Below are positions 1-64,000 of a stretch of 64,000 nt of DNA, piece by piece. Position 1 is the first letter of the stretch; every line of letters starts with the position of its first letter. Source of the stretch: Albula goreensis (Eukaryota > Chordata > Actinopteri > Albuliformes > Albulidae); contig CM040747.1 of assembly GCA_022829145.1 (NCBI GenBank), positions 36,472,052 through 36,536,051 of the forward strand, read 5' to 3'. A program made the translations under genes and the position numbers. The notes under the pieces are model-generated. The model worked only from the letters and a program-made list of their open reading frames with translations. It searched no databases and had not been told where the DNA came from.

Positions 1-707
1 CAGACAGAGCTTCCAGTTAACCTCATCCTCTCACTGCAGCTCTAACTCAGCACAGGAACACAGAGCTTCCAGTTAACCTCATCCTCTTACTGCAGATCTA
101 ACTAAAACACATGGGGATTGAGCTTACAGTAAACCTCATCCACCTACTGCAGCTCTAACTCAGAACATGGAGACATAGCTTCCAGTTAACCTCATCCTCT
201 CACTGCAGCTCTAACTCAGCACAGGAACATAGAGCTTCCAGTTAACCTCATCCTCTTACTGCAGCTCTAACTCACAGCACATGGAGACAGAGCTTCCAGT
301 TAACCTCATCCTCTAATTGCAGCTCCAACAAAAATTAAATTCTAAATGGATTATCATACAGTTTTATTATAGATTCACTGTTTCATTGATATAATGGCCA
401 GTTCATTTTGCCACTCTTGCCTCAATACAGAAAGCAAGCACTTTCTATTCGAATTTTGCTGTTTCCGTCTGACACACCATTCTGTCTCAGCAACTGTGGC
501 CAACCCCTGTCTGGATCATTTATTTACTTCATTCATTACCAATGAGTGTTTGTCATGTGCTGAAACTAAGTTTTTTTAAGGCTTGAGCCTTGGACCCCCT
601 GCCAGGCCCAGTTATTTACCCCATTCATTGCCCCTGCCCCACCTACATTCAGACTGTCTCCAGTATTTGTTGTGAAACAGTAGTGTAAATAAAATCCTTT
701 TACTTAC

Positions 708-818
708 CTTGGATCACCTGGAAATGCACCAATGAAGTTGAGAGGGTAACCCATTGACCCGTGACTATTCACTGACATACTGCTGGGTACACGTGACCCT
801 GCTGTCTCCACCTGGACC
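708..818 (-). CDS. NLR N-terminal repeat exon, copy 5 (left gene)
   Basis: This is a 111-nt minus-strand exon between acag and gtaagt. The peptide pattern is VQVETAGSRVPSSMSVNSHG, then SMGYPLNF, a divergent hydrophobic stretch (IGAF) and GDP with the split Arg codon. It is open in the phase of the gene. It is the last exon visible before the left edge; a 58-bp minisatellite follows to position 1, so the next exon lies outside the window. Confidence 0.73.
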
Positions 819-1746
819 CTGTGATCAGAGCATGGAAACAGAACTTCCAGTTAACATGATCCTCTTACTGCAGATCTAACTAAAACACATGGGGATTGAG
901 CTTACAGTAAACCTCATCCACCTACTGCAGCTCTAACTCAGAACATGGAGACAGAGCTTCCAGTTAACCTCATCCTCTTCCTGCAGCTCTAACTCACAGC
1001 ATGTGGAGACAGACTTTCCAGTTAACCTCATCCTCTTACTGCAGCTCTAACTCACAGCACATGGAGACAGAGCTTCCAGTTAACCTCATCCTCTTACTGC
1101 AGCTCTAACTCACAGCACATGGAGACAGAGCTTCCAGTTAACCTCATCCTCTTTGTGCAGCTCTAACTCACAGCACATGGAGACAGAGCTTCCAGTTAAC
1201 CTCATCGTCTTACTGCAGCTCCAACTCACAGCACATGGAGGCAGAGCTTCCAGTTAACCTCATCCTCTTACTGCAGCTCTAACTCACAGCACATGGAGAC
1301 AGAGCTTCCAGTTAACCTCATCCTCTTACTGCAGCTCTAACTCACTCACAGATTCAAAATGGATTAACATGCAGGTTTATAATAAATTTACTGTTTCATT
1401 GATATAATGGCCAAGTTCTTTCATCACTCCTGCCTCAATACAGAAAGCAAGCACTTTCTATTATAATTTTGCTGTTTCCTTCTGACACCCTATTCTGTCT
1501 CAGCAAATGTGGCCAGTATTTACCCCTGTCTGGATCATTTATTTACTTCATTCATTACCACATTCAATGACTTTTTGTCATGCAGTAAAACTAAGCTTTT
1601 TTTAAGGCTTGAGCCATGGACCCCCTGCCAGGCCCAGTGCAGCCTTCAACCCCCATGCGATGCCCCTGCCCCACCTACACCAGACTGTCTCCAGTGAGAG
1701 TGAGGTACAATGAAACAGTAGTATAAATAATATCCTGTTTACTTAC

Positions 1747-1856
1747 CTTGGATCACCTGGAAATGCCCCCTGAAGTTGAGAGGGTAACCCATTGACCCGT
1801 GACTATTCACTGACATACTGCTGGGTACATGTGACCAAGCTGTCTCCACCTGGACC
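1747..1856 (-). pseudogene. NLR N-terminal repeat exon, copy 4, one base short (left gene)
   Basis: It has the same splice-site context as its sisters (acag before, gtaagt after) but spans 110 rather than 111 nt. The missing base lies in the part encoding the segment after PLNF, where the sister at 708-818 has one base more. Including this exon would shift the frame of everything downstream. Because all the repeat exons are symmetric, skipping it would restore the normal frame. Either it is not spliced in, or the left gene is decaying, or the assembly has a base error here. Confidence 0.65.
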
Positions 1857-2540
1857 CTGTGATCCGAGCATGGAAACAGAACTTCCAGTTAACCTCATCC
1901 TCTTACTGCAGCTCTAACTCACAGCAAACACAGTTAACCTCATCCTCTTACTGCAGCTCTAACAGGAAACAGAGCTTCCAGTTAACCATCCACCTACTGC
2001 AGCTCTAACTCAGAACATTTGTGCACATGGAGACAGAGCTTCCAGTTAACCTCATCCTCTTACTGCAGCTCTAACTCACAGCACATGGAGACAGACCCTC
2101 CAGTTAACCTCATCCTCTTTCTGCAGCTCTAACTCACTCACAGACTCTAAATGGATTAACATGCAGGTTAATTAAAAATGTACTGTTTCATTGATATAAT
2201 AGCCAAGTTCTTTTTCCACTCTTGCCTCAATACGGAAAGCAAGCACTTTCTATTATAATTTTGCTGTTTCATCGTGATGCCCCATTCTGTCTCAGCAACT
2301 GTGGCCAGTGTTTACCCCTGTCTGGATCATTTATTTACTTCTTTCATTACCACATTCACTGAGTGTTTGTCATGTAGTGAAACTAAGTTTTTTTAAGGCT
2401 TGAGCCTTGGACCCCCTGCCAGGCCCAGTGCAGCCTTCAACCCCCCCAATGCGATGCCCCTGCCCCACCTACACCAGACTGTCTCCAGTGAGAGTGAGGT
2501 ACAATGAAACAGTTGTATGAATAAAATCCTATTTACTTAC

Positions 2541-2651
2541 CTTGGATCACCTGTGAATTCCTCCCTGAAGTTGAGAGGGTAACCCATTGACCCATCACTA
2601 TTCACTGATGTACTGCTGGGTACACGTGACCATGCTGTCTCCACCTGGACC
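2541..2651 (-). CDS. NLR N-terminal repeat exon, copy 3 (left gene)
   Basis: This is a 111-nt minus-strand exon between acag and gtaagt, open in the expected phase. The residues include VPSSTSVNSDGSMGYPLNF and end at GDP followed by the split Arg codon. It differs from copies 1 and 2 at several positions (Thr for Met in the SMSV motif, Asp for His, and an REEF segment near the end), so it is an older or independently evolving copy. Confidence 0.72.
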
Positions 2652-3697
2652 CTGTGATCAAAGCAGGGAGACAGAGCTTCCAGTTAACCTCATCCTCTTA
2701 CAGCACCTCTATCTCACAACATATGGAGACACAGCTTCCAGTTAACCTTATCCACCTACTGCAGCTCTAACTCACAGTACATGGAGACGGAGCCTCCTAT
2801 TAACCTCATCCGCTGACTGCAGCTCTAACTCACAGTACACGGAGACGGAGCTTCCAGTTAACCTTATCCTCTAACTGCAGCTCTAGCTCACAGCACATGG
2901 AGACAGACCTTCAAGTCAACCTTATCCTCTTTCTGCAGCTCAACTCACAGCAAATGGAGACAGAGCTTCCAGTTAACGTCATCTTATTTCTGTAGCTCTA
3001 ACTCACAGCACATGGAAGACAAGCTTCCGGTTAACCTCATCCACTTACTGTAGCTCTAACTCAAAACATATGGAGACAGAGCTTCCAGTTAACCTCATCC
3101 TCTTACTCCAGCTCTAACTCACAGCACATGGAGACAGAGCTTCCAGTTAACCTCATCCTCTTACTGCAGCTCTAACTCACAGCACATGGAGACAGAGCTT
3201 CCAGTTAACCTCATCCTCTTACTGCAGCTCTAACTCACAGCACATGGAGACAGAGCTTCCAGTTAACCTCATCCTCTTACTGCAGCTCTAACTCACTCAC
3301 AGACTCTAAATGGATTATCATACAGGTTAATTATAAATTTACTGTTTCATTGATATAATGGCCAAGTTCATTCGTCACTCTTGCCTCAATGCAGAAAGCA
3401 AGCACTTTCTATTATAATTTTGCTGTTTCATCGTGATGCCCCATTCTGTCTCAGCAACTGTGGCCACTATTTACCCCTGTCTGGATCATTTATTTACTTC
3501 ATTCATTACCACATTCAATGAGTATTTTTTGTGCCGTGAAACTACATTTTTTTTAAGGCTTGAGCCTTGGACCCCCTGCCAGGCCCAGTGCAGCCTTCAA
3601 CCCCCCAGCTGTGCCCCTGCCCCACCTACACCAGACTGTCTCCAGTGAGAGTGAGGTACAATGAAACAGTTGTATGAATAATATCCTGTTTACTTAC

Positions 3698-3808
3698 CTT
3701 GGATCATCTGTGAATCCCCCTCTGAAGTTGAGAGGGTAACCCATTGACCCGTGACTATTCACTGACATACTGCTGGGTACATGTGACCATGCTGTCTCCA
3801 CCTGGACC
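3698..3808 (-). CDS. NLR N-terminal repeat exon, copy 2 (left gene)
   Basis: This is a 111-nt exon on the minus strand, open in the phase set by the first exon. It has acag before it and gtaagt after it. The sequence is almost the same as the copy at 4864-4974, with AAT AGT CAC in place of AAC AGT CAC and a few other substitutions. It is symmetric in phase. The roughly 1.16-kb spacing to the previous copy, with conserved intron sequence on both sides, shows that the whole exon-plus-intron block was duplicated. Confidence 0.75.
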
Positions 3809-4863
3809 CTGTGATCAGAGCAGGAGACAGAGCTTCCAGTTAACCTCATCCACTTACTGCAGCTCTAACTCACAGCACATGGAGACAGAGCTTCCAGTTA
3901 ACCTCATCCTCTTACTGCAGCTCTAACTCACAAAACATGGAGACAGAGCTTCCAGTTAACCTTAAGCACCAAACTTGCAGTTTTAACTCACAGCACATGG
4001 ACAGAGAGCTTCCAGTTAACCTTATGCACCTACTGCAGTTTTAAATCAGAGCACATGGAGACAGAGCTTACAGTTAACCTCATCCACTTACTGCAGCTCT
4101 AACTCACAGCACATGGAGACAGAGCTTCCAGTTGGACCTCATCCTCTTAACTGCAGCTCAAACTCACAGCACATGGAGACAGAGCTTCCAGTTAACCTCA
4201 TCTAATCTTTCTGCAGCTCTAACTCACAGCACATGGAGACAAAGCTTGACCCGTGTTAACCTCATCTCTTTCTGCAGCTCTAACTCACAGCACATGGAGA
4301 CAGAGCTTCCAGTTAACCTCATCCTCTTACTGCAGCTCTAACTCACAGCACATGGAGACAGAGCTTCCAGTTAACCTCATCCTCTTACTGCAGCTCTAAC
4401 TCACAGCACATGGAGAAAGAGCTTCCAGTTAACCTCATCCTCTTACTGCAGCTCTAACTCACTCACAGACTCTAAATGGATTAACATGCAGGTTTATTAA
4501 AAATGTACTGTTTCATTGATATAATGGCCAAGTTCATTCATCACTCTTGCCTCAATACAGAAAGCAAGCACTTTCTATTGTACTTTTGCTGTTTCCTTCT
4601 GACGACCGATTCTGTCTCAGTAACTGTGGCCAGCATTTATCCCTGTCTGGATCATGTATTTACTTCATTCATTAACACATTCAATGAGTATTTGTTGTGC
4701 CGTGAAACTACGTTTTTTTTAAGGCTTGAGCCTTGGACCCCCTGCCAGGCCCAGTGCAGCCTTCAACCCCCCAGCTGTGCCCCTGCCCCACCTACACCAG
4801 ACTGTGTCCAGTGAGAGTGAGGTACAATGAAACAGTTGTATGAATAATATCCTGTTTAATTAC

Positions 4864-4974
4864 CTTGGATCATCTGTGAATCCCCCTCTGAAGTTGAGAG
4901 GGTAACCCATTGACCCGTGACTGTTCACTGACATACTGCTGGGTACACGTGACCATGCTGTCTCCACCTGGACC
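4864..4974 (-). CDS. NLR N-terminal repeat exon, copy 1 (left gene)
   Basis: This is a 111-nt exon with an acceptor at 4975-4978 (acag) and a donor gtaatt. It begins by completing an Arg codon and ends with AG, so it is symmetric: any number of copies can be included or skipped without a frame change. The peptide runs VQVETAWSRVPSSMSVNSHG, then SMGYPLNF and ends at DDP. Short exons of this pattern (Pro/Ser, xSMSVxS, SM, then an acidic end) are the N-terminal peptide repeats of fish NLR-C proteins. It is open throughout. The donor is gtaatt rather than the usual gtaagt of its sister copies, which may weaken it. Confidence 0.75.
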
Positions 4975-5607
4975 CTGTGATCAGAGCAGGGAGACAGAGC
5001 TTCCAGTTAACCTCATCCACTTACTGCAGGTCCAACTCACCGCACGTGGAGACAGAGCTTCCAGTTAACCTCATCCTCTTACTGCAGCTCTAACTCACTG
5101 CACATGGAGACAGAGCTTCCAGTTAACCTCATCCTCTTACTGCAGCTCTAACTCACAGCACATAGAGAAAGAGCTTCCATTTAACCTCATCCTCTTTGTG
5201 CAGCTCTAACTCACTGCAAATGGAGACAGAGCTTCCAGTTAACCTCATCCTCTTACTGCAGCTCTAACTCACAGCACATGGAGACAGAGTTTCCAGTTAA
5301 CCTCATCCTCTTACTGCAGCTCTAACTCACAGCACATGGAGAAAGGGCTTCCAGTTAACCTCATCCAATTACTGCAGCTCTAACTCACAGCACATGGAAT
5401 CAGAGCTTCCAGTTAACCTCATCCTCTTACTGCAGGTCTAACTCCCTGCACATGGAGACAGAGCTTCCAGTTAACCTCATCCTCTTACTGCAGCTCTAAC
5501 TCCCTGCACATGGAGACAGAGCTTCCAGTTAACCTCATCCTCTTACTGCAGCTCTAACTCATTTGTAATGTTTTAATTAAAGTACAATCTGTTCCACGTA
5601 TTCATAC

Positions 5608-5755
5608 CTCTTGCTTTTAGGGCTGGAGGTTCCAGCGCTGGTCTTTACCTCCCCAGAGTGACTCATTTTTGAGACAGCGGCCCCCTGTCTCAGGAGACTG
5701 GATTATATCTGACCAGAACTGACCATGAAACAGTTCTGACCCACATCTCACAGGC
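5608..5755 (-). CDS. First coding exon of a fish NLR gene (left gene)
   Basis: On the minus strand an ATG at 5666-5664 opens a 59-nt coding stretch reading MSHSGEVKTSAGTSSPKSK plus two bases of the next codon, ending at a donor that starts gtatga. An acceptor-like ttcag at 5756-5760 suggests an 89-nt 5' untranslated part and a further upstream non-coding exon. The exon matches the first coding exon of the right-hand gene (38444-38502) in length, phase and the ending TSxGTSSPxSK-R, and its untranslated part is also similar. In fish NLR-C genes this kind of short Ser/Thr-rich exon precedes small repeated exons and then the effector and NACHT exons. The gene continues leftwards through five repeat exons and off the window edge, so its NACHT exon is not visible. 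Confidence 0.8.
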
Positions 5756-7990
5756 CTGAAAACACACAGGAATAGAAATTATGAAAATTTCAGCTTCATT
5801 TTCCACATTTCGTTTTGGTGCTAGAGCCCTCTGACACTTAACGGATCGTCACTTAAAAATCGCCTCGTTGCCATGAGCCCAAATTAAAGGGAAATCAAAG
5901 GGCTGTACCCAAATGTCAATATCACTTGTACCCACATGTCAATATCACTTTGGACACAATCAAATGTTCTGGATAAATATCAACACACTTTTCTAGCGGT
6001 AAATCCATGGTTTGTGTACTCTGAGTCACAGAACGAAGAATTAATGTTGCGAACAAATAAATATATATTTTAAATCATGGGTCCGGTGCATCATTTTGCG
6101 ACTTTTAAAATGACAATATGATTATAAGGGGTGGAAAATTCTCTTGCGACGTGTTGCCTATAATATTTAAGATTCGATTATTATTCGTTAATTTTCCCCC
6201 TGTCACATAAGTCACATGAATGCAGGAAACTGACTTCCGTTAAGTGAGCATCGTTCATCATAAATAAGTACACTAACTGGATTCACAATTCAGTTCCGAG
6301 AGGCTAATTTCGCCTCGGACAATCGGATTTAAAATAGTTTTGCTATTGTCTGTCGGATATTAGTTGAGAAGATTGTCAAAGAGAAGATTAGCAATCGGTA
6401 CACGGTGATTCCGCCAACGACTCTACAAGCTGAAGCGGGCGCTTCACATTTTTTTTTTACGTTTGTCTAAATGCACCCCCAGCGATTTTATCCCGGCACA
6501 CCACCCCCAAGGCAGAGTAACCACATGTTAAAGATACTTACAGTGTGAAATGTATTCCTTCTCACTTCATTCTCATCTGTCCCCTTCTTTAAAATGGCGT
6601 TTCAGATTTTTAACTTTCACTTTTACTTAGACCGAGCTGACGAACTGTTTCTAACTGGCTTGCTATCTTTACATTGTCAACACGAAAAATCGTTGAGCAA
6701 ACCTTTATACTTCTGATCAAAAATATACATTTACACCGACACTCTCTGTCACACGCAGTAATTACGACATGTTATTCCACTTTATGCTTCTTCTCTCTCT
6801 CTCTTTACCTTACTCTTCTGTCTACGAAATGGCGCTTAAAAAGAAATGCTTTCATTTTCATTATTTGGATTGACCCAGTCCGAGTCCCTAGGTTTAGTTT
6901 CCTGAATGTAAGCCCTATAGTATCAGAGCTTTTATTAAACAGCAACTACGGAATTAGTCTGCTTTGAAGAATTTGATATGTAGATGTCGATATACATTCG
7001 GATATAAAACAGTTAAAACATCTTGTGGTTGCATAATCTCATCTGCGTATGTTTTATGACCCTCTTAAAATGACCCATAGCTGCTTCTTTCACTTCACTA
7101 ACATAGCTTCTTCCTGCAAGCTGCATAAATAACCAGAGCATTTCATATTAATGTGTGTGGCCTACTCTAAAATACCCTGTTTCAAAGTCGTTGCTATTTA
7201 ATAAAAGTTGTTTGTTACAATGACTTTTGAGGATGTATATTACGTTGGTTTACAATCAGATACTAATGTCCAATTCTTCAAAGCTTCAAAGACTTATTGC
7301 AGACTACTTGTTATTACATACATGTATGTCACCAGCAGATGTCCCCATCACAAGTGTTTTCAAACAGTTACTTGTTCCCAACAGTGAGCTGCCAACGCGT
7401 TTGGAAACAGTGTTCATTGTTCCTAAGAGTCAGTTGTGTTCGTGTTTTGAAATAGTCTAATTGTTTCCAAGGGTCAGATGACGTGCAGTGTTTTGAAGCA
7501 GTCTTAATTGTTCTGAAGGTACCAGCTGTGCCAACGTTTCGAAACAATGATCCTTCCAGTGCATTTCCCCCCGTGGCATAATCAAGAGTCAAATTATGGT
7601 TATCAATCTGGGCTTTCGTTTGTGACTTTGACCGAAATTGTACTTTTGGAATCCGAACTAAAAAGCTTTTCATTTTTATCAATATAATGTAATATCGGTT
7701 TTACCAGCTGGAGAAAATTCAACATAGGGATTTATTTCGTTAATTAGCTAAATGCATACCCAAATCCAATTGGTGTAACGTTACACACTTTACACTGCAT
7801 AAAGGGACACAGTATACAGGCTGGTTTTAAAGTGTCTCAGAGGAAATAAATTGCGTCGCCTTAATAAACGCATTCAGAGAATTTAATGTCAAATGATTTA
7901 ATGAAGTTAGAATGAGCAGGATATGTCGCTGATTTTGTAGGCTACCGATAGATGTCCACATTATAAGTGCTTTGCAACAGCATAGTTGTA
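5756..7990. other. Gene-poor region upstream of the left NLR gene
   Basis: I see no convincing gene. An imperfect tandem pattern of roughly 55-65 bp lies at 7330-7560, built on variants of tgttttgaaacagt followed by ctaattgttcc; a related piece recurs at 7950-7985. The open frame of about 100 codons on the minus strand over 7368-7682 is carried by this repeat and shows no domain. Confidence 0.5.
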
Positions 7991-8017
7991 TTATACGAAT
8001 AGCTTAACAAGTACAGC

Positions 8018-8345
8018 AGCAGTGGCGGTTCTGGGGGGGGGATGGGGGGGCGCTGGGGTGGCCAGTGCCCCCGTGACAACAAGCCTGGCCCCCCTGTGGC
8101 CCCTCTAAAGTACTATTTAAAATGGGTAAACTTTTGTCGTAGAGCTGCACACAGCACATTGATTCGCTCAGCCCCTCCTTGCCCCGCTCTCTCACAAACA
8201 CATTGATAACGGACCCCTTGCTCACCTGTACCTATGACAGAGCGGTCTGTCACATGTGCTCCATTACAGAATGCATCCTCGGGGCGCGCTGCACGCCTCC
8301 ATCCTTGTTAACTAACGTTGGCTCTCCGGTCCAGGCCAGCTAGAC
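8018..8345. mobile_element. Possible end of a hAT-like DNA transposon
   Basis: The stretch begins cagtggcggttctggggg and continues with a G-rich then C-rich segment. That resembles the terminal sequence of some fish hAT elements as I remember them. I could not find a matching inverted end nearby, so the limits and the class are tentative. Confidence 0.3.
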
Positions 8346-8639
8346 TGGACTATGGACTAGGAGATCAGATAATTAGCTAGCTGGCTTTTGGAAAGCTCTT
8401 CTTCTTGCAAACAGTATCAACTCTATTATGCATGTCCCAATTGACACGTATTAATTTTGAGTAATTTTAGCCATAGCAACATGTTTTATATTGTTATTTC
8501 AATGTTCTTTGACAAAAAGTGTTGGCAATGGAGCACTGTATATTTTTCAGTCATTTGACAAGGTGTAGCAAGCAAGCACTCACTGTATGTGTTTTTCAGT
8601 TATTTGACACAAAGTGAAGCAATTTATTGTACTTGGCAA

Positions 8640-9122
8640 TTATAATTGCCCATCCTGTCTTCAACGTTTCTCCATTATAGCTCCCCAATGGTGGAACGAA
8701 CTCCCTGTCTTACTACGGACTGCTAAATCATTACAATCCTTCCGTCATGGTCTGAAAATCCACCTCTTCAGGCAATATCTGGCCTAAACATCCTACGCTC
8801 AGATCAGAACTTGTTGTCCATCTATTTTGTGTTGTGTATAATTATGTGTTTGCATTATTTAACTATTATGCATCATTATTATGTAAATATATTAGTATTT
8901 AGATTTGTTAATTGTATAATACTAATTTTATAATTTAATAATTGTATATATTTTACTTGGCTGTGTACCATTCTTCCTGGCTATGCTATTATTACGTAGA
9001 TGTAATTATTAGATTTACTGTAGCATTATTGATAGATGCAATTTAGATTTGTTGATGACTGTATCCAATCCTTGTACGTCGCTTTGGATAAAAGCGTCTA
9101 CCAAATGAATACATGTAAATGT
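8640..9122 (+). mobile_element. L2-like LINE, 3' fragment
   Basis: The 5' half encodes the carboxyl end of a reverse-transcriptase ORF: APQWWNELPVLLRTAKSLQS, then FRHGLKIHLFRQYLA and a stop. After an AT-rich untranslated part it ends in the typical fish L2/SINE tail (cgctttggataaaagcgtct, then a caaatga-like end and an aaatgtaaat short repeat). It is truncated at the 5' end, as is usual for LINE insertions, and has no intact upstream ORF. Confidence 0.7.
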
Positions 9123-10860
9123 AAATTTCACTATTTAAAATAATGGACATTTTTTTAAATCCATTCCGCCTTGATGACAATAACACTGTATATATCAAAA
9201 TTTATGAAAACAAAAAATGATAAATGAAAATGGTCTTTTATGAAGAATTCTTACCTTGAAACAAACGTTAGCGGCTAACGGAGGTGGCTGGCGAACGGAG
9301 GTAGGTGGCGGAGGAGGAGGGGCCTGAACTTACTACTGTACGTGCGGTGCGGTACCTACGGCACTTAAACACTTAATATTTTTTTCTGATTTTTTTTTTT
9401 TCATTTTTACTTAACTGAACTTAACTAAAACAAACAAAGCAAAACTAAACTTTTAAGGAATAGGAAAAGTTAAGGAAATTTCGGTATTAATACCAAAAAA
9501 AGCACAACTACACGTTGTGAAAAGACAGTACACGTATGAATGGATGCTGTTACGAACACGCGCAAATGGCCTGAGAAGCAACAAGTACAAAGGGCTGTAT
9601 GTGAAGCGGCGCTTACGGGGGAAAGAGCGTTTGTGCGCAGGTTGGCAGCCTGATCTTCGTGTGGCAAACCAAAACTAAAAGTCATAACTGAATTTCAGGA
9701 ATTCAATTATGCTGTTTTAGCACTAGCATCGTCAGAAATTTTCCTATGGGTGGCCGTGCATAGAACTTGGCGGGCCGTAACTAAAGCACACATTTACACT
9801 CATTGCAGACCCATAATTTATTTTGCCTGCTTAGAACATTTAACGATTGATTCAGCGATTGTATCAGGGATTGTATCATTGTATCAGACTCATTTTGTCC
9901 AGCTCAGCGTTTCTTCCCTACACTTGTGTTTTCTCCTCTCCAACACCCCTCAAATACCCGCATGTGTTTTTAAATTTCTTGGAGAAAAATTGTCCATGTT
10001 GAACAAGGTTCACAACAACTCTCTGCATCATGGACAGTCTTGCTGTATTTTCTCCAAGCTTGACCAAAACATTGCCACATGACAGAGACAAGTAGATGCT
10101 TGTCTTTATTTTCCATCTACATTAGCCTTTTATATCTATAAAACATTTCACACAACAGCAGAACGTCGCAGCAAAGCCAGGAGAGATTACTGGAAACTTC
10201 AAACACCCAAATAGATCTTTTAAACATGGCCTCTCCTGCTGGCATTAAAGCACACTGCCAGTTTCTTTTGAGCTCTCATTCCCATAACATATGAAAGTCT
10301 TGGAAACCAAACATGGACATCAGCAACAATTGTGTTTTATTTTAAATATGTAAGAAAGACTTTATATAATCTGATAAAGATATACATGTAGCCTTTTCAA
10401 CATCATTGTAAAATACTTGCACTTCTCCTTAAGGAAATGAAGTTATTTGCTCCTATACTGCTTCATGAACAAGTCTACTATTTCACTTGAGAACTTTATC
10501 CATGTTCAAAGCCATGAATGAATTTAACCCACCTAACATATACAACCAACATGGTGTTTGCTTTGATTAAATCACCAAACTATCAGTAAGCATGAGGAAA
10601 AATGCAAGTGACAGTAAATTACTCTTTAGACATGACAGATAGCATATATGACTATCAATCTTTTATTTTTATTTGAATATCCCTATGTTAGTATACCACA
10701 ATCCCAGTGAGAAAGGTAGAACTTCTGTGACACCAGCAGCTGCCCTGTCTGTGAGGAAAACTAAGAACACTTTTACAGCATCTCCTCTAACCTCTTTATC
10801 TAAAGCAGGTATAGGATTTTAACCAGTTTTCCACACACTCTATTCAGGTAAGACCACTTT
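9123..10860. other. No gene recognised
   Basis: AT-rich sequence with scattered short open frames on both strands and no codon or domain pattern that I recognise. A purine-rich GGAGG-containing stretch sits at 9270-9325. Confidence 0.5.
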
Positions 10861-10867
10861 AACTTCC

Positions 10868-11056
10868 CTCTGTACAGAATCTGCCCTCTCTAACTGCCCC
10901 TCTGTACAGAGTCTGCCCTCTCTATCTGCCCCTCTAAGAGTCTGCCCTCCCTGCCCCTCTGTACAGAGTCTGCCCTCTCTATCTGCCCCTCTATACAGAG
11001 TCTGCCCTCTCTATCTGCCCCTCTATACAGAGTCTGCCCTCTCTAACTGCCCCTCT
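10868..11056. repeat. Minisatellite of about 32 bp
   Basis: Five to six tandem copies of a unit built from ctgccctctctatctgcccc and tctatacagagt. Some copies are shortened, and the tract is C/T-rich on the plus strand. Confidence 0.85.
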
Positions 11057-12370
11057 ATCAGCTTTCCCTGGCCATCTGTGACATCACAATAGCTAATGAG
11101 GATTTGGGTTTGCATTTCGTTAAAGGGAGGAGCAGCCATTGTGACGCACTCCACAGTCTTAATATTATGTGTAAAATTCCGTTCCTCATGCATGTGCAGA
11201 GCAGGTGCATTCTGTTGGATTGTAGCATTCATTTTAGCACCACTAGTAGTGTCTGGTGCATAAACTATGATTTACCAGTTAAGTTTCTTCCTTCTCAGTT
11301 TCATGCTCTCCCGGTTTTGAGGTCAATTACGCTTGCTCATAGGGTTTATTTGTGCGTTGTTGTGTGTTGCTGTTTACTTCAATAATGAACATGTTTGTTG
11401 ATATATAAATATTAACACAGAAGATTAGTTATGTGCATTTTGTGTGTACAAACTTATATTTGAAATATGTAGTGTGTTAATGCAGCAATATTGATTTACT
11501 CACTTCTGCTATAATACTGCCTATGTGTAGGCTTTATATCATTTTTGTTGTAATAGTGTGAGAACTTGCAGCAGAAGTAACGTTTCTAGCATACTAATGT
11601 TAATTATCCATTTTAGATCTGTGGTTGTATGTGAGCATTTATATAGCACTCTATTGTTACTGGAGACAAGATTCATTGTATATATTTTCTGTTAGCAGAA
11701 ACCACAGCAGCACCTAGTATATCTCAGAGCCAGCAATATACCTGTAGATTTCATTCAGCAGCTACAATTCTCTCTGACTGAAGGATTAGGCCAGTTAGTG
11801 TACGATCAGCTCAGTGGCATTCAACAATATCTCACGTATTAACTATGTAACATAAATACATATAACTACATAACAATTTAGATAAAACAATACAGTATTC
11901 TAACAGTCAAACAGAAGTGTTCTGCTTTACTGTGAGAAAGTGGTTGGTCCTTTGTGATGCTAACAATTGGCTACATGTTCGTCACAGCAGTCAAACACGA
12001 TTGTACACTGATACTAAAGTGCAACATTTGGACACTCAAGCATGTTTTGCTTGATCGTTTCTTTCCTGTGATGTTTTTACAGAATTTTCAGTTTCTTACC
12101 AATTTCAGTTGCACCAAGGCCACCAAATCAACACTTATGTATGTCAGCTCTCGTTTTGTGACTTCTCTATTGTTACCCCATATCAGTTTAACACTGACAC
12201 TTGCTCAAACCTTTCACCCACCAGCCCGCCTTAATAGTGATCTTTCATATTACAGCTTTTATCAACAGGGAGTTTTTGCTCATACCGTCAAGATATTTTC
12301 GCTCTGTATATTATGCCAGTCAAACCAATACATATACACACTAAATTGATTATTTGTGTCCAAACAGCAC
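11057..12370. other. No gene recognised
   Basis: AT-rich sequence. Open frames at 11104-11385 and 11954-12349 (plus strand) have no recognisable domain or clear exon context and are probably chance. Confidence 0.45.
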
Positions 12371-12379
12371 CCCATAGAT

Positions 12380-14198
12380 AAGGATTCCCTTGCCTGAGAG
12401 CGGAGTGGTCTGGATCCTGGCTGAACACCTCAGGCTGGGTCCTCATGGGCAGCGGCTGCAGGTACGTCCTCCTTCACTGGAGTCTGAAACAAAAAGATGG
12501 ATAGATGTAGGTGTATGTTCCAAATGTAGGTATATCAAGATGTAAGAATGTAATGTTTCCAACTGAATGTTAAAATCCTACACAAAACACCATCTGGCTT
12601 TTCAATCGTGTGAGTTAGGATGACAGTCAGAATACCAGATGAAGGAGGTAAATGTTTGCAGGTGGGGCTAGCTGCAGGAGAGAGATGGGGTTGTGGTTTG
12701 ATGGTTTGGTCACTGCCTGGAAAGACTATAGAATACCTTCCCAGGCAGGTTTAATGGGGGGAGCTATGTGGACTAGTGGGTGGGGTTAGAAGGAAAAGGG
12801 GGAGTGGTTTGGGTGCAGCAAAAAGGAGGATAGGGGAATAGAGTTTACCTGCTCTCCATCTGATCAGATATGGTGTTTAAGAGCATCCCTTAGGATGGTG
12901 TTCTCCAGCTGAAGGAGGCTGAGCTGCTTTCCAGTGTCTCTCTGATTCTGGTTGAACTGCAGACGGGAGTGGAGACAAACTTCATAAAACACACTGATCA
13001 CTGAGCATGTCAGATTCATCACACCATACAGGATGCTGATCTCTCCATGCAGGATGCAAATGGAATCTTATAACATTCCAATCACTTTATACTACATGCT
13101 AATCACTTCATACAACACTCCATACATGCTTCATACAACAATGATAATCACTGCCCAGTGTAGCTTTAACCTTGAGTAAATTGCCCAAATGGCTGAAAGG
13201 GGAAATATCTTAGTCCAGCCTCACCTTCATCTGCAGGTTCTGCAGCTCCTCGCAGCTGCTCTGGGTTTGGGCCTGCATGAGGCTCAGCCTCCTCTCCATC
13301 GCCCCCTGCTGGTGCCCCACACATACACACACATCATCTTCTCCCTCTTCTCTTGCAGTTCCTGAGAAAGAGATGCAGAGGGCCAGAGATCATAATTCTG
13401 TATAATGAAGTCTGTAATTAGGTACACACTGTATAACCTTATGTGAATTTGGCCCTCAGTTCTCCCACACACACAACCTTGGAGAACAGGGACTGTCACG
13501 ATGACACAGAGACGAGGGAAACCACCAATGTGAGTGTCCTGAGTGTCTGCTCCTACCTTTGTCCGTCTTTTTGTGAGACTCAGTCTGGCTGGATGTCTCC
13601 ATCATCAGCAGAGAGGCCTGGTCAAACCTTATCTTCTTTGCACATGTGAGCAGTTTATAGCTGACGTCTCTACTGTGACTGATACCTCCACCATGTAACT
13701 GATTCCTCTGTTGTTACTAAGTGTCATCTCTGTTGCAGTGGTGAATGTTACTTTAAATGTTGTTTTAAAGACAGACAGATGCCTCCACTTCCTGAAAGCT
13801 GACTGGGAGAGAATACTCCCATGCTACTGTAGGAAGGATGGACTGTCAATGTCACTGAACTGAGCCTGTAATCCTACCTTTTTCTTCTTTTTCATAGACT
13901 TAGTCGTTCCAGGTGCACTCTTCACTGGCACAAGTCAAGGACTCCTTTCAGTGTCAGGCTGAGATGCATCGGCTACCAGAGAGACTGAGACTCAGAGACA
14001 AACAGGTAACAGAAAAGATTTACATAAATTAGACATAAAGTACACATTACATAAATTACCAGTTTAGCATGTTGTTTAGCCATAGGGATACACCAAATTG
14101 TTACCTCATTGGTGAGTATCCATGTTGATGAAGGAGACAATTACAGGAAACACCAGGATCCAAAGCTCCATGGCTATTCTGCTGGGATCGAGGGACAT
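12380..14198 (-). pseudogene. Decayed multi-exon coiled-coil-like gene
   Basis: Several short blocks on the minus strand look like exons with GT-AG borders. At 14198-14105 an ATG opens MSLDPSRIAMELWILVFPVI, a signal-anchor-like hydrophobic start that meets a stop just before the donor. At 13972-13878 a block reads ADASQPDTERSP, then a stop, then APGTTKSMKKKKK. Near 13630-13555 a block reads FDQASLLMMETSSQTESHKK. At 13310-13225 a block reads AMERRLSLMQAQTQSSCEEL and continues QNLQMK. At about 12958-12850 a block reads NQNQRDTGKQLSLLQLENTI and then a stop. The last two have heptad-like Leu spacing. Stops in several blocks point to a dead copy. I do not recognise the parent gene. Part of it is duplicated at 24838-25378. 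Confidence 0.4.
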
Positions 14199-14524
14199 TC
14201 TGCGGAGACAGGCATCTTGTGAGAGCACCGTTCACAGCCAGCCACAACAACTTGTAATTTGAAGGTAGCCAAAAATGCTAATTTATTGAAAGAGAATAAA
14301 TTCTTGTTGCAGACTGACACATTTGATTTGCATGTATCCCGAATTAAGGTATTTGAAACTTCAGCTCAGTGCAAATGATATTTTGTTAATAATTAAATAA
14401 ATAATACTCAGCCCGTTATGATAAAATATTATTTCAGCACACTAATTTTCACATTACCATTATCATGTTTAAATTTTACATCTTAAAGATGGAGTAATTT
14501 ATTATTTGATCTAACTTGATATAG

Positions 14525-15610
14525 AGTTCCAGAAGAAACTCTGTTTGCTTGCCGAAGTCTTTAAAAGTATGTTTAAAACTGTAGGCTACCTACTGAAAGT
14601 TAATAATAAGACTGCTATATAGTAATATAACATATATATTATAATAATAGTACTTCTTATTATTAGAACTGTATATTGAAACTTCTAGTCAGTACAGTAA
14701 GCACTGAAGAACACTTAATAGACAATGATGCAGTTGTACGGCACATATATTACACACAACGCATTTATACAACAGTTAGTTCCGACCGCCCATTGTGATT
14801 GCCCGAGACAAATTCCATTAGTGCAGTATGACATCATAGCGAGAGATAACGTTATCCCAGTATCTTTGTGTCAAAAGGAAAGTTATTTCAAAATTTCAAG
14901 TCTGGTAAGGTAGCTAGCATGCTGTATTCTTTGGATAATGTTATTTTGTCAACTGCCTTAAAATTATGGGAAAGTAGATAGTACTTGCGACTATTAGTGG
15001 TGAAGTGGTATTTGTTAAATTAAAAGTAACGTTACATGTCATCATTGTCGATTAGTGTCACTAACGTTAGCTTGTTAGCATGCTCATTATTACACAAATA
15101 TTAAGTAAACGGACACCGTTTTTTAAAGCTTTATAGTTTAAAACAAGTATAAACAGTATAGCATAGAAAATTACAAGCAACCTGGCCAGTATTATTCAAG
15201 TTACCAAATTTGTATGTCTAGTTTAAAAAGTAGATAATATTTAGGACTGCAAATCCTTACCGCTGAAGTAGTTCATACAATTCAGATACTGACGCATTAA
15301 ATCCGTTTGTGAGCCGAGCAGCGACCGTTATAATTGTTGCTTAGTAACGTTAGCCACATTAGCATGCTCAACATTCCACCGATGTTAAGTCAGTGGAGGC
15401 AATTTTTTAAAGCTTATTAGTTTAAAAAGTATGAATTGTATAGCTTAAAAAACAAGCAACCTGACCAGTGTATCCAAGCCTCTGGTGGCCAAGTTTGGTA
15501 TGTCTATCTTAAAAACTGTAGGAGGAGATACGTCCGGAAGAATCAGGAATAATAATAAGAAGTAAAGGTTCTACAGAAGAACAGCAGTTTGCGCCTTCGG
15601 CAAACAAACT
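14525..15610. repeat. Diverged tandem duplication and interspersed-repeat end
   Basis: The segment at about 15055-15245 is repeated in diverged form at about 15335-15530; shared landmarks are acgttag, ttagcatgctca, tttttaaagctt, agtttaaaa and acaagcaacctg. The flanks carry related inverted pieces: gtttgcttgccgaag at 14547-14561 and cttcggcaaacaaac near 15595-15610. This suggests a non-autonomous transposon, but I cannot define its ends. Confidence 0.4.
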
Positions 15611-16185
15611 AATGACATATTAATTGATAGCTGTTTGCATTTTAAGAACATTCCTATTGTGACATCATAGAGGCTGAAACACTGAAAATTCTAAACCACT
15701 TGAATTTACTACTGTTGCTGGGAGACAGAATGATGTGAATTCTGTCCAATTCTATGTTCGAAATTTAAAAGAATAAAAACAGTAAGAGTTTACAGTGCTG
15801 AACAAAGAAGAGTTTTATAAGAGCACCAACAACAGTCTAACTTACTCTATGATGTTGAAGCACATTCCAGCACAGTGGTCTTTATGATGGTACAGTATTT
15901 GTATATGATTTAATGTCAAGGCCAAATGAGGCAAAAAAAAAAAAATGGATGTTATTTAGGCAGTGTTCATATGGACTATTTAGAAAAATGTAATACACAT
16001 GAATAAAAATGTAAAAGTCTATTGGTAATGTAAATGTAAAGGTAATGTAAATGTATTTTCATTGCTCATTTGCATACATTATATCATTTTATGATGAAAT
16101 ATTACTTATCTCATATCTTATAACTTGCATTTTTACAAAACCTACAAAAGTTGATAAAAGGACATCAAATTTTATAGAACTGTAA
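15611..16185. other. No gene recognised
   Basis: AT-rich sequence with a 13-bp A run near 15934 and a short gtaatgtaaatgtaaa tract near 16025-16055. No open frame of note. Confidence 0.45.
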
Positions 16186-16187
16186 GC

Positions 16188-16606
16188 TCCTCGGCTCCTC
16201 CCACTGTACTGCTGTCAGTCTCCTGGTTCCCTCCCTCAGCCTGGAGAGTTAACTGGAGCTGCAGCAGCAGAGGCCTCACCAACAGGCAGCCTCACCTGAG
16301 AGTGATTTCTAATCAACTCAGCTGTGAGCACTTGCCTTCAATTAGGCCTTCTATTTAAGCACAGTCTGAGAGGCTGAACGAGTTCTTTTTTGGGTTTGGA
16401 CTGGGTTTGTGTTAATTTTGTTTTCCTTGGCTGTGCTGTTTTTCAGTTTCATTGTTGCCATTTGTTTTGTTGGGTTTTCCCTGGGAAAAGGGGTCAAATA
16501 AAAGGCCTTTGGCCACTTCTTGTTTAAACTTCTGTGTTTTTCCTTCCACTCGCCACCCAGCTCAGTGACCACACCAGCCACTGTGTCACAGAACTTATTA
16601 TTCATT
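16188..16606 (-). mobile_element. LTR-like interspersed repeat, solo copy
   Basis: About 420 bp with a tatttaag box and an aataaaa signal inside and tgtgaca-like ends on the minus strand. The same family occurs in the opposite orientation near 31.7-32.0 kb and 37.3-37.65 kb; shared landmarks are the ccaaaggcct core and a ccagtctgtcag/ctccaggctga end. No coding part is seen. It is a fossil copy. Its class (solo LTR or other non-autonomous element) is not certain from sequence alone. Confidence 0.4.
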
Positions 16607-17460
16607 TCTCTGTGTAGTTCTCATAGTTGATAACCATACAAATTTGAACATGTAATACTGATGTGAAAATGCTTGAATGACCGTATTCTTGAATCAAACA
16701 TATAGGCTAATAATTCTTGGGAAACAATCCAATGTATGTCAAAAACCAATGAAACTTATTCATAGGTTTCATTTAATGTTATAAATACACATACAGAAAA
16801 CCTGTAATATATTACACAGTACTAAGTTTTGCTTTTACAAGAGAAGTGTTACATGACCGTATTACTTACTTTGCTGTTATGGAAATGCATTATAGTACTC
16901 TTTATATTACTGTGTGTTACTCTCACCCTACACTGAGAGGCACTCCTGAGCAGGAACACATCAGATTAGAGCTGGATTATTCTCCTCTCAGAATTACCCA
17001 GTTTAACTGAAACTGAGTTATTACCAATCAGGATAATGTTCAGATCACATCCAGTTAATTTAGCATGTTTATGTAGGAAAGCAGCAAAAGCCTCATTCAC
17101 TGCAGTGCAGAAACAGCAATGGCTGCAGAAGCCAGACCTGACTGGTAATTTAATACAATGGGAATCAATCACAATATGCATTACTTGTCAGTGCAGTAGT
17201 GATAGAGAATAACTAACTTATAACTAACTTAACCCATAGCATTAACATTAGACAAAACCCAAGGTTTCTGCATGCAATTTCACCTGCTCAAAGGCCAATG
17301 ACATGAGTCAGAGGAGGGGTGTTTTGGGAGGTGGTTTGGATTGTGATCCTGCTGTCCATACACTGTTAACCAGTGTTAAACTGCTCTGTCTGTGTCACAG
17401 CCCATAAGCCCTAGTCTGCCTCCACAGCACTGCTGGGCTACAAGTGCCTGCTGTGCCCAA
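16607..17460. other. Upstream flank of the first immunoglobulin V segment
   Basis: No gene is seen. From about 17400 the sequence (tgtcacagccca, then cacagcactgctgggctaca) becomes similar to the flank of the second V segment at about 22257 onward, marking the 5' part of the duplicated V unit. Confidence 0.5.
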
Positions 17461-17467
17461 GAAGACC

Positions 17468-17530
17468 ATTTGCATAGAGAAGACACTTTGCATTGGCAGC
17501 ACATGCTTCAGTGCTCTGGGAGTGTTTATA
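17468..17530 (+). promoter_or_regulatory. Octamer and TATA-like promoter of V segment 1
   Basis: A perfect immunoglobulin octamer ATTTGCAT lies at 17468-17475 and a TTTATA box at 17525-17530, about 70 bp before the leader ATG. Octamer plus TATA is the standard V-gene promoter, bound by Oct-family factors in B cells. The same arrangement precedes the second V segment. Confidence 0.8.
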
Positions 17531-17595
17531 GTCCTGTGAGTTTAACACTTGATGACTGAGAGCTGTCCTTCATGGCAACAGAACCCACAGCAACA

Positions 17596-18140
17596 ATGAC
17601 TTTTATCACCATCTTCATCTGGACACTCACTTTCTGCATTCAGGGTAACATTCATAGAACATATTCAAATAGATATGATACCTTCTATTTTAATTGAATG
17701 GAAGCATGAAACCTAAAGCAACGCTATGAAATAAATGTATAAAATAACTGTTTGGGCAGTGATGTAACATCCTAATGTACCAATGGATAATATGAATATG
17801 CATTTTTTATTCTTCTCTTCAGAATGCACAGGACAGGTGACTGTGACTCAGACTCCTACTGGTAAATCTGCTCTCATAGGAGACACTGTCACCCTGAGCT
17901 GTAGAACCAGCACTGACGTGTATAGCAGCGACAGTTTATACTGGTACCAGCAGAAACCTGGAGAAGCTCCTAAACTCCTGATCTATGATGCAACATACCG
18001 TAACTCGGATATTCCTGATCGATTCAGTGGCAGTGGATCTGGGACTGACTTCACTCTGACCATCAGTGGAGTCCAGGCTGAAGATGCAGGAGATTACTAC
18101 TGTCAGAGTGTACACAAGATCAGCAGTAGCTGGGTGTTCA
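17596..18140 (+). CDS. Immunoglobulin light-chain V segment 1 (kappa-type)
   Basis: The leader exon 17596-17644 encodes [16 protein letters not shown]. An intron (gtaaca...ttcag) follows, and the V exon is 17823-18140. The V domain starts [12 protein letters not shown] and has the first Cys in VTLSCRTS, the [15 protein letters not shown] core, the [20 protein letters not shown] stretch and the second Cys in DAGDYYCQS. All framework landmarks are present and the frame is open to the recombination signal. A 12-bp-spacer signal directly follows, which fits kappa-type V segments (lambda V segments carry 23-bp spacers). After rearrangement to a J segment, not seen here, it would form the variable domain of a light chain. 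It looks functional. Confidence 0.92.
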
Positions 18141-18168
18141 CACAGTGATAGAGAGCCGTACAAAAACC
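18141..18168 (+). promoter_or_regulatory. 12-RSS of V segment 1
   Basis: Consensus heptamer CACAGTG at 18141-18147, a 12-bp spacer at 18148-18159, and nonamer ACAAAAACC at 18160-18168. This is the RAG1/RAG2 recombination signal that joins V to a J with a 23-bp spacer. TGA and TAG stops fall in the unrearranged read-through. Confidence 0.92.
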
Positions 18169-18384
18169 TCCCTCAGTCAGACTGCACAGAGACTGCACTG
18201 CTGCAGCTGGGACTGCAGGGGTTCTGCTCCAGCACACTGAGCTTCTGAGGTTCAATAAACTCTCATACATCTAATTCACATCTAAAACACAAATACACTT
18301 AGACTGAATTTTAGTCAGGGTATCTGAGCCTTGAGAGGGAATGATAGTTATTTCCAATTCAACACAGGGGGCAGTTCCACTCTC

Positions 18385-18670
18385 TGGTGCCCTTTTGCTT
18401 AAAAAATGCCACAGAAGTCTGGGTGCCCCTATGCATGAGAAAACATGATGAAGTGCCCTACAGAGCTGCCCTATGAATGAGAAAATGTGATAAAATGTCC
18501 TCTAAAGTGCCCTTTCAGTGGAGAAAAATGTGATGAAGCACCCTCTTGAGTTGCCCTATGTATGAGAAAATGTAATAAAATATAACTATCATTAGTGTGT
18601 TAACTTTATAATCCTCTGATCACTTCAGCAGTATGCAATTACTGTGCTAACTTAATAATCCTCTTATCAC
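18385..18670. repeat. Degenerate short tandem repeats
   Basis: Roughly 50-60-bp imperfect units based on gccctatgaatgagaaaatg and tgataaaatg lie at 18385-18580. They are followed by two units of about 57 bp sharing taataatcctct and atcacttc at 18595-18670. Confidence 0.6.
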
Positions 18671-18824
18671 TTCTGCCTTGTGTCATGGGAATTGTGTCTT
18701 CCCTGGTTATATAGCACTGAGTTTATTTTATATTAGACTCACAGCTTTGCTTATTGATATCATAACTTACTTACTGGGCAATATCGGGTTAGTTTGTATG
18801 TATATGTTTCTTTTTTCAATATCA

Positions 18825-19285
18825 GTGTCACAAATCAGGCTAGAACTCAAGTGCGGACGAAACCAGGACAGGTTCAAAAAGGCTGATTACTTCTTAAGTA
18901 CAAATCACAAAACCAGAATCATAGTCGGGGAGCAGGCAGAGTCAAAGCCAGAAGCCAGAGGAAAACAATCCAAAACAACAGGCAACAAGGTAAAGTCAAC
19001 AAACAGGCAGAGAATTAAAAACAGGCAGGAACCAGACAGGGAAAGCACTGGAGCAAACTGGCAAAGAACACAGGAAGAGGCAGGGTGTAAGTAGGCAGTA
19101 AATGAGGAGAAATGGGAAACGGGTGAGCAGGCAGACAGGTGAATCTTGTCAGGTGATGAGAGCAGGGGGAGCAGGGGGCAGGGCTGACACACAGGGAAAC
19201 TGAAAATGAAAGCATGTGGCAGACACGGACAGGGAAAAACAAACACAAACCTCGGCTAAGAGGCCGGCATACTGACAATCAAGCC
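18825..19285. mobile_element. Interspersed repeat, unclassified
   Basis: A low-T stretch with many caggca and aacaggca steps (for example aggcaacaaggtaaagtcaa) of a type dispersed in fish genomes. The long overlapping open frames on both strands here reflect the base composition. The class and true ends cannot be decided from this copy. Confidence 0.4.
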
Positions 19286-19344
19286 CTAAGAAAATACCGA
19301 AACATATTTTCATTCTCACTGGCACATTTATGGGAACATCAATC

Positions 19345-19417
19345 GGGGGATTAGCTCAAATGGTAGAGCGCTCGCTTAGCATGCAAGAGGTAGCGGGATC
19401 AATGCCTGCATCCTCCA
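19345..19417 (+). tRNA. tRNA-Ala (AGC), probably a decayed copy
   Basis: A 73-nt cloverleaf can be folded: acceptor stem GGGGGAT/ATCCTCC, a D arm with TAGCTCAAATGGTAGAGC, the anticodon loop TTAGCAT (AGC, Ala), a T stem GCGGG/CCTGC with one G-T pair, and discriminator A. The B box reads GGATCAATGCC instead of the usual GGATCGATGCC, and the anticodon stem has one C-A mismatch. The changes from the standard vertebrate tRNA-Ala are transitions of the CpG-decay kind. It lies just before a SINE, so it may be a dead gene or repeat-derived copy. Confidence 0.6.
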
Positions 19418-19424
19418 AGCATCA

Positions 19425-19610
19425 GCTTACAGGGGTAGCCTGTAGCATAGTGGCTAAGATAAATGATCAAGACCCCTGAGGTCCAGCACTTTAACCACCA
19501 TCACTGTCAGGCCCCTAACCCCACATTGCTCACAGAGGGGACTGGCCCCTGGTCATCCTATTTAACTGCAAGCTGCTTTGGATAAAAGCATCTGCTAAAT
19601 GACTATAATG
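19425..19610 (+). mobile_element. tRNA-derived SINE
   Basis: The head (ggggtagcctgtagcatagt, then ggctaagata) resembles the promoter half of tRNA-derived fish SINEs. The end is the LINE-shared tail gctttggataaaagcatctg followed by ctaaatga and a taatgt repeat. About 185 bp, no coding capacity. The tail is the same type as that of the L2-like fragment at 8640-9122, in keeping with LINE-driven mobilisation. Confidence 0.7.
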
Positions 19611-20216
19611 TCATATCAAGAAAAGATGAGCAAAATGTATTTTATTTACAAATGTAATATACTCCAGAATAATCTGTTCCTCAGAGAGCTGCTGTCTTTT
19701 TGGCCCTGCTGTTCTGGGACCAGAGCAGAAGTGCTGACATTTGAAAATAAACAGTGGAGAGTGCACAAACCACGTGCACCGTAAAGTGCAGCCATTTCAC
19801 ATCACAACCTTTCATACCAGACACATGAGTATCATTTCAAATACAAATGCAATAAAACACACAATTCAACTCTGACCTCTAGAAAATGATTGACTTTTCT
19901 CTGAGTGATTATGTATTGATATGAAACACTTCAATGTAAGGGAAACTCTCGCATCGAGGAGGAGGAGACGTAATGTGTGGGAGCTAGTGAGAAAAAAGCC
20001 TGTCGAAATATTGAAAAAAAAAAACGTTTTACCTTGTATTTCAGTCAATATTCATCCGTTTAAGATGTAACATGCCATATGTATCAGCCATAGGTTTCAC
20101 GGAATGTTGACTTAGCGTCCACTAACACCCTACTAACTATGTCATGTTTATTTAAACAGACAGCAATAGACAGCAACAAGTTCAAGTGACAGCAACAAGT
20201 GATTTGTGAAGCTAGC
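19611..20216. other. No gene recognised
   Basis: Unique-looking AT-rich sequence between the SINE and the hAT element. Nothing with domain or splice support. Confidence 0.45.
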
Positions 20217-21412
20217 AATGGAGTCTGCAGCACAAAAAAAATCGCAAAACAACCAGTGCTATCTGGGAGGACTTTACAATCAGTCCATCTGATACAACTA
20301 AAATCATCTGTAAATTGTGCAAGGTCACAATAAGCAGAGGTAGGGATGTGAAACACCTATCAACATCTGTAATGCAAGACCATAATGCATTTCAAACATT
20401 CTGTTGTGACCGTGTCTGCCCAGGCTCCCCCAGCAAGGGCTAATACACAGCCGCAACCAGCCTCCATTCAGTTCCCCCAGCAAGGGCTAATACACAGCCA
20501 CAACCAGCCTCCGTTCAGTTCCCCCAGCAAGGGCTAATACACAGCCACAACCAGCCTCCGTTCAGTTCCCCCAGCAAGGGCTAATACACAGCCACAACCA
20601 GCCTCCGTTCAGTTCCCCCAGCAAGGGCTAATACACAGCCGCAACCACAGACATTTGGACGAGGAGGTTTTCAACTAATGCCTACATGTCACTCACAGGG
20701 CATTGGGTAGGACGTGAGATCACTGGATCTGGGGCAGTGACACACAGACAGCGTCACTGCCCTACTCAACATGGCCATGATCAGTGTGGATCACACTGCA
20801 GTGAATATATTAGATCAGCTCAAGCACCTCATTGCAGCATGGAAAAATGAGGTCAATGGTCAGTTTTTGTACAGTTTTTTGTAACGGGCAATTCCTCAAA
20901 CATGGTGAAGGCCATCGCTGATGGCGGCTTTGTGCACATCAGGTGCATGGCTCATTCTCTGCACTTGGTCGTTTCCAATGCTCTGAAACAGCTGTGAGCA
21001 GTGAGCCGTGCCATCACCACCGGCAGGAAAATCACACAATGAATCACAAAAAGAGCTTGCGTGTCGCTCAAACAAGGCCGCTGTGAAACTCCACGAAATC
21101 CAGGAGGAGACTGGTCTCCCTGTGAACGCCCTGGTGCATGACGTGTCCACCAGGTGGAATTCTACATTCCACACACTCCAGCAGCTGCTAGAGCAGAAAA
21201 GGGCAATCGTTGCCATGGGGACACAGATGGATTTAGGGGCTCATTCTCGCACCACCAATGACGCATAGTGGAGGCCACAGTCAAGATACTGCAGCCTTTT
21301 CAGGAAGCAACCCACAATGTCTGTGAGGATGTTGCATCTCTGTCCTCAGTCATCCTGTGTGTGCAGGCTCTCAGAGCTTCCTTGGGTGACTTGATGGAGC
21401 CCCCCCTAAACT
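20217..21412 (+). pseudogene. Decayed hAT transposase (BED-finger type)
   Basis: ATG at 20217 opens MESAAQKKSQNNQ; after a frame change the text continues as AIWEDFTISPSDTTKIICKL and CKVTISRGRDVKHL, a BED zinc finger with its paired Cys and a distal His. Downstream, 20895-21000 gives a diverged IRCMAHSLHLVVSNALKQL (the hAT C-x-AH-x-L-x-L-x-V motif), and 21050-21230 gives NKAAVKLHEIQEETG, VHDVSTRWNSTFHTLQQLLE and QKRAIVA. This order (BED finger, CxAHxLxL, TRWNS, YxxL-like) is that of hAT transposases of the ZBED4/ZBED6-like group. A 47-bp tandem expansion at 20431-20648 and several stops and frame shifts break the gene, and the C-terminal dimerisation region is not seen. Terminal inverted repeats were not found. 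Confidence 0.75.
20431..20648 (+). repeat. 47-bp tandem repeat inside the hAT pseudogene
   Basis: Copies start at 20431, 20478, 20525, 20572 and 20619, each beginning cagcaagggctaatacacag. The period is exactly 47 bp, which is not a multiple of three, so the expansion disrupts the reading frame. Confidence 0.92.
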
Positions 21413-22255
21413 AGCTGAGGGACACTGACCAGTCAGTTTGATTTTGGAAAATGAAGCTTTGTGAATTAAAAGAGTCGTTTACAAATTATCTCATTGGTGG
21501 TGGGGTTCAGATGGTTTGCAGTCTATCCAAACATTTCAGGAGGGGGAAAAAATAAAGAATAAAATAAAACAGGCAAAAAAAGTTAATGTATTACTGTTAT
21601 GTAATTACTGTTGTAAAGTAGTAATTCACGTTTCCCCGGTGAACTGCAGTAACTTTAACACATCATGAAACGCCAGCGCAGCATCACTGGAATTTAAGAT
21701 GATTCCCTTCAACAGAAGGATATTTTTCTATATATCTTTACTGTGAATAGTTTCTATTTCCAATGCAGAACAGAATCTTTCTTAAAAATAAAGTTAAAAA
21801 TAAAAAGAGAGAGAGACAGAGATGAATAGTACAGTATGAAGATGTGGAAATTTATTCCATAATTAATTATATGCCAATATTAAATCAATTTGATGCTTTG
21901 AAGGCACAAAAATTGCATTGCCAATGAATATTAGTTTAGAAAATACATTTGCCCAATTTAGCATGACTTCCGATATAAACCACGCCCACCTCCAGTCTTC
22001 TATCCAAATACAGAGAATATAAGTTTGTTGGTTGAACAGACAGAGATACAGATAATGACGTCTCTGTACACCTTAAGTGCAGAAACAATCATAGTTCATA
22101 CCCTTTTAAGCAGCAGGGTCTTCTAAACCACCCTGCAATGTCATGATTGTAATTTCTGTAAATGTTAATGTGTGAAGTGAACTGTGACTCTATGTCAAAC
22201 CAGAGTGACTGACACCTCTGCTGCTGTCCTGGTGCTGCTGTTGAACTCTCTCTCT
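21413..22255. other. No gene recognised
   Basis: AT-rich sequence between the hAT remnant and the second V segment. No long open frame. From about 22257 it becomes the duplicated V flank. Confidence 0.45.
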
Positions 22256-22323
22256 GTCACAGCCCACAGTCTCCAGTCCACAGCACTGCTGGGCTACAAG
22301 TGCCTGCTGTACCCAGGAAGACC

Positions 22324-22387
22324 ATTTGCATAGAGAAGACACTTTGCATTGGCAGCACATGCTTCAGTGCTCTGGGAGTGTTTATAG
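22324..22387 (+). promoter_or_regulatory. Octamer and TATA-like promoter of V segment 2
   Basis: ATTTGCAT at 22324-22331 and TTTATAG at 22381-22387, about 65 bp before the leader ATG. Spacing and surrounding sequence are essentially those of V segment 1. Confidence 0.8.
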
Positions 22388-22451
22388 TCCTGTGAGTTTA
22401 ACACTTGATGACTGAGAGCTGTCCTTCATGGCAACAGAACCCACAGCAACA

Positions 22452-22993
22452 ATGACTTTTATCACCATCTTCTTCTGGACACTCGCTTTCTGCATTCAGG
22501 GTGAGATTCATGGAAATATTCAAATAGATATGATGTCTTCTATTTTAATTGAATGGAAGCATGAAACCTGAAGTAACGCTATGAAATAAATGTATAAAAT
22601 AACTGTCTGGGCAGTGATGTAACATCCTAATGTACCAATGGATAATATGAATATGTATTTTTTTCTTATGTTCAGAATGCACAGGACAGGTGACTGTGAC
22701 TCAGACTCCTGCTGGTAAATCTGCTCTCATAGGAGACACTGTCACCCTGAGCTGTAGAACCAGCCCTGCTGTGTACAACAACATCAATTTAGCCTGGTAT
22801 CAGCAGAAACCTGGAGAAGATCCTAAACCCCTGATCTACAGGGCAACATACCGTAACTCAGGGATTCCTGATCGATTCAGTGGCAGTGGATCTGGGACTG
22901 ACTTCACTCTGACCATCAGTGGAGTCCAGGCTGAAGATGCAGGAGATTACTACTGTCAGAGTTACCACTGGATCAGCAGTAACGATGTGTTCA
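22452..22993 (+). CDS. Immunoglobulin light-chain V segment 2 (kappa-type)
   Basis: Leader exon 22452-22500 ([16 protein letters not shown]), donor gtgaga, acceptor ttcag, V exon 22676-22993 (318 nt, the same length as segment 1). It has [12 protein letters not shown], the first Cys in [44 protein letters not shown] and the second Cys in DAGDYYCQS. The frame is open to the recombination signal. Differences from segment 1 cluster in CDR1 ([10 protein letters not shown] versus [10 protein letters not shown]), the start of CDR2 (RAT versus DAT) and CDR3 (YHWISSNDV versus VHKISSSWV), while frameworks are nearly identical, as expected of recently duplicated working V genes. No J or C segment is seen in the window. 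Confidence 0.92.
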
Positions 22994-23021
22994 CACAGTG
23001 ATAGAGAGCCGTACAAAAACC
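22994..23021 (+). promoter_or_regulatory. 12-RSS of V segment 2
   Basis: Heptamer CACAGTG at 22994-23000, a 12-bp spacer at 23001-23012, nonamer ACAAAAACC at 23013-23021. Spacer and nonamer are identical to those of segment 1. Confidence 0.92.
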
Positions 23022-23587
23022 TCCCTCAGTCGGACTGCACTGCTGCAGCTGGGACCTACTGCAGGTGCTGAGGGGGGAGGCACTGACCCGGGACACTGAG
23101 GGGTTCTGCTCCAGCACACTGAGCTTCAGTGGTTCAGTCATAACTTAGAAATGCTCTCACAAGTAATACAATATTTGAGCATAATCATGTTTGAACGTCC
23201 AACAGAATCAAAGCCCAGTGGATGAATAATTATGGTTTTATGAAACACATTTTTTAAAAAATAAGTCAAACACAGTACAGAAAACTATCAACTGGATTAC
23301 TTGCATGAAGCAGTTTTCTGCATTCACTCTCATTAAAAGCTTGAACATGAACTTAACACAATTACTCCCAATCACAATTAATATCATAAAATCAAATGTG
23401 ATATTTTTGGTTATGTTTCCATAAGAGGAAAGTTCTTTTACATTTTTAATGACAGAAAGTATGGACATGAATTAAGGAAAAATTTAGAAACATAGCTTAA
23501 ATCTGTCGGAGAGACTGAACTAGTTAGCATCTGTAGTGTTGAACTGGATTGGACAGCGGTGCTGTTTCCATCAACACCTTCACACCT
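23022..23587. other. Downstream flank of V segment 2, no gene
   Basis: The first 110 bp match the flank of V segment 1, with an extra piece at about 23057-23098. The rest is AT-rich with nothing recognisable. Confidence 0.5.
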
Positions 23588-24059
23588 GAGCTGACTCTTC
23601 CTCACCCTTACAGCTGTTACTGTATTATCCTCAACAATACTACGGTCACTTGGGTGCCACCTCAGTCCCTTGTGTTGAACACAGTGTGAAAGTGAGGCAC
23701 TATCGGCCCCTCCATTGGACTGATGTGTGTTCTACAGAGGTGTTTCATAATCATTATTATGGTGTCTCTGTGGTTCTTCTCAAATAGAGACCATATAACC
23801 CCTCTTATATCACAGTAGGATGGCTCCCCCTTGTGGTGTGGAAAATCATCAAGTCTAAGTACAGTACAAAATCGTTGCTGTCCTGACTAGTTATTTATCA
23901 GTATGTTGCCCAGACTGATATTATTAAATACACATTGGTTTGTCTGAATCATACAACAGAATGTTGTAATCTTAGCATCAAATGGCCCTCATTTGATGAG
24001 GTCAGCACAAACAGTCTTTAAACAGATAACCATATGGAATAACACATACCCTTTGCTCA
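23588..24059. repeat. Inverted repeat, left arm (472 bp)
   Basis: This arm is the reverse complement of 25792-26263 with only scattered substitutions and no length difference (472 bp each). It begins gagctgactcttcc and ends ccctttgctca. No gene is recognised in it. Confidence 0.92.
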
Positions 24060-24837
24060 TGGTAATCTGCAACTATTCACATCATATGCATGATTTCATA
24101 GTGAGCGCTGTAGCGTGGGCGCTCTCTTACTGCGGAACCAAATGCATTTATTTGGAGCTGGTGCTGATCAGGACATCCTAAGACAGAGGAGAGAGACTCA
24201 TGTGTGCTGGCAGGTAGAGGCATCCTTGATTCCATGGTGATGGCCAGGAGCCACGTGAGCACAGAGCCTTGGTAGACTCTCAGCCTCTGTCCCCACATCA
24301 TCTCCTCCAGCAGAGGCATAAGCAGAGGAACTGCTGTGTGGAGACAATTCAACAGACTCAGCAAGAGCCTGAGAACGAGGTGAACAGTCAGAGGCTGGCT
24401 GCTCATTAAGTGGAGCCAAGCAGACTGGGTGAACTAGAGCTCTAACTCAGAGCTAGACCTACATAAATCAGACTCAAGGTAAATGTTAGCAGTGTAAGGT
24501 GAGAAGTGTCTGAGAGTCTTTCTACTCTGACTGCTAAAACTCTTGGAAAAATTAACAGTTTGTCAATTTAACATGGTCTACTCATTTGAGCAGCATGTCC
24601 ATATATTTAAAGTTAAATGTACATAAAAGCAGTACATTATAATTTTCATTCATAACATCTTGATCTGCTCTGATCTATGTGCATAATCACTGGGTATGAA
24701 ATACAGACACTGATATAACTCCCTTCACCCAGCTCTGTCATGGATGGATGTTAGAACAGTGTGCTTCAATAAATCTGAGAATATTATTTTCAGACAGAAA
24801 TCATATCAATGATACCATCCTCTAATCAACTCGGTCT
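24060..24837. other. Spacer within the inverted repeat, first part
   Basis: Contains overlapping open frames on the minus strand (24077-24406 and 24198-24419) without recognisable domains. No other feature. Confidence 0.4.
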
Positions 24838-25378
24838 CTCTGGATGTCTCCATCATCAGCAGAGAGGCCTGGTCAAACCTTATCTTCTTTGCACATGGGA
24901 GCAGTTTATAGCTGACGTCTCTACTGTGACTGATACCTCCACCATGTAACTGATTCCTCTGTTGTTACTCAGTGTAATCTCTGTTGCAGTGGTGAATGTT
25001 ACTTTAAATGTTGTCTTAAAGACAGACTGATGCCTCCACTTCCTGAATGCTGACTGGGAGAAAATACTCCCATGCTACTGTAGGAAGGATGGACTGTCAA
25101 TGTGACTGAACTGAGCCTGTAATCCTACCTTTATTCTTCTTTTTCATAGACTTAGTCGTTCCAGGTGCACTCTTCACTGGCGCAAGTCCAGGACTCCTTT
25201 CAGTGTCAGGCTGAGATGCATCGGCTACCAGAGAGACTGAGACTCAAAGACAAACAGGTAACAGAAAAGATTACATAAATTACACATAAAGTACATGTTA
25301 CACAAATTACCAGTTTAGCATGTGGTTTTGCAGTATGGACACACCGAACTGTTACCTCATTGGTTACTATCTGTGTTA
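24838..25378 (-). pseudogene. Partial duplicate of the coiled-coil-like gene remnant
   Basis: This stretch is a close direct copy of 13588-14126. It keeps the exon-like block at 25224-25129, which reads ADASQPDTERSPGLAPVKSA and PGTTKSMKKKNK with a GT donor and no stop, where the other copy has a stop in the middle. It also keeps the FDQASLLMMETS block near 24870. It lacks the hydrophobic start and the coiled-coil blocks of the first copy, so it cannot be a whole gene. Confidence 0.5.
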
Positions 25379-25791
25379 GTTAGAGTAATTTGCATACAGT
25401 ATGGCTTCAGCGCACTCATACCCAAAATGCCTCAGTTCTGCCTAAATCCATGTTCTGGATGCCATAAATCCATATTGCATCTGCTACAGCCATATGTTAA
25501 ATATTACATTTTCTGTGATATTAAATATCATGTTTTTACTACAAAGAGGGATTTCCTCACCTGTTTTGCTCTTCTTCCTGTTTGAGCCTGTACCAGGCCA
25601 ACTGGTTATTGTCATCCGTGGATGATTCTGCAATCAAATCTTAAACACAATGTATGAAACTTACCTTTGACACCAATTCAGATGACTTGATTTTAAACAC
25701 AATACAAACCATGTAAGCAGAATTATAGGAAGCTTCTAAAATGTGGCAAGTCAGTGAAGGGTTTCCCAATTTTTAAAACTTTAACTGTGTG
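25379..25791. other. Spacer within the inverted repeat, last part
   Basis: No gene is recognised; the open frame at 25322-25585 lacks domain support. Confidence 0.4.
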
Positions 25792-26263
25792 TGAGCAAAG
25801 GGCATGTGTTATTCCATATGGTTATCTGTTTAAATACTGTTTGTGCTGACCTCATCAAATGAGGGCCATTTGATGCTAAGATTACAACATTCTGTTGTGT
25901 GATTCAGACAAACCAATATGTATTTAATAATATCAGTCTGGGCAACATACTGATAAATAACTAGTCAGGACAGCAACGATTTTGTACTGTACTTAGACTT
26001 GATGATTTTCCACACCACAAGGGGGAGCCATTCTACTGTGATATAAGAGGGGTTATATGGTCTCTATTTGAGAAGAACCACAGAGACACCATAATAATGA
26101 TTATGAAACACCTCTGTAGAACACACATCAGTCCAATGGAGGGGCCGATAGTGCCTCACTTTCACACTGTATTCAACACAAGGGACTGAGGTGGCACCCA
26201 AGTGACCGTAGTATTGTTGAGGATAATACAGTAACAGCTGTAAGGGTGAGGAAGAGTCAGCTC
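25792..26263. repeat. Inverted repeat, right arm (472 bp)
   Basis: Reverse complement of 23588-24059, with about 98 percent or better identity by eye and no indels. The right end abuts the truncated Harbinger end at about 26264. Confidence 0.92.
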
Positions 26264-26395
26264 CTGGGTAAGAGCAGATTTTGATGATTAAGAACGTTCG
26301 GTGCATCTGGAGTTGACTTCTCTTATTTTTTCTCTTAACAGAAAATTAAGAGAAAATATAAGAGAAATTTAAGAGAATGTTGCTGCATGAGGCCC
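26264..26395. mobile_element. PIF/Harbinger transposon, terminal fragment
   Basis: About 130 bp matching the right end of the complete-ended element at 32332-33825, including the terminal gctgcatgaggccc and the following att. It is cut on its left by the inverted-repeat arm. Confidence 0.75.
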
Positions 26396-26801
26396 ATTAT
26401 CTAACATACAGACAGTAGCACTGATGCCATATGATAATATGGGTAGAACTTTACTTTCAAACACAGTTAAGTGACAGAGCTACATCATCATATATCAATA
26501 CTTATTTCAGCAACTACTGAATTGCAACATTCAGTCCAATGTGACCAAAGGTGAAATTAGCTATCTTTGTGCAGAAGGCTGGAGGCACAAAAGATTACTT
26601 TAAAAATATTACGCTGAAAAAGTGCTGAAAAGTCATTTTATGGGACAAATTAAACAAGACATAGTAACAAGGAAGCCAATGTTAATGTGTGTGTAATTAC
26701 AGTATTATAGATGTTATATTTACCTCTTTTTTATTGGGGGCTGTCAGAGAAATGCCTTTTTGTCCCTCTTTTCCTTGTCTTATTTTTCTCCTTCTTCCAG
26801 G

Positions 26802-28286
26802 AGCGTCTGTCAGAGGAGTCATTGGATATGTTTGAGTCTCACAGAGTCACACATGGAGCACCCGTCATCCAACTGACAGATGTGCTTAAAAAGAGCAACA
26901 AGGACTTCATCACTTTCAGCATGAATCTAACATGTTTAGCACTCTAGATGTACGTAGACTGAGAATGACTGCAATGTAGTATATCTAGTGCTGCTGGCTC
27001 TAACTATATTCTTACATGGTGTTACATGATGTGCTGGACAGAAAAGTTTATGCCCAAGTCCATGAATACAACTTTTATACCTTGATCATCACTCACAGAA
27101 ATAAATACGACTTTTTCCCTCAACTTAAAACTTATGATAAGACTCAGCTTTCACAGAGTCTTAAGTGTTGCTCTTGTCCCAGACCAAGAAGCTGAGGATC
27201 ATAAATATGGTGACTATAATCCAGGTGATCTGGGCGTCAGCAGCTGGTTAGAGAATGCATTAGGAGCATTAGGTGCTGAAGAGATGTGATATGAGCTGCT
27301 TGCTATGCTGTGTGTCATAGTCTTAGAGTGTATAACTGCCTGCAGGAAAGCTTTGTGTTCTGCATGTGTGAATAAGGTGATTGCTGTGCATACGGTCTCT
27401 CAGTCTGTGAATGTTCCTCTCCTGTCACTCGCTGGGATTGCACTGGATGAGGATGAAGAGAAACACTTCAGACGCTATGAGTGTGAAGGTGTGATATGAC
27501 CTGTTCAAACATGCTTTAAAGATTGTGTACTGCACAGGGTCTCAAGATCCATGGGCCAAAGGTGCTCATACATGATGATTACTGTCCTAAAGGCAAAAGG
27601 GGGGTGTGGAAGCTAAAAGAAAGTTTGCTGTATATAAACTATGGTGAGGATCTTCAATATTCTGGTTTTAGTTACCTCATATAACCCTGTACTGTGCTCC
27701 TCCTTTAAGCTGTTTGCATCACTGTCTAAAATCTTCCAAACCATACCATACTGTAACTGCAGCTACATGATGTCTCCTGATTTTGCTAGATCACGCCCAG
27801 GTATGTAAATGTGTAACAGTATCCTCATACAGCCACCTAGAGTACATGTGACTGGAAGGGGAGCCACCCCTCAGAGTGTTTGTACTCTGGCTGCTGTGCT
27901 CTGTCTCTCTTCCAGCCCTAAACAAAGACTGTGATCTTTCACAACAGTGCAGAACATTTTGTTATTTATATAAATCCATATTTGGGGAACAATTAGAGCA
28001 GTGTGCATCTGTCTCTCTCTTTCTGATCAAAATACCAACTGAGACTCCCATGATGAGCAAATACTAAATGTAAGGAAGTGAAACTGGCTTTCTATCTACT
28101 GGCAGATTTACTGGAACAATCTTCACTCATACCTGGTGCATAACAGATGGCATTCCATTCTTCAAGTTCCAACTGAAAGGAGAATACGCAGATCTCCATG
28201 ATAATAAAAATACAGACAGAATCAGATTCAGTTCAGAACTAGAGGAGAATAAACTGGGTCTCAGCAATACATACCTCTGTGCAGGT
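26802..28286 (+). pseudogene. Unrecognised exon-like blocks in copy A
   Basis: Four blocks have splice-like borders. 26802-26946, after a long pyrimidine tract and ccag, reads ERLSEESLDMFESHRVTHGA, then PVIQLTDVLKKSNKDF. 27403-27489 reads VNVPLLSLAGIALDEDEEKHF. 27916 onward, after ttccag, reads LNKDCDLSQQCRTFC. 28111-28286, after ggcag and before a gtgagt donor, reads FFKFQLKGEYADLH, then DRIRFSSELEENKLGLSNTY and LCAG. The last block weakly recalls the end of an Ig V-type domain (RIRFSSEL...TYLCA), which would suit an immune-receptor remnant, but I do not recognise the gene. The blocks are not in one consistent frame. Confidence 0.3.
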
Positions 28287-28729
28287 GAGTACAGTCTTAT
28301 AATATATTTCAACATGCCACCAGGTTGTAAAAGATCTGCTTAAGGCAACAAGATCACTGTGAGAACTTTAATTTCCTTTATTATAAAATAAGTTCCTACT
28401 TCTGTGTGATCAGATCTTAAATTACAGTGAAGTCGTACTCTATGATGGAATAATATGGCAATTACAAAGTTCATAAATGATATTCAGTACCACAGTAACT
28501 TACCATGGGTAATGTAGTCTGAGAGTTACATTTTCTTCTATTGGCATTTATAATCCATTTATACAGTAACCTAGCATGGATATTAGCTTTAATCATCCAT
28601 TTCATACAGTATTTTAGCAACCATGCTAGATTTATGATTCATTTTATACATTATCTTAGCATGCATGCTACCCTTTGTAATATATTCAGTACCGTAGAAT
28701 GGATTTTAGGTTTTATAACATAGTATACT

Positions 28730-29800
28730 TATGCTGATGTTAACCTTGATGATCCATTTTATAAAATGGGTGTTAGCCTTGATAATCCATTTTATAAGGT
28801 CTGGTAGAATAAGTATTAGTTTTTATAATATATTTTTATCAGTATCCTAGCATGGATGTTAGCCTTGGTAATCCATTTTTGAGGTCTGGTAGAATAAGCA
28901 TTAGCTTTTATAATATATTTTAGTCAGTACCCTAGCATGGGTGTTAGCCTTGATAATCCATTTTAAAAGGACTGGTAGAATAACCATATGCTTTTATAAT
29001 ATATTTTAGTCAGTATCCTAGCATGGGTGTTAGCCTTGATAATCCATTTTAAAAGGACTGGTAGAATAATCATATGCTTTTATAATATATTTTAGTCAGT
29101 ATCCTAGCATGGATGTTAGCCTTGATAATCCATTTTAAAAGGTCTGGTAGAGTAAGCATTTCCTTTTATAATATATTTTAGTCAGTATACTAGCATGGAT
29201 GTTAGCCTTGATAATCCATTTTAAAAGGTCTGGTAGAGTAAGCATAAGCTTTTATAATATATTTTAGTCAGTACCCTAGCATGGATGTTAGCCTTGATAA
29301 TCCATTTTAAAAGGTCTGGTAGAGTAAGCATTTCCTTTTATAATATATTTTAGTCAGTACCCTAGCATGGATGTTAGCCTTGATAATCCATTTTAAAAGG
29401 TCTGGTAGAATAAGCATAAGCTTTTATAATATATTTTAGTCAGTACCCTAGCATGGATGGTAGCCTTGATAATCCATTTTAAAAGGTCTGGTAGAATAAG
29501 CATATGCTTTTATAATATATTTTCGTCAGTATCCTAGCATGGATGTTAGCCTTGATAATCCATTTTGAAAGGTCTGGTAGAATAAGCATATGCTTTTATA
29601 ATATATTTTAGTCAGTATCCTAGCATGGATGTTAGCCTTGATAATCCATTTTAAAAGGTCTGGTAGAATAAGCATATGCTTTTATAATATATTTTAGTCA
29701 GTATCCTAGCATGGATGTTAGCCTTGATAATCCATTTTAAAAGGTCTGGTAGAGTAAGCATTAGCTTTTATAATATATTTTATTCAGTATCCTAGCATGG
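28730..29800 (+). repeat. 86-bp minisatellite, copy A
   Basis: About a dozen units with landmarks gcatggatgttagccttgat, aatccattttaaaaggtctg and ttttataatatattttagtc. The period is about 86 bp (for example 29111 to 29197). Degenerate units extend back to about 28540. Confidence 0.9.
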
Positions 29801-30392
29801 ACATTTGACTGATGTGCCCTGTGTATGGCAGAACGACAAGCAATGCATCATCAAACACTCTCTTGGACACGTAACCAAGTCTCTGTGGTTTTTAATGTTA
29901 TACACATGTTGTGCTAATCTAGTCCTGATTGTGTTCCCTGTCCCACCTACATATTTAATGCCACAGTAACTACATTGATTCATAGCTTATTGTGTTAACT
30001 GAATTTGTCTGTTTGATTATGTATGTCATGTTTGTACTGTTGGTCTTTACTGCACTGGCTTGTGTGTTAAATACCAGGCCTTGTGTGGGTACAGTGTTGA
30101 TTTCTGGGAATTTGCTTCTTACCAGATGGTCTTTGAGATTTTTTTAATAACTGAGATGATTCTGTAGTCCTGAAGCAGGTCTGTGATTCCCAGGATCCTG
30201 ATCAGGTTCTGTCGAGTAAGTGGTGATGAGCAGAATGATTTTCCTTGTGTCTGTTGTTTTGTGGTCAGAAAGGTTTTCCTGGCCTGTCTGAGGAATGATG
30301 TGGAAAACCCTCTTGGTTTCAATGCTTTGAAATGTTTTTGTGGCTTCTTCAATATATCTAGTCTGTATGCAGATCCTGTGGAACTTGAGCAA
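29792..30392 (-). mobile_element. Penelope-like retroelement, GIY-YIG end fragment
   Basis: On the minus strand 29983-29792 reads NQCSYCGIKYVGGTGNTIRT, then RLAQHVYNIKNHRD. That is the Cys-pair, YVG-x-T and R-x-x-x-H pattern of the GIY-YIG endonuclease at the end of Penelope-like elements. The stretch to 30392 has further frame pieces on the same strand. It is a truncated fossil; no reverse transcriptase is seen. Confidence 0.5.
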
Positions 30393-30414
30393 CTGAGATT
30401 TAATTAAACCTTTG

Positions 30415-30600
30415 AAGGTGTGTTTTGAAGGTGTGTTTTGGGTAGAAACTGCTTTTGTGTCGGAAAGTGTGTTTTGGGTAGGGGTGACCTTTGAAGGTGT
30501 GTTTTGGGTAGAAACTGCTTTTGAGTAGGAAGGTGTGTTTTGGGTTGGTGTGACCTGTGAAGGTGTGTTTTAGGTAGAAACTGCTTTTGTTTAGGAGTGT
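30415..30600 (-). repeat. 66-bp tandem repeat, copy A
   Basis: About three units with a period of exactly 66 bp (unit starts at 30430, 30496 and 30562), each carrying ggtgtgttttgggtagaaac twice in variant form. The period equals 22 codons, so the minus strand stays open as a repeating KHTF / SSFYPKHTF pattern. There is no ATG start. Confidence 0.85.
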
Positions 30601-31370
30601 TGACAATGTGTGTTTGGGGATAAGGGGTCTCTTGTATGTGGTTGTGTGTAGAAAATCTATGTATTGAGTGTGTGTGGTGTATTTTAACAGTGATGGATTT
30701 GTAGTGTGTGTTGAGGATCTATCTGCCTATCTACGCTCTTAAACCCACTGTATTTCAGCTTGACCTCGAATAATACCCTGTCAAATAACACACTTTTTTG
30801 GCGATAGACAACTTGCACAGAAAGTTTATATATATTTCTAAATCCCTCTGTATTGAGTCATAACTGCCTCTGATTATAGATGAGCAATTGTGTGTTCATG
30901 CTACCTGGGCTTCACCTGTGCTGTGATTAGGGGTTAAGGACAGGCAGGTTACTGTCTACTGAGGGTGGCTGAAACCATTTCATGGCCTCTTCAGGTGTTC
31001 ACCTTTAAGTAGGAAATGAGGTCACAGACATGCTTCTATTAATTTAAATCAAAAAGTGATGTTGTCATATTTCTTAATAGTATTACAAATGACCATGAGA
31101 GCTGTATTTTAACAACCATGCATTTATGGTGTGCCAAATTACATTTTTGATAGTTACATGGTAGTAAAACAGAGTGCAAGTGCTGAATGAAAAGACTTGG
31201 ACTTCATTATACAGTTTACTGTGTATAGGTGTGTGCTGGGTGTAACATATAGTAAATGAGTGAGAGTGTCATCTCCCATTGCCTTTGAAAGCCTTCTGCT
31301 TGTGCACCTCAGCAGAATGCTGTCGACCTTCATGCAGGAACCTGTGTGACAAAAACAGCAAATAAAGAGA
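30601..31370. other. No gene recognised
   Basis: 30770-31230 is absent from copy B. The sequence is unremarkable, with TG-rich stretches near 30620-30710. Confidence 0.4.
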
Positions 31371-31374
31371 AGAG

Positions 31375-32010
31375 CTCATGGGAGTAGCCAAGGGGTTTGC
31401 TCCTCCCTCCGCCTCCAACCTCTCCCGGCACTCACGCCTTCCTGTTAGGGATCCATCTCCCCAGATGGACTGCGCCCCTTTTCATGAGGGGTCCAGGCCT
31501 CAGACCACCAGGGGGCGCCCCTGTCAGGCACTGGATGTGTGGCCTTCCCCTGCTGATAAGCATAGCAGCTCCCTCAGGAAGTCCGGAGGGCTGGACATCA
31601 CATCCTCCCAGGTCACTCTCCGGCTGTCCCAGGGTGCCTAGGCTACAGGGGCTGCCAGACTATGGCGCTCTGCCTTGGGCCTGGCCTTGGCCTTCATGCA
31701 GCCTCTGGATGGCATTGGGTGGGTCGGAAAGAAAAAAAAAATCCTCCAGGAAAACAAAAAGGGAAAAACAAAACCCTTCCACTCACACACCAGCGACTAT
31801 GCCTGCACTGTCCACCAATGTGTTGCAGTGGCAGGCTTGGCCACAGGGCCGGGTGGTTTGTGAAAGAGGAAACACAGCAAAAGTTCATCAAAAAGGGGCC
31901 AAAGGCCTGTTAGTGAGGCTGTTGCTGTTCAAGTTCCTGCATTCTCTCCAGGCTGAAGGAGGGAATTGGAACTGACAGCAATCTCATGGGAGGAGCCCTC
32001 CACCTCTCCT
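31375..32010 (+). mobile_element. GC-rich interspersed repeat, copy A
   Basis: A GC-rich repeat of about 635 bp whose two ends share ctcatgggaggagcc-like sequence followed by a cctcc-rich piece. Its 3' half is related to the repeat at 16188-16606. Open frames of up to 190 codons come from its base composition, not from a recognised protein. It is a fossil repeat of uncertain class, possibly LTR-like. Confidence 0.45.
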
Positions 32011-32698
32011 GGCCTAATAGTTAGAGCCAAATACAGCCATACACCATTAAGTTAATAAAGTGCTTCACTACAAGCCTGTCATAAATTTTACATCCATTAT
32101 CAAACCATAATATGATCCCAGGCTGCGTTCAAATAGTCCTTTTTCCTTAGGAAGGTTTACATTACACATTCACCAATACACTACCCAGCATGCGCTGCAG
32201 CTAATATGCTAATGAGGAGTCCAACTGCAACAGACTGTTGCTAACAAACACTGGAACTACAACTGGCACACAGGCTGAGACACACATTTTGCTTACTGAC
32301 AGTGTCAATTTATTACACATTGGGCATCATGCAGAAAGCTACATAAGAACAAATTTCCTCTTATTTTTGTTTGTATCCACGATTTGTTCTTATTTTGTTA
32401 GTACCCACTGATTTCTGGGATTCACCAATGTTTTCTTATTTTTGCTCTTCTCTTAGGTAAGAGAAATTTTAGAAGTCCACAAATTGTTTGTCCAATGCAT
32501 GGAAACATAAGTTTTAAATTTGAGGAACATACAAAATGCATGAATATTATATAATCAAATTGAAATTATTATATGTTTTAGAGTAATTATAATGATTGGA
32601 TTACTAAATTTGTGGGCTAAAGAAATACGATTGGTCAATTGATCCAAATTAAGACTATAAAAACCCTTGATGATATTGTATGCGCGTTCAGCTTCTGA

Positions 32699-32830
32699 AT
32701 GGCTTACATTCTGCTCTTAGATGCTTTGGCAATCCAGGCCTTATGCAGAGAACATGTTTATAGAGATCGCACAGATCTATTTGATGAGACGGATAAATGG
32801 CTGCTGAGCCATTCTGATGCTCGAAACTGA
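32699..32830 (+). pseudogene. Harbinger transposase N-terminal fragment
   Basis: After a tataaaa box at about 32656, ATG opens MAYILLLDALAIQALCREHV, then YRDRTDLFDETDKWLLSHSD and a stop. The R-E-x-V-x-R-D-R-x-x-L-F-D, then D-x-x-x-x-x-H/R pattern is typical of the N terminus of Harbinger/HARBI1-type transposases. Weaker matches continue in other frames to about 32930. Loss of frame makes it non-functional. Confidence 0.6.
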
Positions 32831-33152
32831 TGCAAGAGGAGCGTCTGACTGGACACATGTCAGTTCCACCTTTCCAATCATTTCTTCAAATCTTAGGCCT
32901 ACTGTGAGACCGCCCCTCCTCCAGTTATCATCATGGAGCGCTTGGCTTGGGCAGTGTGTTTTTTTTTCATCATTTTTGTTTTCACGTCAAACCATTTTCT
33001 TTTAATTTCAGTTACTGCGTGTCCCTCTGCGGACATGCATTTACAGCATCACAAATGTTTTGCCATTGCTGGGTTTTTTATTTTCCTGTAACTCCAGTAC
33101 AGACGCTGTGGAAAATCACGTTTACTTTGTTTGAGTGTTTTATTTAGCAGTA

Positions 33153-33496
33153 CAGGTATGCACTGCGTAACGTCCATTCGGGCAACCTCTGACCACATAC
33201 ACGTCCATGGTCCCATAAGGTTACAACTGAGTTCACAAATCCTGATTGGAGAACGGGACGGAGCGAACTGAAACAATTAAACCCATATATTACCTTTGCC
33301 AGATACATGAGCTGAAATACACGACTATATGTGTACAGTATCTTGGCCATTTAGTCAATACAGGTACACTACAGTATCCGACAGTTTTGCAAAGTATATA
33401 CAATAACATGGTGTTCGCACAACGTCCAAATTGCATAACGTCATATTTCACAGAATGTATTGTGTATCGCACACATACTCCTAGGCTACATACCTG
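33153..33496. mobile_element. Tigger-like (TcMar) non-autonomous element
   Basis: It begins CAGGTATGCACTGCGTAACG after a TA and ends CATACCTG before a TA, giving 8-bp perfect terminal inverted repeats and a TA target duplication. Internal motifs (accacatacacg, ggtcccataag, gttcgcacaacg) match the style of Tigger/pogo-derived non-autonomous elements. It sits inside the Harbinger element, so it is younger. Confidence 0.75.
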
Positions 33497-35819
33497 TACA
33501 TTGATTTCACGACTGCCAAAGTTCTTGTTAGAGCTTGTTTTTGGTGGTAACTGTCCAATTCTTGGGCATATGCCAGAGAATTTGCACACAGCACAACACC
33601 TGCCCTTATATAGTGTTTGGGGCGTTACCTTTACTCATAACAAACAATCGGCCACACGCCACCAATTTATGATCAACTGGGATTCCTCAGTCAGCATGCC
33701 TGAGTAAGTGCAAATTTGGATGGTTAAGACTGTTTGGTGAAGTTGACTTCTCTTATTTTTTCTCTTACCGGAAAATTAAGAGAAAATATAAGTGAAATTT
33801 AAGAGAATGTTGCTGCATGAGGCCCATTATCTAACATACAGACAGTAGCACTGATGCCATATGATAATATGGGTAGTTTTGACTTTACTTTCAAACACAG
33901 TTGTGACAGAGCTACATCATCATCATATATCAACACTTATTTCAGCAACTACTAACAATGAATTACAACATTCTGTGCTGGAGGCACAGAGGATTACTTT
34001 AAAAATATTAAGCTGAAAAAGTGCTGAAAAACTCATTTTATGGGACAAATTAAACACGACATAGTAACAAGGAAGTCAATGTCAATGTCTGTGTAATTAC
34101 AGGATTATAGATGTTATATTTACCTCTTTTTTATTGGGGGCTGTCAGAGAAATGCCTTTTTGTCCTTCTTTTCCTTGTCTTATTTTTCTTCTTCATTGGA
34201 TGTGTTTGAGTCTCACAAAGTCACACATGGAGCACTCGTCATCCAATTGACAGATGTGCTTAAAAAGAGCAACAAGGACTTAATCACTTTCAGCATGAAT
34301 CTAACATGTTTAGCACTGTAGATGTACATAGACTGAGAATTACTGCAATGTAGTACATCTAGTGCTGCTGGCTCTAACTATCTAACTATCTTCCATGGTG
34401 TTTCATGGATGTTACATTTCTGCTTCTGGGAGAATCATGATGAATGATCTGGTAATGAATATGTCATCCTACTTATTGATTTAAAATTTATGAATGTGTG
34501 TATGTGCTGGACAGAAATTTTGATGTCGCAGCCTATGAATACAACTTTAATAACTTGATCATCAATCATAGAAATAAATACGACTTCTTCCCTCAACTTA
34601 AAACTTACGATAAGACTCAGCTTTCACAGAGTCTTAAGTGTTGCTCTTGTCCCAGACCAAGAAGCTGAGGATCATAAATATGGTGAGTATAATCCAGGTG
34701 ATTTGGGCGTCAGCAGAAGAAAGTTTGCTGTATATAAGCTATGGTGAGGATCTTCAGTATTTTGTTTTTAGTTACCTTGTATAACCCCTGTCCTGTGCTC
34801 CTCCTTTAAACTGTTTGCATCACTGTCTAAAATCTTCTAAACCATACCATACTATAACTGCAGCTACATGATGTCTCCTGATTTTGCTAGCTCATGCCCA
34901 GGTATGTAAATATGTAACAGTATCCTCATACAGCCACCTAGAGTACATGTGACTGGAAGGGGAGCCACCCCTCAGAGTGTTTGTACTCTGGCTGCTGTGC
35001 TCTGTCTCTCTTCCAGCCATAAACAAAGACTGTGATCTTTCACAACAGTGCAAAACATTTTGTTATTTATATAAATCCACATCTGGGGAACAATTAGAGC
35101 AGTGTGCATCTGTCTCTCTCTTTCTGATCAAAATACCAACTCCCATGATGAGCAAATACTAAATGTAAGAAAGTGAAAGTGTCTTTCTGTTTACTGGCAG
35201 ATTTACTGGAACAGTCTTCACTCATAACTGGTCAGATGGCATTCCATTCTTCAAGTTCAAACTGAAAGGAGAATACGCAGATCTCCATGATAGTAAAATA
35301 CAGACAGAATCAGATTCAGTTCAGAACTAGAGAAGAATAAACTGGGTCTCAGCAATACATACCTCTGTATAGGTGAGTACAGTCTTAATAATATATTTCA
35401 ACATGCCACCAGGTTTTAAAAAACCTGGTTAAGGCAACAAGATCACAGACAGAACTTTAATTTCTTTTGTTATTAAATAAGTTCCTATTTCTGTGTGATC
35501 TTAAATTACAGTGAAGTCATACTCTGTGGTGGAATTATATGGCAATTACAAAGTTCATAAATGATATTCAGTACCACAGAAACTTACCATGGGTAATTTA
35601 GTCTGAGAGTTACATGTTCTTCTATTGGCATTTATAATCCATTTATAAGGTGGCCTAGCATGGATATTAGCTTTAATAATGTATTTTACACAGTATTCTA
35701 GTGGCTATGCTAGCTTTATGATACATTTAATACATTATCTTAGCATGCATGCTACCCTTTGTAATATAATCAGTATCGTAGCATGGATTTTAGGTTTTAT
35801 AACATAGTCAGTATACTAA

Positions 35820-36030
35820 CATTGATATTAACCTTGATGATCCATTTTATAGAATGGGTTTTAGCCTTGATAATCCATTTTATGAGGTCTGGTAGAGTAA
35901 GCATTAGCTTTTATAATATATTTTAGTCAGTATCCTAGCATGGGTGTTAGCCTTGATAATCCATTTTATGAGGTCTGGTAGAAAAAGCTTTAGCTTTTAT
36001 AATATATTTTAGTCAGTATCCTAGCATGGA
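35820..36030 (+). repeat. 86-bp minisatellite, copy B (about 2 units)
   Basis: Same unit as 28730-29800 with about two recognisable full copies and degenerate ones before them (from about 35640). Confidence 0.85.
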
Positions 36031-36059
36031 TGTTTGACTGATGTGCCCTGTGTATGGCA

Positions 36060-36450
36060 GTAATATAAGCACTGCATTATAAAACACTCTCTTGGACACT
36101 TAACCAGGTCTCTGTGGATTTTAATGTTATACACATGTTGTGCTAATCTAGTCCTGATTGTATTCCCTGGCTGACCTACATATGGTACGCCATAGTGATA
36201 ACATTAATTCATAGCTTATTGTGTAAACTGTATTTATCTGCTTGATTAGGTATGTCATGTTTGTATGTCTATGATTCCCAGGATCCTGATCAGGTTCTGT
36301 CGAGTAAGTGGTGATGAGTAGAATGATTTTCCTTGTGTCTGTTGTTTTGGGGTCAGAAAGGTTTTCCTGGCCTGTCTGAGGAAGGATGTGGAAAACCCTC
36401 TTGGTTTCAATGCTTTGAAATGTTTTTGTGGCTTCTTCAATATAAACTGA
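36060..36450 (-). mobile_element. Penelope-like fragment, copy B
   Basis: Duplicate of the fragment at 29792-30392 with an internal deletion near 36270. The GIY-YIG-like part is more degraded than in copy A. Confidence 0.45.
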
Positions 36451-36459
36451 CATTTAATT

Positions 36460-36705
36460 ACATTTGAAGGTGTGTTTTGGGTAGAAACTGCTTTTGTGTG
36501 GGAAAGTATGTTTTGGGTAAGTGTGACCTTTGAAGGTGTGTTTTGGGTAGAAACTGCTTTTGTGTCGGAAAGTGTGTTTTGGGTAGGGGTGACCTTTGAA
36601 GGTGTGTTTTGGGTAGAAACTGCTTTTGAGTAGGAAGGTGTGTTTTGGGTTGGTGTGACCTTTGAAGGTGTGTTTAAGGTAGAAACTGCTTTTGTTTAGG
36701 AGTGT
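36460..36705 (-). repeat. 66-bp tandem repeat, copy B
   Basis: About four units of the 66-bp repeat also seen at 30415-30600. The minus strand is open throughout in the same frame. Confidence 0.85.
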
Positions 36706-37023
36706 GGACAATGTGTGTTTGGGAAAAAGAGGGTCTCTTGTATGTGGTTGTGTGTAGAAAATCTATGTGGTGAGTGTGTGTAGTGTATTTAACTGTGATG
36801 GATTTGTGGTGTGTGTTGAGGATCTATCTGCCTATCTATGCTCTTAAACCCACTGTATTTCAGCTTGACCTCGAATAATAGCCTGTAACATAGTGTAACA
36901 TATAGTAAATGAGTGAGAGTGTCATCTCCCATTGCCTTTGAAAGCCTTCTGCTTTTGCACCTCAGCAGAATGCTGTGTACCTCCATGCAGGAACCTGTGT
37001 GACAAAAACAGCAAATAAAGAGA

Positions 37024-37660
37024 AGAGCTCATGGGAGGAGCCAAGGGGTTTGCTCCTCCCTCCGCCTCCAACCTCTCCCAGCACCCACGCCTTCCTGTCA
37101 GGGATCCATCTCCCCACATGGACTGTGTCCCTTTCCAGGTGGGGTCCAGGCCTCAGACCACCAGGGGGCGCCCCTGTCAGGCACTGGGTGTGTGGCCTTC
37201 CCCTGCTGATAAGCATAGCAGCTCCCTCAGGAAGTCCGGAGGGCTGGACATCACATCCTCCCAGGTCACTCTCCGGCTGTCCCAGGGTGCCTAGGCTACA
37301 GGGGCTGCCAGACAATGGGGCTCTGCCTTGGGCCTGGCCTTGGCCTTCATGCAGCCTCTGGATGGCATTGGGTGGGTAGGAAAGAAAAGAAAAAAATCCT
37401 CCAGGAAAACAAAAAGGGAAAAACAAAACCCTTCCACTCACACACCAGGGACTATGCCTGCACTGTCCACCAATGTGTTGCAGTGGCAGGCTTGGCCACA
37501 GGGCCGGGTGGTTTGTGAAAGTAGAAACACAGCAAAAGTTCATCAAAAAGGGGCCAAAGGCCTGTTAGTGAGGCTGTTGCTGTTCAAGTTCCTGCATTCT
37601 CTCCAGGCTGAAGGAGGGAATTGGAACTGACAGCAATCTCATGGGAGGAGCCCTCCACCT
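37024..37660 (+). mobile_element. GC-rich interspersed repeat, copy B
   Basis: Duplicate of 31375-32010 at high identity. The near-perfect direct end repeat ctcatgggaggagcc is at 37029-37043 and about 37638-37652. Confidence 0.45.
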
Positions 37661-37869
37661 CTCCTGGCCAAATAGTTAGAGCCAAATACAGCCATACACC
37701 ATTAAGTTAACAAAGTGCTTCACGACAAGCCAGTCATAAATTTTACATATATTATCAAACCAAAATTTTAGCCCAAGCTGCATTAGAATAGTCTTTTTTG
37801 CGTAGGTTCCTAACTGAATGGAATGACCCGGAAGTAAGTGGATAAAATACCATAACCCCAGTGTGTACA

Positions 37870-38215
37870 AAGATGTAGTCTGAAGAGGGGAGTCTTCAGT
37901 CTGTGTCAAAACATGGCCAGTGATTCTGCTGTCCTGATCACAGTGGGGGGTTCATTCAACCACTGGGGGGCAGTGCAGACAGGCATCATGACTGGGAGGT
38001 GTGACTGTGCAGGGAGGGGGCAGTTAGTCATGGTGTGGTAGCAGAACAGGGAGATCTGATGGGGTGTAGGGTTTGAAGATTGACAGGAGGAACGGTGGAG
38101 CAGTTCCATTCACTGCCCTGTTGGCGAGCACCAAGGTTTTACACTTCTAGAGGTAGCCAGTGAAGTGAGATGAGGAGGGGGTGTGACATGGTAATACAGA
38201 TATACCCAGTTACCC
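37870..38215 (-). mobile_element. L2-like LINE, 3' coding fragment
   Basis: On the minus strand the frame reads PVMMPVCTAPQWLNEPPTVI, then RTAESLAMF, the same conserved C-terminal pattern as APQWWNELPVLLRTAKSL in the fragment at 8640. Upstream in the same sense the sequence encodes the usual LANRAVNGTAP-like piece. It is a truncated relic just upstream of the right NLR gene. Confidence 0.6.
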
Positions 38216-38369
38216 TGTGATTATGATTATCAGTGTTGGGTCCAATAACACAGAGGGCTTAACTCTATTATAACCAGTGTGTTTTTAAATTCCTTATAAC
38301 TGTGGTGTACAGGATGTTTTTGTGTTTATCTCTGCTTATTCAGTATGTTGTTATTTTGTGTGGTTACAG

Positions 38370-38502
38370 GTCTGTTGATCTGGGTCAGAACCCTCTCATG
38401 GTCCAACCTGAACTGATATATTCCAGACTCCTTGGTTTCTAAAATGAGTGTCTCTAAGGACCCAGAGACCAGCACTGGAACCTCCAGCCCTGACAGCAAG
38501 AG
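38370..38502 (+). CDS. First coding exon of a fish NLR gene (right gene)
   Basis: An acceptor (gttacag) ends at 38369; 74 nt of 5' untranslated sequence follow; ATG at 38444 opens MSVSKDPETSTGTSSPDSK plus two bases, and a donor gtataa follows 38502. The 59 coding nt, phase and ending are the same as in the left gene's first exon, and the untranslated parts align too. The next exon is 13.4 kb away across the large minisatellite. The upstream acceptor implies an earlier non-coding exon, not identified. Confidence 0.8.
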
Positions 38503-39156
38503 GTATAAATTCTTAAATCAGATATATAAAAATATAAATCAATTAATCAAGCATAAAACATTGAATTGTGTATATATCTGCAGTACATAATAGGTAAGTA
38601 GGCATATACTGTATCACCACTCTTAAGAACTGGGCTAAACCATATCCAGCTGGAAATGCTTGATTAATTATTGCTTAAAAAAGATTGAATCCAATTTTGT
38701 GGTAAAAATTGCAATTTGTGTTTTATACACAGAATAGATCGAAGATCCTTTTTGAAGTTATTTAATTTTTTAATATCTAAACCTGAGGATTGCCATAAAA
38801 TATAGTCAGAGACGAGATTTCACAATCATAATTAAAATTTGTATGAAAAACCTGTACATTTGGAAACTGACAATATCAATTCATTACATGCTTGTGAAAA
38901 TTTACTCGTATAAAACTTTGGTTTAAAATGCCTGAGACCTTAAAAATAATCTTACAATGCAATATGAATTAATTTCATTTATGTAATTTAAGTTAATTGC
39001 TTTATTATCTTTTGAATTGTGTACAGGAGGAAAGGTGACAAACTTTTCTTGAAATCTTCAATGTGGGATCGACTTTTTGGCAAATGGTTGGATTTGAAAT
39101 ACACTTCTTGGGATTCACGAACACTTAAACTAATGTTCTCAATTTTGAAAGTAAAT
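38503..39156. other. Unique 5' part of intron 1, right NLR gene
   Basis: AT-rich intron sequence before the minisatellite begins. No other feature is seen. Confidence 0.5.
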
Positions 39157-42100
39157 TTGGAAGCTCTGTCTCCATGTGCTGTGAGTTGCAGCTGCAAAAA
39201 GAGGATGACGTTAACCGGAAGCTCTATCTCCATGTGCTGTGAGTTAGAGATGCAGTAAGAGGATGAGGTTAACCGGAAGCTCTGTCTCCATGTGCTGTGA
39301 GTTAGACCTGCAGTGAGAGGATGAGGTTAACTGGAAGCTCTGTCTCCATGTGCTGTGAGTTAGACCTGCAGTGAGAGGATGAGGTTAACTGGAAGCTCTA
39401 TGTCCATGTGATGTGTGTCAGACCTGCAGTAAGAGGATGAGGTTAACCGGCAGCTCTGTCTCCATGTGCTGTGAGTTAAAGCTGCAGTTAGAGTATGAGG
39501 TTAACTGGAAGCTCTGTCTTCATGTGCTGTGAATTAGAGCTGCAGTGATAAGATGAGGTTAACTGGAAGCTCTGTCTCCATGTGATGTGAGTAGGAGCTG
39601 CAGTAAGAGGATGAGGTTAACTGGAAGCTCTGTCTCCATGGGCTGTGAGTTAGAGCTGCAGTAATAGTATGAGGTTAACTGGAAGCTCTGTCTCCATGTA
39701 CTGTGAGTTAGAGCTGCCATTAGATGATGAGGTTCACTGGAAGGTCCGTCTCCGTGTGATGTGAGTTAGAGCTGCAGTGAGAATATGAAGTTAACTGGAA
39801 GCTCTGTCTCCATGTGATGTGGTATAGAGCTGCAGTAACAGAATGAGGTTAACTGGAAGCTCTGTCTCCATGTGCTGTGAGTTAGAGCTGCAGTAAGAGG
39901 ATGAGGTTAACTGGAAGCTCTGTCTCCATGTGCTGTGAGTTAGAGCTGCCATTAGATGATGAGGTTAACTGGAAGCTCTGTCTCCATGTGATGTGAGTTA
40001 GAGCTGCAGTAACAGAATGAGGTTAACTGGAAGCTCTGTCTTCGTGTGCTGTGAGTCAGAGCTGCAGGAAGAGGATGAGGTAAACCGGAAGCTCTGTCTC
40101 CATGTGCTGTGAGTTAGAGCTGCAGTGAGAGGATGAGGTTAAGTGGAAGCTCTGTCTCCATGTGCTGTGAGTTAGAGCTACATTAAGAGGATGAGGTTAA
40201 GTGGAAGCTCTGTCTCCATGTGCTGTGAGTTAGAGCTGCAGTAAGAGGATGAGGTGAACTGGAAGCTCTGTCTCCATGTGCTGTGAGTTAGAGCTAACAT
40301 TAGATGATGAGGTTAACTGGAAGCTCTGTCTCCATGTGATGTGAGTTAGAGCTGCAGTAACAGAATGAGGTTAACTGGAAGCTCTGTCTCCATGTGCTGT
40401 GAGTTAGAGCTGCAGTGTGAAGACGAGGTTAACTGGAAGCTCTGTCTCCACGTGCTGTGAGTTAGAGCTGCAGTAAGAGAATGAGGTGAACTGGAAGCTC
40501 TGTCTCCATGTGCTGTGAGTTAGAGCTGCAGTAAGAGGATGAGGTGAACTGGAAGCTCTGTCTCCATGTGCTGTGAGTTAGAGCTGCAGTAAGAGGATGA
40601 GGTGAACTGGAAGCTCTGTCTCCATGTGCTGTGAGTTAGAGCTAACATTAGATGATGAGGTTAACTGGAAGCTCTGTCTCCATGTGCTGTGAGTTAGAGC
40701 TGCAGTAACAGAATGAGGTTAACTGGAAGCTCTGTCTACACGTTCTGTGAGTTAGAGATGCAGTAAGAGGATGAGGTTAACCGGAAGCTCTGTCTCCATG
40801 TGCTGTGAGTTAGAGCTGCAGTAAGAGAATGAGGTGAACTGGAAGCTCTGTCTCCATGTGCTGTGAGTTAGAGCTAACATTAGATGATGAGGTTAACTGG
40901 AAGCTCTGTCTCCATGTGATGTGAGTTAGAGCTGCATTAACAGAATGAGGATAACTGGAAGCTCTGTCTCCATGTGCTGTGAGTTTGAGCTGCCATTAGA
41001 TGATGAGGTTAACTGGAAGCTTTGTCTCCATGTGCTGTGAGTTAGAGCTGCAGTGTGAAGACGAGGTTAACTGGAAGCTCTGTCTCCATGTGCTGTGAGT
41101 TAGAGCTGCAGTAAGAGGATGAGGTTAACTGGAAGCTCTGTCTCCACGTTCTGTGAGTTAGAGATGCAGTAAGAGGATGAGGTTAACCGGAAGCTCTGTC
41201 TCCATGTGCTATGAGTTAGAGCTGCTGTGAGAGGATGAGGTTAACTGGAAGCTCTGTCTCCATGTGATGTGTTGTAGAGCTGTAGTGACAGGATGAGGTT
41301 AACTGGACGCTCTGTCTCCATGTGATGTGAGTAAGAGCTGCAGTAAGAGGATGAGTTTAACCGGCAGCTCTGTCTCCACGTGCTGTGAGTTAAAGCTGCA
41401 GTAAGGGGATGAGGTTAAGTGGAAGCTCTGTCTTCGTGTGCTGTGAGTTAGAGCTGCCATTAGATGATGAGGTTCACTGGAAGCTCTGTCTTCATGTGCT
41501 GTGAATTAGAGCTGCAGTGAGAAGATGAGGTTAACTGGAAGCTCTGTCTCCATGTGATGTGAGTAAGAGCTGCAGTAAGAGGATGAGGTTAACTGGAAGC
41601 TCTGTCTCCATGTGCAGTGAGTTAGACCTGCAGTAAGAGTATGAGGATAACTGGAAGCTCTGTCTTCATGTGCTGTGAATTAGAGCTGCAGTGAGAAGTG
41701 AGGTTAACTGGAAGCTCTGTCTTCGTGTGCTGTGAGTCAGAGCTGCAGTAAGAGGATGAGGTAAACCGGAAGCTCTGTCTCCATGTGCTCAGAGTTAGAG
41801 CTGCAGTGAGAGGATGAGGTTAAGTGGAAGCTCTGTCTCCATGTGCTGTGAGTTAGAGCTACATTAAGATGATGAGATTAACTGGAAGCTCTGTCTCCAT
41901 GTGCTGTGAGTTAGAGCTTCAGTCAGAGGATGAGGTTAACTGGAAGCTCTGTCTCCATGTGCTGTGAGTTAGAGCTGCCATTACATTATGAGGTTAACTG
42001 GAAGCTCTGTCTCCATCTGATGTGAGTTAGAGCTGCAGTGAGAAGATGATATTAATTGGAAGCTCTGTCTCCATGTGATGTGAGTTAGAGCTGCAGTAAC

Positions 42101-45100
42101 AGCATGAGGTTAACTGGAAGCTCTGTCTCCACGTTCTGTGACTTAGAGCTGCAGTAAGAGGATGAGGTTAACTGGAAGCTCTGTCTTCATGTACTGTCAG
42201 TTAGAGCTGCAGTGAGAGAATGAAGTGAACTGGAAGCTCTCTCTCCATGTGCTGTGAGTTACAGCTGTTGTAAGAGGATGAGGTTAACCGGAAGCTCTGT
42301 CTCCATGTGCTGTGAGTTAGAGCTGCAGAAAGAGGATGAGATTAACTGGAAGCTCTGTCTCCATGTGCTGTGAGTTAGAGCTGAAGAATGGGGATGAGGA
42401 TAACCAGAAGCTCTGTTTCCATGTGCTGTGAGTGAGACCTGCAGTGGGAGGATGAGGTTAACTGGAAGCTCTGCTCCATGTACTGTGAGTTAGTGGTGCA
42501 TTAAGAGTATGTGGTTAACTGGAATCTCTGTCTCCATGTACTGTGAGTTAGAGCTGCAGGAAGAGGATGAGGTTAACTGGAATCTCTGTCTCCATGTGCT
42601 GTGAGTCAGAGCTGCAGTGAGAGGATGAGGTGAAGTGGAAGCTCTGTCTCCATGTGCTGTGAGTTAGAGCTGCAGTAAGAGGATGAGGTTAACTGGAAGC
42701 TCTGTCTCCATGTGCCGTGAGTTAGAACTGCAGTAAGAGTATGAGGTTAACTGGCAGCTCTGTTTCCATGTGCTATGAGTGAGAGCTTTAGTAAGAGGAT
42801 GAGGTTAACTGGAAGCTCTTTCTCCATGTGCTGTGAGTTAGAGCTGCAGTGAGAGGATGAGGTTAAGTGGAAGCTCTGTCTCCATGTGCTGTGAGTTAGA
42901 GCTACATTAAGATGATGAGATTAACTGGAAGCTCTGTCTCCATGTGCTGTGAGTTAGAGCTTCAGTCAGAGGATGAGGTTAACTGGAAGCTCTGTCTCCA
43001 TGTGCTGTGAGTTAGAGCTGCCATTACATTATGAGGTTAACTGGAAGCTCTGTCTCCATCTGATGTGAGTTAGAGCTGCAGTGAGAAGATGATATGAATT
43101 GGAAGCTCTGTCTCCATGTGATGTGAGTTAGAGCTGCAGTAACAGAATGAGGTTAACTGGAAGCTCTGTCTCCACGTTCTGTGACTTAGAGCTGCAGTAA
43201 GAGGATGAGGTTAACTGGAAGCTCTGTCTTCATGTACTGTCAGTTAGAGCTGCAGTGAGAGAATGAAGTGAACTGGAAGCTCTCTCTCCATGTGCTGTGA
43301 GTTACAGCTGTTGTAAGAGGATGAGGTTAACCGAAGCTCTGTCTCCATGTGCTGTGAGTTAGAGCTGAAGAATTGGGATGAGGATAACCAGAAGCTCTGT
43401 TTCCATGTGCTGTGAGTGAGACCTGCAGTGGGAGGATGAGGTTAACTGGAAGCTCTGCTCCATGTGCTGTGAGTTAGTGGTGCATTAAGAGTATGTGGTA
43501 ACTGGAATCTCTGTCTCCATGTGCTGTGAGTCAGAGCTGCAGTGAGAGGATGAGGTGAAGTGGAAGCTCTGTCTCCATGTGCTGTGAGTTAGAGCTGCAG
43601 TAAGAGGATGAGGTTAACTGGAAGCTCTGTCTCCATGTGCCGTGAGTTAGAACTGCAGTAAGAGTATGAGGTTAAGTGGAAGCTCTGTCTCCATGTGCTG
43701 TGAGTTAGAGCTGCAGTAAGAGGATGAGGTTAACCAGCAGCTTTGTCTCCATGTGCTGCGGGTTAGAGCTGCAGGACGAGAATGAGGTTAACTGGAAGCT
43801 CTGTCTCCATGGGCTGTCAGTTAGAGCTGCAGTAAGAGTGTGAGGTTAACTGGAAGCTCTGTCTCCATGTACTGTGAGTTAGAGCTGCCAGTAGATGATG
43901 AGGTTAACTGGAAGCTCTGTCTCCATGTGCTGTGAGTTCGAGCTGCATTGAGAGGATGAGTGAATTGGAAGCTCTATGTCCATGTGATGTCTGTCAGAGC
44001 TGCAGTTAGAGGATGAGGTTCACTGGAAGCTCTGTCTCCATGTGCTGTGAGTTAGAGCTGCAGTAAGAGGATGAGGTTAACTGGAAGCTCTGTCTTCATG
44101 TACTGTCAGTTAGAGCTGCAGTGAGAGAATGAAGTGAACTGGAAGCTCTCTCCATGTGTTGTGAGTTACAGCTGTTGTAAGAGGATGAGGTTAACCGGAA
44201 GCTCTGTCTCCATGTGCTGTGAGTTAGAGCTGCAGTAAGAGGATGATGTTAACCGAAAGCTCTGTCTCCCAGTACTGTGAGTTAGAGCTGCAGCGAGAGG
44301 ATGAGATTAACTGGAAGCTCTGTCTCCATGTGCTGTGAGTTAGAGCTGAAGAATGGGGATGAGGATAACCAGAAGCACTGTTTCCATGTGCTGTGAGTGA
44401 GACCTGCAGTGGGAGGATGAGGTTAAGTGGAAGCTCTGCTCCATGTGCTGTGAGTTAGCGGTGCATTAAGAGTATGTGGTTAACTGGAATCTCTGTCTCC
44501 ATGAACTGTGAGTTAGAGCTGCAGGAAGAGGATGAGGTTAACTGGAATCTCTGTCTCCATGTGCTGTGAGTTAGAGCTGCAGTAAGAGGATGAGGTTAAC
44601 TGGAAGCTCTGTCTCCATGTGCCGTGAGTTAGAACTGCAGTAAGAGTATGAGGTTAAGTGGAAGCTCTGTCTCCATGTGCTGTGAGTTAGAGCTGCAGTA
44701 AGAGGATGAGGTTAACCAGCAGCTTTGTCTCCATGTGCTGCGAGTTAGAGCTGCAGGACGAGAATGAGGTTAACTGGAAGCTCTGTCTTCATGGGCTGTC
44801 AGTTAGAGCTGCAGTAAGAGTATGAGGTTAACTGGAAGCTCTGTCTCCATGTACTGTGAGTTAGAGCAGCCATTAGATGATGAGGTTAACTGGAAGCTCT
44901 GTGTCAGTGTGATGTGAGTTAGAGCTGCAGTGAGAAATTGATGTTAATTGGAAGCTCTGTCTCCATGTGATGTGAGTGAGAGCTGCAGTAACGGAATGAG
45001 GTTAACTGGAAGCTCTGTCTCCATGTTCTATGACTTAGAGCTGCAGTAAGAGGATGAGGTTAACTGGAAGCTGTGTCTCCATGTGTCTCCATGTGCTGTG

Positions 45101-48100
45101 AGTTAGAGCTGCAATAAGAGGATGAGGTTAACCGGAAGCTCTGTGTCCATGTGCTGTGAGTTAGAGCTGCAGTAAGAGGATGAGGTTAACCGGAAGCTCT
45201 GTCTCCATGTCCTGAGAGTGAGAGCTGCAGTGAGAGGATGAGGTTAACTGGAAGCTCTGCTCCATGTACTGTGAGTTAGTGGTGCATTAAGAGTATGTGG
45301 TTAATTGGAATCTCTGTATCCATGTACTGTGAGTTAGAGCTGCAGGAAGAGGATGAGGTTAACTGGAATCTCTGTCTCCATGTGCTGTGAGTCAGAGCTG
45401 CAGTAAGAGTATGAGGTTAAGTGGAAGCTCTGTCTCCATGTGCTGTGAGTTAGAGCTGCAGTAAGAGGATGAGGTTAACCAGCAGCTTTGTCTCCATGTG
45501 CTGCGAGTTAGAGCTGCAGGACGAGAATGAGGTTAACTGGAAGCTCTGTCTCCATGGCCTGTCAGTTAGAGCTGCAGTAAGAGTGTGAGGTTAACTGGAA
45601 GCTCTGTCTCCATGTACTGTGAGTTAGAGCTGCCAGTAGATGATGAGGTTAACCAGAAGCTCTGTTTCCATGTGCTGTGAGTGAGACCTGCAGTGGGAGG
45701 ATGAGGTTAACTGGAAGCTCTGCTCCATGTGCTGTGAGTTAGTGGTGCATTAAGAGTATGTGGTTAACTGGAATCTCTGTCTCCATGTGCTGTGAGTCAG
45801 AGCTGCAGTTAGAGGATGAGGTTCACTGGAAGCTCTGTCTCCATGTGTTGTGAGTTAGAGCTGCAGTAAGAGGATGAGGTTAACTGGAAGCTCTGTCTTC
45901 ATGTACTGTCAGTTAGAGCTGCAGTGAGAGAATGAAGTGAACTGGAAGCTCTCTCTCCATGTGTTGTGAGTTACAGCTGTTGTAAGAGGATGAGGTTAAC
46001 CGGAAGCTCTGTCTCCATGTGCTGTGAGTTAGAGCTGCAGTAAGAGGATGATGTTAACCGAAAGCTCTGTCTCCCAGTACTGTGAGTTAGAGCTGCAGTG
46101 AGAGGATGAGATTAACTGGAAGCTCTGTCTCCATGTGCTGTGAGTTAGAGCTGAAGAATGGGGATGAGGATAACCAGAAGCACTGTTTCCATGTGCTGTG
46201 AGTGAGACCTGCAGTGGGAGGATGAGGTTAAGTGGAAGCTCTGCTCCATGTGCTGTGAGTTAGCGGTGCATTAAGAGTATGTGGTTAACTGGAATCTCTG
46301 TCTCCATGAACTGTGAGTTAGAGCTGCAGGAAGAGGATGAGGTTAACTGGAATCTCTGTCTCCATGTGCTGTGAGTCAGAGCTGCAGTGAGAGGATGAGG
46401 TGAAGTGGAAGCTCTGTCTCCATGTGCTGTGAGTTAGAGCTGCAGTAAGAGGATGAGGTTAACTGGAAGCTCTGTCTCCATGTGCTGTGAGTTAGAACTG
46501 CAGTAAGAGTATGAGGTTAAGTGGAAGCTCTGTCTCCATGTGCTGTGAGTTAGAGCTGCAGTAAGAGGATGAGGTTAACCAGCAGCTTTGTCTCCATGTG
46601 CTGCGAGTTAGAGCTGCAGGACGAGAATGAGGTTAACTGGAAGCTCTGTCTCCATGGGCTGTCAGTTAGAGCTGCAGTAAGAGTGTGAGGTTAACTGGAA
46701 GCTCTGTCTCCATGTACTGTGAGTTAGAGCAGCCATTAGATGATGAGGTTAACTGGAAGCTCTGTGTCAGTGTGATGTGAGTTAGAGCTGCAGTGAGAAG
46801 ATGATGTTAATTGGAAGCTCTGTCTCCATGTGATGTGAGTGAGAGCTGCAGTAACGGAATGAGGTTAACTGGAAGCTCTGTCTCCATGTTCTGTGACTTA
46901 GAGCTGCAGTAAGAGGATGAGGTTAACTGGAAGCTGTGTCTCCATGTGTCTCCATGTGCTGTGAGTTAGAGCTGCAATAAGAGGATGAGGTTAACCGGAA
47001 GCTCTGTGTCCATGTGCTGTGAGTTAGAGCTGCAGTAAGAGGATGAGGTTAACCGGAAGCTCTGTCTCCATGTCCTGAGAGTGAGAGCTGCAGTGAGAGG
47101 ATGAGGTTAAGTGGAAGCTCTGTCTCCATGTGCTGTGAGTTAGAGCTGCAGTAAGAGGATGAGGTAAAGCAGCAGATTTGTCTCCATGTGCTGTGAGTTA
47201 GAGCTGCAGTAACAGGATGAGGTTAACTGAAGGCTCTGTCTCCATGTGCTGTGAGTTAGAGCTTCAGTCAGAGGATGAGGTTAACTGGAAGCTCTGTCTC
47301 CATGTGCTGTGAGTTAGAGCTGCCATTACATTATGAGGTTAACTGGAAGCTCTGTCTCCATCTGATGTGAGTTAGAGCTGCAGTGAGAAGATGATATTAA
47401 TTGGAAGCTCTGTCTCCATGTGATGTGAGTTAGAGCTGCAGTAACAGAATGAGATTAACTGGAAGCTCTGTCTCCACGTTCTGTGACTTAGAGCTGCAGT
47501 AAGAGGATGAGGTTAACTGGAAGCTCTGTCTTCATGTACTGTCAGTTAGAGCTGCAGTGAGAGAATGAAGTGAACTGGAAGCTCTCTCTCCATGTGCTGT
47601 GAGTTACAGCTGTTGTAAGAGGATGAGGTTAACCGGAAGCTCTGTCTCCATGTGCTGTGAGTTAGAGCTGAAGAATTGGGATGAGGATAACCAGAAGCTC
47701 TGTTTCCATGTGCTGTGAGTGAGACCTGCAGTGGGAGGATGAGGTTAACTGGAAGCTCTGCTCCATGTGCTGTGAGTTAGTGGTGCATTAAGAGTATGTG
47801 GTTAACTGGAATCTCTGTCTCCATGTGCTGTGAGTCAGAGCTGCAGTGAGAGGATGAGGTGAAGTGGAAGCTCTGTCTCCATGTGCTGTGAGTTAGAGCT
47901 GCAGTAAGAGGATGAGGTTAACTGGAAGCTCTGTCTCCATGTGCCGTGAGTTAGAACTGCAGTAAGAGTATGAGGTTAAGTGGAAGCTCTGTCTCCATGT
48001 GCTGTGAGTTAGAGCTGCAGTAAGAGGATGAGGTTAACCAGCAGCTTTGTCTCCATGTGCTGCGAGTTAGAGCTGCAGGACGAGAATGAGGTTAACTGGA

Positions 48101-51100
48101 AGCTCTGTCTCCATGGGCTGTCAGTTAGAGCTGCAGTAAGAGTGTGAGGTTAACTGGAAGCTCTGTCTCCATGTACTGTGAGTTAGAGCTGCCAGTAGAT
48201 GATGAGGTTAACTGGAAGCTCTGTGTCAGTGTGATGTGAGTTAGAGCTGCAGTGAGAAGATGATGTTAATTGGAAGCTCTGTCTCCATGTGATGTGAGTG
48301 AGAGCTGCAGTAACGGAATGAGGTTAACTGGAAGCTCTGTCTCCATGTTCTGTGACTTAGAGCTGCAGTAAGAGGATGAGGTTAACTGGAAGCTGTGTCT
48401 CCATGTGTCTCCATGTGCTGTGAGTTAGAGCTGCAATAAGAGGATGAGGTTAACCGGAAGCTCTGTGTCCATGTGCTGTGAGTTAGAGCTGCAGTAAGAG
48501 GATGAGGTTAACCGGAAGCTCTGTCTCCATGTCCTGAGAGTGAGAGCTGCAGTGAGAGGATGAGGTTAAGTGGAAGCTCTGTCTCCATGTGCTGTGAGTT
48601 AGAGCTGCAGTAAGAGGATGAGGTAAAGCAGCAGATTTGTCTCCATGTGCTGTGAGTTAGAGCTGCAGTGACAGGATGAGGTTAACTGAAGGCTCTGTCT
48701 CCATGTGCTGTGAGTTAGAGCTGCAGTGACAGGATGAGGTTAACTGGAGGCTTTGTCTCCATTTGCTGTGAGTTAGAGCTGCAGTGAGAGGATGAGGTTA
48801 ACTGGAAGCTCTGTCTCCTTGTGCTGTGAGATAGAGTTGCAGAAAGAGGATGAGGTTAACTGGCAGCTCTGTTTCCATGTGCTATGAGTGAGAGCTTTAG
48901 TAAGAGGATGAGGTTAACTGGAAGCTCTTTCTCCATGTGCTGTGAGTTAGAGCTGCAGTGAGAGGATGAGGTTAAGTGGAAGCTCTGTCTCCATGTGCTG
49001 TGAGTTAGAGCTACATTAAGATGATGAGATTAACTGGAAGCTCTGTCTCCATGTGCTGTGAGTTAGAGCTTCAGTCAGAGGATGAGGTTAAGTGGAATCT
49101 CTGTCTCCATGTGCTGTGAGTCAGAGCTGCAGTGAGAGGATGAGGTGAAGTGGAAGCTCTGTCTCCATGTGCTGTGAGTTAGAGCTGCAGTAAGAGGATG
49201 AGGTTAACTGGAAGCTCTGTCTCCATGTGCCGTGAGTTAGAACTGCAGTAAGAGTATGAGGTTAAGTGGAAGCTCTGTCTCCATGTGCTGTGAGTTAGAG
49301 CTGCAGTAAGAGGATGAGGTTAACCAGCAGCTTTGTCTCCATGTGCTGCGAGTTAGAGCTGCAGGACGAGAATGAGGTTAACTGGAAGCTCTGTCTCCAT
49401 GGGCTGTCAGTTAGAGCTGCAGTAAGAGTGTGAGGTTAACTGGAAGCTCCGTCTCCATGTACTGTGAGTTAGAGCTGCCAGTAGATGATGAGGTTAACTG
49501 GAAGCTCTGTCTCCATGTGCTGTGAGTTCGAGCTGCATTGAGAGGATGAGGTGAACTGGAAGCTCTATGTCCATGTGATGTCTGTCAGAGCTGCAGTTAG
49601 AGGATGAGGTTCACTGGAAGCTCTGTCTCCATGTGCTGTGAGTTAGAGCTGCAGTAAGAGGATGAGGTTAACTGGAAGCTCTGTCTTCATGTACTGTCAG
49701 TTAGAGCTGCAGTGAGAGAATGAAGTGAACTGGAAGCTCTCTCTCCATGTGTTGTGAGTTACAGCTGTTGTAAGAGGATGAGGTTAACCGGAAGCTCTGT
49801 CTCCATGTGCTGTGAGTTTGAGCTGCAGTAAGAGGATGATGTTAACCGAAAGCTCTGTCTCCCAGTACTGTGAGTTAGAACTGCAGCGAGAGGATGAGAT
49901 TAACTGGAAGCTCTGTCTCCATGTGCTGTGAGTTAGAGCTGAAGAATGGGGATGAGGATAACCAGAAGCACTGTTTCCATGTGCTGTGAGTGAGACCTGC
50001 AGTGGGAGGATGAGGTTAAGTGGAAGCTCTGCTCAATGTGCTGTGAGTTAGCGGTGCATTAAGAGTATGTGGTTAACTGGAATCTCTGTCTCCATGAACT
50101 GTGAGTTAGAGCTGCAGGAAGAGGATGAGGTTAACTGGAATCTCTGTCTCCATGTGCTGTGAGTTAGAGCTGCAGTAAGAGGATGAGGTTAACTGGAAGC
50201 TCTGTCTCCATGTGCCGTGAGTTAGAACTGCAGTAAGAGTATGAGGTTAAGTGGAAGCTCTGTCTCCATGTGCTGTGAGTTAGAGCTGCAGTAAGAGGAT
50301 GAGGTTAACCAGCAGCTTTGTCTCCATGTGCTGCGAGTTAGAGCTGCAGGACGAGAATGAGGTTAACTGGAAGCTCTGTCTCCATGGGCTGTCAGTTAGA
50401 GCTGCAGTAAGAGTATGAGGTTAACTGGAAGCTCTGTCTCCATGTACTGTGAGTTAGAGCAGCCATTAGATGATGAGGTTAACTGGAAGCTCTGTGTCAG
50501 TGTGATGTGAGTTAGAGCTGCAGTGAGAAATTGATGTTAATTGGAAGCTCTGTCTCCATGTGATGTGAGTGAGAGCTGCAGTAACGGAATGAGGTTAACT
50601 GGAAGCTCTGTCTCCATGTTCTGTGACTTAGAGCTGCAGTAAGAGGATGAGGTTAACTGGAAGCTGTGTCTCCATGTGTCTCCATGTGCTGTGAGTTAGA
50701 GCTGCAATAAGAGGATGAGGTTAACCGGAAGCTCTGTGTCCATGTGCTGTGAGTTAGAGCTGCAGTAAGAGGATGAGGTTAACCGGAAGCTCTGTCTCCA
50801 TGTCCTGAGAGTGAGAGCTGCAGTGAGAGGATGAGGTTAAGTGGAAGCTCTGTCTCCATGTGCTGTGAGTTAGAGCTGCAGTAAGAGGATGAGGTTAACT
50901 GAAGGCTCTGTCTCCATGTGCTGTGAGTTAGAGCTGCAGTGACAGGATGAGGTTAACTGGAGGCTTTGTCTCCATTTGCTGTGAGTTAGAGCTGCAGTGA
51001 GAGGATGAGGTTAGCTGGAAGCTCTCTCTCCATGTGCTGTGAGATAGAGCTGCAGAAAGAGGATGAGGTTAACTGGAAGCTCTGTTTCCATGTGCTACGA

Positions 51101-51840
51101 GTGAGAGCTGCAGTGAGAGGATGAGGTTAACTGGAAGCTCTTTCTCCATGTGCTGTGAGTTAGCGCTTTAGTAAGAGGATGAGGTTAACTGGAAGCTCTG
51201 TCTCCATGTGCTGTGAGTTAGAGCTGCAGTGAGAGGATGAGGTTAAGTGGAAGCTCTGTCTCCATGTGCTGTGAGTTAGAGCTACAGTAAAACGATGAGA
51301 TTAATTGGACGCTCTGTCTCCATGTGCTGTGAGTTAGAGCTGCAGTAAGAGGATGAGGTTAACCAGCAGCTTTGTCTCCATGTGCTGTGAGTTAGAGCTC
51401 CAGTGAGAGGATGAGATTAACTGGAAGTTCTGTCTCCATGTGCTGTGAGTTTGAGCTGCAGTAAGAGGATGAGGTTAACTGGAAGCTCTGTCTCCACGTG
51501 CTGTGAGTTAGAGCTGCAGTGAGAGGATGAGATTAACTGGAAGCTCTGTCTCCATGTGCTGTGAGTTAGAGCTGCAGTAAGGGGATGGTGTTAACCGGAA
51601 GCTCTGTCTCCATGTGCTGTGATTTAGAGCTGCAATAAGAGGATGAGGTTAACTGGAAGCTCTGTCTCCATGTGCTGTGAGTTCGCGCTGCATTGAGAGG
51701 ATGAGGTTAACTGGAAGCTCTATGTCCATGTGATGTCTGTCAGAGCTGCAGTTAGAGGATGAGGTTCACTGGAAGCTCTGTCTCCATGTGCTGTGAGTTA
51801 GAACTCCAGTAAGAGGATGGGGTTAACTGGAAGCTCTGTC
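39157..51840 (+). repeat. 58-bp minisatellite, main array (12.7 kb)
   Basis: About 220 tandem copies of the same 58-bp monomer as in the left gene, here on the plus strand, filling intron 1. Monomer variants recur in ordered groups: the doubled tccatgtgtctccatgtgct variant appears near 45076, 46938, 48399 and 50668 with the same neighbours, and the gctgcgagttagagctgcag variant recurs seven or more times. Blocks of many monomers have therefore been copied as units (higher-order structure). Nearly every monomer carries ctgtgagttag (GTGAGT) and many carry gcagtaagag (GTAAG). There is no open coding frame, since 58 is not a multiple of 3. Confidence 0.95.
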
Positions 51841-51858
51841 TTCATGTTATGTTCACAG

Positions 51859-51969
51859 GGTCCAGGTGGAGAGAGCAGGGTCACCTGTACCCTGCTGTCT
51901 GTCGATGAAGAGTGACGAGTCAATGAGTCCCCCTATCAACCTCAAAGCGTTATCCACAGGAGATCCAAG
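51859..51969 (+). CDS. NLR N-terminal repeat exon a (right gene)
   Basis: A 111-nt symmetric exon after gttcacag and before gtgagt. With the split Arg codon it reads VQVERAGSPVPCCLSMKSDE, then SMSPPINLKALSTGDP and AG of the next split codon. It has the S-P-V-P, S-M-K-S-D and SMxxP pattern of fish NLR N-terminal peptide repeats and is open and in phase with exon 1. Its acceptor region is itself a diverged minisatellite monomer (ctctgtcttcatg, then ttcacag). Confidence 0.82.
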
Positions 51970-52560
51970 GTGAGTAAACAGGATATTATTTACACGACTG
52001 TTTCATTGTACCTCACTCTCACTGGACACAGTCTGGTGTAGGTGGGGCAGGGGCACAGCTGGGGGGGTTGAAGGCTGCACTGGGCCTGACAGGGGGTCCA
52101 AGGCTCAAGCCTTGAAAAACACTTAGTTTTACTGCATGACAAACATTCACTGAATGTGTTGTGATGTTCTAATTTTACACATTTTAAACTGAAAACTTTG
52201 TTAGACTGTTGATCATGTGCCCCATTTTTCCGCAGATGGTTTGATCTGAGACAAGTTGTGCACACATTTGACTAAAGCTGACATAAAGTGGTACAATTTT
52301 GAAGCTTCACCAATTTCAGTTGACATCAAAATCAGATTTTTCCATGATGCAAAAATGCATTTCAAAGCTCAAAAGAGGAAGTAAATAAATGATCCAGACA
52401 GGGGTAAATACTGGCCACTGTTGTTTAGACAGAATGGGGCTCCACAAGGGAGCAGCAAAATAATGACAGAAATTGCTTTCTTTCCATTTCGAGGCAGGAG
52501 TGAGAAAAGAACTTGGCCATGGTATCAACGAAACAGTAAATTTATAATAAACCTGTAAGT
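51970..52560. other. Conserved unique intron part after repeat exon a
   Basis: About 590 bp of non-repeated intron. Its first 180 bp match the intron part after exon c and, in reverse, those of the left gene. The recurring minus-strand frame LRLEPWTPCQAQCSLQPP in all of them is a shadow of this conserved intron, not a gene. Confidence 0.6.
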
Positions 52561-52564
52561 TAAT

Positions 52565-54895
52565 ACATTTTGAATCCCTATCTCGATGAACTGTGAGTTA
52601 GAGCTGCAGTAAGAGGATGAGGTTAACTGGAAGCTCTGTCTCCATGTGCTGTGAGTTAGAGCTGCAGTGAGAGAATGAGGTTAACTGGAAGCTCTGTCTC
52701 CATGTGCTGTGAGTTAGAGCTGCACTGAGAGGATGACGTTAACCAGCAGCTTTGTCTCCATGGGCTGGGAGTTAGAGCTGCCATTAGATGATGAGGTTAA
52801 CTGGAAGCTCTGTCTCCATGTGATGTGAGTTAGAGCTGCAGTAACAGAATGAGGTTAACTGGAAGCTCTGTCTCCATGTGCTGTGAGTTAGAGCTGCAGA
52901 AAGAGGATGAGGTTAACTGGAAGCTCTGTCTCCATGGGCTGTGAGTTAGAGCTGCAGGAGGAGAATGAGGTTAACTGGAAGCTCTGTCTCCATGGGCTGT
53001 GAGTTAGAGCTGCAGTAAGAGTATGAGGTTAGCTGGAAGCTCTGTGTCCATGTACTGTGAGTTAGAGCTGCCATTAGATGATGAGGTTCACTGGAAGCTC
53101 CGTCTCCGTGTGATGTGAGTTAGAGCTGTAGTGAGAAGATAAAGATAACTGGAAGCTCTATGTCCATGTGATGTCTGTCAGAGCTGCAGTTAGAGGATGA
53201 GGTTCACTGGAAGCTCTGTGTCCATGTGCTGTGAGTTAGAGCTGCAATAAGAGGATGAGGTTAAGTGGAAGCTCTGTCTCCATGTGCTGTGAGTTAGAGC
53301 TGCAGTGAGAGGATGAGGTTCACCGGAAGCTCTGTCTCCTGTGCTGAGTGTTAGAGCTGCAGTGAGAGGATGAGGTTAAGTGGAAGCTCTGTCTCCATGT
53401 GCTGTGAGTTAGAGCTACAGTAAGAGGATGAGATTAACTGGACGTTCTGTCTCCATGTGCTGTGAGTTAGAGCTGCAGTAAGAGGATGAGGTTAACCAGC
53501 AGCTTTGTCTCCATGTGCTGTGAGTTAGAGCTGCAGTGAGAGGATGAGATTAACTGGAAGCTATGTCTCCATGTGCTGTGAGTTTGAGCTGAAGTAAGAG
53601 GATGAGGTTAACTGGAAGCTCTGTCTCCATGTGCTGTGAGTTAGAGCTGCAGTGAGAGGATGAGATTAACTGGAAGCTCTGTCTCCATGTGCTGTGAGTT
53701 TGAGCTGCAGTAAGAGGATGGTGTTAACCGGAAGCTCTGTCTCCATGTGCTGTGATTTAGAGCTGCAATAAGAGGATGAGGTTAACTGGAAGCTCTGTGT
53801 CCATGTGCTGTGAGTTAGAGCAGCAGTAAGAGGATGAAGTTAACCGGAAGCTCTGTCTGCATGTGCTGTGAGTTAGAGCTGCAGTGAGAGGACGAGGTTA
53901 ACTGGAATCTCTGTCTCCATGTGCTGTGAGTTAGAGCTGCAGTAAGAGGATGAGTTTAACTGGAAGCTCTGTCTCCATGTTCTGTGAGTTAGAACTGCAG
54001 TAACAGGATGAGGTTAACTGGAAGCTCTGTCTCCATGTACTGTGAGTTAGAGCTGCCATTAGATGATGAGGTTAACTGGAATCTCTGTCTCCATGTGCTG
54101 TGAATTTGCGCTGCAGTAACAGGATGAGGTTAACTGGAAGCTCTGTCTCTATGTGATGTGAGTTAGAACTGCAGTAAAACGATGAGATTAACTGGAAGCT
54201 CTGTCTCCATGTGCTTAGAGTTAGAGCTACAGTGAGAGGATGAGGTTAAGTGGAAGCTCTGTCTCCATGTGCTGTGAGTTAGAGCTACAGTAAGACGATG
54301 AGATTAACTGGAAGCTCTGTCTCCATGTACTGTGAGGTAGAGCTGCAATAAAAGGATGAGGTTAACCGGAAGCTCTGTCTGCATGTACTCTGAGTTAGAG
54401 CTGCAGTTAGAGGATGAGGTTAACTGGAGGCTCTGTCTCCATGTGCTGTGAGTTAGAGCTGCAGTGAGAGGATGAGCTGAACTGGAATCTCTGTCTCCAT
54501 GTGCTGTGAGTGAGAGCTGCGGTGAGAGGATGAGGTTAACTGGAAGCTCTGTCTCCATGCGCTGTGAGTTCGCGCTGCAGTAAGAGTATGAGGTTAACTG
54601 GAAGCTCTGTCTCCATGTGCTGTGAGTTAGAGCTGCAGTGAGAAGACGAGGTTAACTGGAAGCTCTGTCTCCATGTGCTGTGAGTTAGAGCTGGAGTGAG
54701 AGGATGAGGTTAACTTGAAGCTCTGTCTCCATGTGCTGTGAGTTAGAGCTGCAGTAAGAGAATGAGGTTTACTGGAAGCTCTGTCTCCATGTGCTGTGAG
54801 TTAGAGCTGCAGTAAGAGGATGAGGTTAACTGGAAGCTCTGTCTCCATGTGTTGTGAGTTAGAGCTGCAGTGAGAGGATGAGGTTAACTTGAAGC
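52565..54895 (+). repeat. 58-bp minisatellite, second array
   Basis: About 40 monomers in the intron between repeat exons a and b. Same unit as the main array. Confidence 0.93.
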
Positions 54896-54919
54896 CCTTT
54901 CTCCTCATGCTTTTCACAG

Positions 54920-55030
54920 GGGTAAGATGAAGAGAGCAGGGTCACCTGTACCCAGCTATGTGTCAGTGAAGAGTAACAGGTCAATGGAGCCACCACCCAC
55001 ATTAAGAGTAGAAAATCCAGCTGATCCAAG
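54920..55030 (+). CDS. NLR N-terminal repeat exon b (right gene)
   Basis: A 111-nt symmetric exon after ttttcacag and before gtaaaa. It reads GKMKRAGSPVPSYVSVKSNR, then SMEPPPTLRVENPADP. This is the most diverged of the three right-gene copies, and SMEPP is closest to the usual fish NLR pattern (SMDPP). It is open and in phase. Confidence 0.8.
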
Positions 55031-55399
55031 GTAAAAACCTTCATAATTATACTGCTGTTTCTTTATTCCTCATTCTTACAGGCTACGGTCTGGTGTAGGT
55101 AGGGTGGGGACACAGTTCCTCCGTACTTAAAAAAAGTTTAATTTAATTTTTTTCGAAAGGAATTCATCTGAATCTGTGTTCATGCTGTGAACTGTGCATA
55201 AAGGACCAAACGTTTTCATGACACTCTTCATTGTACTCAGCAGTCTTTAACACATTTCTGATAAAATTAAGGCTTAATTCCGAAAAAGTTGTGCAAAATG
55301 CAGAACCTTTGCTTATCAACAGATTGAAAGAAGAGATAAAGAAATGTTCTACATTGTGGATATCACTTATTTAACTGCATAATAAAATGAGATATTCAC

Positions 55400-55810
55400 T
55401 CCATGTGCTGTTTGTTAGAGCTGCAGTAAGAGGATGAGGTTAACTGGAAGCTCTATCTCCATGTGCCCAGAGTTTGAGCTGCAGTGAGAGGATGAGGTTA
55501 AGTGGAAGCTCTGTGTCCATGTGCTGTGAGTTAGAGCTGCAGTTAGAAGATGAGGTTCACTGGAAGCTCTGTCTCCATGTGCTGTGAGTTAGAGCTGCAG
55601 CAAGAGGATGAGGTTAACTGGAAGCTCTGTCTCCATGTGCTGTGAGTTAGAGCTGCAGCAAGAGGATGAGGTTAACTGGAAGCTCTGTCTCCATGTGCTG
55701 TGAGTTAGAGCTGCAGTAAGAGAATGAAGTTAACTGGAAGCTCTGTCTCCATGTGCTGTGAGTTAGAGCTGCAATAAGAGGATGAGGTTAACCGGAAGCT
55801 CTGTCTTCAT
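55400..55810 (+). repeat. 58-bp minisatellite, third array
   Basis: About seven monomers. The last one merges into the acceptor of exon c at 55811-55823. Confidence 0.92.
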
Positions 55811-55823
55811 GTTTTGTTCACAG

Positions 55824-55934
55824 GGTCCAGGTGGAGAGAGCAGGGTCACCTGTAACCAGCTGTATGTCGATGAAGAGTGACGAGTCAATGAGTCCCTCTA
55901 TCAACCTCAAAGAATTATCCACAGGTGATCCAAG
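55824..55934 (+). CDS. NLR N-terminal repeat exon c (right gene)
   Basis: A 111-nt symmetric exon after gttcacag and before gtaagt. It reads VQVERAGSPVTSCMSMKSDE, then SMSPSINLKELSTGDP. It is nearly the same as exon a, so a and c are the recent duplicates and b the older one. Open and in phase. Confidence 0.82.
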
Positions 55935-56254
55935 GTAAGTAAACAGGATATTATTTACACGACTGTTTCATTGTACCTCACTCTCACTGGACACAGTCTG
56001 GTGTAGGTGGGGCAGGGGCACAGCTGGGGGGGTTGAAGGCTGCACTGGGCCTGGCAGGGGGTCCAAGGCTCAAGCCTTAAAAAACGTTTAGTTTTACTGC
56101 ATGACAAATATTCACTGAATGTGTTGTGATGTTCTAATTTTACACACACTAAACACAAAAACTTTGTTAGACTGTTTTTCTTGTGCACCATTTTTCTGCA
56201 GATGGTTTGATCTGAAACAAGCTGTGCATGCATTTGACAACAGCTCACATGAAA

Positions 56255-56455
56255 TAAAGGTTAGAGTTGCAGTAAGAGGATGAGGTTAACTGGAAGCTCT
56301 GTCTCCATGTGCTGTGAGTTCAAGCTGCAGTAAGAGGGTGAGGTTGACTGGAAGCTCTGTGTCCATGTGCTGTGAGTTAGATCTGCAGTAAGAGGATGAG
56401 GTTAACTGGAAGCTCTGTCTCCATGTGCTGTGAGTTAGAGCTGCAGTGAGAAGAT
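56255..56455 (+). repeat. 58-bp minisatellite, fourth array
   Basis: Three to four monomers after the conserved intron part of exon c. Confidence 0.88.
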
Positions 56456-56635
56456 GAGATTAAAATGGAAATTAGTTCCACCAAACTTTCTCATTAAATG
56501 AACAACCAAGTTTATTGTTGAGAAGGAATATGCTTGGTTTGACAGTTGATTATGCTTTGAATTGTTTGGCAGTTTTCAACACTATTCACCAAATTGTCTG
56601 TAAAAACAAATATACAATGTCTGTTTTGACTTTTT

Positions 56636-56676
56636 GGGTCCAGCAGAAAGAGCAGGGTCACCTGTACCCAGCTGTC
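56636..56676 (+). pseudogene. Truncated NLR repeat exon fused to minisatellite
   Basis: About 41 bp match the start of the repeat exons (gggtccag, then agagcagggtcacctgtacc and cagctgtc) and then switch directly into a minisatellite monomer (ttagagctgcaggaagagga). The 3' two thirds and the donor are gone, and the acceptor is not convincing, so it is a dead exon made by recombination between exon and repeat. Confidence 0.7.
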
Positions 56677-56689
56677 TTAGAGCTGCAGG

Positions 56690-59600
56690 AAGAGGATGAC
56701 GTTAAGACTTTCTCAGGATGGTGGAAATTTACCATCATCTCAGGATGGTTGTAGATTGTTTGTGGCTTCGTGAAAATGTTTTAGCTGTGACTCAGCCTGC
56801 TTGAATCCAGTGGCATCATACCTCACTCCCTCCTTCAGCATGTTACATTGATTCAAGTGACCCACACCCTCTGTTTTTGAGAGGCCCTGTTTGGGCTGGC
56901 TCAGTTTGAAGCCTGGAGTAGACCTATCGTCAGTAGACCTGTGCTGTGTAGCTTCTAAGTATGAGAACAACATGCATTTCTGCCAGTCAACTAACAGAAG
57001 CTGACACATTACCGACAAATCTTTTTTTTTTTAATTCTATGATATAATATGATAAAAAATAAGCCATTTGATCAGCACAGATCACAAGATGAAAACGTTG
57101 TTCGATTTGGTGTGTACCATATTATTCTCAAATTATTAACGGAAGCTCAAAGCCCTTCAATTAACGTTTCAAAAGACTGATTAATAAGAGACTCTATTTT
57201 ATGTAACAAGAAGTTTGGTTTTGCAAAATAGCTTAAACATCCATCAACATTTTGAACTTCAAAATATGAAAAAAACGTTGTAGGCAAATAAAAAATAGCA
57301 GCAATAACAACAACAATATTGTCACTGACCCACATATTAAACTTAAGCAAATACAAAAAACATAATAAAAATACATGTTTTCCTACTTAACTGTCAACCG
57401 ACAATCAACGAATTGACAAATTGTTCACATCTCGAGTAGTTTTTGTGCCCTCTCTCCAAACACTGAGGGTGTAATTAGAGCCCAGGAGTCTCTGAGCCAA
57501 GTTTAGCAAGCCACATTGCTAACTTGGTTTGTGTGAGACATTGCCAAGTACTGCAGACTATGAAGAGAGGAATCTGACAGTCTTCTAGAGCCAAGTATGT
57601 GGTCTTCATGTGTATTGAGCATGTGGTCTTCAAGTTAGTAACAACTACATTTGCCATATACAGCGTAAGCCAGCTATCTGCTGGTACAGATTAAGCCATG
57701 GTCTTACACTGTCTCCAGTTTTGTAATATGGCTTGATGAAAGGTTTTATTTTCCTGAAGGGAAGTATTTTTAAGTCAGTTGTTTGTACCTGATACCACAA
57801 AAATAATTGACCAGTTTTGTCTGTGTCACATGTGTCTTTTTCCCCAGACACTGCTGGGATATTTGCTATAAATATGAGCAACCTTTATCACTACAGAAGA
57901 TCCACTCATAGCTTGAGTTTCGGAGATCTTACTCTTTTCTCCTGACTGCCCTGTTTTAATCAACACCTGCATTTTGAGACACTTCCCTATATTATCAGTT
58001 TATTTAAAATGTTCAACACCCCATGCTACAATGACTGGAGGTTCACTTTGGTGAGGCAATGTTAGCACAGCCTAAACAGGTAAAAATAGACTGTAAACCA
58101 GTAAAATTATCTGTCTCATTGCTCTGTAGTGCCCTCTACTGGCAAACTGGGCAGCAAATTGGAGGAGCCACATGCATGGGCAAAAGGTTCACAGCGTGGG
58201 GCTGAGAACATCATTTGAGAAAACACCCTCACTCCCTGTTGGATGAGGCATGGGCAGGAAGGAGTTCCTTTAAGGACTCTTAATCATGAAATGGGGTTGT
58301 GGCATTATGAGCAAAGCCAACAATGTATTTCATGTCTTACACACACCATACATATCCACACAAGCACATTAACACCATTGATGATATTATGGTGGCTCAT
58401 TTAGTCCAAACAAAAGAAAACACAGCCAGTATTCTATGCTCTCTCAACTCTGCTACTCTCTCAAAAATGCTACATGCTAGTTTCATGCTGAATAGTTTCA
58501 TATTAATATAATGACAGTCATAATGATATGAGTCATAATAATACAATAACAGTGTAATGCTAGTTACCTATTCTAATTCTGTGCTATTTATTAGTACACT
58601 TGCAGCAGTTGCTAATACAGTGCCACAGAGTCGTAGATGTAAGCATCGTGTTTGCTGTTGCCAACGATGAAACCACATAAAACACAGGGACATGGTATAA
58701 AGGATCTTGCAGCTATTAGCTTTACTGCTAATCTACCTCTCTTTCATAAATTATAGAGACTAATATATGGACATGTCTTTTAATTACTTATACAGTATAA
58801 CAGCATCACAGTTAAAAATTCATTTCACAGATGTATCGTAAAGATATTTACTGCTGTAATGTTCAGTTTGTTAGCTCACCACTTAGCTTGGTAGGTGTTT
58901 GGTGATAAAGAATGGAAGTCTAGTAAGTAAGATCCACCCATCCATGGTGTAGGGATGAAGCAGGCCTTCCTCCTGTGGAAATCTGTGGGTAAATCTGTAA
59001 TGATAAACCAGTGAGCTGAACTGGCTGTTGGGTAGCTAAATACTGAGGATACTGCATCACCCCCTTCAACAATTTATTTCATTCTATTTCAGAGAAAACA
59101 GAAGGAAAATACATGGTTCACCAGCTGGCTATGTGTTTTTCCTGCTTTGCTAACACCACCTCCTTTCCCCTGCAGAGCGTACAGCATCCTATAATATTTA
59201 AGCAGGGTCTGGCTGCAGCCTCAGAGAGGCCCTGCTGCATGTGGATCTTTCTGGTCTGCAGGGTTCTGTGTTATATCACACAGTAAGACAGGGTGCCATT
59301 TTAGGACCATTTGCTCCTGGAAAACTGGTTTGTTAGTGTCACTGCCTCCACCATACATTCCTTAGTTTCCATAAGGCTGGGGAGACCCAGGCTTCTTCAG
59401 AGAAGCTTTTTATCAGGAGCTTTGTGCAGAGGGAACAGTTCTCACAGCAGGATATGTACAATGTTGAAGGAACTAAGACTGTACACCACCTTATAATGGG
59501 AATGATAAAATTAGCTGACGTGGCTGTTTTGGGATCTGCCCAGAGCATCACCTTTGATGTGTTTACATGAGCAGGTGCCTTCAGTGGACAAAAAGCCAAT

Positions 59601-60340
59601 CCCATTCTGCAACAATTTTCATATGGACAGTTTGTTTGTCAAAAAGGCTCTGTCCATATGTCTCTGTTAGGCGTAACATATCAAAAACTTCAGCTGCCTT
59701 TGTCTTAACACAAAGAACAAGGTCTGCCTAAACCACAGGACCAGAATGTCACAGTGTGAAGGTACGAACATAAGCAATATGATAAGCATTATACACAGAA
59801 TGTTTCCTTCACAATTATGAAACAGAACAGTTATCAAACACTCGGGATGTCATTTTGATAACCTTTAACATTAGGGACCCAGACTCTGGTGTTAGGGTCT
59901 TTTCCCATGCTGTTGAGAGAGGGTGCATCGGTGATGATGTTTCTTGAAAGGTTTAGATCATGTTGTCTAGTGCTTGAAGATACAGTTAAATTAGAGGCAT
60001 GTGTAATCAAGTCTCATTATAAGGAAGTGAACATTTCTTGAACAATTATCAACTTTTGTTTCACGCCCCAAAGGCTATTTCATTGGTTAATTATATGGTT
60101 AGGTACGTTTTACCCACAGGTTCACTGTTTGATATAAGTATGAGTGACCCAACCTACCCCCAAACACCCCAGCCCCACTAACCCCCAACCCCCCACGTGG
60201 GTGTACCCGGTTTTTCCAAGACAGAGGTCTCATGATTGAGCTTCTCTAAAACATTTTAATGCACTCTTCTTATGTATTTTTTTCTTATTTCACTGTTTCT
60301 TTCTGTCGGATCTCTTGATTCCTCACAAACCTCTTTGCAG
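56690..60340. other. Long intron of the right NLR gene
   Basis: No exon is recognised. There is a C-rich tract at about 60150-60205, a possible SINE-like motif (tagtgccctctactggcaa) near 58127-58145, and short open frames without domain support. Confidence 0.5.
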
Positions 60341-60428
60341 GGTCCAGCAATCAGCAGAGTCCAGCTGTCTGGAACAGAAGAGTCCAGAGAGGAGAGAGCA
60401 GTGTATGGATGTAAACCCCACAAAAAAG
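60341..60428 (+). CDS. NLR linker exon before the PYRIN exon
   Basis: After a good acceptor (ctctttgcag) an 88-nt exon completes the split Arg codon and reads VQQSAESSCLEQKSPERREQ, then CMDVNPTKK, ending in phase 0 at gtgtga. It starts with the same VQ and an ESSCL piece like the repeat exons but ends differently, as a last N-terminal repeat would. Its phase fits both exon c before it and the PYRIN exon after it. The donor gtgtga is weak. Confidence 0.65.
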
Positions 60429-60639
60429 GTGTGATATCTCTTTATCTATGTATTAATCATCATGGGGTTTGGCTTTGAAAATACTCTTTTTTTCACCTCT
60501 CTTTTCATGCTCATAACTATTAGAATGACTAACCTCTCATTCTGATGTGGTGTAATTGCACACATTCAAAGGAAGTGCTCTGCTAAAAAACCCCTAATTC
60601 TAATGAATCACAATCACACACAGATTACAGTATAGGTAC

Positions 60640-60765
60640 ATGTTTGTTATGGGACTCAAACTCCCAGCAGCACTGTTACTGGCTGTGGCAGGAAGTCCAC
60701 ATTGGTAATGTAACAGCTGCTATGGGGCTCAAACTCCCAGCAGCATTGTTAATGGCTATGGCCTC
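60640..60765. repeat. Two-copy tandem repeat of about 69 bp
   Basis: The stretch tatgggactcaaactcccag cagcactgttactggctgtgg recurs once in variant form (tatggggctcaaactcccag). Confidence 0.7.
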
Positions 60766-60834
60766 GACGATTATTTAGAGATGGCAAACCACTATCACTG
60801 TCACAGACAAGACACACCTACTTCACTCTCGACT

Positions 60835-61225
60835 AGCGCAGGGTTTAGAGTGCAAGGGACACACGCACAGGGTGTAAGGTGCATGGAGCACACTTGCAGG
60901 GTGTAGAATGCAGGGAACACACTCACAGGGTGTAGGATGCAGGGAACACTCTCACAGGGTGTAATGAACACACTCACAGGGTGTAGAGTGCAGGGAACAC
61001 CCAGGGTGTATGGTGCAGGGAACACACAGGGTGTAGGGTGTAAGGAACACACTCACAGGGTGTAGGGTGTAAGGAACACACTCACAGGGTGTAGGGTGGG
61101 GGGAACACACTCACAGGGTGTAGGGTGCAGGGAACACACTCAGGGTGTAGGGTGGGGGGAACACACTCACAGGGTGTAGGGTGCAGGGAACACACTCACA
61201 GGGTGTAGGTTGCAGGGAACACACT
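60835..61225. repeat. 29-bp minisatellite
   Basis: About a dozen copies, several shortened, of a unit near 29 bp containing cacagggtgtagggtgcagg and gaacacactc, in the intron before the PYRIN exon. Confidence 0.9.
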
Positions 61226-61580
61226 CCTCGTTTGGAGCACAACACAAGAATAAACACAGAGCTGGAATGTGGTTTCAGCCAATCATCCAGGACCAGATTC
61301 ATCCCTTTTATCATAAGCATTTTAAATGTTACTTCAGCCTTTTCTGGGGCATAAAAAATTCCTGGGACTGAAAAATGGTGAGCATTTGGGAACCTGAGAA
61401 TCTGCAGCGGACATGGAGAGCACAGTTTGTCTTGCATAATGATATGCAGCAGTCTATTTATCCAGATTCACAAAACAATTCAATTACTCTCAGGGAAAAC
61501 ATGATTAATCTGAACTCCTGCCTCTACAAAGTCATCAATCAAAAGCAAAAGCTGAACTTCAAAGAACTGGAGTGAATTAT

Positions 61581-61920
61581 CACACATGTGCTTATTTCAG
61601 TCATTCTGATACAGCACTCTTCTTCATGTGCTTATTTCAGTCTCTCTGATGCAGCACAACTCTTCATGTGTTTATTTCAGTAACTCTGATACAGCACACC
61701 TCTTCATGTGTTTATTTCAGTCTCTCTGATACAGCACACCTCTTCATGTGCTTATTTCATTCACCCTAAGACAGCACACCTTATCATGTGTTTATTTCAG
61801 TCTCTCTGATACAGCATACCTCTTCATGTGCTTATTTCAGTCACTCTGATACAGCACACCTCTTCATGTTTTTATTTCAGTCTCTCTGATACAGCACTCC
61901 TCTTCATGTGTTTATTTCAG
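61581..61920 (+). repeat. Nine copies of a 3' splice site at exact 40-bp spacing
   Basis: Each unit reads about tcttcatgtgtttatttcag followed by tctctctgatacagcacacc. The ag (or its mutated form) ends at 61600, 61640, 61680, 61720, 61760 (mutated to at), 61800, 61840, 61880 and 61920. The last is the acceptor of the PYRIN exon. Each unit also contains ctgat, a fair branch-point match, for the acceptor that follows. The first bases after each ag copy the first bases of the real exon (TCTCTC), so the repeat arose from the intron-exon junction itself. Confidence 0.95.
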
Positions 61921-62161
61921 TCTCTCCAGTGTACTCTGATGAAGTTGAAGAAGGAGGAGTTGAAACAGTTTCAGAGCCATCTGAATCAGTATTACCCAGA
62001 ATGCACTGAGAGACAACAGGAGGACCATGAGGCCCTGCACATCGTTGAGAAGATGCTGGAGACCTGTGGCAGTGAGAGATCTCTGAAGATCACACTCCAT
62101 ATCCTGAGGAAAATGAAGCAGAAGGATCTCGCTGACTCACTGGAGAGAGATGAGCAGAAGA
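61921..62161 (+). CDS. NLR PYRIN-domain exon
   Basis: A 241-nt exon, phase 0 in and phase 1 out, donor gtaaga. It encodes about 80 residues: SLQCTLMKLKKEELKQFQSH, LNQYYPECTERQQEDHEALH, IVEKMLETCGSERSLKITLH and ILRKMKQKDLADSLERDEQK. The pattern of helices (L-x-x-L-x-x-x-E-L-K-x-F, the charged middle, and ILRKMKQKDLADSL as the last helix) is that of the PYRIN (death-fold) domain found before FISNA-NACHT in fish NLR-C proteins. PYRIN domains bind other PYRIN domains, for example in ASC, to build inflammasomes. Its acceptor is the last of nine repeated ones. Confidence 0.88.
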
Positions 62162-63295
62162 GTAAGACACTATTTTGTGTAAATCAGTCATTAATATATC
62201 AGTATTAGCAACTGCAAACAAGGCACTAAAGAGTGAATGTGTTTGTGCTGTGACTATTCCTTAGTAAACCTGGCCCTGAGAGAGATGTGCAACACACAGG
62301 CCCCTTATGTAAGGATATAAATGTTGGAAAAAGCTCATTAATGCTGATTTAAAAAGCTGTGGCAGAATCAGTTTAGCAGTTCAATGTCTGAAAGAGAAGC
62401 AGAAAGAGCAAAGTACTGATTTAAAGCTTTGATCATGCACTGACCAATCAGGATGTTTTCCACATTCCCTTTAAATGAGTGGATGCATCACACATCCTTA
62501 TTTTTCCATGTTTGTTAGTGCAGATTTTCTGCCTCTACTTTTCTGTATCTCTTATTCCCTTAGTGTGGTGTCAAATGAGCACCACAGGCAGGTGCAGTTC
62601 TTCATAAAGTGGCTGTAGTGCTCATTTAACACCAGAATAATGAATATGTTAAAATAATAGTAAGAGAGCACATGCCAGATAACACAGAAATATATGACTG
62701 TGCCAAACAGACCGTATTTTAGTGTTCTGTTCCAACATCTGAAAAGCATTTTCAGCATTTCAGCATCATAAGAATAATACATCATTCCACCAACAGCCAC
62801 CAAATGAAACCCAATTTATGATATTATTACTGTTAATAAGATAATAGAATTGTGTGATCTTAACATATGTAGAAAAAGTTCAGAAATTTCATCTAAACTG
62901 AGTGGCCCTCTGCACCAGGTTGTGAAGCTGCCTATACAGTTTAGAGCAGATATTCCTGATTATTTATACTGCTATGATGGGTTTATATATATATATGGAT
63001 CGAGTATTATCTGTCTGTACATGTTCACTTAATCGCACAGATTCACTTAATCTCTTAATCTCATTTCACGTTGGTAAGACCTTACGCTCTGTAGTTCCCC
63101 TTGTGTGTCTTCATGAACAAGGCAGAATCTATTTCTGTTCACCATTTGTGCAGATTGTTGGAGTGATGTGTAACACACTGTGTGACAGACTTGTGTAAAA
63201 TAATGTGTGAAGGGGAAAAGTTTGTAACAATTTTTTCAACTGATTTTTTTTTTTTTTAATATAGGTAAATTATCTGTCATATTTCCTCTTCTCAG
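62162..63295. other. Intron between the PYRIN and NACHT exons
   Basis: About 1.1 kb, AT-rich; a T-rich tract near 63243-63258 and a good acceptor (tttcctcttctcag) end it. No other feature is recognised. Confidence 0.6.
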
Positions 63296-64000
63296 AAAAA
63301 CTCTCAAGAGCCCAACATACACTGAAATCTGATCTGAAGAAGAAGTTTGAATGCATATTTGAAGGTTTGGTACAGCAGGGCCACCCAACCCTCCTCAATG
63401 AGATCTATACAGAGCTCTACATCACAGAAGGGGGAGGTGGGGGGGTCAATAATGAACATGAGGTCAGACAGATTGAGGCAGCATCCAAGAGACAAACCAC
63501 ACAGGAGACTGCAATCCTCTGCAATGACATCTTTAAACCTTTACCGGGACAGGAGAAACACATCAGAACTTTGCTTACAAAGGGCATCGCTGGCATTGGG
63601 AAAACTGTCTCTGTGCAGAAGTTCATTCTGGACTGGGCAGAAGGAAAAGCCAATCAGGATATTAATTTAATCTTCACTCTTCCTTTCCGAGACCTGAACT
63701 TAAAGAAGGAAAGAGAATTCAGTCTGATACAACTCCTCCAGCACTACTTTCCACAGCTGAAAGAGATTGAAAGTGTTGAACATGATGAAGTCAAAGTTGT
63801 GTTCATCTTTGATGGTCTGGATGAGTGTCGACTTCCTCTAGATTTCCAGAACAATGAGATCTGCTGTGATGTAACAGAGTCAGCATCAGTGGACGTGCTG
63901 CTGACCAACCTCATTAAGGGGAATCTGCTTCCCTCTGCTCTCCTCTGGATCACCTCCCGACCAGCAGCAGCCAATCAGATCCCTCCTGAGTGTGTCGACC
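63296..64000 (+). CDS. NLR FISNA-NACHT exon (partial, runs off the right edge)
   Basis: The exon opens in phase 1, as required by the PYRIN exon, and stays open for 705 nt to the window end. The first 70 or so residues ([45 protein letters not shown]) are the FISNA domain specific to fish NLRs. NACHT follows: Walker A GIAGIGKT at 63583-63606 with [18 protein letters not shown], then [11 protein letters not shown], and Walker [13 protein letters not shown] at about 63797-63832, then [20 protein letters not shown] and [14 protein letters not shown] (sensor 1 region). NACHT is the nucleotide-binding oligomerisation motor of cytosolic innate sensors. All key motifs are intact. Leucine-rich repeats and any B30.2 domain would lie beyond the window. 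Confidence 0.95.

Follow-up and report, generated by a model that had tools for sequence, protein, structure and literature searches.

The nearest precedent that we have found for the repeat described here is the human ABCA7 VNTR. The passages of PMC5954066 cited in this work describe a 25-bp unit in intron 18 that includes a donor site and gives rise to out-of-frame isoforms sensitive to decay, and they link the length of the VNTR to the skipping of exon 19 and to lower expression. The array at our locus is the mirror image of this system, located at an acceptor and spread through an immune family. As far as those passages go, the two share a minisatellite that abuts an exon, a unit that carries the splice site of that exon and a unit number that varies widely. 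In both, the use of an extra unit shifts the reading frame, with a decay-sensitive product in the case of ABCA7. They differ in that the repeat of PMC5954066, as described there, concerns a donor in one human gene, whereas our array repeats a whole acceptor and is common to a paralogous immune family.

Another intronic minisatellite with an effect on splicing is VNTR6-1 in intron 6 of TERT, which the cited passages of PMC11830802 describe as a structured repeat with a 38-bp unit and 24 to 66.5 copies that alters splicing. It resembles our array in its intronic location and its similar unit size. Unlike the array, it acts from about 3.5 kb upstream of exon 7 via a predicted G-quadruplex, and the same passages hold no description of its unit as a splice site.

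The gene that hosts our array is like those of the zebrafish NLR-B30.2 family, as portrayed in the cited passages of PMC4852459, in its N-terminal exons, in having FISNA and NACHT on one exon and in belonging to a very large family; in zebrafish the PYD is found in group 1. The words ‘minisatellite’ and ‘splice’ are absent from the main text of that paper and its cited passages contain no acceptor repeat, and ‘intron’, ‘tandem repeat’ and ‘satellite’ are absent from the main text of two further papers on fish NLRs (PMC10648357 and PMC12436146). A literature search by title, with subscription papers mostly outside its scope, turned up no acceptor minisatellite described for NLR genes of fish. 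The minisatellite of salmon MHC class II was considered as an analogue and dropped, as it is located in the 3′UTR according to the cited part of PMC2386828.

More generally, the array involves a choice among nearby acceptors, as do the competing 3′ splice sites treated in the cited parts of PMC9225289 and PMC10946897. Those concern pairs of sites or the avoidance of AG, whereas the arrays described here retain intact upstream AGs by the dozen. According to the cited passages of PMC10946897, spurious AG signals in an upstream position are under negative selection. Selection normally removes false acceptors that precede a real one, and here dozens of paralogues carry them. Paralogues with differing numbers of near-identical acceptors form a natural dose series for 3′ splice site choice by the spliceosome, one that could show if the choice is settled by local RNA structure and exon signals. 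The array may also be a source of noise or control in the expression of a large innate-immune family. Errors in the start of the PYRIN exon are likely where it is set by short-read mapping or automatic annotation. With a probability of about two in three, we read the array as a nearly neutral minisatellite that the gene tolerates, with splicing at its last site.

The PYRIN exon and its repeated acceptor

The window, by which we mean the whole 64,000-nucleotide stretch of DNA that was analysed, contains part of a fish-type NLR gene on its forward strand, namely a linker exon, a PYRIN exon and the start of a FISNA-NACHT exon. The linker exon (60341-60428, 88 nt; VQQSAESSCLEQKSPERREQCMDVNPTKK) has the donor AAG/gtgtga and, in the reading frame required by the PYRIN exon, ends in phase 0; of 20 ten-kb paralogue stretches, 19 contain it with three mismatches or fewer. 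The PYRIN-domain exon (61921-62161, 241 nt; Pfam PF02758, E-value 3.1e-15) leads from phase 0 to phase 1. It is followed in frame by the FISNA-NACHT exon (63296-64000; Pfam PF14484 and PF05729, E-values 2.7e-34 for FISNA and 2.3e-27 for NACHT), which continues past the end of the window. A PYRIN exon and then a FISNA-NACHT exon is the arrangement of fish NLR-C or NLR-B30.2 genes, although the window ends inside the NACHT exon, ahead of the place where the LRR and B30.2 exons of such genes would lie.

The acceptor array (61585-61926, forward strand) directly adjoins the PYRIN exon. It consists of head-to-tail copies of a 40-bp unit (TCWCTCTGATACAGCACACCTCTTCATGTGTTTATTTCAG), a size within the range of about 10-100 bp that is typical of minisatellites, and TRF reports 8.6 copies with a period of 40, 87% matches, 0% indels and a score of 516. 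The unit comprises a whole acceptor: TCWCTCTGAT, a spacer and then GTTTATTTCAG. We take TCWCTCTGAT to contain a branch-point-like yUnAy motif, and each full unit holds this motif, a pyrimidine tract and an AG; as in repeats of the ABCA7 kind, the unit includes the canonical splice site of the exon that it adjoins. Counted from the branch-point A, the G of this AG is 31 nt downstream. The AG within ‘ACAG’ ends 5 nt past the branch-point A, which is too near for use in splicing.

The initial annotation of this region, made from the sequence alone, had described an acceptor amplified at 40-bp spacing. This is indeed the case, with a TRF period of 40 and nine acceptor positions that end at 61600 + 40k. 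Eight of these are upstream positions (61599-61880, forward strand), with ends at 61600, 61640, 61680, 61720, 61760, 61800, 61840 and 61880. The ninth belongs to the last unit (61881-61920, forward strand), where CTGAT at 61886-61890 and a pyrimidine tract precede an AG at 61919-61920 that we take as the working acceptor. The annotation had likewise placed the working copy last; we judge its anatomy to be right, with a PYRIN reading frame that is open from 61921, and we infer that the last site is the one used. Its further statement, that AG and ctgat are both kept in eight of nine copies, is correct for AG, which is broken at 61760 (AT). For ctgat it is not: the motif lies upstream of seven of the nine acceptors, and six have both elements. 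The exceptions are the first acceptor, which has no full unit before it, and the unit preceding 61800, which reads CCTAAG. The predicted poison frames are confirmed as well, in that splicing from the phase 0 linker exon to any of the eight upstream positions would run into a stop at codon 1 or codon 3.

The same intron hosts a second, unrelated minisatellite (60839-61226), for which TRF gives a 29-bp unit and 14 copies. Upstream of the NLR gene, a 58-bp satellite has its main block at 39158-54904 (about 271 copies) and further blocks at 2-5561, 55399-55812 and 56260-56463; its units have many matches within the paralogue stretches. An 86-bp tandem repeat occupies two blocks, 28766-29801 (12 copies, 94% matches) and 35850-36034.

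Distribution in the genome and origin

The genome that we searched is the window's own (G000, 932 Mb in 208 contigs). The exact 35-base core of the unit occurs 484 times genome-wide (220 forward, 264 reverse), compared with 0 occurrences of a reversed-pattern control, which excludes chance. Among the matches listed, 24 unit-core places were checked, run ends included, and all lie on the same strand as a PYRIN exon and 1-2834 bases upstream of it. A query composed of array and exon gave at least 40 full-length places among those scored, including the window, on contigs C7, C8 and C58. We read 40 of them (the window, L009-L028 and L029-L047), and in every one the array, of 8 to 41 units, abuts the exon. 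This set is biased toward the array because the query included it, therefore PYRIN exons were also taken by protein match alone.

The protein match scored 150 PYRIN-exon places, 31 of which were hand-picked; these are mostly diverged, and several fragments and one 73% place were left out. In the first 20 diverged exons (56-81% identity, protein match only) repeated units are present in 18. For example, L059 has two units, L064 has an irregular array, and the arrays of L051 and L060 are strongly degenerate, with no intact AG in any of the L051 cores. Exactly one unit-like acceptor precedes the exon of L067 (56% identity), and no unit is present at L066 (58% identity). Two of the next 11 places host an array (L068 and, in damaged form, L078), and the nine distant PYRIN genes, at 43% identity or less, have none. 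Most of the 150 scored places lie in clusters near contig ends (C7 36.3-41.6 Mb, C8 35.9-40.8 Mb and C17 2.2-4.4 Mb).

In a tree of 60 PYRIN exons, with a midpoint root and many weak inner forks, the 58 array-bearing exons form one clade with a support of 98/94. Their arrays range from 2 to 41 units, three of them being degenerate, and about 30 unit cores are already present at L056, the first branch of the clade. Two exons fall outside it, L067 with one unit and L066 with none. An array throughout a clade of 58 exons, with one unit or none in the outgroups, points to one expansion that was copied through the NLR family. The acceptor array is apparently a trait of single origin across this family, and the simplest history would place one expansion of a single acceptor ahead of the radiation of the family. 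In this view the entire 3′ splice site of the PYRIN exon would have become a minisatellite once, from a single acceptor like that still seen at the outgroup locus, and the repeat would have been copied along with its gene through the large NLR family. Units would have been gained and lost, with the last unit staying the working acceptor. A clean single acceptor free of repeat remnants was found at none of the 58 clade loci, which is mildly odd for a pure passenger. The L056 locus (G000:C7:7714764-7716223) is far from the cluster on its contig.

A comparison of copy number among paralogues, as proposed in the initial annotation, gives 2 to 77 units within this one genome. The longest array, at L079 (G000:C5:1251300-1254400), spans 2.95 kb and comprises 77 acceptor cores, each of which has AG; 40 of the spacings between cores are 38 nt and 35 are 40 nt. 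As a result of the 38-nt units, 41 of its 76 upstream sites do not run into a stop within three codons, and an in-frame PYRIN exon is reached from none of the 76. Unit counts carry two qualifications. The strict parser undercounts indel-rich arrays, with one unit at L037, L048 and L064 and none at L051, where the core counts are 19, 9, 5 and 3, respectively; and the counts of L033, L054 and L056 are possibly lower bounds, given the extent of the stretch read.

Evolution of the internal units

For the column tests we used 51 of the 60 loci, those with at least four parsed units, and 695 of their 844 units; the units kept are 40 nt long with at most 10 differences, and the first and last units are excluded. 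Frame and fold counts refer to the same 51 loci. AG is kept at 719 of the 785 internal sites, and 59 of 60 loci have it at the last site, the exception being L063; the contrast is suggestive only (Fisher p 0.08). Over the 695 internal units the non-consensus rate is 4.0% in the AG columns and 2.9% in the spacer, with a difference interval that spans zero. L056 alone could account for as many as 25 of the 66 internal AGs that are lost; the test was therefore repeated without this locus and gave 2.4% versus 2.8%. Leaving out L047 as well, another locus rich in lost AGs, gave 2.0% versus 2.8%, with an interval of -0.017 to 0.002.

Counts of events at the level of loci agree with the absence of extra constraint on the internal AGs. 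A39 has 8 events, against a mean of 8.9 for the seven other A columns, and G40 has 12, against a mean of 14.5 for the four other G columns. At the G8 of the stop there are 13 events; 8 of these are transversions by which the stop is lost and the branch-point pattern preserved. In the L056 array most of the 30 cores have AT at their end and just 5 have AG; the last AG is intact. Within the branch-point motif, T7 and A9 show little variation (0.4% and 1.0%), and this may be a weak hint of constraint; we give it little weight because variation is also low at T35, T37 and A13.

Divergence between units is 6.5% within a locus and 7.2% between loci. This falls between the dS of FISNA (0.058, 15 rows) and that of PYRIN (0.135, 40 rows), and is what near-neutral repeats would be expected to show. 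A search for higher-order repeat structure in the arrays found no lag signal from 1 to 8 units. Judged by these columns, the internal units look like passengers, L056 showing that an array can persist with most of its acceptors dead, and the selective maintenance that would mark a functional decoy or poison element appears to be absent, with no clear excess of constraint. The poison frame is inherited with one ancestral unit, it is not eight separate features.

We rejected the idea that arrays are confined to dead genes. Among 18 classed loci (the window, L015 and L023 are outside the classes), FISNA-NACHT is open for at least 592 codons in nine and stops earlier in the other nine, with mean unit numbers of 16.8 and 21.4, respectively (Mann-Whitney p 0.45). 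Retrocopies were rejected as a fossil record, in that a genome search for the spliced junction returned three matches, all with three mismatches, versus nine control matches.

The initial annotation had offered two accounts of the array, a splice-based brake and neutral slippage. In the first, splicing to decoy acceptors would give a stop-bearing mRNA that decays, and the number of units would tune the output of the NLR. The frames are what such a brake would need: 666 of the 719 intact internal acceptors lead to a stop within three codons, and only 8 reach the PYRIN exon, 3 of them in frame. The array is also retained, sometimes in degenerate form, in all 58 clade members read, section 9 of PMC9225289, as cited, describes a frequent general preference for upstream 3′ sites and the out-of-frame isoforms of the human ABCA7 donor-site VNTR rise on cycloheximide (PMC5954066, cited passages). 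However, the internal AGs evolve as background, with L056 having only five AGs in about 30 units, and the changes at G8 that destroy the stop (8 of 13 events) are undepleted. The stop itself arrived with the founding unit, and at L079 it is missing within three codons of 41 of the 76 upstream sites, even if an in-frame PYRIN exon results from none of them. We regard a brake maintained by selection as unlikely, and the data on the internal AG and stop columns favour the alternative of neutral slippage. Upstream acceptors may have some leaky use, and the array may act as a brake in effect, without selection for one. Another proposal is that the array amplifies the acceptor, with many branch points and pyrimidine tracts that would concentrate U2AF and SF1 and aid inclusion of the PYRIN exon whatever the state of the internal AGs. 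The AG-poor L056 array would still function in this manner, T7 and A9 vary little next to unremarkable AG columns, and skipping of the PYRIN exon (241 nt) would shift the frame. That said, the T columns of the tract change almost as often as T columns elsewhere in the unit (mean of 9.0 versus 10.7 events, column 3 excluded), column rates are very uneven, which weakens the signal at T7 and A9, and most of the junctions are predicted to be folded. We consider an amplifier distinctly unlikely.

The repeat could also serve as a recombination tract, where unequal exchange shuffles N-terminal exons and NACHT exons among paralogues. Copy number is variable, the commonest unit is present in 40 of 46 loci and the paralogues are mosaic, all of which would suit such a role. 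Yet correlations are equally absent between segments that have no array between them, e.g. the PYRIN exon and its downstream intron (r 0.09) or the start and end of FISNA (r 0.05), so the array is not singled out and we find this role most improbable. The idea of a recombination hotspot was dropped after Mantel tests on the window and 20 loci (18-21 per segment), which gave almost no correlation even between neighbouring segments and so could not single out the array. Finally, repeats can be mis-assembled and the arrays reach 3 kb, and the initial annotation had named an assembly artefact as a possible outcome; with arrays of differing unit variants and copy numbers at 58 clade loci, this is hardly credible. 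As an observation on the family, distances in neighbouring segments are almost uncorrelated across the mosaic paralogues (the window and L009-L028), which suggests pervasive exchange.

Probable use of the last acceptor

If the array is a tolerated, nearly neutral minisatellite, as we favour, the upstream copies would be near-neutral passengers, with splicing to almost any of them giving a stop or a shifted frame. The last site would then be the one used, with a hairpin and exon signals deciding the choice, and mis-splicing would be rare enough to be tolerated. The strength of the sites cannot explain the choice, because 153 of the 719 internal acceptors, across 25 loci, are identical to their own last acceptor over the 23-base site.

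One reason for use of the last site may be exon definition, as it alone precedes a real, purine-rich exon of 241 nt with a donor at its end. The purine fraction at positions 10-54 past the AG is 0.63 for last sites and 0.37 for internal sites, and GAA/GGA-type motifs from a hand-chosen list number 4.4 and 0.0, respectively, in the next 60 nt; the penultimate unit is left out of both comparisons. In the window, a purine-rich, enhancer-like stretch read from the sequence (ATGAAGTTGAAGAAGGAGGAG; 61939-61959, forward strand) lies just inside the PYRIN exon, although conservation of this stretch is no proof of an enhancer because it is also coding. The introns upstream are long (1196-4159 nt, n=20). 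In a setting of long introns, according to the cited parts of PMC9225289, exon definition favours those 3′ sites that are nearest across the exon. Section 9 of the same paper, as cited, states that upstream 3′ sites are generally preferred, even when at least 20 nt apart, and that this preference is significantly reduced in long introns. Strict use of the last site is not guaranteed, because of this general preference for upstream sites.

The other reason may be RNA structure. Since the ends of the units are complementary (CUGA with UCAG), most internal junctions fold into a predicted hairpin, UGUGUU/AGCACA plus UCAG/CUGA, in which an AG is paired with the branch-point motif of the unit that follows it. 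By prediction, the last AG alone is not paired with a following branch-point motif. An example of the predicted hairpin, UGUGCU/AGCACA plus UCAG/CUGA, is located at 61827-61858 on the forward strand (-11.0 kcal/mol, z -3.57), and folding of the consensus junction is predicted at -8.6 kcal/mol (z -3.0). The predicted mean for 742 internal junction 40-mers is -7.3 kcal/mol, with 530 at -6 or below and 212 weaker, and that for the 51 last junctions is -2.8 kcal/mol, with just one at -6 or below. In a longer context, the predicted probability that the AG is unpaired is 0.30 for last sites versus 0.12 for internal sites, and it is higher at the last site in 84% of the 51 loci. The penultimate junction of the window gene folds weakly (-2.8), and shielding by a hairpin fails there.

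A hairpin under selection was rejected, with neither covariation nor extra constraint on the stem columns. Covariation is absent from 656 junctions, with 268 of 300 shuffles reaching the observed pairing, and stem columns are no better kept than other non-loop columns (3.0% versus 2.5% changed). Shielding of this kind would be automatic once a unit is duplicated, and it would help to explain why expansion is tolerated. A tunable, self-shielding splice brake common to the NLR family can also be imagined, where hairpins would mask the internal acceptors, an opening of the RNA structure would lead to a stop and to decay, and the number of units would set the damping. We think this very unlikely; if true, temperature, helicase activity or the speed of transcription in infection would unmask upstream sites.

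Recursive (ratchet) splice sites were rejected, with 0 instances of YAG/GTRAG in the arrays of 51 loci. At L063, where the exon starts at 1201, the last acceptor reads CGG for CAG while the upstream units retain AG, and the start of this exon (TCTCTCCAG) makes an in-frame acceptor available 9 nt further in.
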